Positions 1 to 64,000 of a DNA stretch of 64,000 bases are shown piece after piece (within the stretch, counting starts at the first letter, position 1; the number at the start of each line of letters is the position of its first letter). The stretch is from Clitopilus passeckerianus (lineage: Eukaryota; Basidiomycota; Agaricomycetes; Agaricales; Entolomataceae): positions 124,001 through 188,000 of the forward strand of contig CALYLX010000083.1 of assembly GCA_944990035.1 (NCBI GenBank). Reading direction: 5' to 3'. Below the pieces are notes generated by a model that saw only the letters and a program-made list of their open reading frames with translations, had not been told where the DNA came from and did not search any database. The position numbers and the translations under genes were made by a program.

Positions 1-18
1 CTAACAACACTTTATTAG

Positions 19-1246
19 GATGCTGTATATCCCCTGGTATCTCTTGTACGCCATGTCCATCGTCGCGATCGTTTCGTGTTGTAATTTGGCCCTCTTCACA
101 GTGTCGAAAACTATGATAAACCACAGAATCTCGGGAGTATGGTTCATCCCTATCTTTTGCAGATAGTCGCACTAACCCATTCCTCCCAGCTCCAATCTGG
201 CAATTCGTCATCACGCCAACATTGGATTCTCTGGCTGCTGGAATCACGCAGTCGTTTCTTATATGCAGGTGAATGTTTTCCTTCTAGTACTTCGATTGAA
301 TCTCATGGCGGTCTCGTCATTGCCTAGGATCTTACAGCTCACCAAGAACCGCAACGTCTGTATCTTCCTATCGTTTTTAACTCTCGCCAACTCTGGTCTT
401 GGGTTCTCGGTTGGAGTGGTGTGAGTATCTTCTATTTCTCGCCTATGTCAGAGCTGAAGCTGTCGTATGATAACAGTGCGCTTAGTCTGACATCGTGAGC
501 CCTTTTTCATGACGAAATGTACACTGCTCACGGTATAACTCAACTGCAGGATCGGGAATGCCTCTTCGATTGGATACGTTACGATTCCTTGGCTGGCAAC
601 TCAAGCTCTCACCGATATCCTCATCTCAGGTCCGTAGGTCGCTTCCCAACTTCGATGTCTTCTCACCTCAAACCCAGGGATCTTGTGTTGGAGGCTCCTC
701 CGATCCCGTACTGGAAACCGTCGGACTGACCAAGCACTCAAGGTGCTCTTACGGAAAAGTATTCAAACTGGGATACCCGCCGCAATACTCGCTCTAGCCA
801 TATTGTTCACTTACGGTAAGTCTTCTCGATTCAGTTCCGGATTTCTTCTTTATTATTGCTCGTCGCTCTGTAGTTGTATGCGGCACAGAGGGCAACAGTA
901 TGTTCGCCGCCCTCACGTTTCCCCATGGTAGGATATATACTCTGGTGAGCGTTCTGACTATAATTACATGCCTGTAGCTAAATATGCAACTAGACGCTCA
1001 TGGATACCCTCCTTGTGCGGACGTCGCTCCGGAAGGAGATCAAGGACACAGAAGCCTCCCAAATTGTATGTCACACAAACATTAGACAAACGGTGCCTAA
1101 TTCAAACCAATTTCTAGCTTCGCAATTTCCGTCACAGGTTAGCAGACACCCGAGGCGAAGATGACCAGATACAGGCGGAGCTAATTGAGTTGCCCCTGGT
1201 TCGGGCCTACTCAGCCAGCGCTTTCAAGGACCACAACGAATCTTAA
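19..1246 (+). CDS. DUF6534-type integral membrane protein (3' part; 5' end outside window)
   Basis: Exons read as 19-45, 102-142 (weak junction), 169-268, 328-420, 550-629, 678-815, 874-944, 994-1065 and 1118-1246, joined by short GT-AG introns with frame kept; stop TAA at 1244-1246. The product has hydrophobic segments: an NYDKPQNLG loop, ITQSFLICRIL, a helix around VCIFLSFLTLANSGLGF, then PWLATQALTDILIS, a basic RSRTGNRRTDQ loop, and IPAAILALAILF, followed by GRIYTLTLMDTLLVR and a hydrophilic tail. This order resembles the multi-pass DUF6534 family common in Agaricomycetes, whose biochemical role is unknown. The start codon lies left of position 1. The junction near 143-168 would need a 26-nt intron, so either the model is wrong there or a small indel exists. 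Family assignment is from memory of its motif pattern. Confidence 0.7.
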
Positions 1247-1837
1247 TCCCATCCCAGCGTTTCTCGATGACTTATTCTATGAGGTTTTCCTTTGGTGTTT
1301 CCGATATCTAAACTGGGCCACTTGTATAAATAGACTTTTCCCACCGAATTCTCATCTAATTTCCGGACGAGCTGTACGGCCTGGTCAGATTCTAGCGTGT
1401 CCTGTAGAGTTGTCCGACAATTTTCGGCCGGTTTTGCGGTCGACTGGGAAGTTTTAGTGAAGAAATGGAGGGAGCTCCCCCGTTACATGGTGCGTGCAGA
1501 AAGAGATGAGAAGACGGTTTCCGACCTGTTGGAAGCGAAAAGGTCCATGCTCGGATCATCGTTTTCCTCAAAAGGTTGACAGGCAGCATGTTAAGCCATG
1601 AGGCATCTATGTCAATCATCGGAATCCCTAACCCAACCCACAATCTGGTGTTCAACGATCAACCCCAGCCATCAGAGTTACGAAAAAGCATTGTAGCTCA
1701 ACGGTCAAGACGTCTCAAAACCACAGGGATCTACAATGGTTCCAAGTATAAAGGCTGCTCGATCTTATTTTCAATGCATTACTGCATCCTTTCGGAGAGA
1801 AAACACTGGGGGTAGAGCAACCTTGGGCCTAACAGCC
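1247..1837. other. Intergenic, no gene recognised
   Basis: No coding frame with introns could be assembled on either strand. A stretch around 1690-1760 (TAGCTCAACGG followed about 45 nt later by GGTTCCAAG) loosely recalls tRNA A and B boxes but folds into no tRNA. Confidence 0.5.
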
Positions 1838-1922
1838 TACGACTTTAGGGTGGGCACGATGAAGATCAAATCGATCTCACCCAAAGCACTCCCAAAGGGC
1901 CCGTTGTAACTTGATCCGATAC
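1838..1922 (+). promoter_or_regulatory. Conserved upstream block of F-box paralog 1
   Basis: The block TACGACTTTAGGG at 1838-1850 starts 85 bp before the ATG. The same block occurs at 18145-18157, 91 bp before F-box paralog 3, and a weaker version (GAGTTTAGGG) near 13057-13066, about 75 bp before paralog 2. This may be a core promoter or 5' UTR element, or simply shared ancestry of the duplicated segment. Confidence 0.45.
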
Positions 1923-3228
1923 ATGACGGAACTAGCCTCTGATTACAGCTTCCAATCTCTTCCATTCGAGCTCATCGAGGAGATCGGCCAAAAGGGAGAT
2001 AGAACCCTCCTTCTGACATTCAGCTTGCTGTCCCGCTCCCTCGTGCGCTCTAGTCGAGCACTGCTGTTTGAAACCGTCGAGTTCAAAAACAGATACCGAA
2101 ACGCGACAGACTTCGACAAATTTCTTGACCTACTCCATGGCCCTTACACCACTATTCCGCCTGCGGTTAGGACTCTGAGAGTATATGACCGAATTACTCG
2201 AAAGGGTCGTAATGGGGAATGTCGTTATCGTGCTACTACCGAAGTCGCCACTCTCACGTCAAAACTGGTGAATCTGTCGTGTATTCAACTCACCAAGCTA
2301 CCCGGATGGCTACCTGAAGTAATGTTCCAGTTATTTCGTCACCTCCCAGCCCCATACATTAAAGTTCAACTTGATGGTGTCGAATTTAGGGATCATGGCG
2401 GAGTGATTCGGTTCTGGACGAGTCTTCCCCCATCGGCGCAGGTGTCCAAACTTGAGGAGGTTTTCTGCCATAGCATGGACGCGGAATCGCAATTCTTGCT
2501 TTATAAGTCCGTAGACCTCTTCAGAAGGGCACTACACTTTGATTCATTGGACACGTCGTCCATTCTGCTTTTCCATGAAATGTGGGATCCGGCGATATTC
2601 TCGAGTCTCGACATCACCGTGGACTCATTTAGGTTATACCTCCTGAGCCGATATACATACATTGTGCCTCACCTTGCCTTCATTATTCGATTCATCCGAC
2701 ACGTCGGGCCTACCTTCAACCACCTTGGAATCAATCTATCCGCTCCATGGCACCACACAGGTACGACGGCATGTCAAATACGTCGGATACTGCTGATAGT
2801 TGATAGAATTTCTAACCCATTATGCAACCATCGATCTCTCCGCATGCACAAATCTGAGGTCCCTCGCCTTCGCCATTATTCAACAAAACAGGTCCAGATT
2901 TAAAATAGACGAAACTATGTGGTTTCTCATCGACTCACTTCCGCGCTCGTCGCTTCAGGCCATCACACTTGCGTTCTATTTCGGCATCTTTTGCGAAGAG
3001 CGGGTGGCCGACGTTGGCTGGAACGCGATAGCTGTACGTCTAAAGGCACGTTTCCCAGCCCTGCGAAGGTTGAGGTTCAAGATCGCGAAGGGAACCAGCC
3101 GACGAGGTAGTCCTGATCTCTCCACAGTTGAAGGTCAGGTCAAGGTAGATGGCCTAGACGTAGGATTTGAAGCCTTTGAGTGGAGCAATCTTCCAGATCC
3201 AGATCCAGATGTAGGATATCCCTCGTAG
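1923..3228 (+). CDS. F-box protein, paralog 1 (intact)
   Basis: Exons 1923-2760 and 2807-3228 with one 46-nt GT-AG intron give 419 aa. Residues about 10-50 form an F-box-like start (LPFELIEEIG, then LLLTFSLLSRSLVRSSRALLFETVEF), matching the fungal pattern LPxEL...SLxSRxW...LLF. The rest alternates leucine-rich and charged stretches with no repeat I can name; it ends in RLKARFPALRRLRF and an acidic tail. F-box proteins are normally SCF ubiquitin-ligase adaptors; the substrate is unknown. Two paralogs at 13132 and 18236 share the intron position and phase. Start chosen at ATG 1923 because it aligns with paralog 3 (both begin MTEL). The gene is followed by a decayed repeat unit, as is paralog 2. 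Confidence 0.75.
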
Positions 3229-3470
3229 CGAGAACTCAGGTAAGTGGATAGAAAATCTTGTGTCATTCACAACAATTGACGACGTAGGGATAACCTAGCA
3301 TATTGTACTGGTAGACAATGATTCGTGACTGAAGTGTGAATCTTTTTGGTGAGACAGGTCTGTGTAGAATACCTTTCAGAATTAAGTTTTCTGCTTGCGA
3401 AGTTTAGCCTAAGCGCTTGAGCGCTTACGAGCGGGTTCTGGGCGATCAGATTGATCCTTGAACCGGATGT
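3229..3470. repeat. 3' flank shared with F-box paralog 3
   Basis: Downstream of the stop, scattered blocks (GATAACCT, then CATTCGTGACT or similar, then CACTGAAGTATAAACC or similar) match the 3' flank of paralog 3 at 19534-19680, so duplication extended past the coding region. Confidence 0.45.
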
Positions 3471-4895
3471 GCCTTTCGGATCTCGGAACCTATTCCTGCT
3501 TCCTGTTGTCACTGTCAACGTCGCTAAACCTGATTCTCTTGAAAAAGTCTCGTCAATGGGATCTATATGTATACTCCATCTGCTGGGAGCGTAGAGAGAA
3601 TGACATTGGTATGATATATGGCTATGTCCCCTTCAGAATTCGGGGGAAACCTTTTGGAGGAAATGGTCAAGAGGGTTCGTGGTCCAGGTATGCCTTCGGG
3701 GCCGGCTGGTCACTGTTAAACTTCCGGGAAGCTGATTTTGTGCCTGGGCAGACTTTGATAGACGGCAGACATGCGGTGCCTCAAGGCCTCGACAACGATT
3801 TGAGAACGAAATCGGAACTACCTCCAATATCGTCTTGTGAGGAGCCAATGGAAGGCTCGGATGCCAGAGATATAGAGGGTACGTCCATGCTTATGAGTTT
3901 TATACCGGTGGATCGGTGCTCACGCGGGTTTGAGCACGGTCTACATGCACGGTCGACACTGACTGCCTCCACTGGAATTATTGAACCATAGCTGTCGTTC
4001 ATCCATGTACCAATGTCACCTCAGCGGTCCCCAGACAAAGCAGCAGCTCCCGCATTCAAGCCTTCCGCTGCTTCCCCTTCTCCGGTCGTCTGCAGGACTC
4101 CGTGCTCATGGCTGCCATTGTCACAACACCGACCTAAGCACAACATCTCCAACCAGAGCTCGGCATGCAGCATCAGAAGACACTATACCTGCTGCTGAAG
4201 GTGCTCACCTTAGAGCGGCCGTCTCCGCTGTACAAATCAAATGCACACCGTTGTTCACCGATGGACTGGCAATTCATCCTCATAGACTTCCTACGCAACA
4301 GCAGCAGAAGCTCCCCCCACCTTGTCCTCTGCCCCACCTCCGTACCCTGCTCCCGCCCCTCTCTGTCGTCCCCAAGACTGCATGCCTGTCCCTCCCACTC
4401 CCGGTGTAGGATACTCCGTCGTACCCTATCCCAGACTCAACCAACGCCTTCGCTTTACCCCAGAGCCGAAATGGTGGCAGCGCACACTTGCGCCTCCGAA
4501 GTTTCGCTTAACCCATAATTATTGCTGCTCCACCCTCCTTCTCCCCGAAACCAAGGTGGATATGGTCACCAAATATCATGCCACCTTCGTTACCACCGCG
4601 ACTGGATCTGGTCATGACTCTCCGTGGTATTAAGGATGAATGGGGCTTAAAGCTAGACAGCCTCTGTCGCTGTCTTGGCGACATTCCCACTTGGTGCTCG
4701 GAAAATGGGAGGGAGAAGGGAGAGCCAAAGGAGAGGGGGAAGTTGACGAAGAAGGAGAAAGCGAAGGGTGGCCATGACTTGTAGGAGGCGGGGAAGAGGA
4801 GGTTGACGGAGCATCAACACCGCCGACACCACGTTGACCTTTCTGGACATGGAGTGGTCGTTAGGAAGATCTTCACCGAGGTCATCTTCGGATGT
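3471..4895 (+). repeat. Degenerate paralogous repeat unit, copy a
   Basis: This is a stretch of broken coding-like sequence. It opens with a block CGGATCTCGGAACCTATTC also found, diverged, near 9050, 9575 and 14845. Later parts contain Ala/Thr/Pro-rich frames (for example TTSPTRARHAASEDT) that recur near 5310-5640, 10090-10310, 10790-11040, 11340-11460 and 16540-16760. The 3' part (about 4549-4838), with GTCACCAAATATCATG and CTCCGTGG, matches 16961-17286 clearly. No frame is open throughout and I recognise no protein family, so I call it a decayed member of a local gene family or repeat. Confidence 0.45.
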
Positions 4896-4929
4896 CGTTC
4901 AAACCATTCTATCTCTCTCAATTTAACTC

Positions 4930-5650
4930 ACCGATCTGGATTCTTTTGGAGTATAGAGAGGACGAGCATGGTGGGATGATGGATAACATCATTTGGAGGT
5001 GGGGGTGCTGAGCTGGATGCATGGATTGGCTGTTGGTTCCGCTGGGTCCTTGAGAGATTGGGGTTGGGCCTAGGGCTGGGAGAGTCGACCTTGGTGTTCA
5101 GGGTATGTCTCTTCGGCTTCATTCTGGTGAAAATTGGGGATGTTGACGTTCCGCTGTTAGGATAGATTCTGGCCGACAGTCTGCGGTTCTGGTACCTCTA
5201 CTATCTTCCTTTGAGAGGCGAATGGGATACTGAGATGTTAGGTACATCGGGGGTACGTCTTTTCTCTCAGAACTTCCTACTCGTGGGATGGTGCTAACGT
5301 GAGATCAATATGCGTACTCGTACAGGCGACGCTGGCTGCCACTATTGGAATCGTCGAACCATCTTCGACATTCACCCGTGTACCAACAACATCCTCGTCA
5401 CCCTCAAACGCAGTGGTGGCTCTCGCAACTCTGGCATCTGCCACGCATTCTCAACATGCCCCTCCCCTCCCCATCACATGACTCTCGTTTTTTCAACATC
5501 AACGTCCGGACGCTTCTCTTAGGACAATCCCAACTCAAACTATACGTGCGGCACCAGAATACGCTGCTCTTATTGCTGAGGATCCTCACCTCGGAGCGAC
5601 CATTCTACTATAGCCGCCGAGCCGACGCAGGCATAGATTGACGTCCCCAG
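4930..5650 (+). repeat. Degenerate repeat unit, copy b
   Basis: Begins with a diverged form of the internal block (TTTTGGAGTATAGAGAGGACG) and continues through GTTGACGTTC and an Ala/Thr-rich portion (CGAACCATCTTCGACATTCACC, then GGCTCTCGCAACTCTGGC in another frame). It lies directly after copy a in the same orientation, like a decayed tandem duplicate. Confidence 0.35.
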
Positions 5651-6624
5651 TGACCGGACCGTCTGCCTTCTACCGAACATACTTACCTTCTTTAGACCGC
5701 CATTTACTCGCCTGCATCCTTCGCCTTTCCTCCCGTCCTCGCACATCCCTCGCACCCTCACCTGTCCTCGAGGCAAGCCGATAACTACTCTCACTCTCCC
5801 GACTCCCACCCATCGATACATCGTCTCCTTGCCTGCGGTATCTTCTCTTCTGTCCACCTCTCTGAGAATCCAGGAAGGGCTCAACATTCAATCACCACCA
5901 TGCCAACTCCACCCTCCATCCTACGTCGACCTAGAATCTCTTTCCTTATACCATCGCCGCCGTAGGCAAATCGCGCTTCATTAGGGAATTTGTCACCTGA
6001 TTGCAGCCGATTCCGACTTCCGATTCCGAAGATTTCTGGAATTCCAAGATCAAGTTCTTGTCTGCCGGACCTGACGTCGGGCGAACGACCTGAGCGTCAA
6101 GCGCTGGTTTATGCCCTGCCTCTGGCTGCATTCGTCGTGCCAGTGGTGGAAGGCTTCGGCTTGTTCAATTCGTATGATAGTGCCGTGTATAGTTCGTAGC
6201 TCCCAATATCATATCTTGCCCCCGCGCCGTCTTGAACTCATCATCTAAGGCTAGGCCTCTTTCACACCTTTCGTATCTCTCTCTACAAAAAATGTCGGCG
6301 TCCATGTTCATATCTGCAAACTTTGGAAGACAGATCCTGCGCATCCTATCTGTCTATCGATGTAAAGGATAGACTTGGTGGTTGTTATGATCAAACCGCA
6401 GCCATTGAGGGATCCGGTTCTCCAACATGCAAAAAGCTTGACTGGAATGCAGTTCGTCAGTTTTGCGGCACCGCACTTGACAGGTGCAAACCGGGCCGAG
6501 GACGATGCATCGATCCGAGACTCCGACACCTATGAGAGTAATCGCCTCGTGCTTCCCATACCCCAACCACGTCCTGATTATTATACTAGTACACTCAGGA
6601 AGCGCCCCAACCCATAGTCGCAAA
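5651..6624. other. Intergenic, no gene recognised
   Basis: Contains only short open frames with no recognisable motif. The last 150 bp form the 5' flank of the gene at 6625. Confidence 0.45.
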
Positions 6625-8458
6625 ATGTCTCTCAGCTGGATCTATCTCAACGAAGTCAATACGCACGCTGCCACCAATCACGACGACCTACATCTTCTGA
6701 CACTCTGTGTGGTCGTTGATCCTGAGGTATTACACGGATTCGATACACAATCATTGGTGATCGTGCAGTCGATGGAATCCGAAATCAGATCGGTATGGAC
6801 GTGATCTACCCATCTGTGTATCGTCAAGCCTACTCATCCATATCGACAGGATCTCATGGAGTATCTGACAATTCGCGAGTCAGGCTCCAACGAGGACTCT
6901 CAAACGGCGGTATTCAGGGGTTCATCTGAGGATCCAGCTTCGGACCAATTCTCCTTCATCATCGTTCTCGAACTCTCAGAGGAGCGGAATGACGATTATC
7001 ATTTTAGCTTTATTCTCAAACCCGTAGCCGACTCGGACTTTTCCTCAAATGATTATCGAGTCGTTGTTGACAAGACCATCTGTTCCCAATCACCATTTAC
7101 CATTCGCTTCGGCCGTTCAACACCTTTCTTACGACTGGCAGGCGACGAGGAAAACCTTGAAGAACTGAATTACTGCTACATTTCGATTCTCCCTTTGGCC
7201 AGGCCACAAGGTACCATCCCTACGATAAACCGCTTACCTCTCGACATACTTGGCTGGATCGTAACCTTAACCTGGACGGTAGAGGACCCACCTCGGGACA
7301 GGCGGAACATCCTTTCTTGCGCTCTAATCCAGCGATCCTGGAGGTTTCTAACTCGTATCTATTTTCAGGAGGTAGGCCAAGGTCGGGATATACATTACCC
7401 CGAAGGATTCGCGAGCTCTCTTCAATATCAACCGACTATGTTAGCTCTACTCAAGAAAGTGGACCTTACATGTGTAAACGCCGGATTTGATCACACGCGC
7501 CTCGTGAAGCATGCCAGGGCATTGGGAACTGTTCTCAATTTCACCACTTCCCTCACATCGATTACCGTTGACCACGCTGTTTTTCTGCAAGCTGCGGAAA
7601 CGCTCGCAGGCCTTCAGTCCCTTACTGAGTTCCAGTTATCCTCAGTATATCTTCACGAGGAGATGTTAGATGACTTTGAACGATTCTATCTGGCCATCAA
7701 GAACTATCCCTCGTTGAAAATATTGCGGTTAATTGGTCTTAGGGGGCGTATTTACTACCAGTGAGCATATTATCTTTTTCTACAGCGCCGAGGACTGAAG
7801 CATGGTTGCCAGTTCGCCATCTCCAATTCCAGATTCGCCGAATATTATACCCTTCTCGGCGCCATTCTCTCTCTCGAGCTTGATGCTTAATACCGGCTAC
7901 TACAGTATGAAGGAGATTCAGGCATTGTTGTCAAAAGCTCCATCTCTTTGCTCTCTAGAACTTGGCATGGTGGGTGGATTCAACAGCCGCGAATTGGAAG
8001 ATCTCTTATTCGAACTACGCGATACCCTGGAGGAACTCACCATTGATTCATGCGAATTCCCTAAGAGCTGGCGGCATGGCTCTCCGATTGATACTGTACT
8101 GCCTCTGATGACGAAGCTTCATGCTCTAACTCTCGACGGGGAGAACGAGTACGCTTCCCCAGTCACGATAGCCGTAAAAACACAGAAGGGTGCGAAGCGC
8201 TCAAAACTGCGCGTTCTCAACTGGGATGCGTTTGATGAAAGTGATGACGACGATGGAGATTCTGAAGGCAGCGAGGGTGAGCGGAGTGGAGAGGAAGGAA
8301 GCAGCGCTGGTGGCAACTTGGTCCTGAGCATGGCAGAAGCACTTGAGGTCACTGGCTGGGACGAAATTCGGCTGAATGGGATCAGAGATCAACAACTCTT
8401 CAAGGGTTGGTGTGAGATTGCGAGGCGAAGGGGGATTATTCTTGGGGATGACCCATAG
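6625..8458 (+). CDS. F-box/LRR-like protein with unusual N-terminal domain
   Basis: Exons 6625-6792, 6850-7760 and 7801-8458 give 578 aa; introns are 57 and 40 nt, the second rather short. Residues 1 to about 180 form a mixed alpha/beta-like region I do not recognise. An F-box-like motif starts near residue 185 (INRLPLDILGWIV, then ILSCALIQRSWRFLTRIYFQEV). The remainder has leucine-rich stretches such as LQSLTEFQLSSVYL and ALLSKAPSLCSLELG. A strongly acidic tract (DESDDDDGDSEGSEGE) lies near residue 480. Typical basidiomycete F-box proteins carry the F-box at the N-terminus, so an internal F-box after 180 residues is unusual; the first exon could alternatively be 5' UTR with translation starting at ATG 6856. 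Probable SCF adaptor; substrate unknown. Confidence 0.65.
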
Positions 8459-8818
8459 ACCAGGAGCCTTTACTTAGAAAGTGAAATACGAGTCGACTTT
8501 GGTATAGTGGTTTTAACAATCTACCACCCGTACGGTGAAGTGCTTGCCTCCAAACATACTTATCAGAATCCTAAACTGTACGTGGGGGCGGGACATGCGC
8601 CCGGTGATACGCATAATACTCTATCGTTTGCTCTACTTCAAAGATTGACTACGCCGTCTTTTTCGCGGTCTGTCGATACTCTGATCGTACTGACTAGAAT
8701 AAGCAAGGCACCTTTAACTGGGTTCGACCCTAAGGTATGTCAGGATATATGATTCCAATTTTCCTTCGTGGAAACTTATGAGAGAGGTCCGTAAGGTTGG
8801 AGATTAGCAAATATCATT
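8459..8818. other. Intergenic, no gene recognised
   Basis: Short open frames only. The stretch reads as 3' flank of the F-box/LRR-like gene. Confidence 0.4.
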
Positions 8819-8880
8819 GCGCCGCTTGGCTCAGTGGTAAACTCGCCGCAGCGACGTTCGGGTTCAACTCCCAATCAAAA
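8819..8880 (+). other. tRNA-like remnant (A and B boxes)
   Basis: An A-box-like TGGCTCAGTGG at 8827-8837 is followed by a B-box GGTTCAACTCC at 8861-8871, preceded by GCGCCGC. The anticodon arm is missing or shrunken and no 3' acceptor strand complements GCGCCGC, so this is not a working tRNA. It could be a truncated tRNA pseudogene or a SINE head. Confidence 0.35.
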
Positions 8881-9044
8881 TTCCAATTATAGAGGATATC
8901 TTTTTCACCTTACAGAGCATTCTCTTGACCTACTCCGTCAAAAGACTCTTATACCACGGAGAAAGGCTCAGTCAATCGTGAACTTGTCGCGAATTTCCGC
9001 GAATTAGTTGATCCTTGGACTGTAGGCTTGAAGCGGATGTGCCT

Positions 9045-10560
9045 GACGGATCTCAGATTTCCTGTTTCATTCCTTCCCTTCCCTTCATCGTCGCCCAACC
9101 TATCCTCTCTGAAAATATCTCAAAAACCCTTGCCGGTGGAGAAATTTAACTCGTCTTCTCGGAGCGTAGAGAAGACGTGAGGGGTGTGAGATACATGTTT
9201 TGAAGGTGTGTGTGCGTGTTGAGTTGGATGTGTTGGCGTTGACGTTGACCTTCTTGTAACAATAGGCTCGTCTATCTGGGAGACTGAGGAGGCTCGTGGA
9301 GGATATCAATGAAGCTGTTGGGCTACTCGGGCTTGTTTGCCTACGACAGAGAGGTCTGTTTTTTTGCGTCATTTTGGGGAATGTTGGTGATGTTGACGTT
9401 CTCCTGTTGATGTAGATTCTCATGGGCGAACCTGGTGTCTCAACCAGCACCTCTGTCCGGTATCCTACTCTAAAGGATTGAATGTGATACTAAGGGTACA
9501 TCCGACTTCCCAGATTATCTTGACTGGAGCCACAGAAACCGTGACTGGAGTGGACTCTTGACACGGAAGGGTCCGTCGGATCTCGGAACCAATTCTTGGT
9601 TTCCTTCCTGCGACCGTCACCTCAACAAACTTGCCGATCTTGATCCGGACTGGCTCTTCCGGGAGAGTAGGGAAGAGGAAAAATATGTTTTCAATGGAAT
9701 ATGCCTTCATAACTCTGGGGTACGCATGTTGAGCTCTGGTTGGCCGAAATGAATCGTTGACGTTGTCCGTGATGCAGGTATGACTATCTGAAAGAATGGC
9801 AAAGCCTGAGAGGCGAAGAAAGCGTTACTTGGTAGACCAGGTATGACTTTGATGTCGTTTTGGTGAAAGTTGGTGAAGCTGACTTTTATGTTCAACCAGC
9901 TTTCGGGAACGGTGCCTCAAATTTCAAGCTCGCAAGCAGCTTCAAGCATACTTCCTCCGGTATTCTCTGATGAGGAGCGAGTTGTCTACATAAATGGAGG
10001 AGATATGGAAGGTACACTTACTTACCCTTTCTGGGTTTTCTGCTGGCAGGAAGGCGCTGATGCGATTTTGGACAGGTCTATGCGTGCTGTATGGTCGACC
10101 GCGGTCACCACCACTGGGAACATGAACCATCCCTCGTCCTTCCTCATTGCATCAGCAACATGCGCAGCAGCAGCTCCTGCACTTCTGTCTTCTGTTGCGC
10201 ATTCCTCCCATGTCACGGCCCAATTTGTGGTCAATCAGATTGCACGACACAACTCGGTTTGTCACAACATCAACCTGTGCACCTTCCCTGCTGGCAACTT
10301 GCATAACGCGAGCTTTGTACTCAGCTGTAGACGATGCTGCTTTTGCGGAGGAAGGTTGTCATGTCAGGTGGCCCTTACAAGAAAGATCAAACCCATGCCA
10401 TGGTTCCCTACTGCACCTGCAACTCAACCCTACCAAATACATACCAACGGTACCAGAAGCTCCTTCCTCTGCTTCAGGTATGGATCTACTGTCTTTTCGC
10501 TGAAAAATTGTTGATGTTGACGTTTCTGTTCAGTTGCCGACTCTGGCACAAGGCCGCAAG
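9045..10560 (+). repeat. Degenerate repeat units, copies c and d
   Basis: Two start blocks (near 9050 and 9575, both CGGATCTC-type) are followed by diverged middle blocks. Pieces shared with copies a, b and f include TTTTGGTGAAAGTTGGTGAAGCTGAC-like sequence and CATGAACCATCCCTCGTCC-like sequence. The frame at 9558-9680 (SDLGTNSWF, then NKLADLDPDWLF) is the best preserved. There are many stops and no continuous gene model. Confidence 0.35.
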
Positions 10561-12035
10561 CCGCAACTATTATGATTCGATTTCTGACTCCCTCAATGTC
10601 GTTTTCTGGGGAGCAGATGATATGCACGGGCGTAGGGAGTATAGAGGGTATGTTTGTACTTGCCATGTTTTCCTGCGACTAGGCCGGTGCTGACGAGACT
10701 TTGAACAGGTGTACTACCGACCTTGGCTGACACCACTGAAACGTCGAACCATAACCCATCGTTTACCAATGCATCAGCACCATATACGAAAGCAGCACCT
10801 CCGGCACAAGTTCTTAATCTGTCCCTTGGCCATCCTCAGTCGTTCGTCCGATTACAGGACTCGCTCCGTCACACAACATATTTTTCTTCGGCAACATCCC
10901 TCACTCGAGCTCCATATGCGGAACCGGAAGACGCCGCTCTTGCTACCTGGGATCCTCAACGCAGAACGACTGCCGTTATACTCACCAGAGTTCAGACCCA
11001 TGTCATCGTTCACCGGGACACCAGCAATTCAGCCTGATGAACACCGCCCGCCACAGCAGCAACAGCAGGGCATCCTCCCCCATGGCGTCTGCTACGCATG
11101 CTTTCTCCGATCAAGCTCCTTCTCCAGCCGTCTGCATGGCTGCACCGCCAATGTTGGGGTATTCTGTCATACCCTACCCATGGCTAGGCCGAACCACAAC
11201 TCTCTGACCCTTAAGCAGCCATCGCTGGTTGCACATTCTCATCACCCCATACTATCCCTGTCTGTTGGCCCTCCCCTCCGGCCCGCCACTAAGACGTGGT
11301 CACCAAGTATCATGCCGACTTCATCACCACCCACATCTCTTCGTGGCAACATTCCTAACTCGAGCATCGTACGCAGTAGTAGAAGATGCTGGTCTTGCCG
11401 CTACAGACCCCCACCCAGGAGCAGACGCCATTGGACAGCTCAGAGTCCAGACCCTTAATGACGTTTCCTGGTGCACCACCTACGCATCAACACCCAGCAT
11501 CTACGGAAGCACCCCTCCACATCATCCCCTGCCGCTCATTTTTTACCCCAACCATTCTCCTTCCCTTCCCAGTCATCCGCATGACTGCATAGCGGGCGCT
11601 TTTGACTGTCAGTGTTGGGTATACGTGCATAACCTACCCAAGGCTACGCCAACACAATGACTCTGTGTCTTGAGTAGCCACCGCTGGTTGAGCGTTCTCA
11701 CCACTCTGCGGTGTCACCGTGCCCCAACCATCGCTGGCCCTGTTTTCAGAACCACGAGTATCATATCGACTTCGTTACCATCCCGGCCTTCGTCGAGTGT
11801 CGTGATGAATTCCCGTAGTGTGGTGCTAGGGCCAAATTCTTCAGAACGGGGTGGTGGAGGTTGAGGAATGGGTGTTGGTACGGAGTGGAATGAGGAAAAT
11901 ACGAACGGGAAGAACAGGCAGATGAAGAAGAAGGCGGGAGTTATTCGTCGGAGGCTGTCGAAGGGCTATAGAAGACGAGAGGGGACAGGACCGCCGGAGC
12001 ATCACTACCCCGCCAAGTTTCACTACCTCTCACTC
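10561..12035 (+). repeat. Degenerate repeat unit, copy e with internal reiterations
   Basis: Contains the Ala/Thr-rich piece twice (SSATSLTRAPYAEPEDAALA near 10880-10950 and ATFLTRASYAVVEDAGLAA near 11330-11400). The tail piece GTCACCAAGTATCATGCC is at about 11297 and a relic is near 11756. The 249-aa frame at 10709-11458 is Pro/Ser/His-rich without domain hallmarks, and I regard it as a relic. Confidence 0.35.
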
Positions 12036-13131
12036 TGAGAGCTCGCCTCTGCCTAGATTCCTACCCCTTCACTAGCAGGGGACCCTCAGCATTCCTTAGG
12101 CGGACTGGTCGTTGTTCTGTCCCAGTTGCTCGTCGTTTGACATCACGTTCTGGAAGTCATGGAAATCAAGCAAAGCTGCTTCTTCATACTCTACTTTGCC
12201 ACCCTCATCTGCACCCCGTAGCTGTTATCATCACTGCTTCCTGGCGTCCTTGATTCGTAGTACCATGATCATGAAGAACGACATCGCCCTCCTTAACGCC
12301 GGCCCTGGACTGGCATTGATCTGCCTACTCCTCAATTGCGGACGTGCAGTGACCGATGGTGCTGTCAGTTGTGCCACTGAAACTGCGCTCTCTGTTCATG
12401 TCCAGAGAGTCGGGTCTGGATTATGTCGGCGCTGCTTCAATGGCCCGTACTACTGGGTGGAGGAAGGGATGAAGGCTTGGCGTTGGGTTGGGGACGTCTG
12501 TGGGAGTGGGAGCTGGGCTGGATTGGATTGGATTGGAATTGGGTAAAGAGTGCAGCGAGACATGGTGGTGGAGGAGAGGCGGAAGAGATGATATTGGGTT
12601 ATGATCCCCTACATCGTACGTCACTAGGCTGGAAGCCAACCTATTATGGTTAGGACATCATAATAGCATGCATTGCTTCCGAAGCACCCGTAGACCAATG
12701 GTAAACATGCCTGCCAGGGCTGTTTGGACCTGCTTTTCGATCAGAGCCTGGGGGGATCAGGATGAATAATATACTTCCGTCAAACCAGCTCAACGAAACG
12801 ATGGCAAAGAACTGTTTCATTTCACTTGGACCGTGATTATTTGGAGGGGACGGGAATGACGATCCACCATTACCTACCAATCTTTGGCGCTCTTGCTCGG
12901 GCTGCCACATTGCACTGCAAGTAACCCGTACCTTTTGCACCCAGGTATGATCTGGAAATAGAAATGGGGATGGAACTGCAGCTCCAACACGGCCGACATT
13001 CTGCCCACGTGCTCGGCAGTCGTCATGAGGACGAAGCTCCCATCCCAGTATCGTCTGAGTTTAGGGTAGGGAAGGTGCCAAATCGACACCTCGAACTACT
13101 CCCAGGTCCTATCGCTACTTGGATCCGAGCT
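12036..13131. other. Intergenic region before F-box paralog 2
   Basis: No gene recognised. The frame of paralog 2 is open upstream to 12964, but the extra residues lack similarity to the other two paralogs, so I treat them as 5' flank. Confidence 0.45.
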
Positions 13132-14417
13132 ATGGAAGGGCTATCCTCATGCTCTCAACTCCTTCCATTCGAGCTCATTGAGCAGATTGGCCAAAGCGGA
13201 GATCGATCCCATCTTCTCCTGTTCAGTTTACTTTCCCGCTCCTTCGTCCGCTCCAGCCGAGCTTTGCTCTTTGGAACAGTGGAGTTCAAAAACAGTTACA
13301 GAAACGCGACGGATATCGACAACTTCCTTGACTTACTCGAAAGTCCTTACACCACTATTCCATCTGCTGTTCGCACTTTGAGAGTTTACGATCGAATTAC
13401 TCGGAAAACTCGTATCGGTGGGGAATGTAGGGATCGTGAAACTCCCCAGATGGCCGCTCTAGCTTCCAAATTGACAAATTTGTCGTGCATTCAGCTCAGG
13501 GGTCTACCCGGGTGGCTACCTGAAACAATGTTCCAATTATTCCGCCATCTTCCCGCACCGCATGTTGAGATCCACCTCAAGAATGTCGATTTTCGGGACC
13601 TTGCCGGAGTCATTCGGTTTTGGGGAAGTCTTCCCCTCTCCGTGCGGGTTTCACGGCTTGAGGAGGTGATCTGCTATCGCGCCAACTCAGAATCACAAAA
13701 ATCGGTGCGGATGTTCGCGGACCTCTTCCGAATGAGGATACACCTTAAGGTCTTGGATATCACCTCCATCCTCCTGTTCTACGAAATGTGGGACCCAGCT
13801 ATATTTCCTAGTCTCGATGTAACGGTGGACTCGTTTAGGGTGGATATCTTGTGGCGACATTCACATGTTCACGCTCACTGCCTCCCCTTTGTGAGTAGGT
13901 TTATCCGACATGTTGGGCGTACCTTCAAACACCTCGAAATCAATTTATCGGCTATATATCATCATTCAAGTAAGACGTTCTACCAAACTCGCAGGAAACT
14001 GCTGACGATCAAATAGCGCTCCTCGATCTCTACACTGAAATTGACCTCTCCTCGTGCACGAGTCTCATATCCCTTACCTTTACCATCATCCAGCCCTACA
14101 GCTTTTTTGTAGCAAAAGTAGAAAAACTAATGTGGGCTCTTGTCGATTCACTACCTCCCTTGTTGATCCAGACCATCACAATGGTGTTTGGCTTCAGCAT
14201 TTACTCTCAGGATTGGATGGCGAGCATGGAGTGGACAGCCGTAGCTCTTCGGTTAAAGGCACGTTTTCCTGCACTGCAACGGTTAAGATTCGAGATCGTG
14301 GAAGGAGACGGTAGAAGAGGGATTCCTGATCTCTCCACACCCGAGGGTCAGGTTACAGTGGACGGTCTAGACGTTGGATTCGAGGTGTTTCGATGGAGCA
14401 CTTGGTCAAATCAGTAG
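13132..14417 (+). CDS. F-box protein, paralog 2 (intact)
   Basis: Exons 13132-13969 and 14017-14417 (47-nt intron, same place and phase as paralog 1) encode 412 aa. The F-box reads LPFELIEQIGQSGDR, then SLLSRSFVRSSRALLF. Long stretches align with paralog 1, for example NLSCIQL, PGWLPE.MFQLFRHLPAP and FIRHVG.TF.HL.INLS. It is slightly shorter at the C-terminus (ends STWSNQ). Start ATG 13132 is chosen because the protein then begins 12 residues before the F-box, as in the others. Predicted SCF adaptor. It is followed, like paralog 1, by a decayed repeat unit, which indicates segmental duplication of F-box gene plus repeat. Confidence 0.72.
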
Positions 14418-14829
14418 GTAGCACCTCTGTCTTAATCTGAACCGAGGATAGTCAATACCAAATGTCGGTATAAGCTTGTTAGTGTACAGTTGCTCCAGAC
14501 GTACCCACGTAGTTGTTGTCGGTCGTGATTATTTGCGGATAAGGCGTAAGTCACGGCATGGAATGGAATGGAGACACGTTCTCAATGAAGCACGAAGAAA
14601 CGACAAGCTACATGATATTACCGGGAGTGCGTTCTTTAGCTCGCAATGCCAGCAAAAGATCTGATTTGAAGCAAATTTGAAGACTCGGATACAACGGAAT
14701 ATTAATCTGAGGATCGATGATGACGGTGAGTTAGAGGGTCTAAAGTCCTTGGTTCTAGAAGAGTACATGCGTTTGTCAGACGAGATGACGGCGTGGATAA
14801 GATGGTCGTGGATGGTCAAACCTTGATGC

Positions 14830-17290
14830 TGGAATCGGACGTCAGTCGGATCTCGGATGTATTTCTTGCTCTCTTCCATCATCATGGTCGCCAACCCTAT
14901 CTCTTCGAAACCTTGCCCATGAGGATCTGGACCTTATCTTCTGGGGACTTAGAGAGGAATAGAAGGACGTGAATCCACTCTGATACTGAGGTATGTACGC
15001 TGAGTTGGAACTTGGTTGGAGTCAAGTTGACAAGGACGTTGCTGTAGGCTTGGGTAACCTAAAGAATGGGAGAAGGTAGGAGGCGAAAGCAACTGGGGAC
15101 TCGAGCTTGTTAGCCTAGGGCTAGGTATGATTTTGGCGCCATTTGGGGGAAAGTCGGATGCTGACTTTTTTTGCGTTGGGGTAGGGTTCTAGCCGGCAAT
15201 TCTGGCGCCTTTGGCCTCGGGATTGACACCGTTCTTTCGAGGTGCTAGGGGAATGTTGTGGCGTAGCGGGTATGTTTGCCTTTCCCGAGCTCCTTAACGA
15301 TGAAATGGTGCTGACGACAGTTAGGATAGCTGTATCCGAGCCTGTTCGGTCGATACCAACTATCACTTCCGGAAATGGCGAGACATAACCGTCGTTCACC
15401 CGCGCACTGGCAACATCCTCGGGACCTTCATACGCGGCGGCGGCTCTCGCATCCCCTCTTCTACTGACACGGCACTGCCGTATATACATCTAAATTTGCG
15501 CATTTCTGTGTATTTTACATGTATTATATTCCGCCCTAATGAATATTATTGGACAAACGAAGCCTGGAAGTGAGCTCCGAACCGTCCAGGATCAGCACGA
15601 GCTATCTCGATGTCCGACGAAACAAGGCGACGAATTCCTTACACACGGTGTTAAGGTCCGCTTCATCCGGAGAAGCTTCGGCATTGATTGCCTGCGATTC
15701 CAAATGGGCAACGGATTTATCGGAAACAAGAAATGATGGTACTTCACCTTGCCGGCCCGGTATAGAGGGAAGATCATCTGGAGACCCCGTCCTCGAAATG
15801 TGTATTGCGCCATAAAATACACGTGAACTTGCGATTGTACCGGCTTAGATATGCCAAAGAAAAGCTATTCTTAGTTTCTCTGAGTCATGCTATGTCTCCA
15901 ACCAATCAGGATCCTCGTCTCGATAGACACCAGCGCAGTCCATCAATCTCCGAGGTTTCTCTCCATTTCTCAAGTATTGGGCCTCACAACAGGTTTTCAT
16001 ACTCATGATGGATGTTTTACCGGAGCATTCACATGAAAGAACCCACCCGCCGACTTCCAGAATATTCTATTTATTTCCTATTGTAGACGCAACCATTTTG
16101 TATAAGTACTGTAGCATGAGCGGGAAAATCCCCCAAGTAATCGAGAGACCGAATTCGAGCATTACCTGTGTTGTGACTGCTTTAGATTCCTATTTGCGAG
16201 CGCTTCGACCAAAGAAACTGCGGGTTCTAAGGTCATTTGAGTTATATTGAAGGATTTCACTTGCGTGCGCGCGAGTTTATTGGATTTGCATTCAAAATCT
16301 TCGATTTTGAACTACCTACTACATTTCACGGCTATACTACGCTCGTGCTAAGTGTATCTACGGTGTCTATTGGTTCATATAAGCCCCATCGAACCCGTGT
16401 TGTGTGTGGTTTGAGTGTTAGTGTTGTGTGGATAGAGTTTTCTCTTTCACGCACCTTTAGCTTCATTTCACGCACTTCGCATCACTACCACATATCCTCA
16501 ACATGTTCCTTCCCCCTCTCGTCGTCTGCCAGGCTGCATGACTCACCTTGTCAGAACACCAACTTACGCACGTTCTCTTTCGGCAACATCCCTAACTCGA
16601 GCTCGGTGTGCAGCAGCAGCATACGCTGCTCTTGCTGCTGAAGTTCTTCATCTCGGCATGGCCATCGCCACCACTACACCCGTCAAGGCCACCCCGCCGT
16701 TCACTGACACACCAGCAAGTTATCATCCCTCCACCCAGCATCATTCGCCGGCAACGTTATCCTGACCATGTCCCTTGCCTGCGGACGACTGGTGCTTCCC
16801 ACAGCCAGCATGAGGAATACCATTATATCCCTTGCTTAGCCAAGCCGGCACCGAGTCTCTGTCCCCAGCAGGCACTACCAGCGGTGCATTTTTGCCCCTC
16901 CAGAATTCCGCGTAGCCCGCAAATATTACAGCCCTGCCCTCCCTCACCCCAAAGCCAGGATGGAGTTGGCCACCAATTATCATGACATCTTCGTCACAAT
17001 CATGACCATCGTTGGGGCTGGTGTTGGCTCTCCGTGGTCAGGTCTTGAGGAAGAATGAACCTTAAAGTGAGGCCACCTCTTGCCGCCTCAGCGACATTCC
17101 CAGCAAGGGACTTCGGGCGCTCAAACCCGAAGAACAGACGGGGCGAACGGCGGAGAGAGGGCGAAAGGAGAGTGAGAGGATTAATAGGACGGAGAAGACG
17201 GTGGCCGGCCACGACTCGTAGGAGGCGGGGGAGAGAAGGTTGACGGAGCATTAACACCTTCCGACACCACCGCTTGACTACGTTGACCTG
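14830..17290 (+). repeat. Degenerate repeat unit, copy f
   Basis: Starts with CAGTCGGATCTCGG near 14842, passes the middle block (ATTTTGGCGCCATTTGGGGG near 15130), then the Ala-rich block (YARSLSATSLTRARCAAAAYAAL near 16550-16640) and the conserved tail (GCCACCAATTATCATG at about 16970, then AGGAGGCGGGGGAGAG and GGTTGACGGAGCAT) shared with copy a. It contains about 1 kb of unrelated sequence around 15500-16450 that the other copies lack. No intact product. Confidence 0.45.
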
Positions 17291-18144
17291 TTTGGCGATC
17301 AATTGTCGCTGGGCACATAGCCACCATGGTCGTCTGCGGGAGGAGCAATACTTGCTCCCACCCTTCGCTGCTGAGGATCCTGGACCTCCACCATCACAAT
17401 CCTCGCGACATCTTGTCTTTCCGGAAGTGAAGCAGACTCTGTCCCATTACCCTCTACTTCACCCATCTCATCCGCTCCTGGCTATCACCACTACCTCCTG
17501 GTAGTAGTTCGCGGTATTATCACGATCACTGGCATAAACTGTTCGCCATCCTACCTCTCCCAAGTTCGGCGCCATTGCGCTTAGGCTATGATCACGGACG
17601 TATAGTTTGGATATGGTGCTGAAGAGTTTGACCTTGAGCTCCTTATCAGATGCGTCCGGAGTCTGAGTTATATCGGTGCTGTTACTGCTGCATAGAAAAC
17701 GAGTGCGAGACCGGAGGTAGAAATGGATGAAGATTGCTTGTGGGGATGGGGATGCGGTGGAGGAAGAAAGCGATGAGGAGAGGAAGCTTGACTGAAAAGG
17801 AAAGGGGGGAAGAAGAATTGGTGTACGTGAAGGTCTCCAAACGACCACCAGCCAGAGGGCTGGGTACTATGCTATCCAACAGCGGATGGGAGTTTGGAGC
17901 GGATTGACGCTGCACACCAAAACGAGCGTAGTACGAACTATGTCGTAGAACATGTATCAATGCCAGAGGACTTCCTTCGATCGTCACTAACTAGAGATTG
18001 TCGGCTCGCTCTTCCCGCCGATTTTGTACCACAAACAATTCAGAAGGCGAACTCCGCTACAGGGCACAGGTTTTTGCCACGTCCTCGGCTGTCACGCTCT
18101 GGCCCTGCGAGTTGTGGTCCAAGACTGCTCTTCTGAAAACACCG
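17291..18144. other. Intergenic region before F-box paralog 3
   Basis: Short overlapping frames only; none forms a recognisable protein. Confidence 0.45.
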
Positions 18145-18235
18145 TACGACTTTAGGGCAGGCGAGATAAATATCAATTCGACACCGCTTTCAAAAACGCT
18201 GTCTCCATGCTTCCGCTGTACCTTGATCTGGACCA
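18145..18235 (+). promoter_or_regulatory. Conserved upstream block of F-box paralog 3
   Basis: TACGACTTTAGGG at 18145-18157 followed by AT-rich sequence; the block is identical to the one before paralog 1 and at nearly the same distance from the ATG. Confidence 0.45.
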
Positions 18236-19533
18236 ATGACGGAACTCGCCTTATGCTTTCAATCTCTTCCGTTCGAGCTCATTCAGCATATTGGCCGAAG
18301 CGGAGATCGATCACTCCTTCTATCGTTCAGCTTACTCTCCCGCTCCTTCGTCCCCCCCAACCGAGCGTTGCTGTTTGAAATCGTAGAGTTCACGGACAGA
18401 ACCAGAAACGCGGCGGACATCGACAACTTCTTGGATCTTCTTGCAAGCCCGCACACCACGATTCCTCCCGCTGTCAGGGCTCTGAGAGTGCTCGACCGAA
18501 TTACACGGAGGGACCGTTTTAATGGGGAATGTAGGGATCGTGCCACGCCCCAGGTCGTTGTTCTGGCTTCCAAACTCACAAATTTGTCGTGTATCCAGCT
18601 CAAGAACTTACCTGGGTGGCTACCCGAAGTTATGTTCCAGCTATTCCGTCATCTTCCGGCTTCATACATCGGGTTTCAGCTCGAAAATGTTGGTTTTAGA
18701 GACTATGGAGGAGTGGTTCGGTTTTGGACAAGTCTTCCACCCTCAGGACGAATTACCCAGCTTGAGGAGGTTTTCTGCCATAGTATCGACAGGCAATCAC
18801 AAGAATTGCTGTACAAGTACGCCGACCTCTTCCGAAGGAGGACACACCTTACCTCCCTGGATACAGCCTCCACCCTTTTTTTCCACGAATTGTGGGATCC
18901 GGTCCTATATCCAGGTCTTGACATCAAAGTGGACTCATTCAGGTTATATTTCCTGTATGAATACAAATGTATTGAGCCTCACCTCCCCTTCGTTGTTCGA
19001 TTCATTCGGCATGTTGGGCCTTCCTTCAAACATCTTGGAATTAATTTATCTGATCCCTTGTGGTACATAGGTAAGACATCTTAGGAAACTCGCCTGATAT
19101 CACTAATAATTGAATAGCGGCTATAAATCTGTGCCCTGCAATCAACCTATCCACATGTATCGGCCTAAAATCCCTGACCTTTGCCATCTTCTAACACGTA
19201 CGGTTTCCTCGTCTAGTAGACGAAACTATGTGGGCTCTTATCGACTCGCTTCCCCGCTCGTCGCTCCAGACCATTACGCTCGCGTTCTACTTCAGCGTAT
19301 ACTCCAAGGAGCGGATAGCCAGCATCGAATGGACAGTGGTTGCGACACGGTTAAAGGCGCGTTTTCCTGCCCTGCAAAGGTTAAGATTCAAGATCGCGAA
19401 GGTGACGAATCGAGAAGATAGTCCTGATCTCTCCGCAGTGGAGGGTCTGGTTAAGGTAGACGGCCTAGATGTCGGATTCGAAGCTTTTACATGGAACAAT
19501 CGGCCAGATCCAGACGTGGGGTGTCTCTCATAG
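18236..19533 (+). pseudogene. F-box protein, paralog 3, with premature stop
   Basis: Exon 1 is 18236-19070 (F-box LPFELIQHIGRSGDR, then SLLSRSFVPPNRALLF). A GT-AG intron at 19071-19117 sits where the other paralogs have theirs. Exon 2 runs in frame from 19118, but codon 19192-19194 is TAA where paralog 1 has CAA (Gln). Beyond the stop the frame stays open and similar (VDETMWALIDSLPRSSLQTITLAFYF) to TAG 19531-19533. The encoded protein would be about 303 aa instead of about 410, losing the conserved C-terminal quarter. A single recent nonsense change or a shortened functional form are both possible; no good intron skips the stop. Confidence 0.7.
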
Positions 19534-21350
19534 CATGTATTTGGGGAGGTGGGTTGGGAATGTTGTGTCGTTCCCAATAATGATCGAGTATTCGGGGCGG
19601 CGTGATAACCTCAATATAGTATCGGCGATCTGACATTCGTGACTTCATTCGTCACTGAAGTATAAACCTATATTTCTTCGATCAATCTCACCTCAATTAA
19701 ATCTGATACTTGTGCTGCTTTATTTCACATTATGGTAGTCCAATGTCACTGAAAGTTAGTCGCTAGATGAGAAGGTGTAGCCAGTGGTGTCGGGAGAAGG
19801 GTTGCACAGACCCAGGAACGATCGAGAGATAGCCCAATGCTGCAAATTATGAATGAATGTCAGATGTATCACTCAACTCTACGCTGATTGCATATCCATA
19901 CGCACAGATCACTTGACACAATCCCGACTCTGCTACATGGTCTAACAATAATATTCATTTTCTTCTGAGGAAGTTTACACGGGAGTAAATTGACGATACA
20001 CCAAGGTACAAAATATTGTCTAGCTAGTCACAATCACGGTTCCGGATTCAACGGAGTCAAGAAAGCTTCAGGAAGCCTTAACTAATTTAAGCTGCAAGGC
20101 GCGAGGAACTGCCAGAGACGCAGCAATGCAAGGTGGTTCCAAGCGGGCTGGTACAGGTTCCTGTGCTGTGTTCTCCAGGGAAACAGACCCTGTGACAGTT
20201 GCCTTGCGAGCAGCAGCAGCTTCCAGGGGAGGGTTCATCGGTCTCAGTCTGTCGTCACATAAAGAGGTTAGGTTAGGTACGAGTTGCTCGGAGCGAGGGA
20301 TACACACCGCTGGGCTAGCGAGTCTCTTATACGGAAGAGTTCGAGATGGGGAACGATTCTCGAGGGGCCTACCAATCCATCAGTATGCTAACGAAGGAAA
20401 GAGAACGGAACAAGGCTTACACGGCTTGGAGTGCCATGGCTCCTTGTATAACGAATAAAGCGCAGACAGAGAGGATCGACGATTTACGCATGCTTCAAGG
20501 AGATCAGATTCTGAATAGCTTTCAGTAGTAAGGCGGGTTGCTTGGTACTTTCCGACTTTTATATCCAGCTTCGGCCAGATCAACCCGCAGGTACTACACC
20601 ATCTATCATCCAGCGATGCCAAGAATCATAAAGCCTCCCATTTGCCGCATTTTCAATGCCAGTGCTCGGAATAGTGGCGTGTAGGGAATCACAGCCTGAC
20701 GAACAATGTCAAGTTGAACACTGATTAATATCGTATTGCTCGCGGTGCAGGAATACTAGGCCCAAGAATATCACTGGTATAAGGTACAGAGGGCTGGTTT
20801 AGTGATCTGGGCAGCAGGTTACCTGGTTTAGATTCAGAAATCTTCCCCTGAGAGATCCAGACCAGTTCCTCAGTGAAGCGAGCTTGAAGGAGATCATCAA
20901 CGATCCGCTTTTGACCGCGGTGAGAGGAGAGAAAGTGGCATTATAGGCTAGCGTAGGGGCATGTACGCGGGTGGGGAAACCCATGGCTACCCACCCACGG
21001 TAGATAGTGGTAGAATTCTCGAGCTTATGACCCAAATGCCTACGGAGAACATCCGCCAGCTTCTCTTAAAACGAAAACACGTGAATCACAAACTATGTTT
21101 CGCTGTTATCCTCAATTAGAGCGTTCGCTCACTATTTCATTCTTCAACGTATTTCACCGAGCAAAGGACTGTTGGTCGTGAGTGGAGGGGCTGATCCATC
21201 CGTTATCAGACAGACAAGCGGGCAGAAGGAAGGTAAATATGCGTACCAGAATAAAATCGGCGACCATTTGCCCTCGGTATCATCTGAGCAGGTATTGCTA
21301 GACCGAGAGATCTGTCCTTCGCGAACAATTACATAAAAAGCGAGGAGTCC
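19534..21350. other. Gene-poor stretch, nothing recognised
   Basis: The first 150 bp share blocks with the 3' flank of F-box paralog 1. Minus-strand frames at 20068-20307 and 20799-21035 are open but carry no known motif and cannot be joined convincingly. Confidence 0.4.
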
Positions 21351-22666
21351 GTGTAGCTGTTTTGTAATACGTCCAGCATTTGGTGGAAAAAGGCGTTATA
21401 GTATGGCCTGCTGAGCTTGAATCAGGTTCTGTATTATAATACAAATAGGACTGTTACTCCCGTGCATCAGGGAATCGACGCATTACAATGCCGATGGCCA
21501 GCTTTTGAGTACATTATAATTCACGTCGCAAGCGGAACCGCTCGTATCCTCATAATATATTTGAAGAGGCACTACGCAAAGGCCTTGTGGCTTAACGGTT
21601 TTGTCGCGGGAGACCATTTTTGGGCTTGAGGGTTCGATTCCCCATAGTTGCAACCTTTTCTGCCTATTTTCATTCCTCGTTCATGAGGCTGAGCGATCTG
21701 TCTCAGACACGGAAGGATTACGAGCGCTCGAGAGGATCGTATTTCTACATATAGCTACTGTAGGAACGGCGGGGAAATCACATTTGTTCTTGGACATTCG
21801 AAACGTACTGCCTACGGCACAATGACTACATTCATTCGCACAGACGGCCAACGAGGATGCGGAAAAGCGACAAGTAATGAGTAAAGGTAGTGAGTAGCAT
21901 TAGTACCTCCATTAACTGCCCTTGGAATATTTTCTGTCTTTTGGATGGTGAAGTTCAGCTTCGAAGGTTACTTTGACCACAGAATGTATAGAAAACCCTA
22001 CCGATCTTTCGAGCATCGTCTGACTTTTTCAAATTCGCAGATTTGGCTGCGGTAAGGGCTAAATGACAGTGTACATATGGTATATGAGTGTAATACCGAT
22101 ATACGGTCGGTCTAAATTGAATATTTAGAGCTGGATAGGCAGTACAATCCGACTGAGATTTCGTCTGACGTCGGAGTCCACCGGAGTGACATTGTCTACT
22201 GATTGGCCATGCGGCAAGGCTCAGCCCCTCATTGTGCGGCCAATAGGCTTGTGTCCGGCATCTGCGATCAAGCGGGGCTCAATTCTGTCCCAGTGTGCCG
22301 CGCCTCCGTTCTCATTCTAAAGACGTAGAAAGCTTACAATAATACAGTTTCGAGGTAATCTGGAACGCATGATAGTGTATTATGAATAGAAGCAAACTGC
22401 AAAATTTTGAATTTCTCGGTGGTCGGATCGTACGGTCCGGTTCATATTCCTGCCCCCGCAATGCATTATAATGCATTTGCAAGCATTCGGCTGCATTATA
22501 ATAGGTTTACCCCGGCAGAGAGCTCCAATTTAGGCTCACAGACATCAGTTATAATACATATTTGACTAGCTACACATTGAAGATACATTATAATTCCCAA
22601 CAACGGCCGCAAATACTATAACGCCTTTTTCCACCAATTGCTGGGCATATTACAACGTGACTACAC
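21351..22666. mobile_element. 1.3-kb non-autonomous TIR element
   Basis: The ends are inverted repeats of about 54 bp: 21351-21404 begins GTGTAGCTG and runs to CGTTATAGTAT; the complement of 22613-22666 begins GTGTAGTCA and runs to the same CGTTATAGTAT, with about eight differences. Both share TTGGTGGAAAAAGGCG or a one-base variant. Inside each end lie several ATTATAAT-type motifs (21433, 21512; 22464, 22494, 22549, 22586), a layout typical of subterminal transposase-binding repeats. No transposase frame is present. I could not find a clear target-site duplication, so the exact outer boundaries may be off by a few bases. It contains a tRNA-like segment. Confidence 0.65.
21576..21655 (+). other. 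tRNA-like segment inside the TIR element
   Basis: A-box TGGCTTAACGG at 21588-21598 and B-box GGTTCGATTCC at 21631-21641, with GTCGCGGGAGACC between them as in tRNA-Asp anticodon arms. Acceptor and T stems do not pair fully, so it is a relic or a Pol III promoter-like segment rather than a working tRNA. Confidence 0.4.
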
Positions 22667-23228
22667 GTACTGTTGAAAAAGCATAATGACGGGCAGGATG
22701 CTTCGCTTAGTGGGCTGGCTCAAGAAGAATGAGGGTTGACTATTCGAAGTACCTGGACTAGGCGAGGTAACTGCCACGTTGTTCGTGGATAGTCCAGTAG
22801 GGGAGTCTGTGCACCTCCAAGGAAAGCGTAACGCAGAGAGAACCTTGAGGACCATCCGCAATCTCGCTGAAGGAACAGCGGATCTCTCGAGAGATCCCAG
22901 CTAGTAGATCTACGCCTCGGCCGTTTGATTTTTCTAGACTGGATGAATGCCATGAGATTCTTCCAGTGTGATCATGGACTCCAAGAGGATGTTGTGGTAA
23001 CGGCACACGTTGAATGACGAAAACAAGCCGCCCGTGGGAATATTTCCCTCATTTGGATTCCGTCATTAACTCAACTGTCCCTCGTCCAACTTCGATTGAA
23101 TCCATAAATGTATCAACATCGCCGAGGAGTGAAGTTGTAAGCGCTGAGTCGTAAGAAGAAATTACAAGTAGGGTCTCAAGGATAAAAAGGAAACAAGTGT
23201 GTCGTGACGGCAAAGTCATGAACAAGAA
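22667..23228. other. Flank between TIR element and gypsy copy A
   Basis: A plus-strand frame around 22740-22905 (EVPGLGEVTATLFVDSPVGESVHL) reads like a coding fragment but is bounded by stops on both sides; I cannot name it. Confidence 0.35.
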
Positions 23229-23233
23229 GAAAG

Positions 23234-23718
23234 TGTTAAGGCAGAGCCTAACAACTTAGGTAATACTGTTTACGCTCGATGTCTTTGATAAACAAAGACA
23301 GAGATTTGTCAGCAGCTGCGGCTGTACTGACGACCTGGTGAGATTGACGAAGCAAGGGACTTAAAGGCAAAGTAGAGAACTAAGCAGTTAGGTAGATTGC
23401 CTAGGTCAAGCTGAGGAGCCTCGACCAAATGGTACAGGTTTATATACCTATCTAGTAGTTCTAAATATAGCACATGCGCAGCATGCTGAGTAAGTAATGA
23501 GTCATGCGCAGCATGATGAGTAAGTACATGAGTCAGTATGACTCAATGCGAGTCAGAAAGAGTCAGATAAGGTATAAGTCTCTCACGATCGTGAGAGATG
23601 CGGAGTAAGCATGGAAAAAGATGAAAAATGCGCAGTGATGCGCAGCATATGTGAGTAATCGTGCATAGGTAAGCGGGCCGGGGTATGTAAGGAGAAACAT
23701 GTAAGCAAAATCATAACA
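23234..23718 (-). repeat. 3' LTR of gypsy copy A
   Basis: 485 bp, TG...CA ended. Contains TTTATATACC (TATA box on the minus strand) and AGGTCAAGCTG at 23404-23414. The purine-rich GCGAGAGGGTAA on the minus strand abuts it as polypurine tract. Confidence 0.92.
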
Positions 23719-23751
23719 TTACCCTCTCGCTATCGTTGAAGTCTCCTGACT

Positions 23752-24615
23752 TCAATTCCTTCCTTTACCCCAGAAGTGACGGTCTATGCCCTTGTGGTAG
23801 CGTTGTGGGCAGCTAACCGGGTAATGGCCTGGGCCACGATGATGGCACAGACGACACACAAAACGAAAGCAATGACACTGTCGGTGTCTGCCTCCACAAA
23901 TGTAGCATCTGAACCATCTGGGTGGTGGTGGTCTGTTGGCAAGGTATCCGGTGCGCGGCGCCTTCTGGGACGATACTGTCGAGGGAAGGTTCACCAGCGT
24001 TGGTGAGTCGGACTCTGGTGGGCTTTCGAATGCGGAGAGGTATGGCGTTGGAGGGTTTGCCATTGGGATTGATGTTTTCCTTGTTGTCGTTCTGTTCTTT
24101 TTGACGAAGGGGTTATGTTTTATTTTGCGGCGGTGTGTAAATTGGTGACGGGAGGAAATGCTCGTAGGGTTCCGCAAACTTGACGTGCAGTGAGGATCGT
24201 GACTTCCTCTTCTTGACTTTCCTCAGGCCCCCAGGGATTGGAGGCAAGGGTTTCAAGTCTGTCTCCTTTGGGTTGTTGAACCAGTTTTGTCGTTCGGGAA
24301 GAATTCGTCGAGGAAAGCTGTTCCTCCAATAGCAAAGAAGAGGTCTGTGAGGGTCTCCTCCGTTTCTCGATCAACTTTGTCCAAAAGTTGATCAAGATCG
24401 TCAGTGGTTTTCGCAAATTGGTGGCGCAGGCGAGCCACTTCGTTGCGAGTTTCGGTTCGTCGGTTTTGGTAGAGGGTTCCTTGTTCTCCCACAGCGGTGA
24501 GAGGGTTGTCGTTGCTGCTCCAGGCAGTGTGCGTACGGAGCGCCGTAATAGCGGTATCGGATTTGAAGGTGTTGCGGATGATGGTGCGGTCGTAGGAAGA
24601 GGCATTTTGAGACAT
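23752..24615 (-). pseudogene. Third ORF of gypsy copy A (Cys/His-rich), interrupted by two TGA codons
   Basis: After the chromodomain a 288-codon frame starts at ATG 24615 (MSQNASSYDRT) and runs to TGA 23752-23754. The first about 110 residues look alpha-helical (RHQFAKTTDDLDQLLDKVDRETEE). The C-terminal part is Pro-rich and ends in a Cys/His cluster, CYICGGRH followed by C-x-C, CRLC and HYPVSC, resembling zinc knuckles. In-frame TGA codons lie at 24253-24255 and 24223-24225. Copy B lacks the first (it reads TCA) but has the second. Standard chromoviruses end with the integrase, so this is an extra gene in the position where some elements carry env-like or accessory ORFs. Function unknown; readthrough or splicing is possible. 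Confidence 0.55.
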
Positions 24616-24653
24616 TGTTATATAGTGGATGTGAGTGGGTTTGCTATGTGGTG

Positions 24654-27600
24654 TCAGGTGAGTTTCTTCCTCTTTTTATACTCGGTGAGTATTTTCTTGG
24701 CGTTCCGCAGTTCTGACTCGGGCATCCATTCGTTGTCCGCTGATGGCCATCCCTTCCATTTTACGAGGTATCTGTGTCGCCCTTTGCCTTGTTTCTGATG
24801 GGCCACAATTGCTTCTATTTCGTATTCTTCTATTCCGTCGATTTCGTCAGGTGGCGGTTTAGAGAAGCTGGGTCCATGCGCTTTGGTGGAGATGTAACGG
24901 GTGAGAAATGACGCGTGAATCACCGGGTGGATCTTCCATCGTCTTGGCAGGTCGAGTTTATAGGTCAGGTGTCCTTTTACCTCAAGTATCTTGAAGGGTC
25001 CTTCTCGTTTGGGTGCTAGTTTCTTGGAGATGTTTCCTTGATTGAGATTTGTGGCTTCTAACCACACCTTTTCTCCGACTTTGAATGGGGTGAACTGTCG
25101 TGTGATCTTCTCTGCCATGCGTTGCGCAGCAAGTGCATGTGCAGCATTTGCTTCATCGCGTGCTAGCAGAAGTTCCTTGATCCGTTTGTCAACTGCGGGA
25201 ATTTTGCTAGTGGGAGCAACTGATGGGAGTGCAGGTGGTTCGTATCCCATCATTAGGTAGAATGGGGTTCGTTTGGTGACAGAGTGTGTTCGGCTGTTGT
25301 AGGAGAATTCTAGAGTGGTAATCCATTTGGACCAGGATTCGGGGTTCTGTGCACAGAAGATGCGGAGATAGGCATCAATCTCCTGATTGATCCTTTCTGT
25401 CGCACCATCAGTTTGTGGGTGGTAGGCGGTGCTCATGTTGAGCTTGATTCCAAGGAGTCGTCCCATTTCTTGGAAAACTTTAGAGGCGAATTGAGGTCCT
25501 CTGTCTGAAATTCCTTTGTCGGGGAGTCCAAAGCGACGGTAAACGTTGTCAATGTAGGCGTTTGCAGTTCCTGTGGCGTCGATTTTCTTTGTGCAAGGGA
25601 TGAAAATTGCCCCCTTCGTAGCTCCATGGTCGACCACGGCCATAATGCTATCGAAACCATCACTCTCTGGGAGATCCGTGTGAAAATCGTACGTCACTAG
25701 CGAAAATGGCCTAGTGGTTTCGGATTTGATGGGCATTAATGGTGGAGCGGTGGGGTGGCGATTGATTTTCATTTGCTGGCACATTGCACAGCCCTGCACA
25801 AAGTTCTTGATGAACACTGACATCCCTGGCCACCAGTAGTCCTTCCGGACTTTTTCCAGTGTCCCAAATTGTCCAGGGTGTCCTGCGCTGGGTAGATCGT
25901 GATAACGTTGGACTATCTTCCTTCGGAGGTCTTCGTCATCTGGTACCACACACTTGTCCTTGTAGTACAAGATGCCATCGTCAAATTTCCAGTCTTCCAG
26001 GTTTGATCGGATTGGTGGGGGTCCGTCTTCTTTGGCGGTGCGAATGGCGTCAACAATCAGTTTGTCATTGACCATCTTGTGTACAATTTCGTCCTTTAGT
26101 TCAATGTCAATTGAGCGAAGGAAGAGCTTGTCGGGGAGGAGAATGATGTCTTCGTTGTCGGTGTCTTCACCTGGGATGTGGTCTGGTCGTCGAGATAGTG
26201 CGTCAGATTGTATCATCTTTGCACCAGGGGTGTGTACAAGTTTGATGTTAAACTGGGATAGCATCAAATTCCATCTTGCTTGTCGTCGGTTCAACTTCCG
26301 GGCTTCTCGGAAGTATGTGAGGTTTTTGTGATCGGATAGAATCACGACTGAATGTTGGGATCCATGGAAGTAGTGTCGCCAGGTTTCTAATGCGCGGATA
26401 ATGCCTAGAAGTTCTCGGTCGTAGATTTCATAGTTCCGTTCTGTTTCCGAGAACGATTTAGATATGAAACCACATGGGTGCCATGATCCGTTGGCGTCAC
26501 GTTGTTGTAGGACTGCTCCTGTTGCATGTTTTGAGGCGTCGCTTTCCACCACAAATGGCTTCGTGGGATCAGGCATCAGCAACACAGGCGCTTCCAGGAA
26601 TTTGTCTTTCAGGGTAGTGAAAGCTTTGTGACATTCATTGGTCCATTCCCATTTCTTGTCTTTCTTGGTGAGTTCGTTCAGCGGTTTGGCAATTTCCGCA
26701 TATTTTCCGATGAACCTGCGGTAAAAGTTTCCGAATCCTAGGAATGATCGGACTTCCTTTACTGTAGTTGGCGTAGGCCAGTCGCGCATCCCTGCAAGTT
26801 TGACAGGGTCCATGGAGATCTTGTTTGGTTCAATGATGAACCCGAGGTACTCCACTCTTGTGGTGTCAAATTGGCATTTCTCTGCTTTGAGGTAGAGATC
26901 GTTGTCTTGTAGTCTTTGTAAGACTCTGCGTGTGCGTTCTCGGTGTTTTTCTGGATCGTTGGAGAAGATGAGGATGTCGTCCATGTAGATGATGACCCAT
27001 CCTTCGTCTATCATGTCTCGGAAAAGGTGGTTCATCATTGCTTGGAAGGTACCGGGTGAGTTCATTAGTCCAAAGAACATCACCATTGGTTCAAATAACC
27101 CTCGGTTGGTCTTGAACGCTGCTTTCCATTGGTCACCATCTTTGATGCGGATGTTGTGATATCCCCATCGAATGTCGAGTTTGGTGAAGACAGTTGCTCC
27201 TTTGAGTTTATCGATGAGTTCGCTAGCCAGCGGTAAGGGGTAAGCGTTAGGTATTGTTCCTTCGTTGAGTCGTCGGTAATCCTGACATGGTCTCAGGGCT
27301 TCCGAGTCTTTCTTTGCAACAAAGAAGAACGGAGATGCTTGTGGGGAGTTGGATTCTCGGATGTATCCTTTGGCTAGATTTTCCTTGAGAAACTCGTCGA
27401 GTTTTTCTTGCTCTAAGGGGCTGAGCGGATAGACCTTGCAGTCTTTTGGCACGAAATCTGTCTTCAGATCTATGGCGTGATCCCAGGGTCGGCTTGGTGG
27501 GAATCGTTCAGATGCTGCTTTCTCAAAGACTTTTCTGTAGTCTTGAAGATAGTCGGGGATGATTTCGTCAAGGGATTTCTTTGGTTCCTTATCTTCTCGT

Positions 27601-28387
27601 TTATGTTCCAGAGCTTGCGAAATTGATGTTTTCGCACGTATCCACACCTGCTGTGTGTGGTGTCTGGTTGCTGGATGGTGTGTTACCACCGTCTGTCGTA
27701 TTGTGGTAGTTGGCCTGATTGGCCCGTACACAAGGTAATCCTTTGTGTGTTCCTGCGTAAGTGGGGGTTCCTCCTTGGTGAATATTCCGACTGCCGGTTC
27801 GTTCTGGCAGTATGCGATGAGAAAATCTTCATTGATCTCTTCTCCGTCTTCGACTATTCGGAAATAGTCGCTAAGTCCTTCTGATTTTCCGGGATTCTCT
27901 TCGGAACAATCAGGTGCTGGGGTAGGTGGCGTGTTTTCCTCTAGTAGTTGTTCTCGGATGGCTCTCATCCGCTTGATGTCTACTGCTCGCATCAATGTTT
28001 GCGACAGTCGTTGGGTAATGCGTGATTCGTCGATTTCGAGTGTGCCGTCGCTCCACGATATGATTGGATCTACCCGTTTTAGCCAGGGTAATCCAAAAAT
28101 CAGGTGGTCTTTCCCGAGTCCAGTGACAAAACATCTTTCCTTGATGATGGCTGTCCCTATCTTGGCAATAACCCAGGTAAAGTGGGTAATAGTTCCTTGT
28201 TTGTTCAGGGTGCCATCAACGTTTCGTGCTGTAATCGGTTGTCGGAGTGGGAGTAGTGGGAGGTGATGTGTCTTGGCGAAGACGGAGTCGATAAATGACC
28301 CTTGCGCTCCAGAGTCAATGAGAGCTTTTGTGCCGGCGATTGTTGTATTTCCATCTAGGGGTCTTGTAGAGAGATTGGGATACGCAT
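24654..28387 (-). pseudogene. Gypsy copy A pol: protease, RT, RNase H, integrase, chromodomain (one frameshift)
   Basis: The frame opens at ATG 28387, but after nine codons a G-run at 28355-28361 is one base shorter than in copy B and shifts into TAG. Downstream the frame is open from about 28362 to the stop at 24654. Motifs in order: retropepsin DSGA; RT with [10 protein letters not shown] and YMDD (about 337 codons after 27995); RNase H with LSDHKN and DALSRR; integrase HHCC zinc site (GHPGQFGT, CAMC) and DDE core (DFHTD, DRGPQFAS, PQTDGATERINQE); chromodomain near the end (RYLVKWKGWP, NEWMPESEL). Apart from the one base it looks fully functional. Confidence 0.9.
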
Positions 28388-28430
28388 AGATTCAGCATAA
28401 AAATCAGTAGCTACAAGTACACTGGAAATA

Positions 28431-29402
28431 TCAATCGGGCGAGGAAGTACTGACGTCGGCTTTGCAGTCTTCCTCTTTAAAACCCTCAGCCTCTGCTTCG
28501 GTGTAGAATTCAGCGGCTTCTTCTTGGGGCATGTCAGCTAGGACTGCTCTGACATATTTGATCAACTCGGCTCCCTTCTCAGGTTTCTTGTGGAATCGGC
28601 TGTCGTTGTTGCTAGGGTAGGTTCTTCCAAAATTCTTCCTTTGAAGACATTGTTGGATCGTGTGACCTTTCTTGGAGCAATAGTAGCACAAGTTGTTCTT
28701 CTTGTGATGTTCTCTTTCCTCCTGGGTGAGGCGGCGTTTGGGTGGATCAGTGGTGAAACGATCAACATCCATAGCCATTGGGTCTCGGGCTCCAGTAGGT
28801 GTTTTGTAAGCACCTTTGACCATATCAGATGTCTTGATGATACGGGTATGTCCCATGATTGTCTTGGCACGTCGCCAGTTGTTGTCAAACTGGACGGCTT
28901 TCTTGACCCAATCGTCGAATGTGGTAGGAGGAATCGGAAAAGAGAATTTTCTCTCGGAGTTTGGGGTAAGTCCTTCCATGAAGATCTCAATCTTTGCAGT
29001 GTCACCGCTGAGATCAGTTCGTGCAAGAATATTCTTGAAGACGGTGACAAATTCGTCAGCTGTCCCATCCTGTCGTAAGGCTTTGAGTTGGAGGAGTGCG
29101 GCAGCTTTGTCGTCGGTAGGGGAAAAGGCTTCTTTGAATTGGTTGATAAATTCAGCGTAGGTGGCTTTCCTTTCAGCTGCTGAATATTTATCGTGAAATT
29201 CTAATCCCCATGCTGCTGCAGTTCCTTCTTTGAGGAAGGATAGGGCGATGCGAATCTTCTTGTCATCTTCGAGTTGGTTGAGGTTGTTTAGGATGAGGTA
29301 GTCTTCAAGTTCCTGAATGAACTTTCTGGTCTTGGATCGGTCTCCGGAGAACGTTTGGGGTTTGGCTCCAATGTCCTTCTTGTTGTTGTTGTCTTGTGAC
29401 AT
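28431..29402 (-). CDS. Gypsy copy A Gag
   Basis: 323 aa from ATG 29402 (MSQDNNNKKDIG), the first AUG of the predicted transcript, to TGA 28431-28433. The middle contains a retrotransposon-gag fold signature (SGDRSKTRKFIQELEDYL, FLKEGTAAAW, FKEAFSPTDD) and the C-terminal third a single CCHC knuckle, CYYCSKKGHTIQQC. The same frame is open upstream of the AUG for about 560 nt. pol begins 44 nt further on in another frame, so frameshifting or reinitiation must link the two. Confidence 0.85.
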   Translation of the reverse strand: MSQDNNNKKDIGAKPQTFSGDRSKTRKFIQELEDYLILNNLNQLEDDKKIRIALSFLKEGTAAAWGLEFHDKYSAAERKATYAEFINQFKEAFSPTDDKAAALLQLKALRQDGTADEFVTVFKNILARTDLSGDTAKIEIFMEGLTPNSERKFSFPIPPTTFDDWVKKAVQFDNNWRRAKTIMGHTRIIKTSDMVKGAYKTPTGARDPMAMDVDRFTTDPPKRRLTQEEREHHKKNNLCYYCSKKGHTIQQCLQRKNFGRTYPSNNDSRFHKKPEKGAELIKYVRAVLADMPQEEAAEFYTEAEAEGFKEEDCKADVSTSSPD

Positions 29403-30177
29403 TTCGTAGTCAAAATCGAAGTCGGTCTCTGGTTCAATTGTTTCTGCACTGGGGCGCTCCTCTGGCTCAGCTGTGGGGCTCTCCTCTAGCTGTTGTTGTA
29501 CTTGGTGTTCTTCTTCTTCCTCTTCGGGCAAGACAGAAGCGCTGGTAGACGGGACTAGTGATGGGTTCCTGGATATTGCTGTGGGTAATGGTGCGAAGCG
29601 TCGCTGTTCCTCCTCGTCTACTTCAATGTCGTGTTCTCGTTGAGCTCGGACAATAGCAGGGGTCTTATGAGGTCGTTCAGGGGTAGGGAAGTCTAGAGCG
29701 TGGAAGTGTCTGTTTTCAACGGCAACGGTGGTGAATGTGAATTTGCCAAGGAGAGAGGCGTAGCACCAGCGGTTATTGTTGTGATTAAAACCGCAGTAGC
29801 TTCCGTTGGTGAACTTGTAGACGTTGTTGGTTCCTTCTACTAGAGTGGTATTTCGTGGCGGGTGGTCTGCCCTGTGTACGACCGTGGTGACTGAGTGGTA
29901 GCCGCAACGGCAATCGGCCTGTTGCGTGCTTCTGCTGTGTTGTCGTGGGGTGGGCCTGCGCTAACAATGAGCGGGCCTTCTGAACAGCTTGACCTTTTGT
30001 TAAGGCAGAGCCTAACAACTTAGGTAATACTGTTTACGCTCGATGTCTTTGATAAACAAAGACAGAGATTTGTCAGCAGCTGCGGCTGTACTGACGACCT
30101 GGTGAGATTGACGAAGCAAGGGACTTAAAGGCAAAGTAGAGAACTAAGCAGTTAGGTAGATTGCCTAGGTCAAGCTG
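29403..30177 (-). promoter_or_regulatory. AUG-free 5' leader of gypsy copy A
   Basis: From the predicted start of R (30177) to the gag AUG there is no ATG on the sense strand (no CAT on the plus strand in 29403-30177). From a TAG near 29965 the gag frame is open without stops and would encode a Cys-containing peptide (CRCGYHSV, GSYCGFNHNNNRWCY). It may allow scanning over a long leader or serve a non-AUG-initiated N-terminal extension. Confidence 0.6.
29985..29995 (-). promoter_or_regulatory. Self-priming PBS of gypsy copy A
   Basis: On the minus strand AGGTCAAGCTG lies two bases after the 5' LTR. It is an 11-of-11 complement of CAGCTTGACCT inside the LTR (minus strand, 30177-30167), which sits 33 nt after TATATAA, where the transcript should begin. 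That is the Tf1-type self-primer arrangement. Confidence 0.7.
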
Positions 30178-30482
30178 AGGAGCCTCGACCAAATGGTACA
30201 GGTTTATATACCTATCTAGTAGTTCTAAATATAGCACATGCGCAGCATGCTGAGTAAGTAATGAGTCATGCGCAGCATGATGAGTAAGTACATGAGTCAG
30301 TATGACTCAATGCGAGTCAGAAAGAGTCAGATAAGGTATAAGTCTCTCACGATCGTGAGAGATGCGGAGTAAGCATGGAAAAAGATGAAAAATGCGCAGT
30401 GATGCGCAGCATATGTGAGTAATCGTGCATAGGTAAGCGGGCCGGGGTATGTAAGGAGAAACATGTAAGCAAAATCATAACA
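29998..30482 (-). repeat. 5' LTR of gypsy copy A
   Basis: 485 bp, matches 23234-23718 throughout as far as I compared. It holds the minus-strand TATA box (plus TTTATATACC near 30204) and the predicted transcript start at about 30177. TSD GAAAG follows. Confidence 0.92.
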
Positions 30483-30607
30483 GAAAGCCCAGTCCTATTC
30501 AGCACTACATAAAGCGCTGATAAGTGCCAGTGTCTAAGTCGTCAACCTTGCCTAGATATCGAACTTCTTTTCATCGCGCATAGTTTATACAACAAAGTAA
30601 ACAATGT

Positions 30608-30705
30608 TCATTCAACATTGAGATGTGCGTCAGGAAACCCATTGGCCCTGATGCGCTGAAGGAGCCACCAGAACGGGGTGGCATAGGTCATATCGGAGGA
30701 CTCAG
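30608..30705 (-). pseudogene. Peptidase-like host gene, C-terminal piece
   Basis: On the minus strand the codons SSDMTYATPFWWLLQRIRANGFPDAHLNVE and TGA (30608-30610) continue exactly, through the CTCAG duplication, from the frame that is cut at 37919 by gypsy copy B. This is the last exon portion of the host gene whose other pieces lie at 37919-39296 and 51832-52303. Confidence 0.75.
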
Positions 30706-31170
30706 TGTTAAGGCAGAGCCTAACAACTTAGGTAATACTGTTTACGCTCGATGTCTTTGATAAACAAAGACAGAGATTTGTCAGCAGCTGCGGCTGTACT
30801 GACGACCTGGTGAGATTGACGAAGCAAGGGACTTAAAGGCGAAATAGAGAACTAAGCAGTTAGGTAGATTGCCTAGGTCAAGCTGAGGAGCCTTGACCAA
30901 ATGGTACAGGTTTATATACCTATCTAGTAGTTCTAAATATAGCACATGCGCAGCATGCTGAGTAAGTAATGAGTCATGCGCAGCATGATGAGTAAGTACA
31001 TGAGTCAGAAAGAGTCAGATAAGGTATAAGTCTCTCACGATCGTGAGAGATGCGGAGTAAGCATGGAAAAAGATGAAAAATGCGCAGTGATGCGCAGCAT
31101 ATGTGAGTAATCGTGCATAGGTAAGCGGGCCGGGGTATGTAAGGAGAAACATGTAAGCAAAATCATAACA
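30706..31170 (-). repeat. 3' LTR of gypsy copy B
   Basis: 465 bp. It shares the B-specific variants GCGAAATAGAG and GAGCCTTGACC with its partner LTR at 37454-37918, so the pair belongs to one insertion. Confidence 0.92.
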
Positions 31171-31203
31171 TTACCCTCTCGCTATCGTTGAAGTCTCCTG
31201 ACT

Positions 31204-32068
31204 TCAATTCCTTCCTTTACCCCAGAAGTGACGGTCTATGCCCTTGTGGTAGCGTTGTGGGCAGCTAACCGGGTAATGGCCTGGGCCACGATGATGGCAC
31301 AGACGACACACAAAACGAAAGCAATGACACTGTCGGTGTCTGCCTCCACAAATGTAGCATCTGAACCATCTGGGTGGTGGTGGTCTGTTGGCAAGGTATC
31401 CGGTGCGCGGCGCCTTCTGGGACGATACTGTCGAGGGGGAAGGTTCACCAGCGTTGGTGAGTCGGACTCTGGTGGGCTTTCGAATGCGGAGAGGTATGGC
31501 GTTGGAGGGTTTGCCATTGGGATTGATGTTTTCCTTGTTGTCGTTCTGTTCTTTTTGACGAAGGGGTTATGTTTTATTTTGCGGCGGTGTGTAAATTGGT
31601 GACGGGAGGAAATGCTCGTAGGGTTCCGCAAACTTGACGTGCAGTGAGGATTGTGACTTCCTCTTCTTGACTTTCCTCAGGCCCCCAGGGATTGGAGGCA
31701 AGGGTTTGAAGTCTGTCTCCTCTGGGTTGTTGAACCAGTTTTGTCGTTCGGGAAGAATTCGTCGAGGAAAGCTGTTCCTCCAATAGCAAAGAAGAGGTCT
31801 GTGAGGGTCTCCTCCGTTTCTCGATCAACTTTGTCCAAAAGTTGATCAAGATCGTCAGTGGTTTTCGCAAATTGGTGGCGCAGGCGAGCCACTTCGTTGC
31901 GAGTTTCGGTTCGTCGGTTTTGGTAGAGGTTCCTTGTTCTCCCACAGCGGTGAGAGGGTTGTCGTTGCTGCTCCAGGCAGTATGCGTACGGAGCGCCGTA
32001 ATAGCGGTATCGGATTTGAAGGTGTTGCGGATGATGGTGCGGTCGTAGGAAGAGGCATTTTGAGACAT
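31204..32068 (-). pseudogene. Third ORF of gypsy copy B (frameshifted)
   Basis: Homolog of 23752-24615 with a one-base deletion near 31928 (GGTAGAGGTTCC instead of GGTAGAGGGTTCC), a two-base G insertion near 31437 and the shared in-frame TGA. It reads Ser where copy A has its first TGA. Confidence 0.6.
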
Positions 32069-32106
32069 TGTTATATAGTGGATGTGAGTGGGTTTGCTAT
32101 GTGGTG

Positions 32107-35100
32107 TCAGGTGAGTTTCTTCCTCTTTTTATACTCGGTGAGTATTTTCTTGGCGTTCCGCAGTTCCGACTCGGGCATCCATTCGTTGTCCGCTGATGGC
32201 CATCCCTTCCATTTTACGAGGTATCTGTGTCGCCCTTTGCCTTGTTTCTGATGGGCCACAATTGCTTCTATTTCGTATTCTTCTATTCCGTCGATTTCGT
32301 CAGGTGGCGGTTTAGAGAAGCTGGGTCCATGCGCTTTGGTGGAGATGTAACGGGTGAGAAGTGACGCGTGAATCACCGGGTGGATCTTCCATCGTCTTGG
32401 CAGGTCGAGTTTATAGGTCAGGTGTCCTTTTACCTCAAGTATCTTGAAGGGTCCTTCTCGTTTGGGTGCTAGTTTCTTGGAGATGTTTCCTTGATTGAGA
32501 TTTGTGGCTTCTAACCACACCTTTTCTCCGACTTTGAATGGGGTGAACTGTCGTGTGATCTTCTCTGCCATGCGTTGCGCAGCAAGTGCATGTGCAGCAT
32601 TTGCTTCATCGCGTGCTAGCAGAAGTTCCTTGATCCGTTTGTCAACTGCGGGAATTTTGCTAGTGGGAGCAACTGATGGGAGTGCAGGTGGTTCGTATCC
32701 CATCATTAGGTAGAATGGGGTTCGTTTGGTGACAGAGTGTGTTCGGCTGTTGTAGGAGAATTCTAGAGTGGTAATCCATTTGGACCAGGATTCGGGGTTC
32801 TGTGCACAGAAGATGCGGAGATAGGCATCAATCTCCTGATTGATCCTTTCTGTCGCACCATCGGTTTGTGGGTGGTAGGCGGTGCTCATGTTGAGCTTGA
32901 TTCCAAGGAGTCGTCCCATTTCTTGGAAAACTTTAGAGGCGAATTGAGGTCCTCTGTCTGAAATTCCTTTGTCGGGAAGTCCAAAGCGACGGTAAACGTT
33001 GTCAATGTAGGCGTTTGCAGTTCCTGTGGCGTCGATTTTCTTTGTGCAAGGGATGAAAATTGCCCCCTTCGTAGCTCCATGGTCGACCACGGCCATAATG
33101 CTATCGAAACCATCACTCTCTGGGAGATCCGTGTGAAAATCGTACGTCACTAGCGAAAATGGCCTAGTGGTTTCGGATTTGATGGGCATTAATGGTGGAG
33201 CGGTGGGGTGGCGATTGATTTTCATTTGCTGGCACATTGCACAGCCCTGCACAAAGTTCTTGATGAACACTGACATCCCTGGCCACCAGTAGTCCTTCCG
33301 GACTTTTTCCAGTGTCCCAAATTGTCCAGGGTGTCCTGCGCTGGGTAGATCGTGATAACGTTGGACTATCTTCCTTCGGAGGTCTTCGTCATCTGGTACC
33401 ACACACTTGTCCTTGTAGTACAAGATGCCATCGTCAAATTTCCAGTCTTCCAGGTTTGATCGGATTGGTGGGGGTCCGTCTTCTTTGGCGGTGCGAATGG
33501 CGTCAACAATCAGTTTGTCATTGACCATCTTGTGTACAATTTCGTCCTTTAGTTCAATGTCAATTGAGCGAAGGAAGAGCTTGTCGGGGAGGAGAATGAT
33601 GTCTTCGTTGTCGGTGTCTTCACCTGGGATGTGGTCTGGTCGTCGAGATAGTGCGTCAGATTGTATCATCTTTGCACCAGGGGTGTGTACAAGTTTGATG
33701 TTAAACTGGGATAGCATCAAATTCCATCTTGCTTGTCGTCGGTTCAACTTCCGGGCTTCTCGGAAGTATGTGAGGTTTTGTGATCGGATAGAATCACAAC
33801 TGAATGTTGGGATCCATGGAAGTAGTGTCGCCAGGTTTCTAATGCGCGGATAATGCCTAGAAGTTCTCGGTCGTAGATTTCATAGTTCCGTTCTGTTTCC
33901 GAGAACGATTTAGATATGAAACCACATGGGTGCCATGATCCGTTGGCGTCACGTTGTTGTAGGACTGCTCCTGTTGCATGTTTTGAGGCGTCGCTTTCCA
34001 CCACAAATGGCTTCGTGGGATCAGGCATCAGCAACACAGGCGCTTCCAGGAATTTGTCTTTCAGGGTAGTGAAAGCTTTGTGACATTCATTGGTCCATTC
34101 CCATTTCTTGTCTTTCTTGGTGAGTTCGTTCAGCGGTTTGGCAATTTCCGCATATTTTCCGATGAACCTGCGGTAAAAGTTTCCGAATCCTAGGAATGAT
34201 CGGACTTCCTTTACTGTAGTTGGCGTAGGCCAGTCGCGCATCCCTGCAAGTTTGACAGGGTCCATGGAGATCTTGTTTGGTTCAATGATGAACCCAAGGT
34301 ATTCCACTCTTGTGGTGTCAAATTGGCATTTCTCTGCTTTGAGGTAGAGATCGTTGTTTTGTAGTCTTTGTAAGACTCTGCGTGTGCGTTCTCGGTGTTT
34401 TTCTGGATCGTTGGAGAAGATGAGGGTGTCGTCCATGTAGATGATGACCCATCCTTCGTCTATCATGTCTCGGAAAAGGTGGTTCATCATTGCTTGGAAG
34501 GTACCGGGTGAGTTCATTAGTCCAAAGAACATCACCATTGGTTCAAATAACCCTCGGTTGGTCTTGAACGCTGCTTTCCATTGGTCACCATCTTTGATGC
34601 GGATGTTGTGATATCCCCATCGAATGTCGAGTTTGGTGAAGACAGTTGCTCCTTTGAGTTTATCGATGAGTTCGCTAGCCAGCGGTAAGGGGTAAGCGTT
34701 AGGTATTGTTCCTTCGTTGAGTCGTCGGTAATCCTGACATGGTCTCAGGGCTTCCGAGTCTTTCTTTGCAACAAAGAAGAACGGAGATGCTTGTGGGGAG
34801 TTGGATTCTCGGATGTATCCTTTGGCTAGATTTTCCTTGAGAAACTCGTCGAGTTTTTCTTGCTCTAAGGGGCTGAGCGGATAGACCTTGCAGTCTTTTG
34901 GCACGAAATCTGTCTTCAGATCTATGGCGTGATCCCAGGGTCGGCTTGGTGGGAATCGTTCAGATGCTGCTTTCTCAAAGACTTTTCTGTAGTCTTGAAG
35001 ATAGTCGGGGATGATTTCGTCAAGGGATTTCTTTGGTTCCTTATCTTCTCGTTTATGTTCCAGAGCTTGCGAAATTGATGTTTTCGCACGTATCCACACC

Positions 35101-35839
35101 TGCTGTGTGTGGTGTCTGGTTGCTGGATGGTGTGTTACCACCGTCTGTCGTATTGTGGTAGTTGGCCTGATTGGCCCGTACACAAGGTAATCCTTTGTGT
35201 GTTCCTGCGTAAGTGGGGTTCCTCCTTGGTGAATATTCCGACTGCCGGTTCGTTCTGGCAGTATGCGATGAGAAAATCTTCATTGATCTCTTCTCCGTCT
35301 TCGACTATTCGGAAATAGTCGCTAAGTCCTTCTGATTTTCCGGGATTCTCTTCGGAACAATCAGGTGCTGGGGTAGGTGGCGTGTTTTCCTCTAGTAGTT
35401 GTTCTCGGATGGCTCTCATCCGCTTGATGTCTACTGCTCGCATCAATGTTTGCGACAGTCGTTGGGTAATGCGTGATTCGTCGATTTCGAGTGTGCCGTC
35501 GCTCCACGATATGATTGGATCTACCCGTTTTAGCCAGGGTAATCCAAAAATCAGGTGGTCTTTCCCGAGTCCAGTGACAAAACATCTTTCCTTGATGATG
35601 GCTGTCCCTATCTTGGCAATAACCCAGGTAAAGTGGGTAATAGTTCCTTGTTTGTTCAGGGTGCCATCAACGTTTCGTGCTGTAATCGGTTGTCGGAGTG
35701 GGAGTAGTGGGAGGTGATGTGTCTTGGCGAAGACGGAGTCGATAAATGACCCTTGCGCTCCAGAGTCAATGAGAGCTTTTGTGCCGGCGATTGTTGTATT
35801 TCCATCTAGGGGGTCTTGTAGAGAGATTGGGATACGCAT
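32107..35839 (-). pseudogene. Gypsy copy B pol, three pieces
   Basis: Starts at ATG 35839 (MRIPISLQD) and, unlike copy A, keeps the protease start in frame (DSGAQGSFID). A one-base loss in a G-run at about 35217 breaks the protease-RT junction, and a one-base loss in a T-run at about 33775 breaks the RNase H region after SDHK. RT has YMDDTLIF. Integrase and chromodomain are intact in 33747-32107. Confidence 0.88.
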
Positions 35840-35882
35840 AGATTCAGCATAAAAATCAGTAGCTACAAGTACACTGGAAATA

Positions 35883-36856
35883 TCAATCGGGCGAGGAAGT
35901 ACTGACGTCGGCTTTGCAGTCTTCCTCTTTAAAAACCCTCAGCCTCTGCTTCAGTGTAGAATTCAGCGGCTTCTTCTTGGGGCATGTCAGCTAGGACTGC
36001 TCTGACATATTTGATCAACTCGGCTCCCTTCTCAGGTTTCTTGTGGAATCGGCTGTCGTTGTTGCTAGGGTAGGTTCTTCCAAAATTCTTCCTTTGAAGA
36101 CATTGTTGGATCGTGTGACCTTTCTTGGAGCAATAGTAGCACAAGTTGTTCTTCTTGTGATGTTCTCTTTCCTCCTGGGTGAGGCGGCGTTTGGGTGGAT
36201 CAGTGGTGAAACGATCAACATCCATAGCCATTGGGTCTCGGGCTCCAGTAGGTGTTTTGTAAGCACCTTTGACCATATCAGATGTCTTGATGATACGGGT
36301 ATGTCCCATGATTGTCTTGGCACGTCGCCAGTTGTTGTCAAACTGGACGGCTTTCTTGACCCAATCGTCGAATGTGGTAGGAGGAATCGGAAAAGAGAAT
36401 TTTCTCTCGGAGTTTGGGGGTAAGTCCTTCCATGAAGATCTCAATCTTTGCAGTGTCACCGCTGAGATCAGTTCGTGCAAGAATATTCTTGAAGACGGTG
36501 ACAAATTCGTCAGCTGTCCCATCCTGTCGTAAGGCTTTGAGTTGGAGGAGTGCGGCAGCTTTGTCGTCGGTAGGGGAAAAGGCTTCTTTGAATTGGTTGA
36601 TAAATTCAGCGTAGGTGGCTTTCCTTTCAGCTGCTGAATATTTATCGTGAAATTCTAATCCCCATGCTGCTGCAGTTCCTTCTTTGAGGAAGGATAGGGC
36701 GATGCGAATCTTCTTGTCATCTTCGAGTTGGTTGAGGTTGTTTAGGATGAGGTAGTCTTCAAGTTCCTGAATGAACTTTCTGGTCTTGGATCGGTCTCCG
36801 GAGAACGTTTGGGGTTTGGCTCCAATGTCCTTCTTGTTGTTGTTGTCTTGTGACAT
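35883..36856 (-). pseudogene. Gypsy copy B gag, frameshifted
   Basis: Begins at ATG 36856 like copy A. A G-run near 36416-36420 is one base longer than in copy A, so the frame leaves Gag after EGLTP, and an A-run near 35936 is also one base longer. The CCHC knuckle is still present in the shifted frame. Confidence 0.85.
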
Positions 36857-37440
36857 TTCGTAGTCGAAATCGAAGTCGGTCTCTGGTTCAATTGTTTCTG
36901 CACTGGGGCGCTCCTCTGGCTCAGCTGTGGGGCTCTCCTCTAGCTGTTGTTGTACTTGGTGTTCTTCTTCTTCCTCTTCGGGCAAGACAGAAGCGCTGGT
37001 AGACGGGACTAGTGATGGGTTCCTGGATATTGCTGTGGGTAATGGTGCGAAGCGTCGCTGTTCCTCCTCGTCTACTTCAATGTCGTGTTCTCGTTGAGCT
37101 CGGACAATAGCAGGGGTCTTATGAGGTCGTTCAGGGGTAGGGAAGTCTAGAGCGTGGAAGTGTCTGCTTTCAACGGCAACGGTGGTGAATGTGAATTTGC
37201 CAAGGAGAGAGAGGCGTAGCACCAGCGGTTATTGTTGTGATTAAAACCGCAGTAGCTTCCGTTGGTGAACTTGTAGACGTTGTTGGTTCCTTCTACTAGA
37301 GTGGTATTTCGTGGCGGGTGGTCTGCCCTGTGTACGACCGTGGTGACTGAGTGGTAGCCGCAACGGCAATCGGCCTGTTGCGTGCTTCTGCTGTGTTGTC
37401 GTGGGGTGGGCCTGCGCTAACAATGAGCGGGCCTTCTGAA

Positions 37441-37451
37441 CAGCTTGACCT
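37441..37451 (-). promoter_or_regulatory. Self-priming PBS of gypsy copy B
   Basis: Same 11-nt AGGTCAAGCTG (minus strand) two bases inside the 5' LTR as in copy A. Confidence 0.68.
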
Positions 37452-37453
37452 TT

Positions 37454-37918
37454 TGTTAAGGCAGAGCCTAACAACTTAGGTAATACTGTTTACGCTCGAT
37501 GTCTTTGATAAACAAAGACAGAGATTTGTCAGCAGCTGCGGCTGTACTGACGACCTGGTGAGATTGACGAAGCAAGGGACTTAAAGGCGAAATAGAGAAC
37601 TAAGCAGTTAGGTAGATTGCCTAGGTCAAGCTGAGGAGCCTTGACCAAATGGTACAGGTTTATATACCTATCTAGTAGTTCTAAATATAGCACATGCGCA
37701 GCATGCTGAGTAAGTAATGAGTCATGCGCAGCATGATGAGTAAGTACATGAGTCAGAAAGAGTCAGATAAGGTATAAGTCTCTCACGATCGTGAGAGATG
37801 CGGAGTAAGCATGGAAAAAGATGAAAAATGCGCAGTGATGCGCAGCATATGTGAGTAATCGTGCATAGGTAAGCGGGCCGGGGTATGTAAGGAGAAACAT
37901 GTAAGCAAAATCATAACA
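37454..37918 (-). repeat. 5' LTR of gypsy copy B
   Basis: 465 bp, TG...CA, matches 30706-31170; TSD CTCAG follows at 37919. Confidence 0.92.
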
Positions 37919-39296
37919 CTCAGCCCTACCAGAACCGCCTGTGAGCATGCCACCAATATGGCCACGTATGTCGGCGATTATCGAGCCCGAATCGCCAGGT
38001 TCCGAAAAGACATCGGACTTGCTATCATAGTTGATTATCGCCCACTCCATGGAGGTCCGGTGAACCGACATGTCGGTGAAGTAGTCGCGAACGATGGAGA
38101 AGGCGCCATTTGCGCGGCCAAGGGTGGTGTCGGTGGCATTGCCGTTCTTCACAACTAACAAGCACGGGTCGCCGTATGAGTCCCACGTGTCGGGGGTGTG
38201 CATCAATTCATCAGTCATGATGACAACAAGCGGAAGTAGACGATTAGTGGGATACTTGAACTCCCAGGTGGCGTTTGCGCAGGGGAAACATTTGACCGTA
38301 AACTCGGCGGGAGTCAGCTTCGTTCCTAGATATAAGCAAAAACAATTTAGGTTGGTTAATAGACAGTCTTAGTCGGATGGATAGTCAAAACGCACCGAGG
38401 TCCAACTTATTACCTTGGAAGCCGTCACCGAGTTTGTCCCGGTCGACCTGGAAAACCCCCCCCCGTCCTCCGTGAAACGTTGTTCACCAACGCCGAGACT
38501 GATGGCTGGGGAACGGAGGACGTGCCCAAGGACACGGTTGCCGAGCCTTTTCCAGTCCTTGTTGACCCGATTGAGCAACGCTACAAGTGCCTCCATCGCG
38601 TCCTCGGTGCCGTCCAGCAACCTCTGAGTCTTGATCCGGGCCACCTTTGCTTCCTCGACATCGGCAGTGTCACTGCCCTTCTCCATCTCCCCGAACTCTT
38701 TAATCTCTTTTCTCCAGTGCTTAACTGCAACACCGTGTAGTCCGATCTTGAGCTTGATTGAATCGACGAGCTTGGTGAAGGCAATCTTGTTGAGAAGGAG
38801 GACGTCTCCGCAAGGCGCACTGGGGTGGTGAACATAATCGAGGTTGGCTTCCTTCGACCCGACAAGGACGTGGCGGCACGAAAGGCCCAAGATGCTGTTG
38901 CTGTCGCCACCTTCTGCAAGGTAGAGGGCCATTGTCCCCTGAGTGTCAGGCTCGGCACTGGTAGAGATGCCGAGGCCGAGAGTGGGAGTGACAGGACTAA
39001 CGACGTCGACGAGTGGGTCCAGCCCGTCGACAGGTTGGAGAAGCTCAGGACCAGCCTTGCGCGTGTAGTAGGATTCACGGTAGTCAATGTCAACGTCGGT
39101 GATCTGGTATCCCTGAGAAGGGCTAAGACGTCCTGAGCTGCGTCGTGGGCAGCTGTAGCGGATGTAGACTCAGGGAAGACGCCAATCCAGATGGTGACAG
39201 GACCGACGGCAGGTTTCTTAGCCTTGACCGTTTCTTTATCCTCGTCTTCTTTTTCACCCTTGACGTCTTCTTCATACTCAGGCGCTTCGTAGACCC
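37919..39296 (-). pseudogene. Peptidase-like host gene, central piece
   Basis: On the minus strand the frame enters from the 9-bp duplication CGTAGACCC, runs through an acidic/lysine linker (YEEDVKGEKEDEDK) and VTIWIGVFPEST, and contains GLSCRHVL and FSEPGDSGSI. The His in CRHVL and Ser in GDSGS fit the His and Ser of trypsin-fold peptidases, so a degenerate S1-like peptidase is the best guess; no Asp could be assigned. A 70-nt intron lies at 38326-38395. Two frame breaks exist: one base missing near 39110-39113, and a 9-C run at 38456-38464 that needs one more base. The piece is cut at both ends by mobile elements. Predicted role of the intact family: unknown. Confidence 0.7.
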
Positions 39297-39419
39297 CAGA
39301 CTCCTAAAACCAGTCTCTCCCTGCGCTCGGCCATCCGGGGGATGCCGGTTCCCGAAGGGAACCAAACAAACAACTTTAGTTGTTTGCGAGCGCAGCGAGC
39401 GACTGGCAAACTTTCCAGT
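39297..39419 (+). repeat. Left terminal inverted repeat with nested palindromes
   Basis: Contains paired arms CCAGTC (39310-39315) with GACTGG (39401-39406), TGCGCTCG (39322-39329) with CGAGCGCA (39387-39394), GGTTCCC (39347-39353) with GGGAACC (39357-39363), and AACAACT (39369-39375) with AGTTGTT (39378-39384). The two outer stems are separated by 6 nt on each side. Confidence 0.85.
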
Positions 39420-39569
39420 GGAGCATCAGAGCCATCAGGCTCGCTTGTAGTCGGTAGCACGTTTTAGGAATCTCAACATATGGCCCTCGCGAAATAAAAT
39501 AGGGTTAGGTCTAAGGGCCATGTCACGCTGAATTGAGCAGTCAGACTTCCTAATTGAGTCAGTTCGTTC

Positions 39570-42307
39570 ATGCCTCAAAGCACAACGCGTCGTAAGTGGA
39601 CTGTTGAGTCCATTCACGACCTTGTGGAGCAAAGGTTCAAGAAACGAGCATGCTGGTTCCAAATTCAGGTGGCTCAGGCCCTATACGACGGCAAAGACGT
39701 TGTAGGATGTGCCCCTACAGGTGCCGGCAAGACACTTTCATTCTGGATCCCCCTTCTCATGTCCCTTGCGGATGGCGAGGACAAAATGACATTTGTTATC
39801 ACGCCACTGAACATCCTGGGCAAGCAGAACGAGCAGCAACTACTCGAGGCTGGACTCCCTGCTGTGGCAGTTTCAAAAGAGAACGCAAACGACCGGATAT
39901 TTGCAGTGAGTTCAAACGAGATAAACATTTTACATGCGGCTCATAGCTAGTAGGATATCAAAGACGGCAAATTTCGAGTGATTGTCATGAACCCTGAAAT
40001 TGTCATGGTTAATGAAAAGGTTGTTGCATGGTGGAAGCAGCCTACCTTGACCAAGAGAATACTGAACTTCATCCTTGATGAGGGCCACTGCGTCAGTCAA
40101 TGGAGCACATTTCGCAAAGAGTATGGACTCCTTGGTCAACTCAGGCTCCTGATACAAAACCGAGTTCCCTTCTATGTTGCCTCAGCCACCCTCCCTCCTC
40201 CCGTGCTCCGAGAAGTTGAAGGAATACTCCGCCTCCGCCCAGAGACAACCGAGCATCTCCTGCGCTCGAATGACCGCCCAGATATCCACCTGATGGTCCA
40301 ACCCTTGGTTCACCCAGCTAACAGCTTCCGCGATCTCGACTTCCTGGTATCCCCTGAAATACAGGAAGGTAGAGCATCCCCACCAAAGTTCCTTGTATTC
40401 TTCGACAACACTAAAGAAGCGGAGGCAGCGTGTCATTACCTCCGAGCCAAGCTTCCAGAGTCAGAGGCGTCCAAGCTTCGATATTTCCATTCAGTCATGA
40501 CACAGAGTTATCGGGAGAAAAATGTTGAAGAGATCCAAAAGATGATAGCTGTCCGTTTTTGTTGTACCAACGCGTTTGGAATGGTAAGTGTCTGCTCCAA
40601 CACCCATGGACACTGCTGACTTGTATTTGCAGGGAATGGACGTGTCGGACATTGAGATTGTGGTCCAATATAAGGCGACGTGCGACTTGTGCACGTTGTG
40701 GCAGCGATGGGGACGTGGAGCTCGAGGCGCAGATTATACGGCTGTTGCAATTCTGCTTGTTGAGAAAAAAGACACGAGGGAGGAGAGAGAGGCAAAAACT
40801 AAGCGTGCCGAAAAACGGAAATCCTCAAAGACGCCGACAGGACAGATGAGAGGGAGGAAGCATAAGGCTCCGACTTCAGAGCCGGATTCCCAAGCCAAAT
40901 CACCCAAGCGTCCCGCGCTCGCTCAAAGAAACTCCAACCTCAATAAAGATCCACCGAAAGCAGGTGCAGAAGAGGTCGACGGAGGTGCAGAGGAGGTCGA
41001 TGCCGCTGTTGATGACCCCGAGACGTTCAACGTTACAACGTGGTTGGCGGAAAGGCGGATTGAGTATGGAAAGGGAGATAAGACGGTAGGTGATGGGCGT
41101 AAAGACCGTGGTGTTGTGGAAGGCAGCGCGATAGATGATTTCATCAACCTAGCATCGCTGGCGAAGGGCTCAGAGGACGTCGTTTGCAGGAGGTTGGTGA
41201 TGAAGTCATATATGGGAAGTGACAGACCCGATCGACTCGGTAAGCGCTCGAACTGTTTGTTGGCAACTCGCTCACACGCCCTACCTTGGTTAGGGCTGCA
41301 GGATCACCTTCTCTGTGATCCTCTTACCACTGGCGGTTGTTCTCGCTGTCGCCCACGAACGCCCACGATCTGCTGCGACCAGTGCAGCCCAGATTACTTC
41401 CAAAAGTTCATGGTTGGGTCCCAGAAGAATGTCACACGGAACACCAACGGCAAATCCCAGCTACCGAAGAACTGGACGAAAACTAACACCGACAATCGCC
41501 TCACCAACGCTCTCATTCAATGGCGTGACGCCGTGGCACTGGAACGGTTTGGATGGGGCGTATACAACACCCTCGGCAGCCGCCTGTTAATGACGGACGA
41601 CACCGTCGACGCTATCGTTGCGTATGCTCACAACGGCAAGATACATACCATTGAGAGCATCACGAAGGAGACTGGTTGGACACACGAGGCTCACTGGCTC
41701 AAGGACCATGGCCAATCTCTTCTGGCGCTCATTCATGAGCATTACCCGCCACCTGCTAAGGATTCTGCGCCAGCCTCTGGTTCTCAACGGTCATGCAAGA
41801 TCTGTGGACAGCCAGGTCATAATCGTAAGTAGCATGCTTCCTCAAGTCTTTATGCACCTCATTTCTATGTTTCCAGGAGCTACCTGTCGAATTTACTGCA
41901 AGTACTGCGAAGCCTCTCAAGAGAAATGTGGGCACAGCTCACAGACTTGCCCATCCCTCAACTCGTCCACACCCTATCGATCATCCGCTATTTGCTCACC
42001 TGCAAAAGGTATACCAAACACCTCACAAACGCCTCTGCGCTCTCGCGTAACAAATGACGAAAACATACTGCCCGTCGACCCACCAACAGTCGCAATTCCA
42101 CGTCACTATCAATACCTAGTGGATCGAACGCCCACGACTCCTTCCGCACCTACAACAGCCAACCGTTATTTATATTCGCCATATCTACTCGCTCGTCCAT
42201 CGTATTATCTACCTACAGGTCCGCCATCAAGTCAGCATCATCATACGCCTCACGATCAAGGACATCTTCCACCGCATCCTCCCTCTCCTCTGTACCGTCG
42301 CTCGTAA
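39570..42307 (+). CDS. RecQ-like ATP-dependent DNA helicase with zinc knuckle (element-encoded)
   Basis: Exons 39570-39905, 39954-40583, 40633-41239, 41294-41824 and 41877-42307 keep frame and give 844 aa; all four introns are 48-54 nt GT-AG. SF2 motifs: I APTGAGKT, II DEGH, III ASAT, V-like NAFGM/GMDVSDIE, VI QRWGRGARG. Motif II is DEGH rather than DEAH. After the helicase core comes a basic Lys/Arg region, then a Cys cluster (CDPLTTGGCSRC, CCDQC), then CKICGQPGHNR...C, a CX2CX4HX5C knuckle, with more Cys (CKYC, CGHSSQTC). The C-terminus is Pro/His/Tyr-rich. Cellular RecQ proteins carry RQC and HRDC domains, which I do not see. The gene begins 150 bp inside the left TIR. It appears intact. 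Expected activity is 3'-5' DNA unwinding, inferred from the family. Confidence 0.82.
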
Positions 42308-42962
42308 GTGTTACATTTGACGTGTCTTTGAATGGCTTGCTCATGCCAATTGCCATTGCGTCAGGTAATGCATAATTTGTAGTTCGTCCAGGAATATATT
42401 CATTTGGTCTTGCCTCGTGTATGTGGAGTTGGAGCCTCTTGAATGTCGCCTCCATGTTCGGTGATGAGTGGCGGATAGTTCTGTTATCAAGATGGAACAT
42501 ATTTTCAAACTGGAGCCGTAAATTCTTGTACACCTCAATGAGCACTGACTCCTCAAGAATTCGACTTTTTTGGTGGTTAGAATACTTTCCGCCGTGTATT
42601 CTCTAGCCAAAGTGTGAGTACATCATTTCCCTAACCCTGAATGATTACTGACCTTGATAAAGAGGTTGTTGTGTTCGACGAGCCAGTCTATGCCACGAAA
42701 GCAACCTTTTCGCCCCGTCGGATTGCAAAGAATGTTCATTCGGATGGCACGACTGAGACCCTTAGGATAATGAAAGTGTACGTTCTCCAGATATCGTCGC
42801 ATCTCCAAGGCATACTTATGTTTGCCGCAGCCTTGAAAGATATACATCCACGGGACAAATAGGACTTCAACACGCCCAATGTCACCATGGTTGAGTGCGT
42901 AAGACATTTCCTCATACCAGAGGAAATAGTCGTGCAGTAGCAGCGTGTTCTCCTGTTGCATG

Positions 42963-43376
42963 TGTCGAACAGGCACACCCCCAGCGAGGGAAGGTGCAGT
43001 AAGGCTACTAACCTGGGGTAGAGTAGAGTGAGGCTGTGAGAGCGAACTAGAGAGAAAAGAAGTGTAACTCCTTGTTATATTGAGGTAAACTACTGCTAGT
43101 ATTTATACAAAAGGATAGAGTGCACAGACCATGTATATGTAAGCATATCTAGAATGTTCTGTGCTAAATATAGTATGGAATACACAAGGAATGACGAAGA
43201 ATGAGTCATACGTGAGTCATGATGATGTCATTGTGGAGCGGAATGTGCTAGAAGTATTTGTAATGCTCCACGTGTGTATGTCATGATAATGACGCAATCA
43301 AGTAATGTGATTTGTAGTCATGTGGTGTCACGTGACTGTTCATGTGACAAAGATGTGAGACGCGTCAAGTTCAACA
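42963..43376 (-). repeat. 3' LTR of copia element
   Basis: 414 bp, matches 49277-49690. The purine-rich GCGAGGGGGTG on the minus strand just inside it is the likely polypurine tract. Confidence 0.92.
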
Positions 43377-43396
43377 CACCCCCTCGCTAAGAACAA

Positions 43397-46300
43397 CTAG
43401 GTAGTTTTCTGAGCGGATGACTTGGACGAGTAGAACTCAAGTCCCAATTGGCTTCGGAATTTTCCGAATTTGACATGTCCCAGATTTTTGGTGAACATAT
43501 CTGCCGGGTTTTGTTCTCCTGGTATGAACTCAACATTGACGATGCCATTTTCAATGCATTCACGAATATAGTGATAGCGGATGTCAATGTGTTTCGTTCG
43601 TTTTTCCTGAACAGGGTTTGATGCAATGAATAACGACCCTTGGTTGTCACCAGCGATAGGTGTCGTATCATATTCAATCCCGATCTCGGAAAGGAGAGAT
43701 TGAAGCCATGTGACTTGTCTACATGTGTCAGACAAGGCCATGTATTCGGCTTCAGTAGACGAGAGTGCAATTGTTTTTTGTGCACGTGATTGCCAACAGA
43801 TGATTCCATCAGCAAGTTTCATGAAAAATCCGGATACGGATCGGCGGGTATTCTCATCAGATGCCCAATCACTGTCTGTAAATGCTACTAAACCTTTATT
43901 GGATGCACCGTTGTAAACGAGTGCATATTCTTGAGTTCCAATAAGGTATCGTAGAATATATTTAGCCTTATCAAGATGTTCCTTGGAAGGATTAGCAGAG
44001 AACTGCGACAACTTGATTACAGCGTAAGCGATGTCCGGTCGGGTGCCCAGCATCAGATACAGTAGTGATCCGATTACGGATTGAAACTGTGTACGAAGTT
44101 GTGGGTCTGGAGCCTGAGCGTTAGCCTTGGGCTTCCAACCAGTTGGTAGCGGTGTCGGAGCAGGTTTAGCATTAGTCATTCCAAAACACTGTAGGACCTT
44201 TTTGAGATATGGCACCTGATCAAGTTTGATCGTGTTACCAGTCCGAGAAATTCTCATGCGTAGGAATTCCTTAGCTTCTCCAAGGTCACGACACTTCTTC
44301 ATAAATTCGGATTTTTTCTTCAGAACAAGGTTCCGATCTGATCCGAAGAACAGGGCGTCATCAACATAGACAACGGCAATGACTATCTTGCCATCATTGG
44401 TTCGGTAAACGAACACGCCGGCATCAGAGATAGTGCGTTTAAAGCCAAGTGCTTCCATTGACTTTGACATTTCTCGCCACCACGAGAGTGATGCTTGCTT
44501 AAGCCCATATAGAGCTCTTTTGAGACGCAAGACTTTGTGTTCTTGGCCTTTGACAGCGAAGCCTTCAGGTTGTGACATATAGATTTCCTCATCGAGTAGT
44601 CCATACAAGAAAGCGGATTTGACATCAACACCTTCTATGTGCCAGCCTTCTAATGCCGCAAGGGCAAATAATAGGCGCACAGTCTCAAATCGTACAACTG
44701 GGGAAAAGATCTCGTCAAAATCTATACCCTCGATCTGTGAGAAACCTTTGGCAACGAGTCTAGCCTTTTTCCGACCATCAGTTTTGATGTCGAAGACCCA
44801 GCAGTTTTTAACCACTTTGCGGCCTTTAGGCAAATCAACAAGTTCAAAAACGTCACGTTCTCGGAGTGCCTCTAACTCCGATTGTGCCGCTTTCATCCAT
44901 TCCTGTTGCTCCGCTTTTGGCAGTCGAGCAATATCACGAAATTGCATTTCGCGAATGTTTGATGGAAGACGGTTCTTTCCATCAGATAGAAGTGCATGAT
45001 CCGGTGGTGTTGCATTCTCATCAGATGACATAGTCATATTAGCCTGATGGAGCAAGTATTGGATCAGAGGCTCTCCTCCATCCTTGCACGCATTGTGCAA
45101 CCAGGCGAGATCAACGTCCATCTGATCTTCATCATTAGGTTGTTGATTCTTTGGATGATCATCCGGGGATGTATCCATGTTATCGCCTGTCTCTCCTTGA
45201 TCTACAGTATTACTTGGAGGTTGTTCGCTAGTAACCGGTGCATCTGGCCTAGTTGAAGTCATTTGAGAAGATGATTGATTGCTCTTTCTCTTTGGCTTCG
45301 GTAGGTTTGGTGCGTACAGCCGGTGTTTATTTGGAATGCCTACAGTGCGTTTCCATTTTCGCTCTGATGCAATAGTTTCCTTCAATATTTCAGAAGGTAA
45401 CCGGTCTTCGCCGTAGATGTTACCCGGTCTTCGAGTAACATTCCTCACACGTGTACCTCGACGTGGCTCAGTGGTGTTTGAAGAATCACCTCGGCTATTC
45501 TGAGGGTCAAAGTTGTTCCGTGATGGAATTGTGTGAGGTGGAGTCCATGTGTCCGGATTAGGATCACTTGGAGCATTCTCTTCCGTCGGGTTAGGTCTGT
45601 AGGACTGTTTACCCTTATCCTTGCTTGATAAGCGCGGAGAGGAAGGTGGAGAGGGAGAAGAGGATCGGGAATGATCATGTGAAGCGTGATCATTTGGATG
45701 TGATGGTCCTGGAGCCGTTCCAGAGTTATCATCATCCCCCGTTTCTTCAGGAATAGGTTGATTTGGGGTATCATCCTCCAAATCCGTCGAAGGGATTGGC
45801 TTATCGCCGACATGTGTAATGCCACGTTGTTTTTGATCAGGGCACCTTGGGAACAAGGTTTCATCAAAAGTCGCTGTGGTGCCTATAAATAGAGTATTGT
45901 TATGCGTCCGCATGAACAGGTACCCTTTGGTGCCACGAGGTTGGCCAAGATAAACCATCATTTCGCTTTTGGGGGATAGTTTATTGACACGTTTGTCCTC
46001 GGGTAGATAGACGTAGGCTCCACATCCGAACACTCGGAAATGAGTAATGTCCGGTTTCTCCTTGTGAATGATCTCATGTGGTGTGACCCACTTGAGTCGT
46101 CTAATTGGAGTGCGATTTATAAGATGAGTCGCATGTTCCATGCTGAATTCCCACCAGGATGGAGGTAAGCAGGCCTCATGTCGCATAGACTCTGCTTTGT
46201 CCATAATGGTACGATTAAGTCGTTCCGCACGGCCATTTTGTTGAGGCGTGTGTGGAGCGCTTTTGTGAACCTCGATGCCTAATTTGCGTAACGCGGCTTC

Positions 46301-46429
46301 AAATTTCATGAATTCACCACCCCCATCAATGCGCCATGATTTGATAGATGAACTGAAACGATTTTTGACCATCGCTTCAAATTCTTCCATCTTCTGGATG
46401 GCATCCGATTTCTTTTTAAGGAAACCAAT
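43397..46429 (-). CDS. Copia integrase C-part, RT and RNase H (after in-frame TAG)
   Basis: Open from just after TAG 46430-46432 to TGA 43397-43399; the first ATG is at 46390 (997 aa from there). Motifs: integrase second Asp and Glu (IDGGGEF, PQQNGRAERLNR), then a long Ser/Pro/Asp-rich linker, RT (KARLVAKGFSQ, DVKSAFLYGLL, YALYGLKQ-type core, YVDD near residue 675) and RNase H (FTDSDWASDE, SSTEAEYMALS, KHIDIRYHYIRE). No other break. The upstream TAG separates it from the gag-protease part, so unless the stop is read through, this half would not be made. Confidence 0.88.
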   Translation of the reverse strand: MGFLKKKSDAIQKMEEFEAMVKNRFSSSIKSWRIDGGGEFMKFEAALRKLGIEVHKSAPHTPQQNGRAERLNRTIMDKAESMRHEACLPPSWWEFSMEHATHLINRTPIRRLKWVTPHEIIHKEKPDITHFRVFGCGAYVYLPEDKRVNKLSPKSEMMVYLGQPRGTKGYLFMRTHNNTLFIGTTATFDETLFPRCPDQKQRGITHVGDKPIPSTDLEDDTPNQPIPEETGDDDNSGTAPGPSHPNDHASHDHSRSSSPSPPSSPRLSSKDKGKQSYRPNPTEENAPSDPNPDTWTPPHTIPSRNNFDPQNSRGDSSNTTEPRRGTRVRNVTRRPGNIYGEDRLPSEILKETIASERKWKRTVGIPNKHRLYAPNLPKPKRKSNQSSSQMTSTRPDAPVTSEQPPSNTVDQGETGDNMDTSPDDHPKNQQPNDEDQMDVDLAWLHNACKDGGEPLIQYLLHQANMTMSSDENATPPDHALLSDGKNRLPSNIREMQFRDIARLPKAEQQEWMKAAQSELEALRERDVFELVDLPKGRKVVKNCWVFDIKTDGRKKARLVAKGFSQIEGIDFDEIFSPVVRFETVRLLFALAALEGWHIEGVDVKSAFLYGLLDEEIYMSQPEGFAVKGQEHKVLRLKRALYGLKQASLSWWREMSKSMEALGFKRTISDAGVFVYRTNDGKIVIAVVYVDDALFFGSDRNLVLKKKSEFMKKCRDLGEAKEFLRMRISRTGNTIKLDQVPYLKKVLQCFGMTNAKPAPTPLPTGWKPKANAQAPDPQLRTQFQSVIGSLLYLMLGTRPDIAYAVIKLSQFSANPSKEHLDKAKYILRYLIGTQEYALVYNGASNKGLVAFTDSDWASDENTRRSVSGFFMKLADGIICWQSRAQKTIALSSTEAEYMALSDTCRQVTWLQSLLSEIGIEYDTTPIAGDNQGSLFIASNPVQEKRTKHIDIRYHYIRECIENGIVNVEFIPGEQNPADMFTKNLGHVKFGKFRSQLGLEFYSSKSSAQKTT

Positions 46430-49045
46430 CTAGACATGTGATGAATGATCGCAGAGGAATGTGATGATATACTTGTAGCCATGATACGATCTAGTCGGAA
46501 ATTCCTTGAGATCGGAGTGTATCAACTCAAATGGCTTTGAAGCACGTGTTTCGGATGTCGGGAAGGATTTTGATGGCATCTTCCCTAAAGAACATCCTTT
46601 GCATACGGGGTTTTGCTTGGGAAATTCAAGCTTCTGTGGAACACCGCGTGTATGCACCTGAGCACGTTTAAGCACTTCTTTGGAGGGGTGTCCAAAGCGT
46701 TTGTGCCACGTGTCATAGTTGGTATTCGTATTAACGATTGCCGGCATGGCAGTGTCAGGAGTAGATATTTGGGTACTAAGCCAATATAGCGTTTCGCCAG
46801 GACAATGCGGTTTGCACTGCATCATAGCACGATTTTCTTCCTTAGAATAGAAATACATGCTAGATGATGATCCACGAAGTAGCAGACCATCGTCTTGTAG
46901 AAAACGTCCCATAGACAAAAGTCTTACTGAGAGCTCTGGGAAGTAGTAGACAGGATACAACCGTGAGGTTATTTCTACCGTCTGCTTGGAACCGGGTTTC
47001 TCGAGTTTGTGTCTTAAGATGACAGTGCCTCTGCCAACGACTTTGCCTCTTCCGTTAGCAGTGATGACTGATCCGAAGTCGCCTTCTTCAAAGTCTGCAA
47101 AGTCATCGAGAGTGTGTGTCAAATGCATTGACGCTCCGGAATCCATTATCCAGTTGGCTGTTCCGTTTTCAGGAACTTTTCCCTTTCGGCAAGTTGTACA
47201 TTTAGCAGCATGATTGTCATATTGTTGTGACGTTTGAGTCACAGATCCTAGTACGGGCATACAAATCATAGGGGAGGTATGCATAGAGTCCGAAATGTGC
47301 GTATGTAAAGTATCAAAAAAGTCCGTGTGATTGCGAGAATTAAGCTGTCGCTGGTTCCACCGAATCTTCTCCGAAGAGTGAATCGTAGAAGGCGTCACTA
47401 TGACTTTTTGATTAGCACAGGATCTGATATCATGTGAAAATGGTACTTGCCTGTCGTCCATATCAAGATCGACAGTTTCCTCCAACTGCTCACCAGTGAC
47501 CATGGGAGAACCTTGACGCTGATCTTCGATTTCCATTTCCTCGGCCCAATTGCTAGTGATGGCAGGGCCATCAAATTCGAAAGGGGTAAGAGAGCGAGAA
47601 CACTTCTTTGGGCGAGGGGAATCGTCAATCTTATCGGCGCGCTTGTCCTTAGAAGATTTTTTAGACGGACGTTGGCGCGGGTCAATGGTTTTGCCGCAGT
47701 TGCTGGCGTGTACAAGTGGCAGTTTGCTAGGTGCTACCCAGCAGCCACAACGAAGTTGACATGTCAGCTCCTCTTCATACTTGGCGTGATCAGGATGCTC
47801 ACATGATTCGTCATTGACGCAATCCAAGAGATGAGGGTAAGGGCAATTCTCCCGAAGGATCGTAGCATAATCCTTTTCAACACCGTCAATAACACGTTTG
47901 GTGTCCCAGTAGCCTGGGAGACAACCCACCCGGATGTTATAGTCGTGGATACCGCATGCCAAGAGGAGTTCACGATCAGTGAATTGGCGATCCTCATGGA
48001 ACTTTGCCATCAAAGGCGAAAGATACCTGCGTTCGATAGGCATGTTCATGCGTTCGAGGAACGCCTTGGCTTGTGCGTATCGGGGGTCAACTTGATCACC
48101 GGATTTACCGGGACCAGTCCACGAAGCGGGTGGTGAAACACGTTCAGAGAGCGTGACACCAAGACGGTTAATGAGAGCGACCTTAGAGGTCGTCGGTGGA
48201 GATGGAGCTACAGGAGCAGGGGGTTGATGGATGGCTGCCGAAGCAAAGCCTAGGACCACATTGGCGTTACCGGATTGTTGCTTGTTCCCTTTGCTGGTGT
48301 TAGCACGGCGAGTTTTCTTCTTCTTGTCAGAAGAGCCCGAAGATTCGCCTTGCGGCTTAGACTGCTGTTGGTTTTGACCCTTTTTGTGTTTCGGATCAAA
48401 ACCCTTGCGCTTGACAGCAGAAATCTTGTGGGCGGAGCCAGAAACACCAGAGGATCGGCGTTCAGCTTCAGCAATGATGGCCGCTCTGATGTCAACAAAC
48501 TTCAGATCGGCAATCTTCTTGCCGCTTGACAGTTGCATGGCTGCAACTGCATCCCATTTGGCGGGGATAGCAGCAAGCAAGATCATTGCTTTGATAAACT
48601 CAGGGATTTTGGCGTCTCCTAAATTGGAGTCGAGACGCTCAAACAACACATTAAGATTGCTTATTTGCGGAGTTGGGGCGGAGCCATCCAACTTGAATGC
48701 AATAGCTTTCTTAAAGTCGACAAAGACGACAGATGGGCCAGGGGTAGCATATGCTTTCTCGAGACTGTCCCAAGTTTCCTTGGCAGTGTCTCCAACGTGA
48801 ACGCGCATACCCTGGGAAAGTGTCAAAGTGATGTCGCCGATAGCTTGATCATCTTTGCAGTCCCAATCCTGTGCTGCCTTAGTCTCTTCCGGCTTAGGTG
48901 GAGATGACTCAGTCGGGCGGGGAATACCGCCGTTCGTGTACTGCCACACTCCTTTTGATCGGAGATAGGCTTTCATCTGTTCCGACCATTGGATCCAGTT
49001 ACTTCCATCAAAGATGGAAACAAAGTTCTTGACGTTTGATGACAT
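46430..49045 (-). CDS. Copia Gag, protease and N-terminal integrase (ends at TAG)
   Basis: 871 aa from ATG 49045. The N-terminal about 220 residues are a copia-type Gag (FDGSNWIQWSEQMKAYL, WDSLEKAY). Then comes a basic stretch (PKHKKGQNQQQSKPQG), a His/Cys-containing region, protease with WIMDSGASMHLT, and integrase zinc site HKRFGHPS...CKGCSLGK followed by the first catalytic Asp in HSDLKEF. It stops at TAG in HSSHV-stop-IGFLKKKSDA, where relatives usually have an aromatic residue, so TGG to TAG is the simplest explanation. No typical CCHC knuckle of Gag was seen. Confidence 0.88.
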   Translation of the reverse strand: MSSNVKNFVSIFDGSNWIQWSEQMKAYLRSKGVWQYTNGGIPRPTESSPPKPEETKAAQDWDCKDDQAIGDITLTLSQGMRVHVGDTAKETWDSLEKAYATPGPSVVFVDFKKAIAFKLDGSAPTPQISNLNVLFERLDSNLGDAKIPEFIKAMILLAAIPAKWDAVAAMQLSSGKKIADLKFVDIRAAIIAEAERRSSGVSGSAHKISAVKRKGFDPKHKKGQNQQQSKPQGESSGSSDKKKKTRRANTSKGNKQQSGNANVVLGFASAAIHQPPAPVAPSPPTTSKVALINRLGVTLSERVSPPASWTGPGKSGDQVDPRYAQAKAFLERMNMPIERRYLSPLMAKFHEDRQFTDRELLLACGIHDYNIRVGCLPGYWDTKRVIDGVEKDYATILRENCPYPHLLDCVNDESCEHPDHAKYEEELTCQLRCGCWVAPSKLPLVHASNCGKTIDPRQRPSKKSSKDKRADKIDDSPRPKKCSRSLTPFEFDGPAITSNWAEEMEIEDQRQGSPMVTGEQLEETVDLDMDDRQVPFSHDIRSCANQKVIVTPSTIHSSEKIRWNQRQLNSRNHTDFFDTLHTHISDSMHTSPMICMPVLGSVTQTSQQYDNHAAKCTTCRKGKVPENGTANWIMDSGASMHLTHTLDDFADFEEGDFGSVITANGRGKVVGRGTVILRHKLEKPGSKQTVEITSRLYPVYYFPELSVRLLSMGRFLQDDGLLLRGSSSSMYFYSKEENRAMMQCKPHCPGETLYWLSTQISTPDTAMPAIVNTNTNYDTWHKRFGHPSKEVLKRAQVHTRGVPQKLEFPKQNPVCKGCSLGKMPSKSFPTSETRASKPFELIHSDLKEFPTRSYHGYKYIITFLCDHSSHV

Positions 49046-49262
49046 GGTAATCTGTCAAACAAGAATGTTAGCTTATGTTGCACATGCGACAGCGAGAAGC
49101 GTGCTATGAGCAACAAGCTACAGCCCTCTATGCTGTGAACAGCGTAGAGTACTTCCTGAGCAATATCAAAGGTGCTGCCCTTCAGGTGCTACACTTTGAG
49201 CTCAGTGGCGAAGCCAAGCTGCACAGCGATCAGCTACAATTAAGTAGCGATCAGCTTGCAGG

Positions 49263-49276
49263 CAGGGCCCATAACC
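49263..49276 (-). promoter_or_regulatory. Copia primer binding site (initiator tRNA-Met half)
   Basis: The plus strand immediately next to the 5' LTR reads CAGGGCCCATAACC, one base from the anticodon arm of fungal initiator tRNA-Met (CAGGGCUCAUAACC). The minus strand is therefore complementary to an internal tRNA fragment ending in the anticodon loop, as described for Drosophila copia. Confidence 0.7.
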
Positions 49277-49690
49277 TGTCGAACAGGCACACCCCCAGCG
49301 AGGGAAGGTGCAGTAAGGCTACTAACCTGGGGTAGAGTAGAGTGAGGCTGTGAGAGCGAACTAGAGAGAAAAGAAGTGTAACTCCTTGTTATATTGAGGT
49401 AAACTACTGCTAGTATTTATACAAAAGGATAGAGTGCACAGACCATGTATATGTAAGCATATCTAGAATGTTCTGTGCTAAATATAGTATGGAATACACA
49501 AGGAATGACGAAGAATGAGTCATACGTGAGTCATGATGATGTCATTGTGGAGCGGAATGTGCTAGAAGTATTTGTAATGCTCCACGTGTGTATGTCATGA
49601 TAATGACGCAATCAAGTAATGTGATTTGTAGTCATGTGGTGTCACGTGACTGTTCATGTGACAAAGATGTGAGACGCGTCAAGTTCAACA
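49277..49690 (-). repeat. 5' LTR of copia element
   Basis: 414 bp, matches 42963-43376; followed by TSD GCATG. Confidence 0.92.
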
Positions 49691-51714
49691 GCATGTCTCT
49701 GTCATCGTCGTCCTTTCGGCGTAGAGACGAGAGGTGATGAGGTGGCGGTGCATACTTGCGAGCGAGCTCGTCTGCAAGTTTCTCAACCTCTTCCCAGGTT
49801 GGTTCCGAGGCTGCAAACTCCTCGAGAGACTTGTGTTTCTTTTCCGTAGCCGTGATGATCCGTGTCCATGCGTCGAGACGGAGCACTGTCCCCACATGCT
49901 GAATGACTTCGTGCATCTGTCGGAAGGTGGGTTTGCTTTCTATCTTCCCCGTTTCTTTTGGTCGAAGTTTACTGACATAATCTGCCAGACTAGTGGTGTC
50001 CTTTCGAGCATCCTTTGGGAAGATGCATATCTTCCAGATGGCAACCACACACGCCATCTTGAGATGAAATAGGCCCATGACGAAGACAATAGCCTGGAGG
50101 CGATTCCAGTCTGATGTATCCTCAGTACGCGAGTTGATGAGGCTCCGAGCATGCTGACCGGTGAGCAAGTCCCCAACCACGAGCATCACCATATTAACCG
50201 GGTTGACAACTCCAGGAGTCTCCTCGGGATCGCCAACTGCCGCTTGCTGGAAAATGTGGTCAAGGGCATTTGCGTTGTCTCCAGGGGTACTGGGCTTGAT
50301 ATCCATGGCACTCATAGGTAGCTGCTCGGTCTTCGTGATGGGTATCGCTTCTATGACTTCAGGATCCCCCAGGGTGCGTCAAAACTTCACGCGAAAATAC
50401 CCAGGACCGTGGCTGATCAAATCCTCTTTGAATTTGTAGGACACGTAACGCTGGCGACGCGTTAGCCCAGACGGGTGCTCCTTCTCGGGGTGTATGGCTA
50501 TGAGCTTGTCAATTGTCACGGCGGGGCGATTGGGCAGGTTCATCGAAGGGTTGATGGCGGTCTTCTCCCATACTTCCTTCGCACAGTCAAGGTCTTCTCG
50601 CTTCACTCCGTGATTCAAAGGAAGCATCGTGGCTGATGTAAGATGGATGAGGGTGTCGGCTGAGGTCTCAACAGTAGGTGTAGAATGCTTCAAATCCATG
50701 TCAAGATTGTCGTATGCGTACATGGTGAGTAAACCGCGCCCTTTTGCTCGTATAGCATGTAACGCTGACTTGGACAGATTCTTGATTGAAGAGTTAATTG
50801 AGGTGGACGACACAGAGAGGCCTGCATGTGCCAGAAATTCTCGAACGGTCTCTGGGGTGCCGCAAGAATGAAGAAAGACCCCAATAAGCCCCTGAAGGGC
50901 ATTGCATTGTCGGTTTGTGCTATTCGCCATGATACTGATACATATGACCTTTTTCTATTGCTATCGGTGAGCAACACGTATACCAGCTTGGGACAGTATC
51001 AAACTCACGATTTCAAGCAGTGAATCATACAGCATGGTTGAAGAACTGTAGCTGTCTTTGTTCCCTTCCTCGGCATCTGTTTGCTCGTCGTCGTCGCCTC
51101 CAATTGCTTCAGCAAATCCCTCTCGGCATCTCCTCTTTGATGATGCACCTGATGTCTGCCCGTTTGCGCGTTTTCTTTTCCACTCCCTCTCCTGATTGAC
51201 GTCTGAATCAGCAGAGAGCAGCGAGTCCATCAGCCGCCACAAAGTAGGTGTCACCCCCCGCATCTTCTTGGCAATCTGGCTGATCTCAATCTCTTTCAGC
51301 CTCTTTTCGGTGACATCGTCGGCAATAAATCGAAGTTGGTGCCTCTCCTTTGTGAGCTCGGCGACTTCAGCCTTGAGTTTGTCCTCGAATTGTGCGACAG
51401 TTCGGCCGTCCTGCAGCAAGGTACTACCCCAGATAACATCAAGCAGAGGGTTGATTCGTTCAGGGAAACTTTGGCTGTCCAACAGAGAGGTGATAAACTC
51501 CTCTGGAGTGGTACCCTCTCGGTCAAGAAATCCAAGGATAGCTCTAATTTTCGAGTCGGCGAGTGGCATGGAGAGAGTGGCCCTCCCTTTGTGACAGGCA
51601 GTCTGTATTAGGTAGTTTTCTATCACGTGGATGCTATTTTATTCTAAATAATAAACGCGTGGCCACCTTTTCCGACTGCCAAATGTGGTCGAATCTGATG
51701 TCCGTGATCAACGG

Positions 51715-51831
51715 ACTGGAAAGTTTGCCAGCCGCTCGCTGCGCTCGCAAGCAACTAAAGTTGTTTGTTTGGTTCCCTTTGGGAACCGGAACTTCTGCCG
51801 AGCGCAGGGAGTGGCTGGTTATAGGAGCCTG
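51715..51831 (-). repeat. Right terminal inverted repeat with nested palindromes
   Basis: Reverse complement of the left TIR with about eight substitutions and one variable patch. The outer stem is CCAGCC with GGCTGG, i.e. a compensatory change relative to CCAGTC with GACTGG on the left. TGCGCTCG/CGAGCGCA and GGTTCCC/GGGAACC are kept; the AACAACT hairpin has one mismatch. Confidence 0.83.
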
Positions 51832-52303
51832 CGTAGACCCCGACCTTCTTGAAACGAACAATGTCTATCGTCGTAAAGGGGATCTAGAGATCCTTGTTAG
51901 CAAACTCTACGATATGACAGAGGATTATAACTTGCCGTATGAGCATCCATAACATCGACAACCTTCCAGGCCAAGTCGTGGTTCCAGACCTTGGTAATCG
52001 GATGGGCAAAGACTTCGCGTAGCTCCTTTAAACGGCGATAGGCCTCGGGTCCTCTGGGAGGGGACCACTGCTCCTTGCCCGTTCGATAGAGCAACGTGGG
52101 CTCAGAAGGCAAGCCCGCATAGTAAGATTGGGCCTCCGCAATAGAGACAGCATGCGGATCAGGGGTGTAGGAACTAGCGCTGGACGCGGTGTCACGGCCA
52201 GAGCTCAGAAATGAGACATGAGCGTCCCTGTAAGCAGAACTCTGAGCCTCGTAATAGCTCTTGGCGAATCGAATGTACTGCTCGATAACTTCGGCAGAGA
52301 GCA
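51832..52303 (-). pseudogene. Peptidase-like host gene, N-terminal piece
   Basis: On the minus strand an exon from 52303 (acceptor TTTCAG just upstream, with branch-point-like TACTAAC) to 51936 encodes EVIEQYIRFAKSYYEAQSSAYRDA, then GLPSEPTLLYRTGKEQW and VWNHDLAWKVVDVMDAHT. A GC-AG intron (51884-51935) follows, then IPFTTIDIVRFKKVG, reaching the 9-bp duplication. The start codon is in an upstream exon I could not place. It joins in frame to the piece ending at 39287. The region resembles N-termini of Agaricomycete proteins bearing the CRHVL and GDSG motifs; function unknown. Confidence 0.65.
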
Positions 52304-53453
52304 CTGAAAGAAGAGAAGGAAACCGATAAGGTTAGTATAGGATAACCAGGAAGAAACTAAGGGGCGAACTGGTGTATGATTCGGACGATCAAACGAGCTC
52401 AGCGATTTGACTGCGTCGTGTGATTCCAGCTACGTTCCCATCAACAAAGCTGTGCATTCGAGTTGAACCCTGCGGCGCCAGGTCTGGTCACGGTCTTCAT
52501 TAATAATATTCCCCTTCAAGCTTCCCTTCTTGCTTAACGTTCCGTGTATTAATACCACGAGAATCTTCTAGTTCCATAGTGGGTGCAGAAACAATTGGAA
52601 GATACAGTGTTCTTACAAAGGCGGGTACTGCCTCCAAGAGGGTGTTGTCGAAAGACGAGGGGTTGTGTGAACGACCAAAAAGAAGTAGCCCGTGTGAATA
52701 TTTCCTTCTTTCGGCTTCTGGCTTCCGCGGAAGCCTCGCATTGGAACGAAGTTTGAATCCTCCATGGCGCCCTCGACTTCTGGATTGGTCTGATAAACGG
52801 TCATTTTCCAAGGACTTTCTGGGCTGACTCCAAAATCGAAACACTGATCTATCTTTCCTACTAATCCTAGGCCGTTAAAAATTTCACCGAGAATCTTCCT
52901 GACGTGGCTCAGCTCCAGCAACGAGGTCGTCTAGATCAAGCAAGCAGCCTCGAGGGTAGTGAATGACTGACGGCTCCGCAAGCTCGGAAGCGAAAGGATG
53001 GAGATGTTATATGCCGCGGCCATGCTGTGCTGCCTATCAGCTGATGAAAACGGCGAAGTGGAAGCATGGTCCTTCGATGATTTTCACCTCCAGCAACAAG
53101 TCGGCATGCGATTGATGGTTCTGTCCACTCCAATAACCCTTCTCTACTTCTCCATCAAGTGCATGGGATCAGCTGCTGCACCATTGGCGACTGTCGTGCA
53201 ATCCTGTCCCGCCCCCATACGTCATGTGTATCTGCTTCACGAGTTTCGCTGGTTTCAGCGCATGCCTTCTGAACAGCCGCCGACCACACGCTGACAGGAG
53301 GTTCACAACGGCTTGATACCGAGGCTCGCTCGGAAGCAAACAAGTATACTTCTACCACATGGATGCGCACCAAGGCGGAATGTCAGCTGGCACCACATCG
53401 AGTATAAATGACTTACGACGAATATTGAATTGTCAGCGTTCATAATCCTCCCA
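52304..53453. other. Intergenic, possible small minus-strand gene fragment
   Basis: The minus frame at 52613-52921 (SHVRKILGEIFNGLGLVGKIDQCFDFGVSPE) reads like protein but has no recognised motif and no convincing partner exon. The rest, including the GH43 promoter, shows nothing. Confidence 0.35.
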
Positions 53454-54631
53454 ATGATTCTGACATCCTTCGTTGTTTCGGTTCTCGCAGTTGCACCCGT
53501 GCTCGCCTCACCCACGAAGCGAACGGTCAGCAATGGCGCTGTTCTCAATCTAGACTTCCCTGACCCAGGTCTTATGCGAGACTCTAGCGGCACCTGGTAC
53601 GCCTACTCGACCTCGAGCTCTGCCGGACTTGTCCCAATGTCAAAATCGGCCGACTTCAAGAGCTGGTCTGCACCGACCAATGTCCTTCCTAGTATTCCCT
53701 GGGCTGACGGGTAAGTCCTTGTCCCATTTACTAGACAATATACAAAAGCCTATAATCGTTTGTAGTGGCGTCTGGGCTCCTGATGTAAGAGAAATCACCG
53801 GTGGCCACTATGTCATGTACTGTAAGTAACGCATAGTGCATTCGAGTGGATCATCAGCCTTGACGCTCGTCGTAGTCACTGGTCATCGTCGTGGAGGACC
53901 GTCTAACGACCACTGTATCGGCATTGCGACGGCAAGCTCGCCCAATGGACCATTCACCCCCAATAGCAACCCCCACATCTGCGATCTTGCTAATGGAGGC
54001 GCTATAGATCCCTCTGGTTTTCAAGCACCCGGAGGCGCACTCTATCTTCTCTGGAAGGTTGACGGCAACTCAATTGGAAAACACACCCCCATCATGATGC
54101 AACACGTTGGCGCAAATGGATACGATCTCCTTGGTTCCCCTATCCAGCTTATTACCGACGATCCCGTCGATGGAGGGCTCGTGGAGGCCCCTTCTATGGT
54201 TTACTGGAGTGGATGTATGTCTATTTTGCGAATGTTCACCGGCCTTGCTGACTATCTTCGTTAACGCGACCAGGGTACTATCTATTCTTCTCATCAAATA
54301 ACTACAACAGCCTCTATTACGACATTTCTTACGCTGTGTCCCAAAGCGCTACCGGCCCATTCACGAAGGTTCAGGCGCCTAACGCGCCATTCTTAACCAG
54401 GTATGGCCTACTGAAAGCTATAGTTACTCGTTTGGATACTGAGTTTTAATGCTCGCAAGTGGTACTAAGGGCACCGCTGGGCCTGGCGGCGCTACGGTCA
54501 TCAACGTGCTGGATCAATACGTCAACATGGCCTTCCATTCAGATATCAACGGGAAGGATGCTTCAGGTGGTCGTGCAATGTGGACAATTTCCAACGTCTG
54601 TCTTGGAAATGGTGTCGCGAAGGCTTGCTAG
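53454..54631 (+). CDS. Secreted glycoside hydrolase family 43 (arabinan/xylan-acting)
   Basis: Exons 53454-53710, 53766-53821, 53876-54214, 54274-54400 and 54460-54631 (introns 54-59 nt) keep frame and give 316 aa. Residues 1-18 form a signal peptide (MILTSFVVSVLAVAPVLAS). The three GH43 acids are visible: catalytic base Asp in FPDPGLMRD, the pKa-tuning Asp in GGAIDPSGF, and the general acid Glu in GGLVEAPSM. Other blade motifs: WAPDVREITGG, HCIGIATASSPNGPF, YYLFFSSNNYNS. Length matches single-domain fungal GH43 enzymes such as endo-arabinanases or arabinofuranosidases; the exact substrate cannot be told. Secreted, acting on plant cell-wall side chains. ATG 53454 is chosen for the signal peptide. 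Confidence 0.88.
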
Positions 54632-56964
54632 GAAAATAGATCGAGGTACCAACCGCAAGTCTATACGATGCATTCCAATAGGCTTTATGTCGCTCTAGCT
54701 CGTAGACCGTTCTCAGAGATTATATTATAAGAATATGCGTATCGGTTGCCGGCCTGCCAGAATTCCAACTGTCACTCAATTAATTCAGAACGACAATCTC
54801 ACAGTGTCAACAGTATCATCAGGACGTTGGTGGTAGTCCAGCTGCATTTACCTGCCAGCAGTTTCTACCATTTCTGATGGGTGCACTAAGCGTCGGATAT
54901 CCTAAGTATCATCCTCGTGGTGTAGAACCCCGCACACATATCATAGATTTCCTTATATCACAATTACTAAATGGTTATTGGGTGCGATTTGGTCACCAAA
55001 AGTCAGGCATGTGGCCTGTACATGAAGAATGAAGCGGAAATAGTACTATGAACCCCAACTATTGACAATAACAGGGGTACTTTGCGGAGTAGGGCTTGTA
55101 GGATAGGGGGTGGCCAGCCACTCCAGCTATATCGGTATTGATCGAATCTGTCCAGTACTTACGTTAAGGTGTGGTGACTGCTAAGATGCTGGCGTAGAAC
55201 CTCTCTGGATATATTCTTAACCCGAAATCGGGTACAACGCGTTTTGCAACGAAGATCTTCAGTATATGGCGTCGGTGGTTATAGGGTTTGATTCATTTTA
55301 AGCCTTGCTGTGCTTATATCTCCTCGGTCGAGGTATCAAAAACGAGCATGGTCCAAGTGTAGCACAAACGTTGGCGAGTGGCATGACCCTAGTCAAATTG
55401 AAGACGGTCTCTGGTCTGGTTGAGATGCGGTGGTCCTCTACTGCCTTCGACAGAGCTTCTTGTGGACTAGTATTTGTTTTGAGCTGGGCAGAAGTCGAAC
55501 TTGTCAAGATATGGGGCCTACACGAGGAAACGGCAACAGGACGGATATAACTTGACGAGAGGTCGGTCAGCCGTGTGAGTGTCACAAGGCTCAGCCAATC
55601 ATCAGGGAGGAGGCTGGAGTCAAGGTGCCAGCCTTCGATTGTTCACCAGCCTTCGATTGTTCAGGGGAGGCGTAGATGAAAGTAACTTGGTGTGCTATGG
55701 CATCAGATCATGCATCTATTTGACAAGAACCACTGCCCCGACTATTACGGGTCGACGTCTTCGGCCGTTTTAGCTGAACCATACATACACTTGATGCAGG
55801 CAGTAGGCATGGCATATTGAGCCGAGGAAGCGTCATAATATGGACTGCCAGAAACATTGTCCAACGGTCTGGGGATGTGTCCTTCAGTGAATGAAAAATT
55901 GTGTTGGCCTCGTCCTGTAATTTTTGTAGTGCGACATTAAACAGTTTCTTTCTGAAGACATGACTTGTCTCCTAATTCTCAATCTGATGAAAATTGTGCC
56001 CTCGAAATCTCTGTATCTTCTTTTCGCTGCTAGGCAATTAGCTGATACAGTGCTGGCGTGAGTAAATCCAGACCCACGATCCATCGTGGTCGAGAGTAAG
56101 CCATGATATTGGGGAAATGTCAATGAATGCGTCATGAGCGATTCTAACTCCCCGGAAATTCGGGGCTTACGTCCGATTTTCCAGCGTTGGTATTAGGCAT
56201 ACTGTCACCGCCAAATTGGATCGGACTTTGCGTTTTTAAGAGTGGAGCCGCATTCGAGCTGCATCTTGGATTACCGCATCGAACCACTTCCAATGTTTTC
56301 TCTTACTACGGTTCGTTAGGATCCATCTCGGTGGAATTCCGTGTTAAGGGGTATTCTCAATGGAATCAGATTTTACGCAACCACAGATAACATATTCCAC
56401 AGAGTTACGCCAAACTAGATGTTGAGACGGATCTACGACGTCTCCTACTCGCTTCGCATTCTGGAATGATCTCTCTCTCTGAGAATCTGTGCAGAGAATT
56501 GTGAAGAACCCCGCTAGGATGCCTTCTCATCAAATTTGCATGTACTCCCATGACCAGATCTGCGCGTTGGTTACCCAAAGGTTTTCTGCAATCCCTTGGT
56601 TTTCGGAGGTGTTGCTGTGACCTATCGAAAGCCGCGGGTCGTGATTGAACCCCTCTAGCACTTGGTCTCATACACGGCCATGTACGGCTGAGATGGAAAA
56701 ATGAAGGCTTTTGCCACGGGATTTGCTGTAAAGCAACGCGTCAAAATGCGCATTATCCTCATTGTCACCCCACATCCATACTCCGAAGGGGTTAATACAA
56801 TCCATCGAATACTGGCCATAGTTATGGCCACATATGTCACTCCTCGTACGGCGTTCAGGTCTTCAAGGAACTGCATAAATACTGGGCCATGTTGGCTTAC
56901 AACTCTCATCGACATCCAGTCGTATCTTCTCCCTACTGCCGGCTGAATTACAACACCGCCAGTC
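54632..56964. other. Intergenic, 2.3 kb without recognised gene
   Basis: Contains an exact tandem duplication of an 18-bp unit (CCAGCCTTCGATTGTTCA, 55628-55645 and 55646-55663) and short frames only. The frame at 55298-55585 (-) has no motif. Confidence 0.45.
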
Positions 56965-58140
56965 ATGGTAGCTTTCAAATCTCTCTTCGTCCTAGCTGCA
57001 GCTGCCCTCGCTGCCGTTGCATCTCCTTTGCCAGGAGGCGACACCGCTCTCGTTGCCCGCGCTGTCCCAGGCGCCGAGTTGGCTGGATTCGCTGCTCGCG
57101 ATGTTGACGCCTTCAAGGGCAGCCTTCTCTCTCGTGGCGATGGTAAAGGTTACTATGATGGTCATGGCAAAGACTATGACGACGACTACGACCATGACCA
57201 TGACTACGACCATGACGACGACCACGACCATGGCAAAGACTACGATCATGGCAAAGACTACGACCATGGCAAAGACAAGGACCATGGCAAAGACTACGAT
57301 CATTGCAAAGACAAGGACCATGGCAAAGACTACGATCATGGCAAAGACTACGATCATGGCGAAGACAAGGATCATGGCAAAGACAAGGACCATGGCAAAG
57401 ACTACGATCATGGCAAGGACAAGGACCACGACCACGACCATGGAAAAGGCGGTCACGGGGGTGGCAAGGCACTTTCTGAGATCATTGTCGACATTCACGT
57501 TCAGATCAAGGCTCAGATCAAACTTATCGGTGAGCTAGTCGCCACATTATCTTGCCAAATCTCAAGGGATTTCCGCTGATCCTCACCTGCATACTACAGA
57601 AAATGCCGTCAAGTCTAAGGCTGATATCAAGGTCCTCATCGATCTCGTCGTCAAGATCGACATCATAATCAAGGCCGGTATTGACAAGGTCAAGGGATGC
57701 AAGGGTCCCAAGACGGTCGATGTCAATGTATTTGTGGACATATTCATCGTGAGTCTGCTCAATTTCTCATCCTCACCGACGTTTATCGTGCTCACTCGTC
57801 TCCTCTCCCCAGTCTATCATTGTGTCCTTGAACACCGCCGTCAAGGGTTGTGGAAAGGAAAACGTCAAGGTTCTCCTCCAGGTTATCATTCAGATCAAGT
57901 AAGTTTTCATTACTGGTCGTATGTATCCAAAGACATGAAACTGATTATTACTCGATCAGTGTCACCATCTCGGTCTTCCTCAAGAGTTGTTTCGGCCAAG
58001 CCTCTGGTCTCGATGTCAAGTTTAGTGCGCTCCTTAACGCTAGCGTTGTTGCGAAAGTGAAGGATCTTGGCCTGGTGGACATCGCTGCAGTCATCAAAGT
58101 CCACCTTTCGGCTCACCTCCGTGCCGTTCTGGGTGCTTAG
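56965..58140 (+). CDS. Secreted His/Asp-repeat protein
   Basis: Exons 56965-57529, 57600-57748, 57813-57898 and 57960-58140 (introns 60-70 nt) give 326 aa. A signal peptide (MVAFKSLFVLAAAALAAVAS) is followed by about 40 residues, then about 100 residues of near-perfect DHGKDYDHGKDKDH-type repeats. The C-terminal about 155 residues are Ile/Val/Lys-rich and amphipathic (IIVDIHVQIKAQIKLIG, VLIDLVVKIDIIIKAGIDKV, VIIQINVTISVFLKSCFG) with three or four Cys. Only Gly, Lys, Asp, His and Tyr dominate the repeat, so extracellular divalent-metal binding is plausible. I know no named family for it. A long antisense frame through the repeat is a by-product of its codon periodicity. Confidence 0.75.
57150..57445 (+). 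repeat. In-frame minisatellite encoding His/Asp/Lys repeats
   Basis: Tandem 6-codon units of the type CATGGCAAAGACTACGAC, alternating KDYD and KDKD forms, with few synonymous changes. One unit reads CATTGC (His-Cys) instead of CATGGC, giving a single Cys within the repeat. Confidence 0.8.
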
Positions 58141-61100
58141 ACCGAGGTCGACGGCATATAAGGCATCCATGTTTGCCTTGTTCTGCATTCCTTCTCATTC
58201 GTTCCTCCTTTCCTTCGTTCAAAAACTGTACTTTCGATCTTTCCGTTCAATTCAAATTGACATGTTGTATACTCAAAACTCATATCTCACATATAGTAAG
58301 GTCAAGTAGGAAGGAGCGCCCTTAGAACGCGCTTCCATTCCTTCTGAGAGAGATTTGGATCCTACGGTGAGTGAGAATTAAAGGAAGACATCGATCTCCT
58401 CGCTCGGAGCCGAATTGCTTGGGGAAATGATTACGAGTCTGGAGTTTACGGAAGAGGAGTCCTTTTTCCCCTGAGGTCCTTTACGCGGTCGTCTGCATCA
58501 CTGATGCTTACGTTCTGTACATATTAGTAATTACTGGCTCGGTTAGTCCGAATTTCCTTCTTTGTTGTTTCGTCCGCGATGGTTTCGGCGTTAAAGCTTC
58601 GTATAGCAATGCACCGCGTGGTTCACCCTGTTGTGATGATGTGATCATCTCGGCTTGTTCGCCGAGCTGCACCTATCATACGAATGGTTGCTGGTCGCGT
58701 GTGGACGTCGTCTTCATAGCCTTGGTCCTTTCATGAGGTAATTCTACACTATTTTGTTACCTGCAATTTTTTGTATACCACGCCGCTGATAGGTCGTAGG
58801 AGTCCCTATGCGATGTGCCTCTACGATAAATTGCCCACGAAAGAAACGTCTGCGTGTTTCGGCAGTGTGTTGGCCAATCATGGCGATTTATAGTTGTGTC
58901 TCAACGCAAGGGCTTGCTTAGTACCAACTTGGTATATCTTTGCTATTCTCTATCGTAACAACACTACTCGTATTTCATAGACTAGTAAACACAATGATTA
59001 AAACTGGAACGGCAGCCTAACCTTCAGGCCTAGCGCGCTTCAGGACATAGCGAGGTTTTGTCTACAAAAGGTGACTAGAATGGCTGTCCGACTTTTAAGC
59101 CCGACTCGCTGAGTTGATATACTCGTTTGATTGCGAGGCTAACGTCTTGTAAGTACTGGGCGATAGACCACCCCTGCAGAGCGTTGAGGATAAACTCATC
59201 GAAACTTGTAGTTGGTTTTAGAATGTAGTAACATCCGGAAATATATGGGTCCCATGATTCGTACGTACCATTGGGCTCAAGCGCTCACCCTGGATTGACC
59301 TTTAAGGGACAGTGCTAGTGGCTTCCAGTCTGAAAAACGTCGAAGTATCAACAATTTGGTGCTTCGGCTACAATTTATGGACCGAGAACGAAGGCTCCAA
59401 GCTGGAAGGAAAACTCCGGACTCGTAATCAGCCATGCGAAGCACTGGCCACATCTCCAAGTCAATTGATCTTTCATCTCGGTCTTTAAGTATGCCTGCCC
59501 TAAACTTGTGTCAGCTGATTTTGCCATTCCTTCCTTCTCCCAAGCCAATCTGTTGTGGGATAAAACCTAACCCTTCCTGCAATATATAGGGAATCGTGTG
59601 TAACCAGCGGCTTTACTAGCCCACCGCTGCTCACCGATCTTTTTCAGTCTTTATAGATTGCTGGGTTACTCGACGGTTGTCTGCGGATGCAAGTCGTCAC
59701 TGAAATATCCACTCAACTACTCTTTTTTCCTCTGTAGGGATCTGCCTGCGGCGGCGAGGACCTGCATTGCCTCTGAAGATCTCTCCTCTCGGTACTTGGT
59801 GCTGTTGTCTTAGATCTTTGGCTCAAATTTTGGACCAAGTAACCTCCTTAGCCTTCTGGTGGCGAATCTCGCTCGATCCAAGCAAGGTGCCCCGGCTACA
59901 GTGTGGGCTCTTCATACCAGTGAGGTCCGCGGAAGAAAGATGAGAACGTCTCTGATCTCTCTGTGTGTATCTCCTCATCATTTTCTCTGCGACCTCACTC
60001 ATGCTGGGGTCATTTAGCCAAGCCTTCGTCTCTTTCGCTGTGTGGCATGCTCCTGTGCCGCCCCGCATCTGATTCATATCTTATCGCATTTTTACGCATA
60101 CGAGGCACCCACATCCCAGACTCCGTTATGCATCTCGGGTCAGCAGGTTAGAATGGCTACGCGGGGCTTCCAAATTAAAGTGCGAGTAGTGGGAAGGCTC
60201 ATCAGACGCGCCACATTCTAAATCCGAGGAAGGGGTGGTGCTTATTAGACGCGAGCTATCTGTGGTCGACTCCTCTACCGGGTATGATGATATAGTTGCT
60301 TATCGATGTTTACCTATCTAGAAGCTCGCATACTTCGGTCACTTCTATCTATCCTCTAATCCACCAAAATCGCTGACTTTTTGTCAGCCTATTCAAGCTG
60401 TTCCTTATAGTTGTGCGCCAAATATAATGTTCGCGGAACCTGATAGGACATAGCCGATTGGTTATTACAACTCTGCCTCGATTGAGTACTTGTTGATGCA
60501 CAATCTGTGGAGACTTTATCTGGCACACTGTATGATTTCTGCCTCTTAAAATCTTTTCGGACATACCCTGATTCGTCCACGTGCGGGGAGAGCTGATTGA
60601 CACCCCCGCGTGATAGACCTCCTCGTTGGCTGATAAGACTTGCTTCCCATCACCTAAGTACCATTGTATCGGCTTTCGTTCCCATACATTCCGGCTTCCC
60701 TCGTGGAAGCGTTGTGACCTGCATCTTGACCTATTGATAGCGCCTCGACTAATCCCCTTGACATACTTGCGCCGTCCGCGGGCACGAACCTCATCGTCGA
60801 AACTCCTATCTTCGAACATCAATTCCTCTTTTGCAAGATACCACCACCATGGTCATGGCGGCCTGCAATCAGCCAGGGCGGCACCGATAAAGTGTGCTCT
60901 TATGTTGACAAGAGCAACTGTTGACTTAATGTACGGACCTCTTCACGATAAGGAATAGTCGGCTTCTCATTGGATGATAGCCCTGGTCAATACACCACTG
61001 CTGTCATAACCTGTCAATCACTCTCTATCTCTAGCTCTACTATCCACTCGGGCACGGGAAATTCATACGGCAAGCACTATTACATCGAACCCTATATTGA

Positions 61101-61254
61101 ATTGTCTAAAATATATGACTTTGTGTTTCCTGCCATTTACTCGGTCGGGCCCTCTGACATCCTCGTCGGCGTTCCTGAGTCTTACTAGGTGGTATCTTGA
61201 ACTTTTCACAACAACGGAAAGGTATCTACACCTCCCATTCGATCCTATTCCAAA
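58141..61254. other. Intergenic, 3.1 kb without recognised gene
   Basis: The longest frame, 60349-60822 (-), 157 aa, is Arg/Ser-rich (RGAINRSRCRSQRF) and has no motif or homologous partner here. No transposon ends, tRNA or rRNA were found. Confidence 0.4.
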
Positions 61255-63135
61255 ATGGTGAACGTTAACTACACCGCCTGTAAGCCGTTACCATTTTCTC
61301 GGCGTCGAGTCAGTCTGGGCTGATGACGGGTTATAGCTGGCGACTTGGAGGTCACAATCCCCTCGGATGGCACAACTGTCATCTACAACCTTGGCGATAT
61401 TGCCTGGGTCCTTTCCTCGACTGCCTTCGTGTGGATTATGATACCAGGTCTTGGATTCTTGTATTCAGGACTGCTGCGACGTAAGAATGCACTCTCGATG
61501 ATGTGGGTTAGCATGGTTTCTGGAGCGGTGGTTGCGTTTCAGGTACGGCCACCCTCTTACTGAAGGACGTGTACGAACTCATCTCGTCCTGTATGATATT
61601 TTAGTGGTTTTTCTGGGGGTTTTCCCTTGCGTTCAGTGAGACGGGAAGTCCTTTCATCGGTGACCTCAGTACGTTTAACCCTACTGTCCAAAGCCTAGCC
61701 GTTGACAATTTCTGTCAGAATACTTCGGTTTGCAAGGCGTCCTGGAACAACCCTCCATTGGAAGCGCCCGCATCCCTTCAATTGTCTATTGCGTCTATCA
61801 ACTGATGTTTGCCGCTGTAACGTGCGTAGATAACATCACCTGATTCTGCCAAGCCTTCGTAGCTTATCTGACCTTCTATTTCTATCCTCTTCCCTTAGGC
61901 CTATAATCGCTGTAGGTTCCGTAGCCGAACGCTCCAAACTCGGTCCTCTGATCGTCTTTATCTTCCTTTGGTCCACACTGGTCTATGATCCTATTGCATG
62001 CTGGACCTGGTCCTCCAATGGATGGTCCCTTGTCCTTGGTGGACTCGACTTCTCAGGAGGTTCACCGGTGCACATATCGTCCGGTACCGCCGCCCTCGCC
62101 ATCTCTCTCTATCTCGGAAAGCGGCGCGGATACGGTACCTCTCAGCTCGCGTATTCCCCACAAAATACCTCTCACGTTGTATTTGGGACGGTGCTGATTT
62201 GGTTTGGGTGGTTCGGGTTCAATGGAGGAAGTACCTTATCGGCAAACATGAGGGCTGCACAAACGTGTATTGTCACGAACCTTGCTGCAAGCGTTGGAGG
62301 GCTGACTTGGATGTTTTGGGACTGGAGGCTTAAGAGGAAATGGAGTATTGTCGGCTTTTGCTCTGGTGCAATTACAGGGCTGGTCGCTATTACCCCTGCA
62401 GCAGGGTTTGTTGGGACCCGTAAGTCCGTATTTTGCACCCATGGGCAGCGTTGACCAACTGAACTTCCGCAGCCGCTTCAGTTGCATTCGGCTTCGTCGC
62501 CGGCACAATATGCAACTTTGCCACGCAACTCAAGTTCATCTTTGGGTTTGATGATGCCCTCGATGTATGTCCCATCCTTTCACCCATTGGCTCCTGATTT
62601 TCCATTCTCACCTCTCATACTCCAGGTATTCGCCTCCCACACGGTTGGCGGGATTGTTGGTAACATCCTCACAGCCTTTTTTGCCCAAGCTTCGGTGGCG
62701 GGCTTCGACGGTCTCACAATCATCAAGGGAGGTTGGTTTGACCACCACTGGGTGCAGCTCGGATACCAACTTGCTGGATCGTGCGCCAGTTTCAGTTATT
62801 CTTTGGTGATGACCGTGGGTCACTTCCTTTCACTGATCTTCCTAGAGACTCATTTGCCCCGATAGACCATCATCCTATGGATCATGCACTTCATTCCGGG
62901 CCTTTCACTCCGCGTGGATGAAGAGACGGAGATGATCGGTATTGATGACGCAGAGATGGGAGAATTTGCGTATGACTACGTCGGGCTTGAGCTGGAGATC
63001 GACCATCTGAATTCAAGGGTTGTCGATGGTAACGCAACTAGCGGTGGGCGTGAGCCCAAACATAGACATGTTCACAGTCATGGTGTCGACCCGTCCGAGG
63101 CCAGTAGCGAAGGGGAGAAGGTTGATATCGCTTAG
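61255..63135 (+). CDS. Ammonium transporter (Mep/Amt family)
   Basis: Eight exons (61255-61279, 61337-61542, 61605-61668, 61719-61821, 61899-62419, 62473-62564, 62626-62814, 62866-63135) splice in frame to 489 aa, usual for fungal Mep proteins. Family marks: STAFVWIMIPGLGFLYSGLLRRKNALSM, WFFWGFSLAFSET, DFSGGSPVHISSG, VLIWFGWFGFNGGS, ITPAAGFV and DVFASHTVGGIVGNILTAFFA, which contains the second pore His; the first pore-lining His lies in SPVHISSG. About eleven membrane segments are expected in the plasma membrane. The cytosolic C-terminus is EETEMIGIDDAEMGEFAYDYVGLE, the conserved regulatory tail, then a His-rich stretch. It imports NH4+. Start ATG 61255 with CAAAATGG context. Confidence 0.93.
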
Positions 63136-63334
63136 ACATAAGTAGGTTCTAAATCGTGTCAATGTGTATTGTTAGAAGTTTGTTCGGCCGTTAAGGGTTT
63201 TCCGACCGTTTAGAATTAAATTTTGGTCGTATCTCTTCAAATTTCCGGTACCATGATTCCTCGTCCACGAACAAATCGCCGTAGGTTTTCGTAGGCGTAC
63301 AACAGTAGGCGCAAACATAAGAAATTTACATTGA
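63136..63334. other. 3' flank between convergent genes
   Basis: AT-rich spacer between two convergent genes. It includes an imperfect inverted repeat, GTTCGGCCGTTAAGGG with CCGACCGTTTAG. No coding signal. Confidence 0.4.
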
Positions 63335-64000
63335 CTAAGCGCCGGAATCAGGTTTGATACGTTTTACATTACTGGTACACGGGAAGATACCCACCCCCTC
63401 TTCCTTTGGGCTATATTGTCCTTGGCACAATGTCATCGGTAGATTACAACAAAGAAGACAACAATGAAGCACGGTGAATAAATCAGGCCTTCGGCTGAAC
63501 ATTCTCCAACGAGGCATGCCTATCCTGCTTCTCATGGACTTTGTTGACGTCAGCTCGTCGCTGCTCGGGGTGACAGCACCGAAAACGACGTCCATTTCTT
63601 CCAAACTACGCCCCTTGGCTTCGGGAATAAGGTTGAGGATAAACATGTCAAGGCAGGAACCGAGCGGAGCGGGGGGAGAGCTTACCACGAGAAGATGAAC
63701 ATGCCGCCGAACATTATGAAGATCTTCCAGCCGAGATCGCTGATGTTGTCGGGAGTGGTCTTGGTCACGACGAAATCTGTATAGAAAAAGGATTGAGTAA
63801 TATCCTTCAAAAGGTTGCAGTGAATAGAGACGCACTTCATAGCCACTGGGAAGCGCCAGCGGTGGCAAAGCCGTAATGTCTTGTACGGGTGGGGAAGATA
63901 TCCGAGACGTAGACCCAGGGAGGAGGACCCAAGTTATCCGGTAAGCAACCAGGTAAGGCGTCTTGTGCGAAAGTCAACGCGTACCCCAGCTCATGGAGGA
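63335..64000 (-). pseudogene. MFS sugar transporter, C-terminal part, apparently damaged
   Basis: On the minus strand an exon entering from beyond 64000 encodes WVYVSDIFPTRTRHYGFATAGASQWL. The next codon (63839-63837) is TGA where the family motif WLWNF has Trp. A 59-nt intron (63777-63835) follows, then FVVTKTTPDNISDLGWKIF. The donor at 63685 (GTAAGC) has no AG acceptor before IPEAKGRSLEEMD, the conserved sugar-transporter tail; the expected acceptor reads AA. Both defects are single G to A changes on the coding strand. The tail reaches TAA near 63335. This may be a recent pseudogene, or sequence error. The family is the HXT/STP-like sugar:H+ symporters of the plasma membrane. Confidence 0.7.

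What the first reader, a model, noticed from the sequence alone, without database searches (positions are those of the whole stretch)
39297..51831. Inverted-repeat mobile element encoding a RecQ-like helicase and a DUF6589 protein
Seen: long inverted terminal repeats, a 9-bp direct duplication CGTAGACCC, and removal of the unit restores the host reading frame exactly, which is strong evidence of insertion. Only two genes lie inside, convergent and filling the unit. Known: DUF6589 proteins and RecQ-like helicases are abundant in Agaricomycete genomes without an agreed role. Inference: they may travel together as one transposon class, with DUF6589 as the likely transposase or recombinase and the helicase as replication partner. 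No known transposase was recognised.
Basis: partly seen in the sequence, partly recalled or inferred. Interest (0 to 1): 0.95.

Follow-up and report, generated by a model that had tools for sequence, protein, structure and literature searches.

The report
Helicase-carrying jumping gene of mushrooms
A 5.8-kb jumping gene, likely of the known AcademH kind, sits in a mushroom-type fungal genome in three nearly identical copies; its uncharacterised DUF6589 gene is predicted to be the cutting enzyme that moves it, which would give a role to a protein family found in many mushroom species.

Summary
The insertion is real and its borders are right. Element 39297-51831 has 117-123-bp terminal inverted repeats and a 9-bp duplication; homologous contig C82 carries the empty site. 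Without it the element is 5,802 bp, like an uninterrupted copy on contig C34; a third copy lies on C156. All three have different 9-bp duplications; C34's empty site is on C36. The genes are a RecQ-family helicase and a convergent DUF6589 gene. AlphaFold models of two DUF6589 homologues match DDE transposases (Hermes, P element, RAG1) above all other folds, and two Asp and a Glu are conserved, so DUF6589 is likely the transposase. DUF6589 and this helicase type share contigs in 11 named fungal species. Helicase, 9-bp duplication and predicted DDE transposase fit the published AcademH lineage; no Academ sequence was on hand, so membership is likely, not shown. All three copies share an in-frame stop in DUF6589. 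Each terminal repeat could fold into a branched hairpin. Verdict: new member of a known kind; the link of DUF6589 to a transposon is the useful part.

The parts
39288..39296 (.). target-site duplication CGTAGACCC, left copy
   Evidence: single copy (one mismatch) in the empty site on C82
39297..39419 (+). left terminal inverted repeat (123 bp), begins CAGACTCCTAAAACC; inner arms 39310-39329 / 39387-39406 could form a branched hairpin
39570..41832 (+). RecQ-family helicase gene, 721 aa, exons 39570-39905, 39954-40583, 40633-41832 (gene model inferred from GT-AG introns and motifs)
   Evidence: on the C34 copy Pfam DEAD 2.1e-22, Helicase_C 3.5e-12; best PDB match of residues 1-373 is RecQ, 9.3e-23
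42213..42962 (-). 3' part of the DUF6589 gene (exon 3 at 42213-42602, end of exon 2 at 42653-42962)
42958..42962 (.). 5-bp target-site duplication GCATG of the nested Copia element, left copy
42963..49690 (-). nested Copia LTR retrotransposon inserted into the DUF6589 gene; LTRs 42963-43376 and 49277-49690 are identical (414 bp)
49691..49695 (.). 5-bp target-site duplication GCATG of the nested Copia element, right copy
49696..51569 (-). 5' part of the DUF6589 gene (exon 1 at 51009-51569, exon 2 from 50954 down); in-frame TGA at 50379-50381
   Evidence: whole gene as read on C34: Pfam DUF6589 3.8e-97; the two window pieces 1.2e-45 and 1.9e-34
51715..51831 (-). right terminal inverted repeat (117 bp), ends GGTTATAGGAGCCTG; inner arms 51728-51747 / 51799-51818
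51832..51840 (.). target-site duplication CGTAGACCC, right copy

Best explanation
The unit is a 5.8-kb terminal-inverted-repeat DNA transposon, likely of the AcademH kind, whose DUF6589 gene is predicted to encode its DDE transposase and whose second gene encodes a RecQ-family helicase; the copy in this window is broken by a nested Copia retrotransposon. Shown: the boundaries, three copies with three different 9-bp duplications, two empty homologous sites, the helicase family, the nested insertion and the shared in-frame stop. Predicted: the DDE fold and the triad D269, D449, E703 (element numbering; D131, D309, E560 in homologue P0002). Inferred and untested: the DUF6589 protein binds the inverted repeats, cuts the ends and joins them to target DNA with a 9-bp stagger, which host repair turns into the duplication; the helicase would unwind the ends, each of which could fold into a branched hairpin, or the strand-transfer product. 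Whether movement is cut-and-paste or replicative is open. Since all three copies share the stop, they probably last moved with transposase supplied by an intact relative, or with a split or read-through product.
Confidence: 0.8

Rival explanations
1. The unit is a DNA transposon of a superfamily separate from Academ that independently joined a DDE transposase (DUF6589) to a RecQ-family helicase.
For: DUF6589 shows no link to any other Pfam family or, by sequence, to a solved transposase; its closest folds are Hermes and P element, and a C/DxxH motif lies between the second Asp and the predicted last Glu in this element and 49 of 77 homologues.
Against: Helicase, 9-bp duplication, DDE-type fold and basidiomycete relatives together match the published AcademH description.
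Confidence: 0.12
2. It is a KolobokH element, the other fungal transposon group described with a RecQ helicase.
For: KolobokH encodes a RecQ helicase and is reported only from fungi, and a rhodophyte Kolobok has the helicase on the other strand, as here (PMC9587614); the C/DxxH motif of that group is present in this element.
Against: Kolobok makes TTAA 4-bp duplications and has termini 5'-RR..YY-3'; here duplications are 9 bp, none TTAA, and termini are CAG..CTG.
Confidence: 0.03
3. DUF6589 is a passenger or regulator, and the real transposase is supplied in trans; the element would be non-autonomous by design.
For: All three copies here have a stop inside DUF6589 yet are nearly identical and inserted at different sites.
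Against: DUF6589 is the only other gene found, the predicted fold is that of transposases, and long homologues are listed from many fungi.
Confidence: 0.05

Closest known systems
AcademH lineage of Academ DNA transposons (Kojima 2020, Mob DNA 11:15; seen here only through passages of citing papers)
   Same: helicase gene with DEAD and Helicase_C domains, 9-10-bp target duplications, DDD/E-type transposase, low copy number, Basidiomycota hosts
KolobokH transposons
   Same: fungal, RecQ helicase with a DDD/E transposase; C/DxxH motif present in this element and 49 of 77 homologues
   Different: TTAA 4-bp duplications and RR..YY termini
hAT (Hermes) and P element transposases
   Same: closest solved folds to the DUF6589 models; long stretch between the second Asp and the predicted last Glu; C/DxxH motif in part of the family
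   Different: 6-12% identity in the structural alignments; hAT duplications are 5-8 bp; no element-borne helicase (recalled)
Helitrons
   Same: helicase-encoding eukaryotic transposons
   Different: HUH nuclease (passage); no inverted repeats with target duplications (recalled); no such domain found here

Membership tests
AcademH | 9- or 10-bp target-site duplication | tested here: met
   9 bp in 3 of 3 copies; criterion from PMC10045372 passage
AcademH | encodes a helicase with DEAD and Helicase_C domains, RecQ-like in fungi | tested here: met
   criterion
AcademH | DDD/E transposase | tested here: met
   by predicted fold and conserved residues only; catalysis untested; criterion
AcademH | transposase sequence homologous to Academ transposases | not testable with these tools
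   no Academ reference sequence held; the defining paper is not held
AcademH | terminal sequence motif of the lineage | not testable with these tools
   not given in the passages read
AcademH | low copy number in Basidiomycota | tested here: met
   three copies found in a 64.8-Mb assembly (the search gives lower bounds); closest named homologues are mushroom fungi; criterion
KolobokH | TTAA 4-bp target duplication | tested here: not met
   9-bp duplications, none TTAA; criterion
KolobokH | 5'-RR..YY-3' termini | tested here: not met
   termini CAG..CTG in 3 of 3 copies; criterion
KolobokH | C/DxxH motif between second D and last E | tested here: inconclusive
   CGKH in this element and C/DxxH at that column in 49 of 77 homologues; a first scan that stopped at residue 481 had missed it
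hAT | target duplication of 8 bp, or 5-7 bp in variants | tested here: not met
   9 bp in 3 of 3; hAT lengths from PMC12730594 passages
Zisupton/KDZ | 8-bp target duplication (Zisupton) | tested here: not met
   9 bp in 3 of 3; criterion

The most novel reading that the evidence does not exclude
DUF6589-helicase elements are a distinct mushroom transposon superfamily whose ends fold into branched, parvovirus-ITR-like hairpins, and the RecQ-family helicase is the partner that opens those ends for a RAG/hAT-like DDE transposase.
Probability: 0.1. Interest if true: 0.72.

Novelty: new member of a known kind. Interest (0 to 1): 0.42.

Why it matters
DUF6589 is a family of unknown function found in many mushroom species (named hits), deposited there as hypothetical proteins. 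Tying it by predicted fold, ends, target duplications and empty sites to a helicase-carrying transposon would let annotators treat such genes as transposon genes, and it supplies concrete ends and genes for testing why a DDE transposon would carry its own RecQ-family helicase.

Tried and rejected
Relatives in viral contigs and genome contigs: none confirmed by tblastn. Sequence-only link of DUF6589 to solved proteins: none; the four hits at E 0.88 are GabR fragments. BFVD fold search: nothing convincing; a Catovirus DDE transposase ranks 10th at E 1.1. Profile search for distant relatives: the 120 listed of 489 all carry the DUF6589 Pfam domain, and the named ones are mushroom fungi (class recalled, not looked up); the other 369 were not shown, so animal relatives were neither found nor excluded. 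Rfam on 39000-52200: none. Short derivatives of the element: none seen, though that search can miss repeats. A further DUF6589 fragment on C152 has no recognisable terminal repeat near it (best matches 12 bases), and tblastn of both proteins gave one helicase match at E 0.002 over 56 residues, read as chance. An alternative 22-nt intron over the in-frame stop was considered and dropped because it breaks the frame (reading). E481/E482 were first taken as the third catalytic residue; the Hermes end points (model 597 to chain 609) point to E560 instead. Following from that mistake, my first C/DxxH scan stopped at E481 and found at most 22 of 82; rescanned to E560 it finds CGKH at 509-512, 49 of 77, so the motif is no longer used against hAT or Kolobok, and KolobokH was raised from 0.02 to 0.03. 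One search aligned the wrong stretch of L049 and was replaced. In one search the paralogous site at C83:92 kb did not align over the junction; its strand was not corrected and it is not used as evidence.

Papers: seen only as search listings or passages, none whole; the AcademH paper itself was not seen. The library holds no paper with the term DUF6589, none with Academ-H and none with Academ, XPG and transposase together. The claim that DUF6589 has not been linked to Academ in print rests only.

Full report
Observation. The inverted repeats are real: 39345-39419 pairs with 51715-51789 at 96%, and 39297-39331 with 51797-51831 at 89%. CGTAGACCC flanks both ends. With the flanks joined in a script the host frame stays open across the junction. 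A homologous segment on contig C82 carries this contiguous site: 92% over 1,000 bases on the left, 90% over the first 533 bases on the right, where the match ends exactly at the insertion point; the rest of the right flank matches further along C82 at 77%.

A Copia LTR retrotransposon lies at 42963-49690, with identical 414-bp LTRs and a 5-bp duplication GCATG; its two long open frames match RVT_2 and Retrotran_gag_2. It splits exon 2 of DUF6589. Without it the element is 5,802 bp.

Other copies. Contig C34 holds an uninterrupted 5,802-bp copy (218302-224103) and C156 a copy split by a Ty3/Gypsy-type retrotransposon. The three copies differ by 20, 28 and 30 of 5,802 positions, 72 of 78 pairwise differences being transitions. 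Their duplications are CGTAGACCC, GAGCAGGCC and CGGAATCGA: 9 bp in 3 of 3. C34's empty site is on C36, with one mismatch in the 9 bp. For C156 the left flank has nine other matches; three were compared with the joined flanks and none is an empty site.

Genes. Helicase, + strand, three exons, 721 aa: DEAD 2.1e-22 and Helicase_C 3.5e-12; RecQ, WRN, BLM and RECQ1 head the solved relatives of residues 1-373. DUF6589, - strand, three exons, 839 codons, Pfam DUF6589 3.8e-97. These searches used the C34 copy. The gene models are inferred from GT-AG introns and homologue motifs; no transcript was seen. All three copies have an in-frame TGA at codon 379 of DUF6589, between the first and second predicted catalytic Asp, and C156 has another at codon 225. 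Between copies the helicase shows 9-11 amino-acid-changing and 1-2 silent codon differences, DUF6589 2-3 and 5-8; numbers are too small for a test.

Pairing in other fungi. Of 172 listed DUF6589 proteins (82, 90 more from the 120 listed of 489), 16 share a contig label with a helicase among the 120 listed of 1,474: 15 of the 73 closest helicases are involved and 0 of the 47 more distant ones. The distant ones come mostly from metagenomes, so they are a weak control. The matches cover 11 named species and one unnamed 6,850-bp contig. Adjacent tags: H0H92_004012/004013 (Tricholoma furcatifolium, whole contig 5,792 bp), QCA50_004608/004609 (Cerrena zonata), BN946_scf184690.g3/g2 (Trametes cinnabarina); two apart: PC9H_011710/011708 (Pleurotus ostreatus); a second Cerrena match, QCA50_004425, is far from the helicase on its contig. 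The DNA of these fungi could not be fetched, so their ends are untested.

Ends. Each terminal repeat contains its own inverted repeat and could fold as single-stranded DNA into a branched hairpin (left z -7.0, right z -4.8, 0 of 200 shuffles as stable for either). Left and right differ by one compensating pair, T-A against C-G at columns 18 and 106; the left-only inner stem is missing on the right. This is a property of the sequence; use by the element is inference, and the likeness to parvovirus ends is recalled.

Filing. Published passages give AcademH a helicase and 9-10-bp duplications, Academ a DDD/E transposase, fungal Academ copies PF00270 and recQ_fam domains, and AcademH low copy number in Basidiomycota. 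All four fit; a Marasmius oreades paper reports widespread nonautonomous Academ insertions, which were not seen here. Sequence homology to an Academ transposase could not be tested, so AcademH membership is likely, not shown. KolobokH fails on duplication and termini, hAT and Zisupton on duplication length.

Verdict. A real, recently moved, now apparently disabled transposon; a new member of a known kind. The useful new point is that DUF6589 is predicted to be a DDE transposase and probably the AcademH one; the library holds no paper with the term DUF6589.

Noticed in passing
window 50379-50381, and the same codon on C34 and C156: All three copies share one in-frame stop in DUF6589 although they sit at different sites, so the stop probably predates their spread; how they moved is unexplained.
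   Followed up: partly
39297-39419 and 51715-51831: Each terminal repeat could fold into a branched hairpin with inner palindromes; one left/right difference in the stem is compensating.
   Followed up: partly
window 24654-29531 and 32107-37222: Ty3/Gypsy-type retrotransposon open frames of one family, two copies in this window (Pfam run on the first only: RVT_1, RNase H, integrase, chromo); a close relative interrupts the C156 copy of the element (L046).
   Followed up: partly
window 1911-2903, 12964-14016, 18236-19084: Three similar open frames (SLPFELI...GDRS or GDRT...LLF), which look like a duplicated gene family.
   Followed up: no
flanks of the element, with relatives on C82 and at C83:92 kb: The element appears to sit in an exon of a host gene whose DNA has relatives on C82 (92%) and elsewhere on C83 (82%); the 300-aa open frame of the C82 relative has no Pfam match.
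   Followed up: partly
proteins P0207 and P0017: DUF6589 in one predicted protein with PF12937 (Pleurotus pulmonarius) or PF26138 (Pisolithus tinctorius): merged gene models or captured transposase.
   Followed up: no
G000:C152:465088-465276: Diverged DUF6589 fragment (E 5.2e-11) outside the three copies, perhaps a remnant of an older element.
   Followed up: partly
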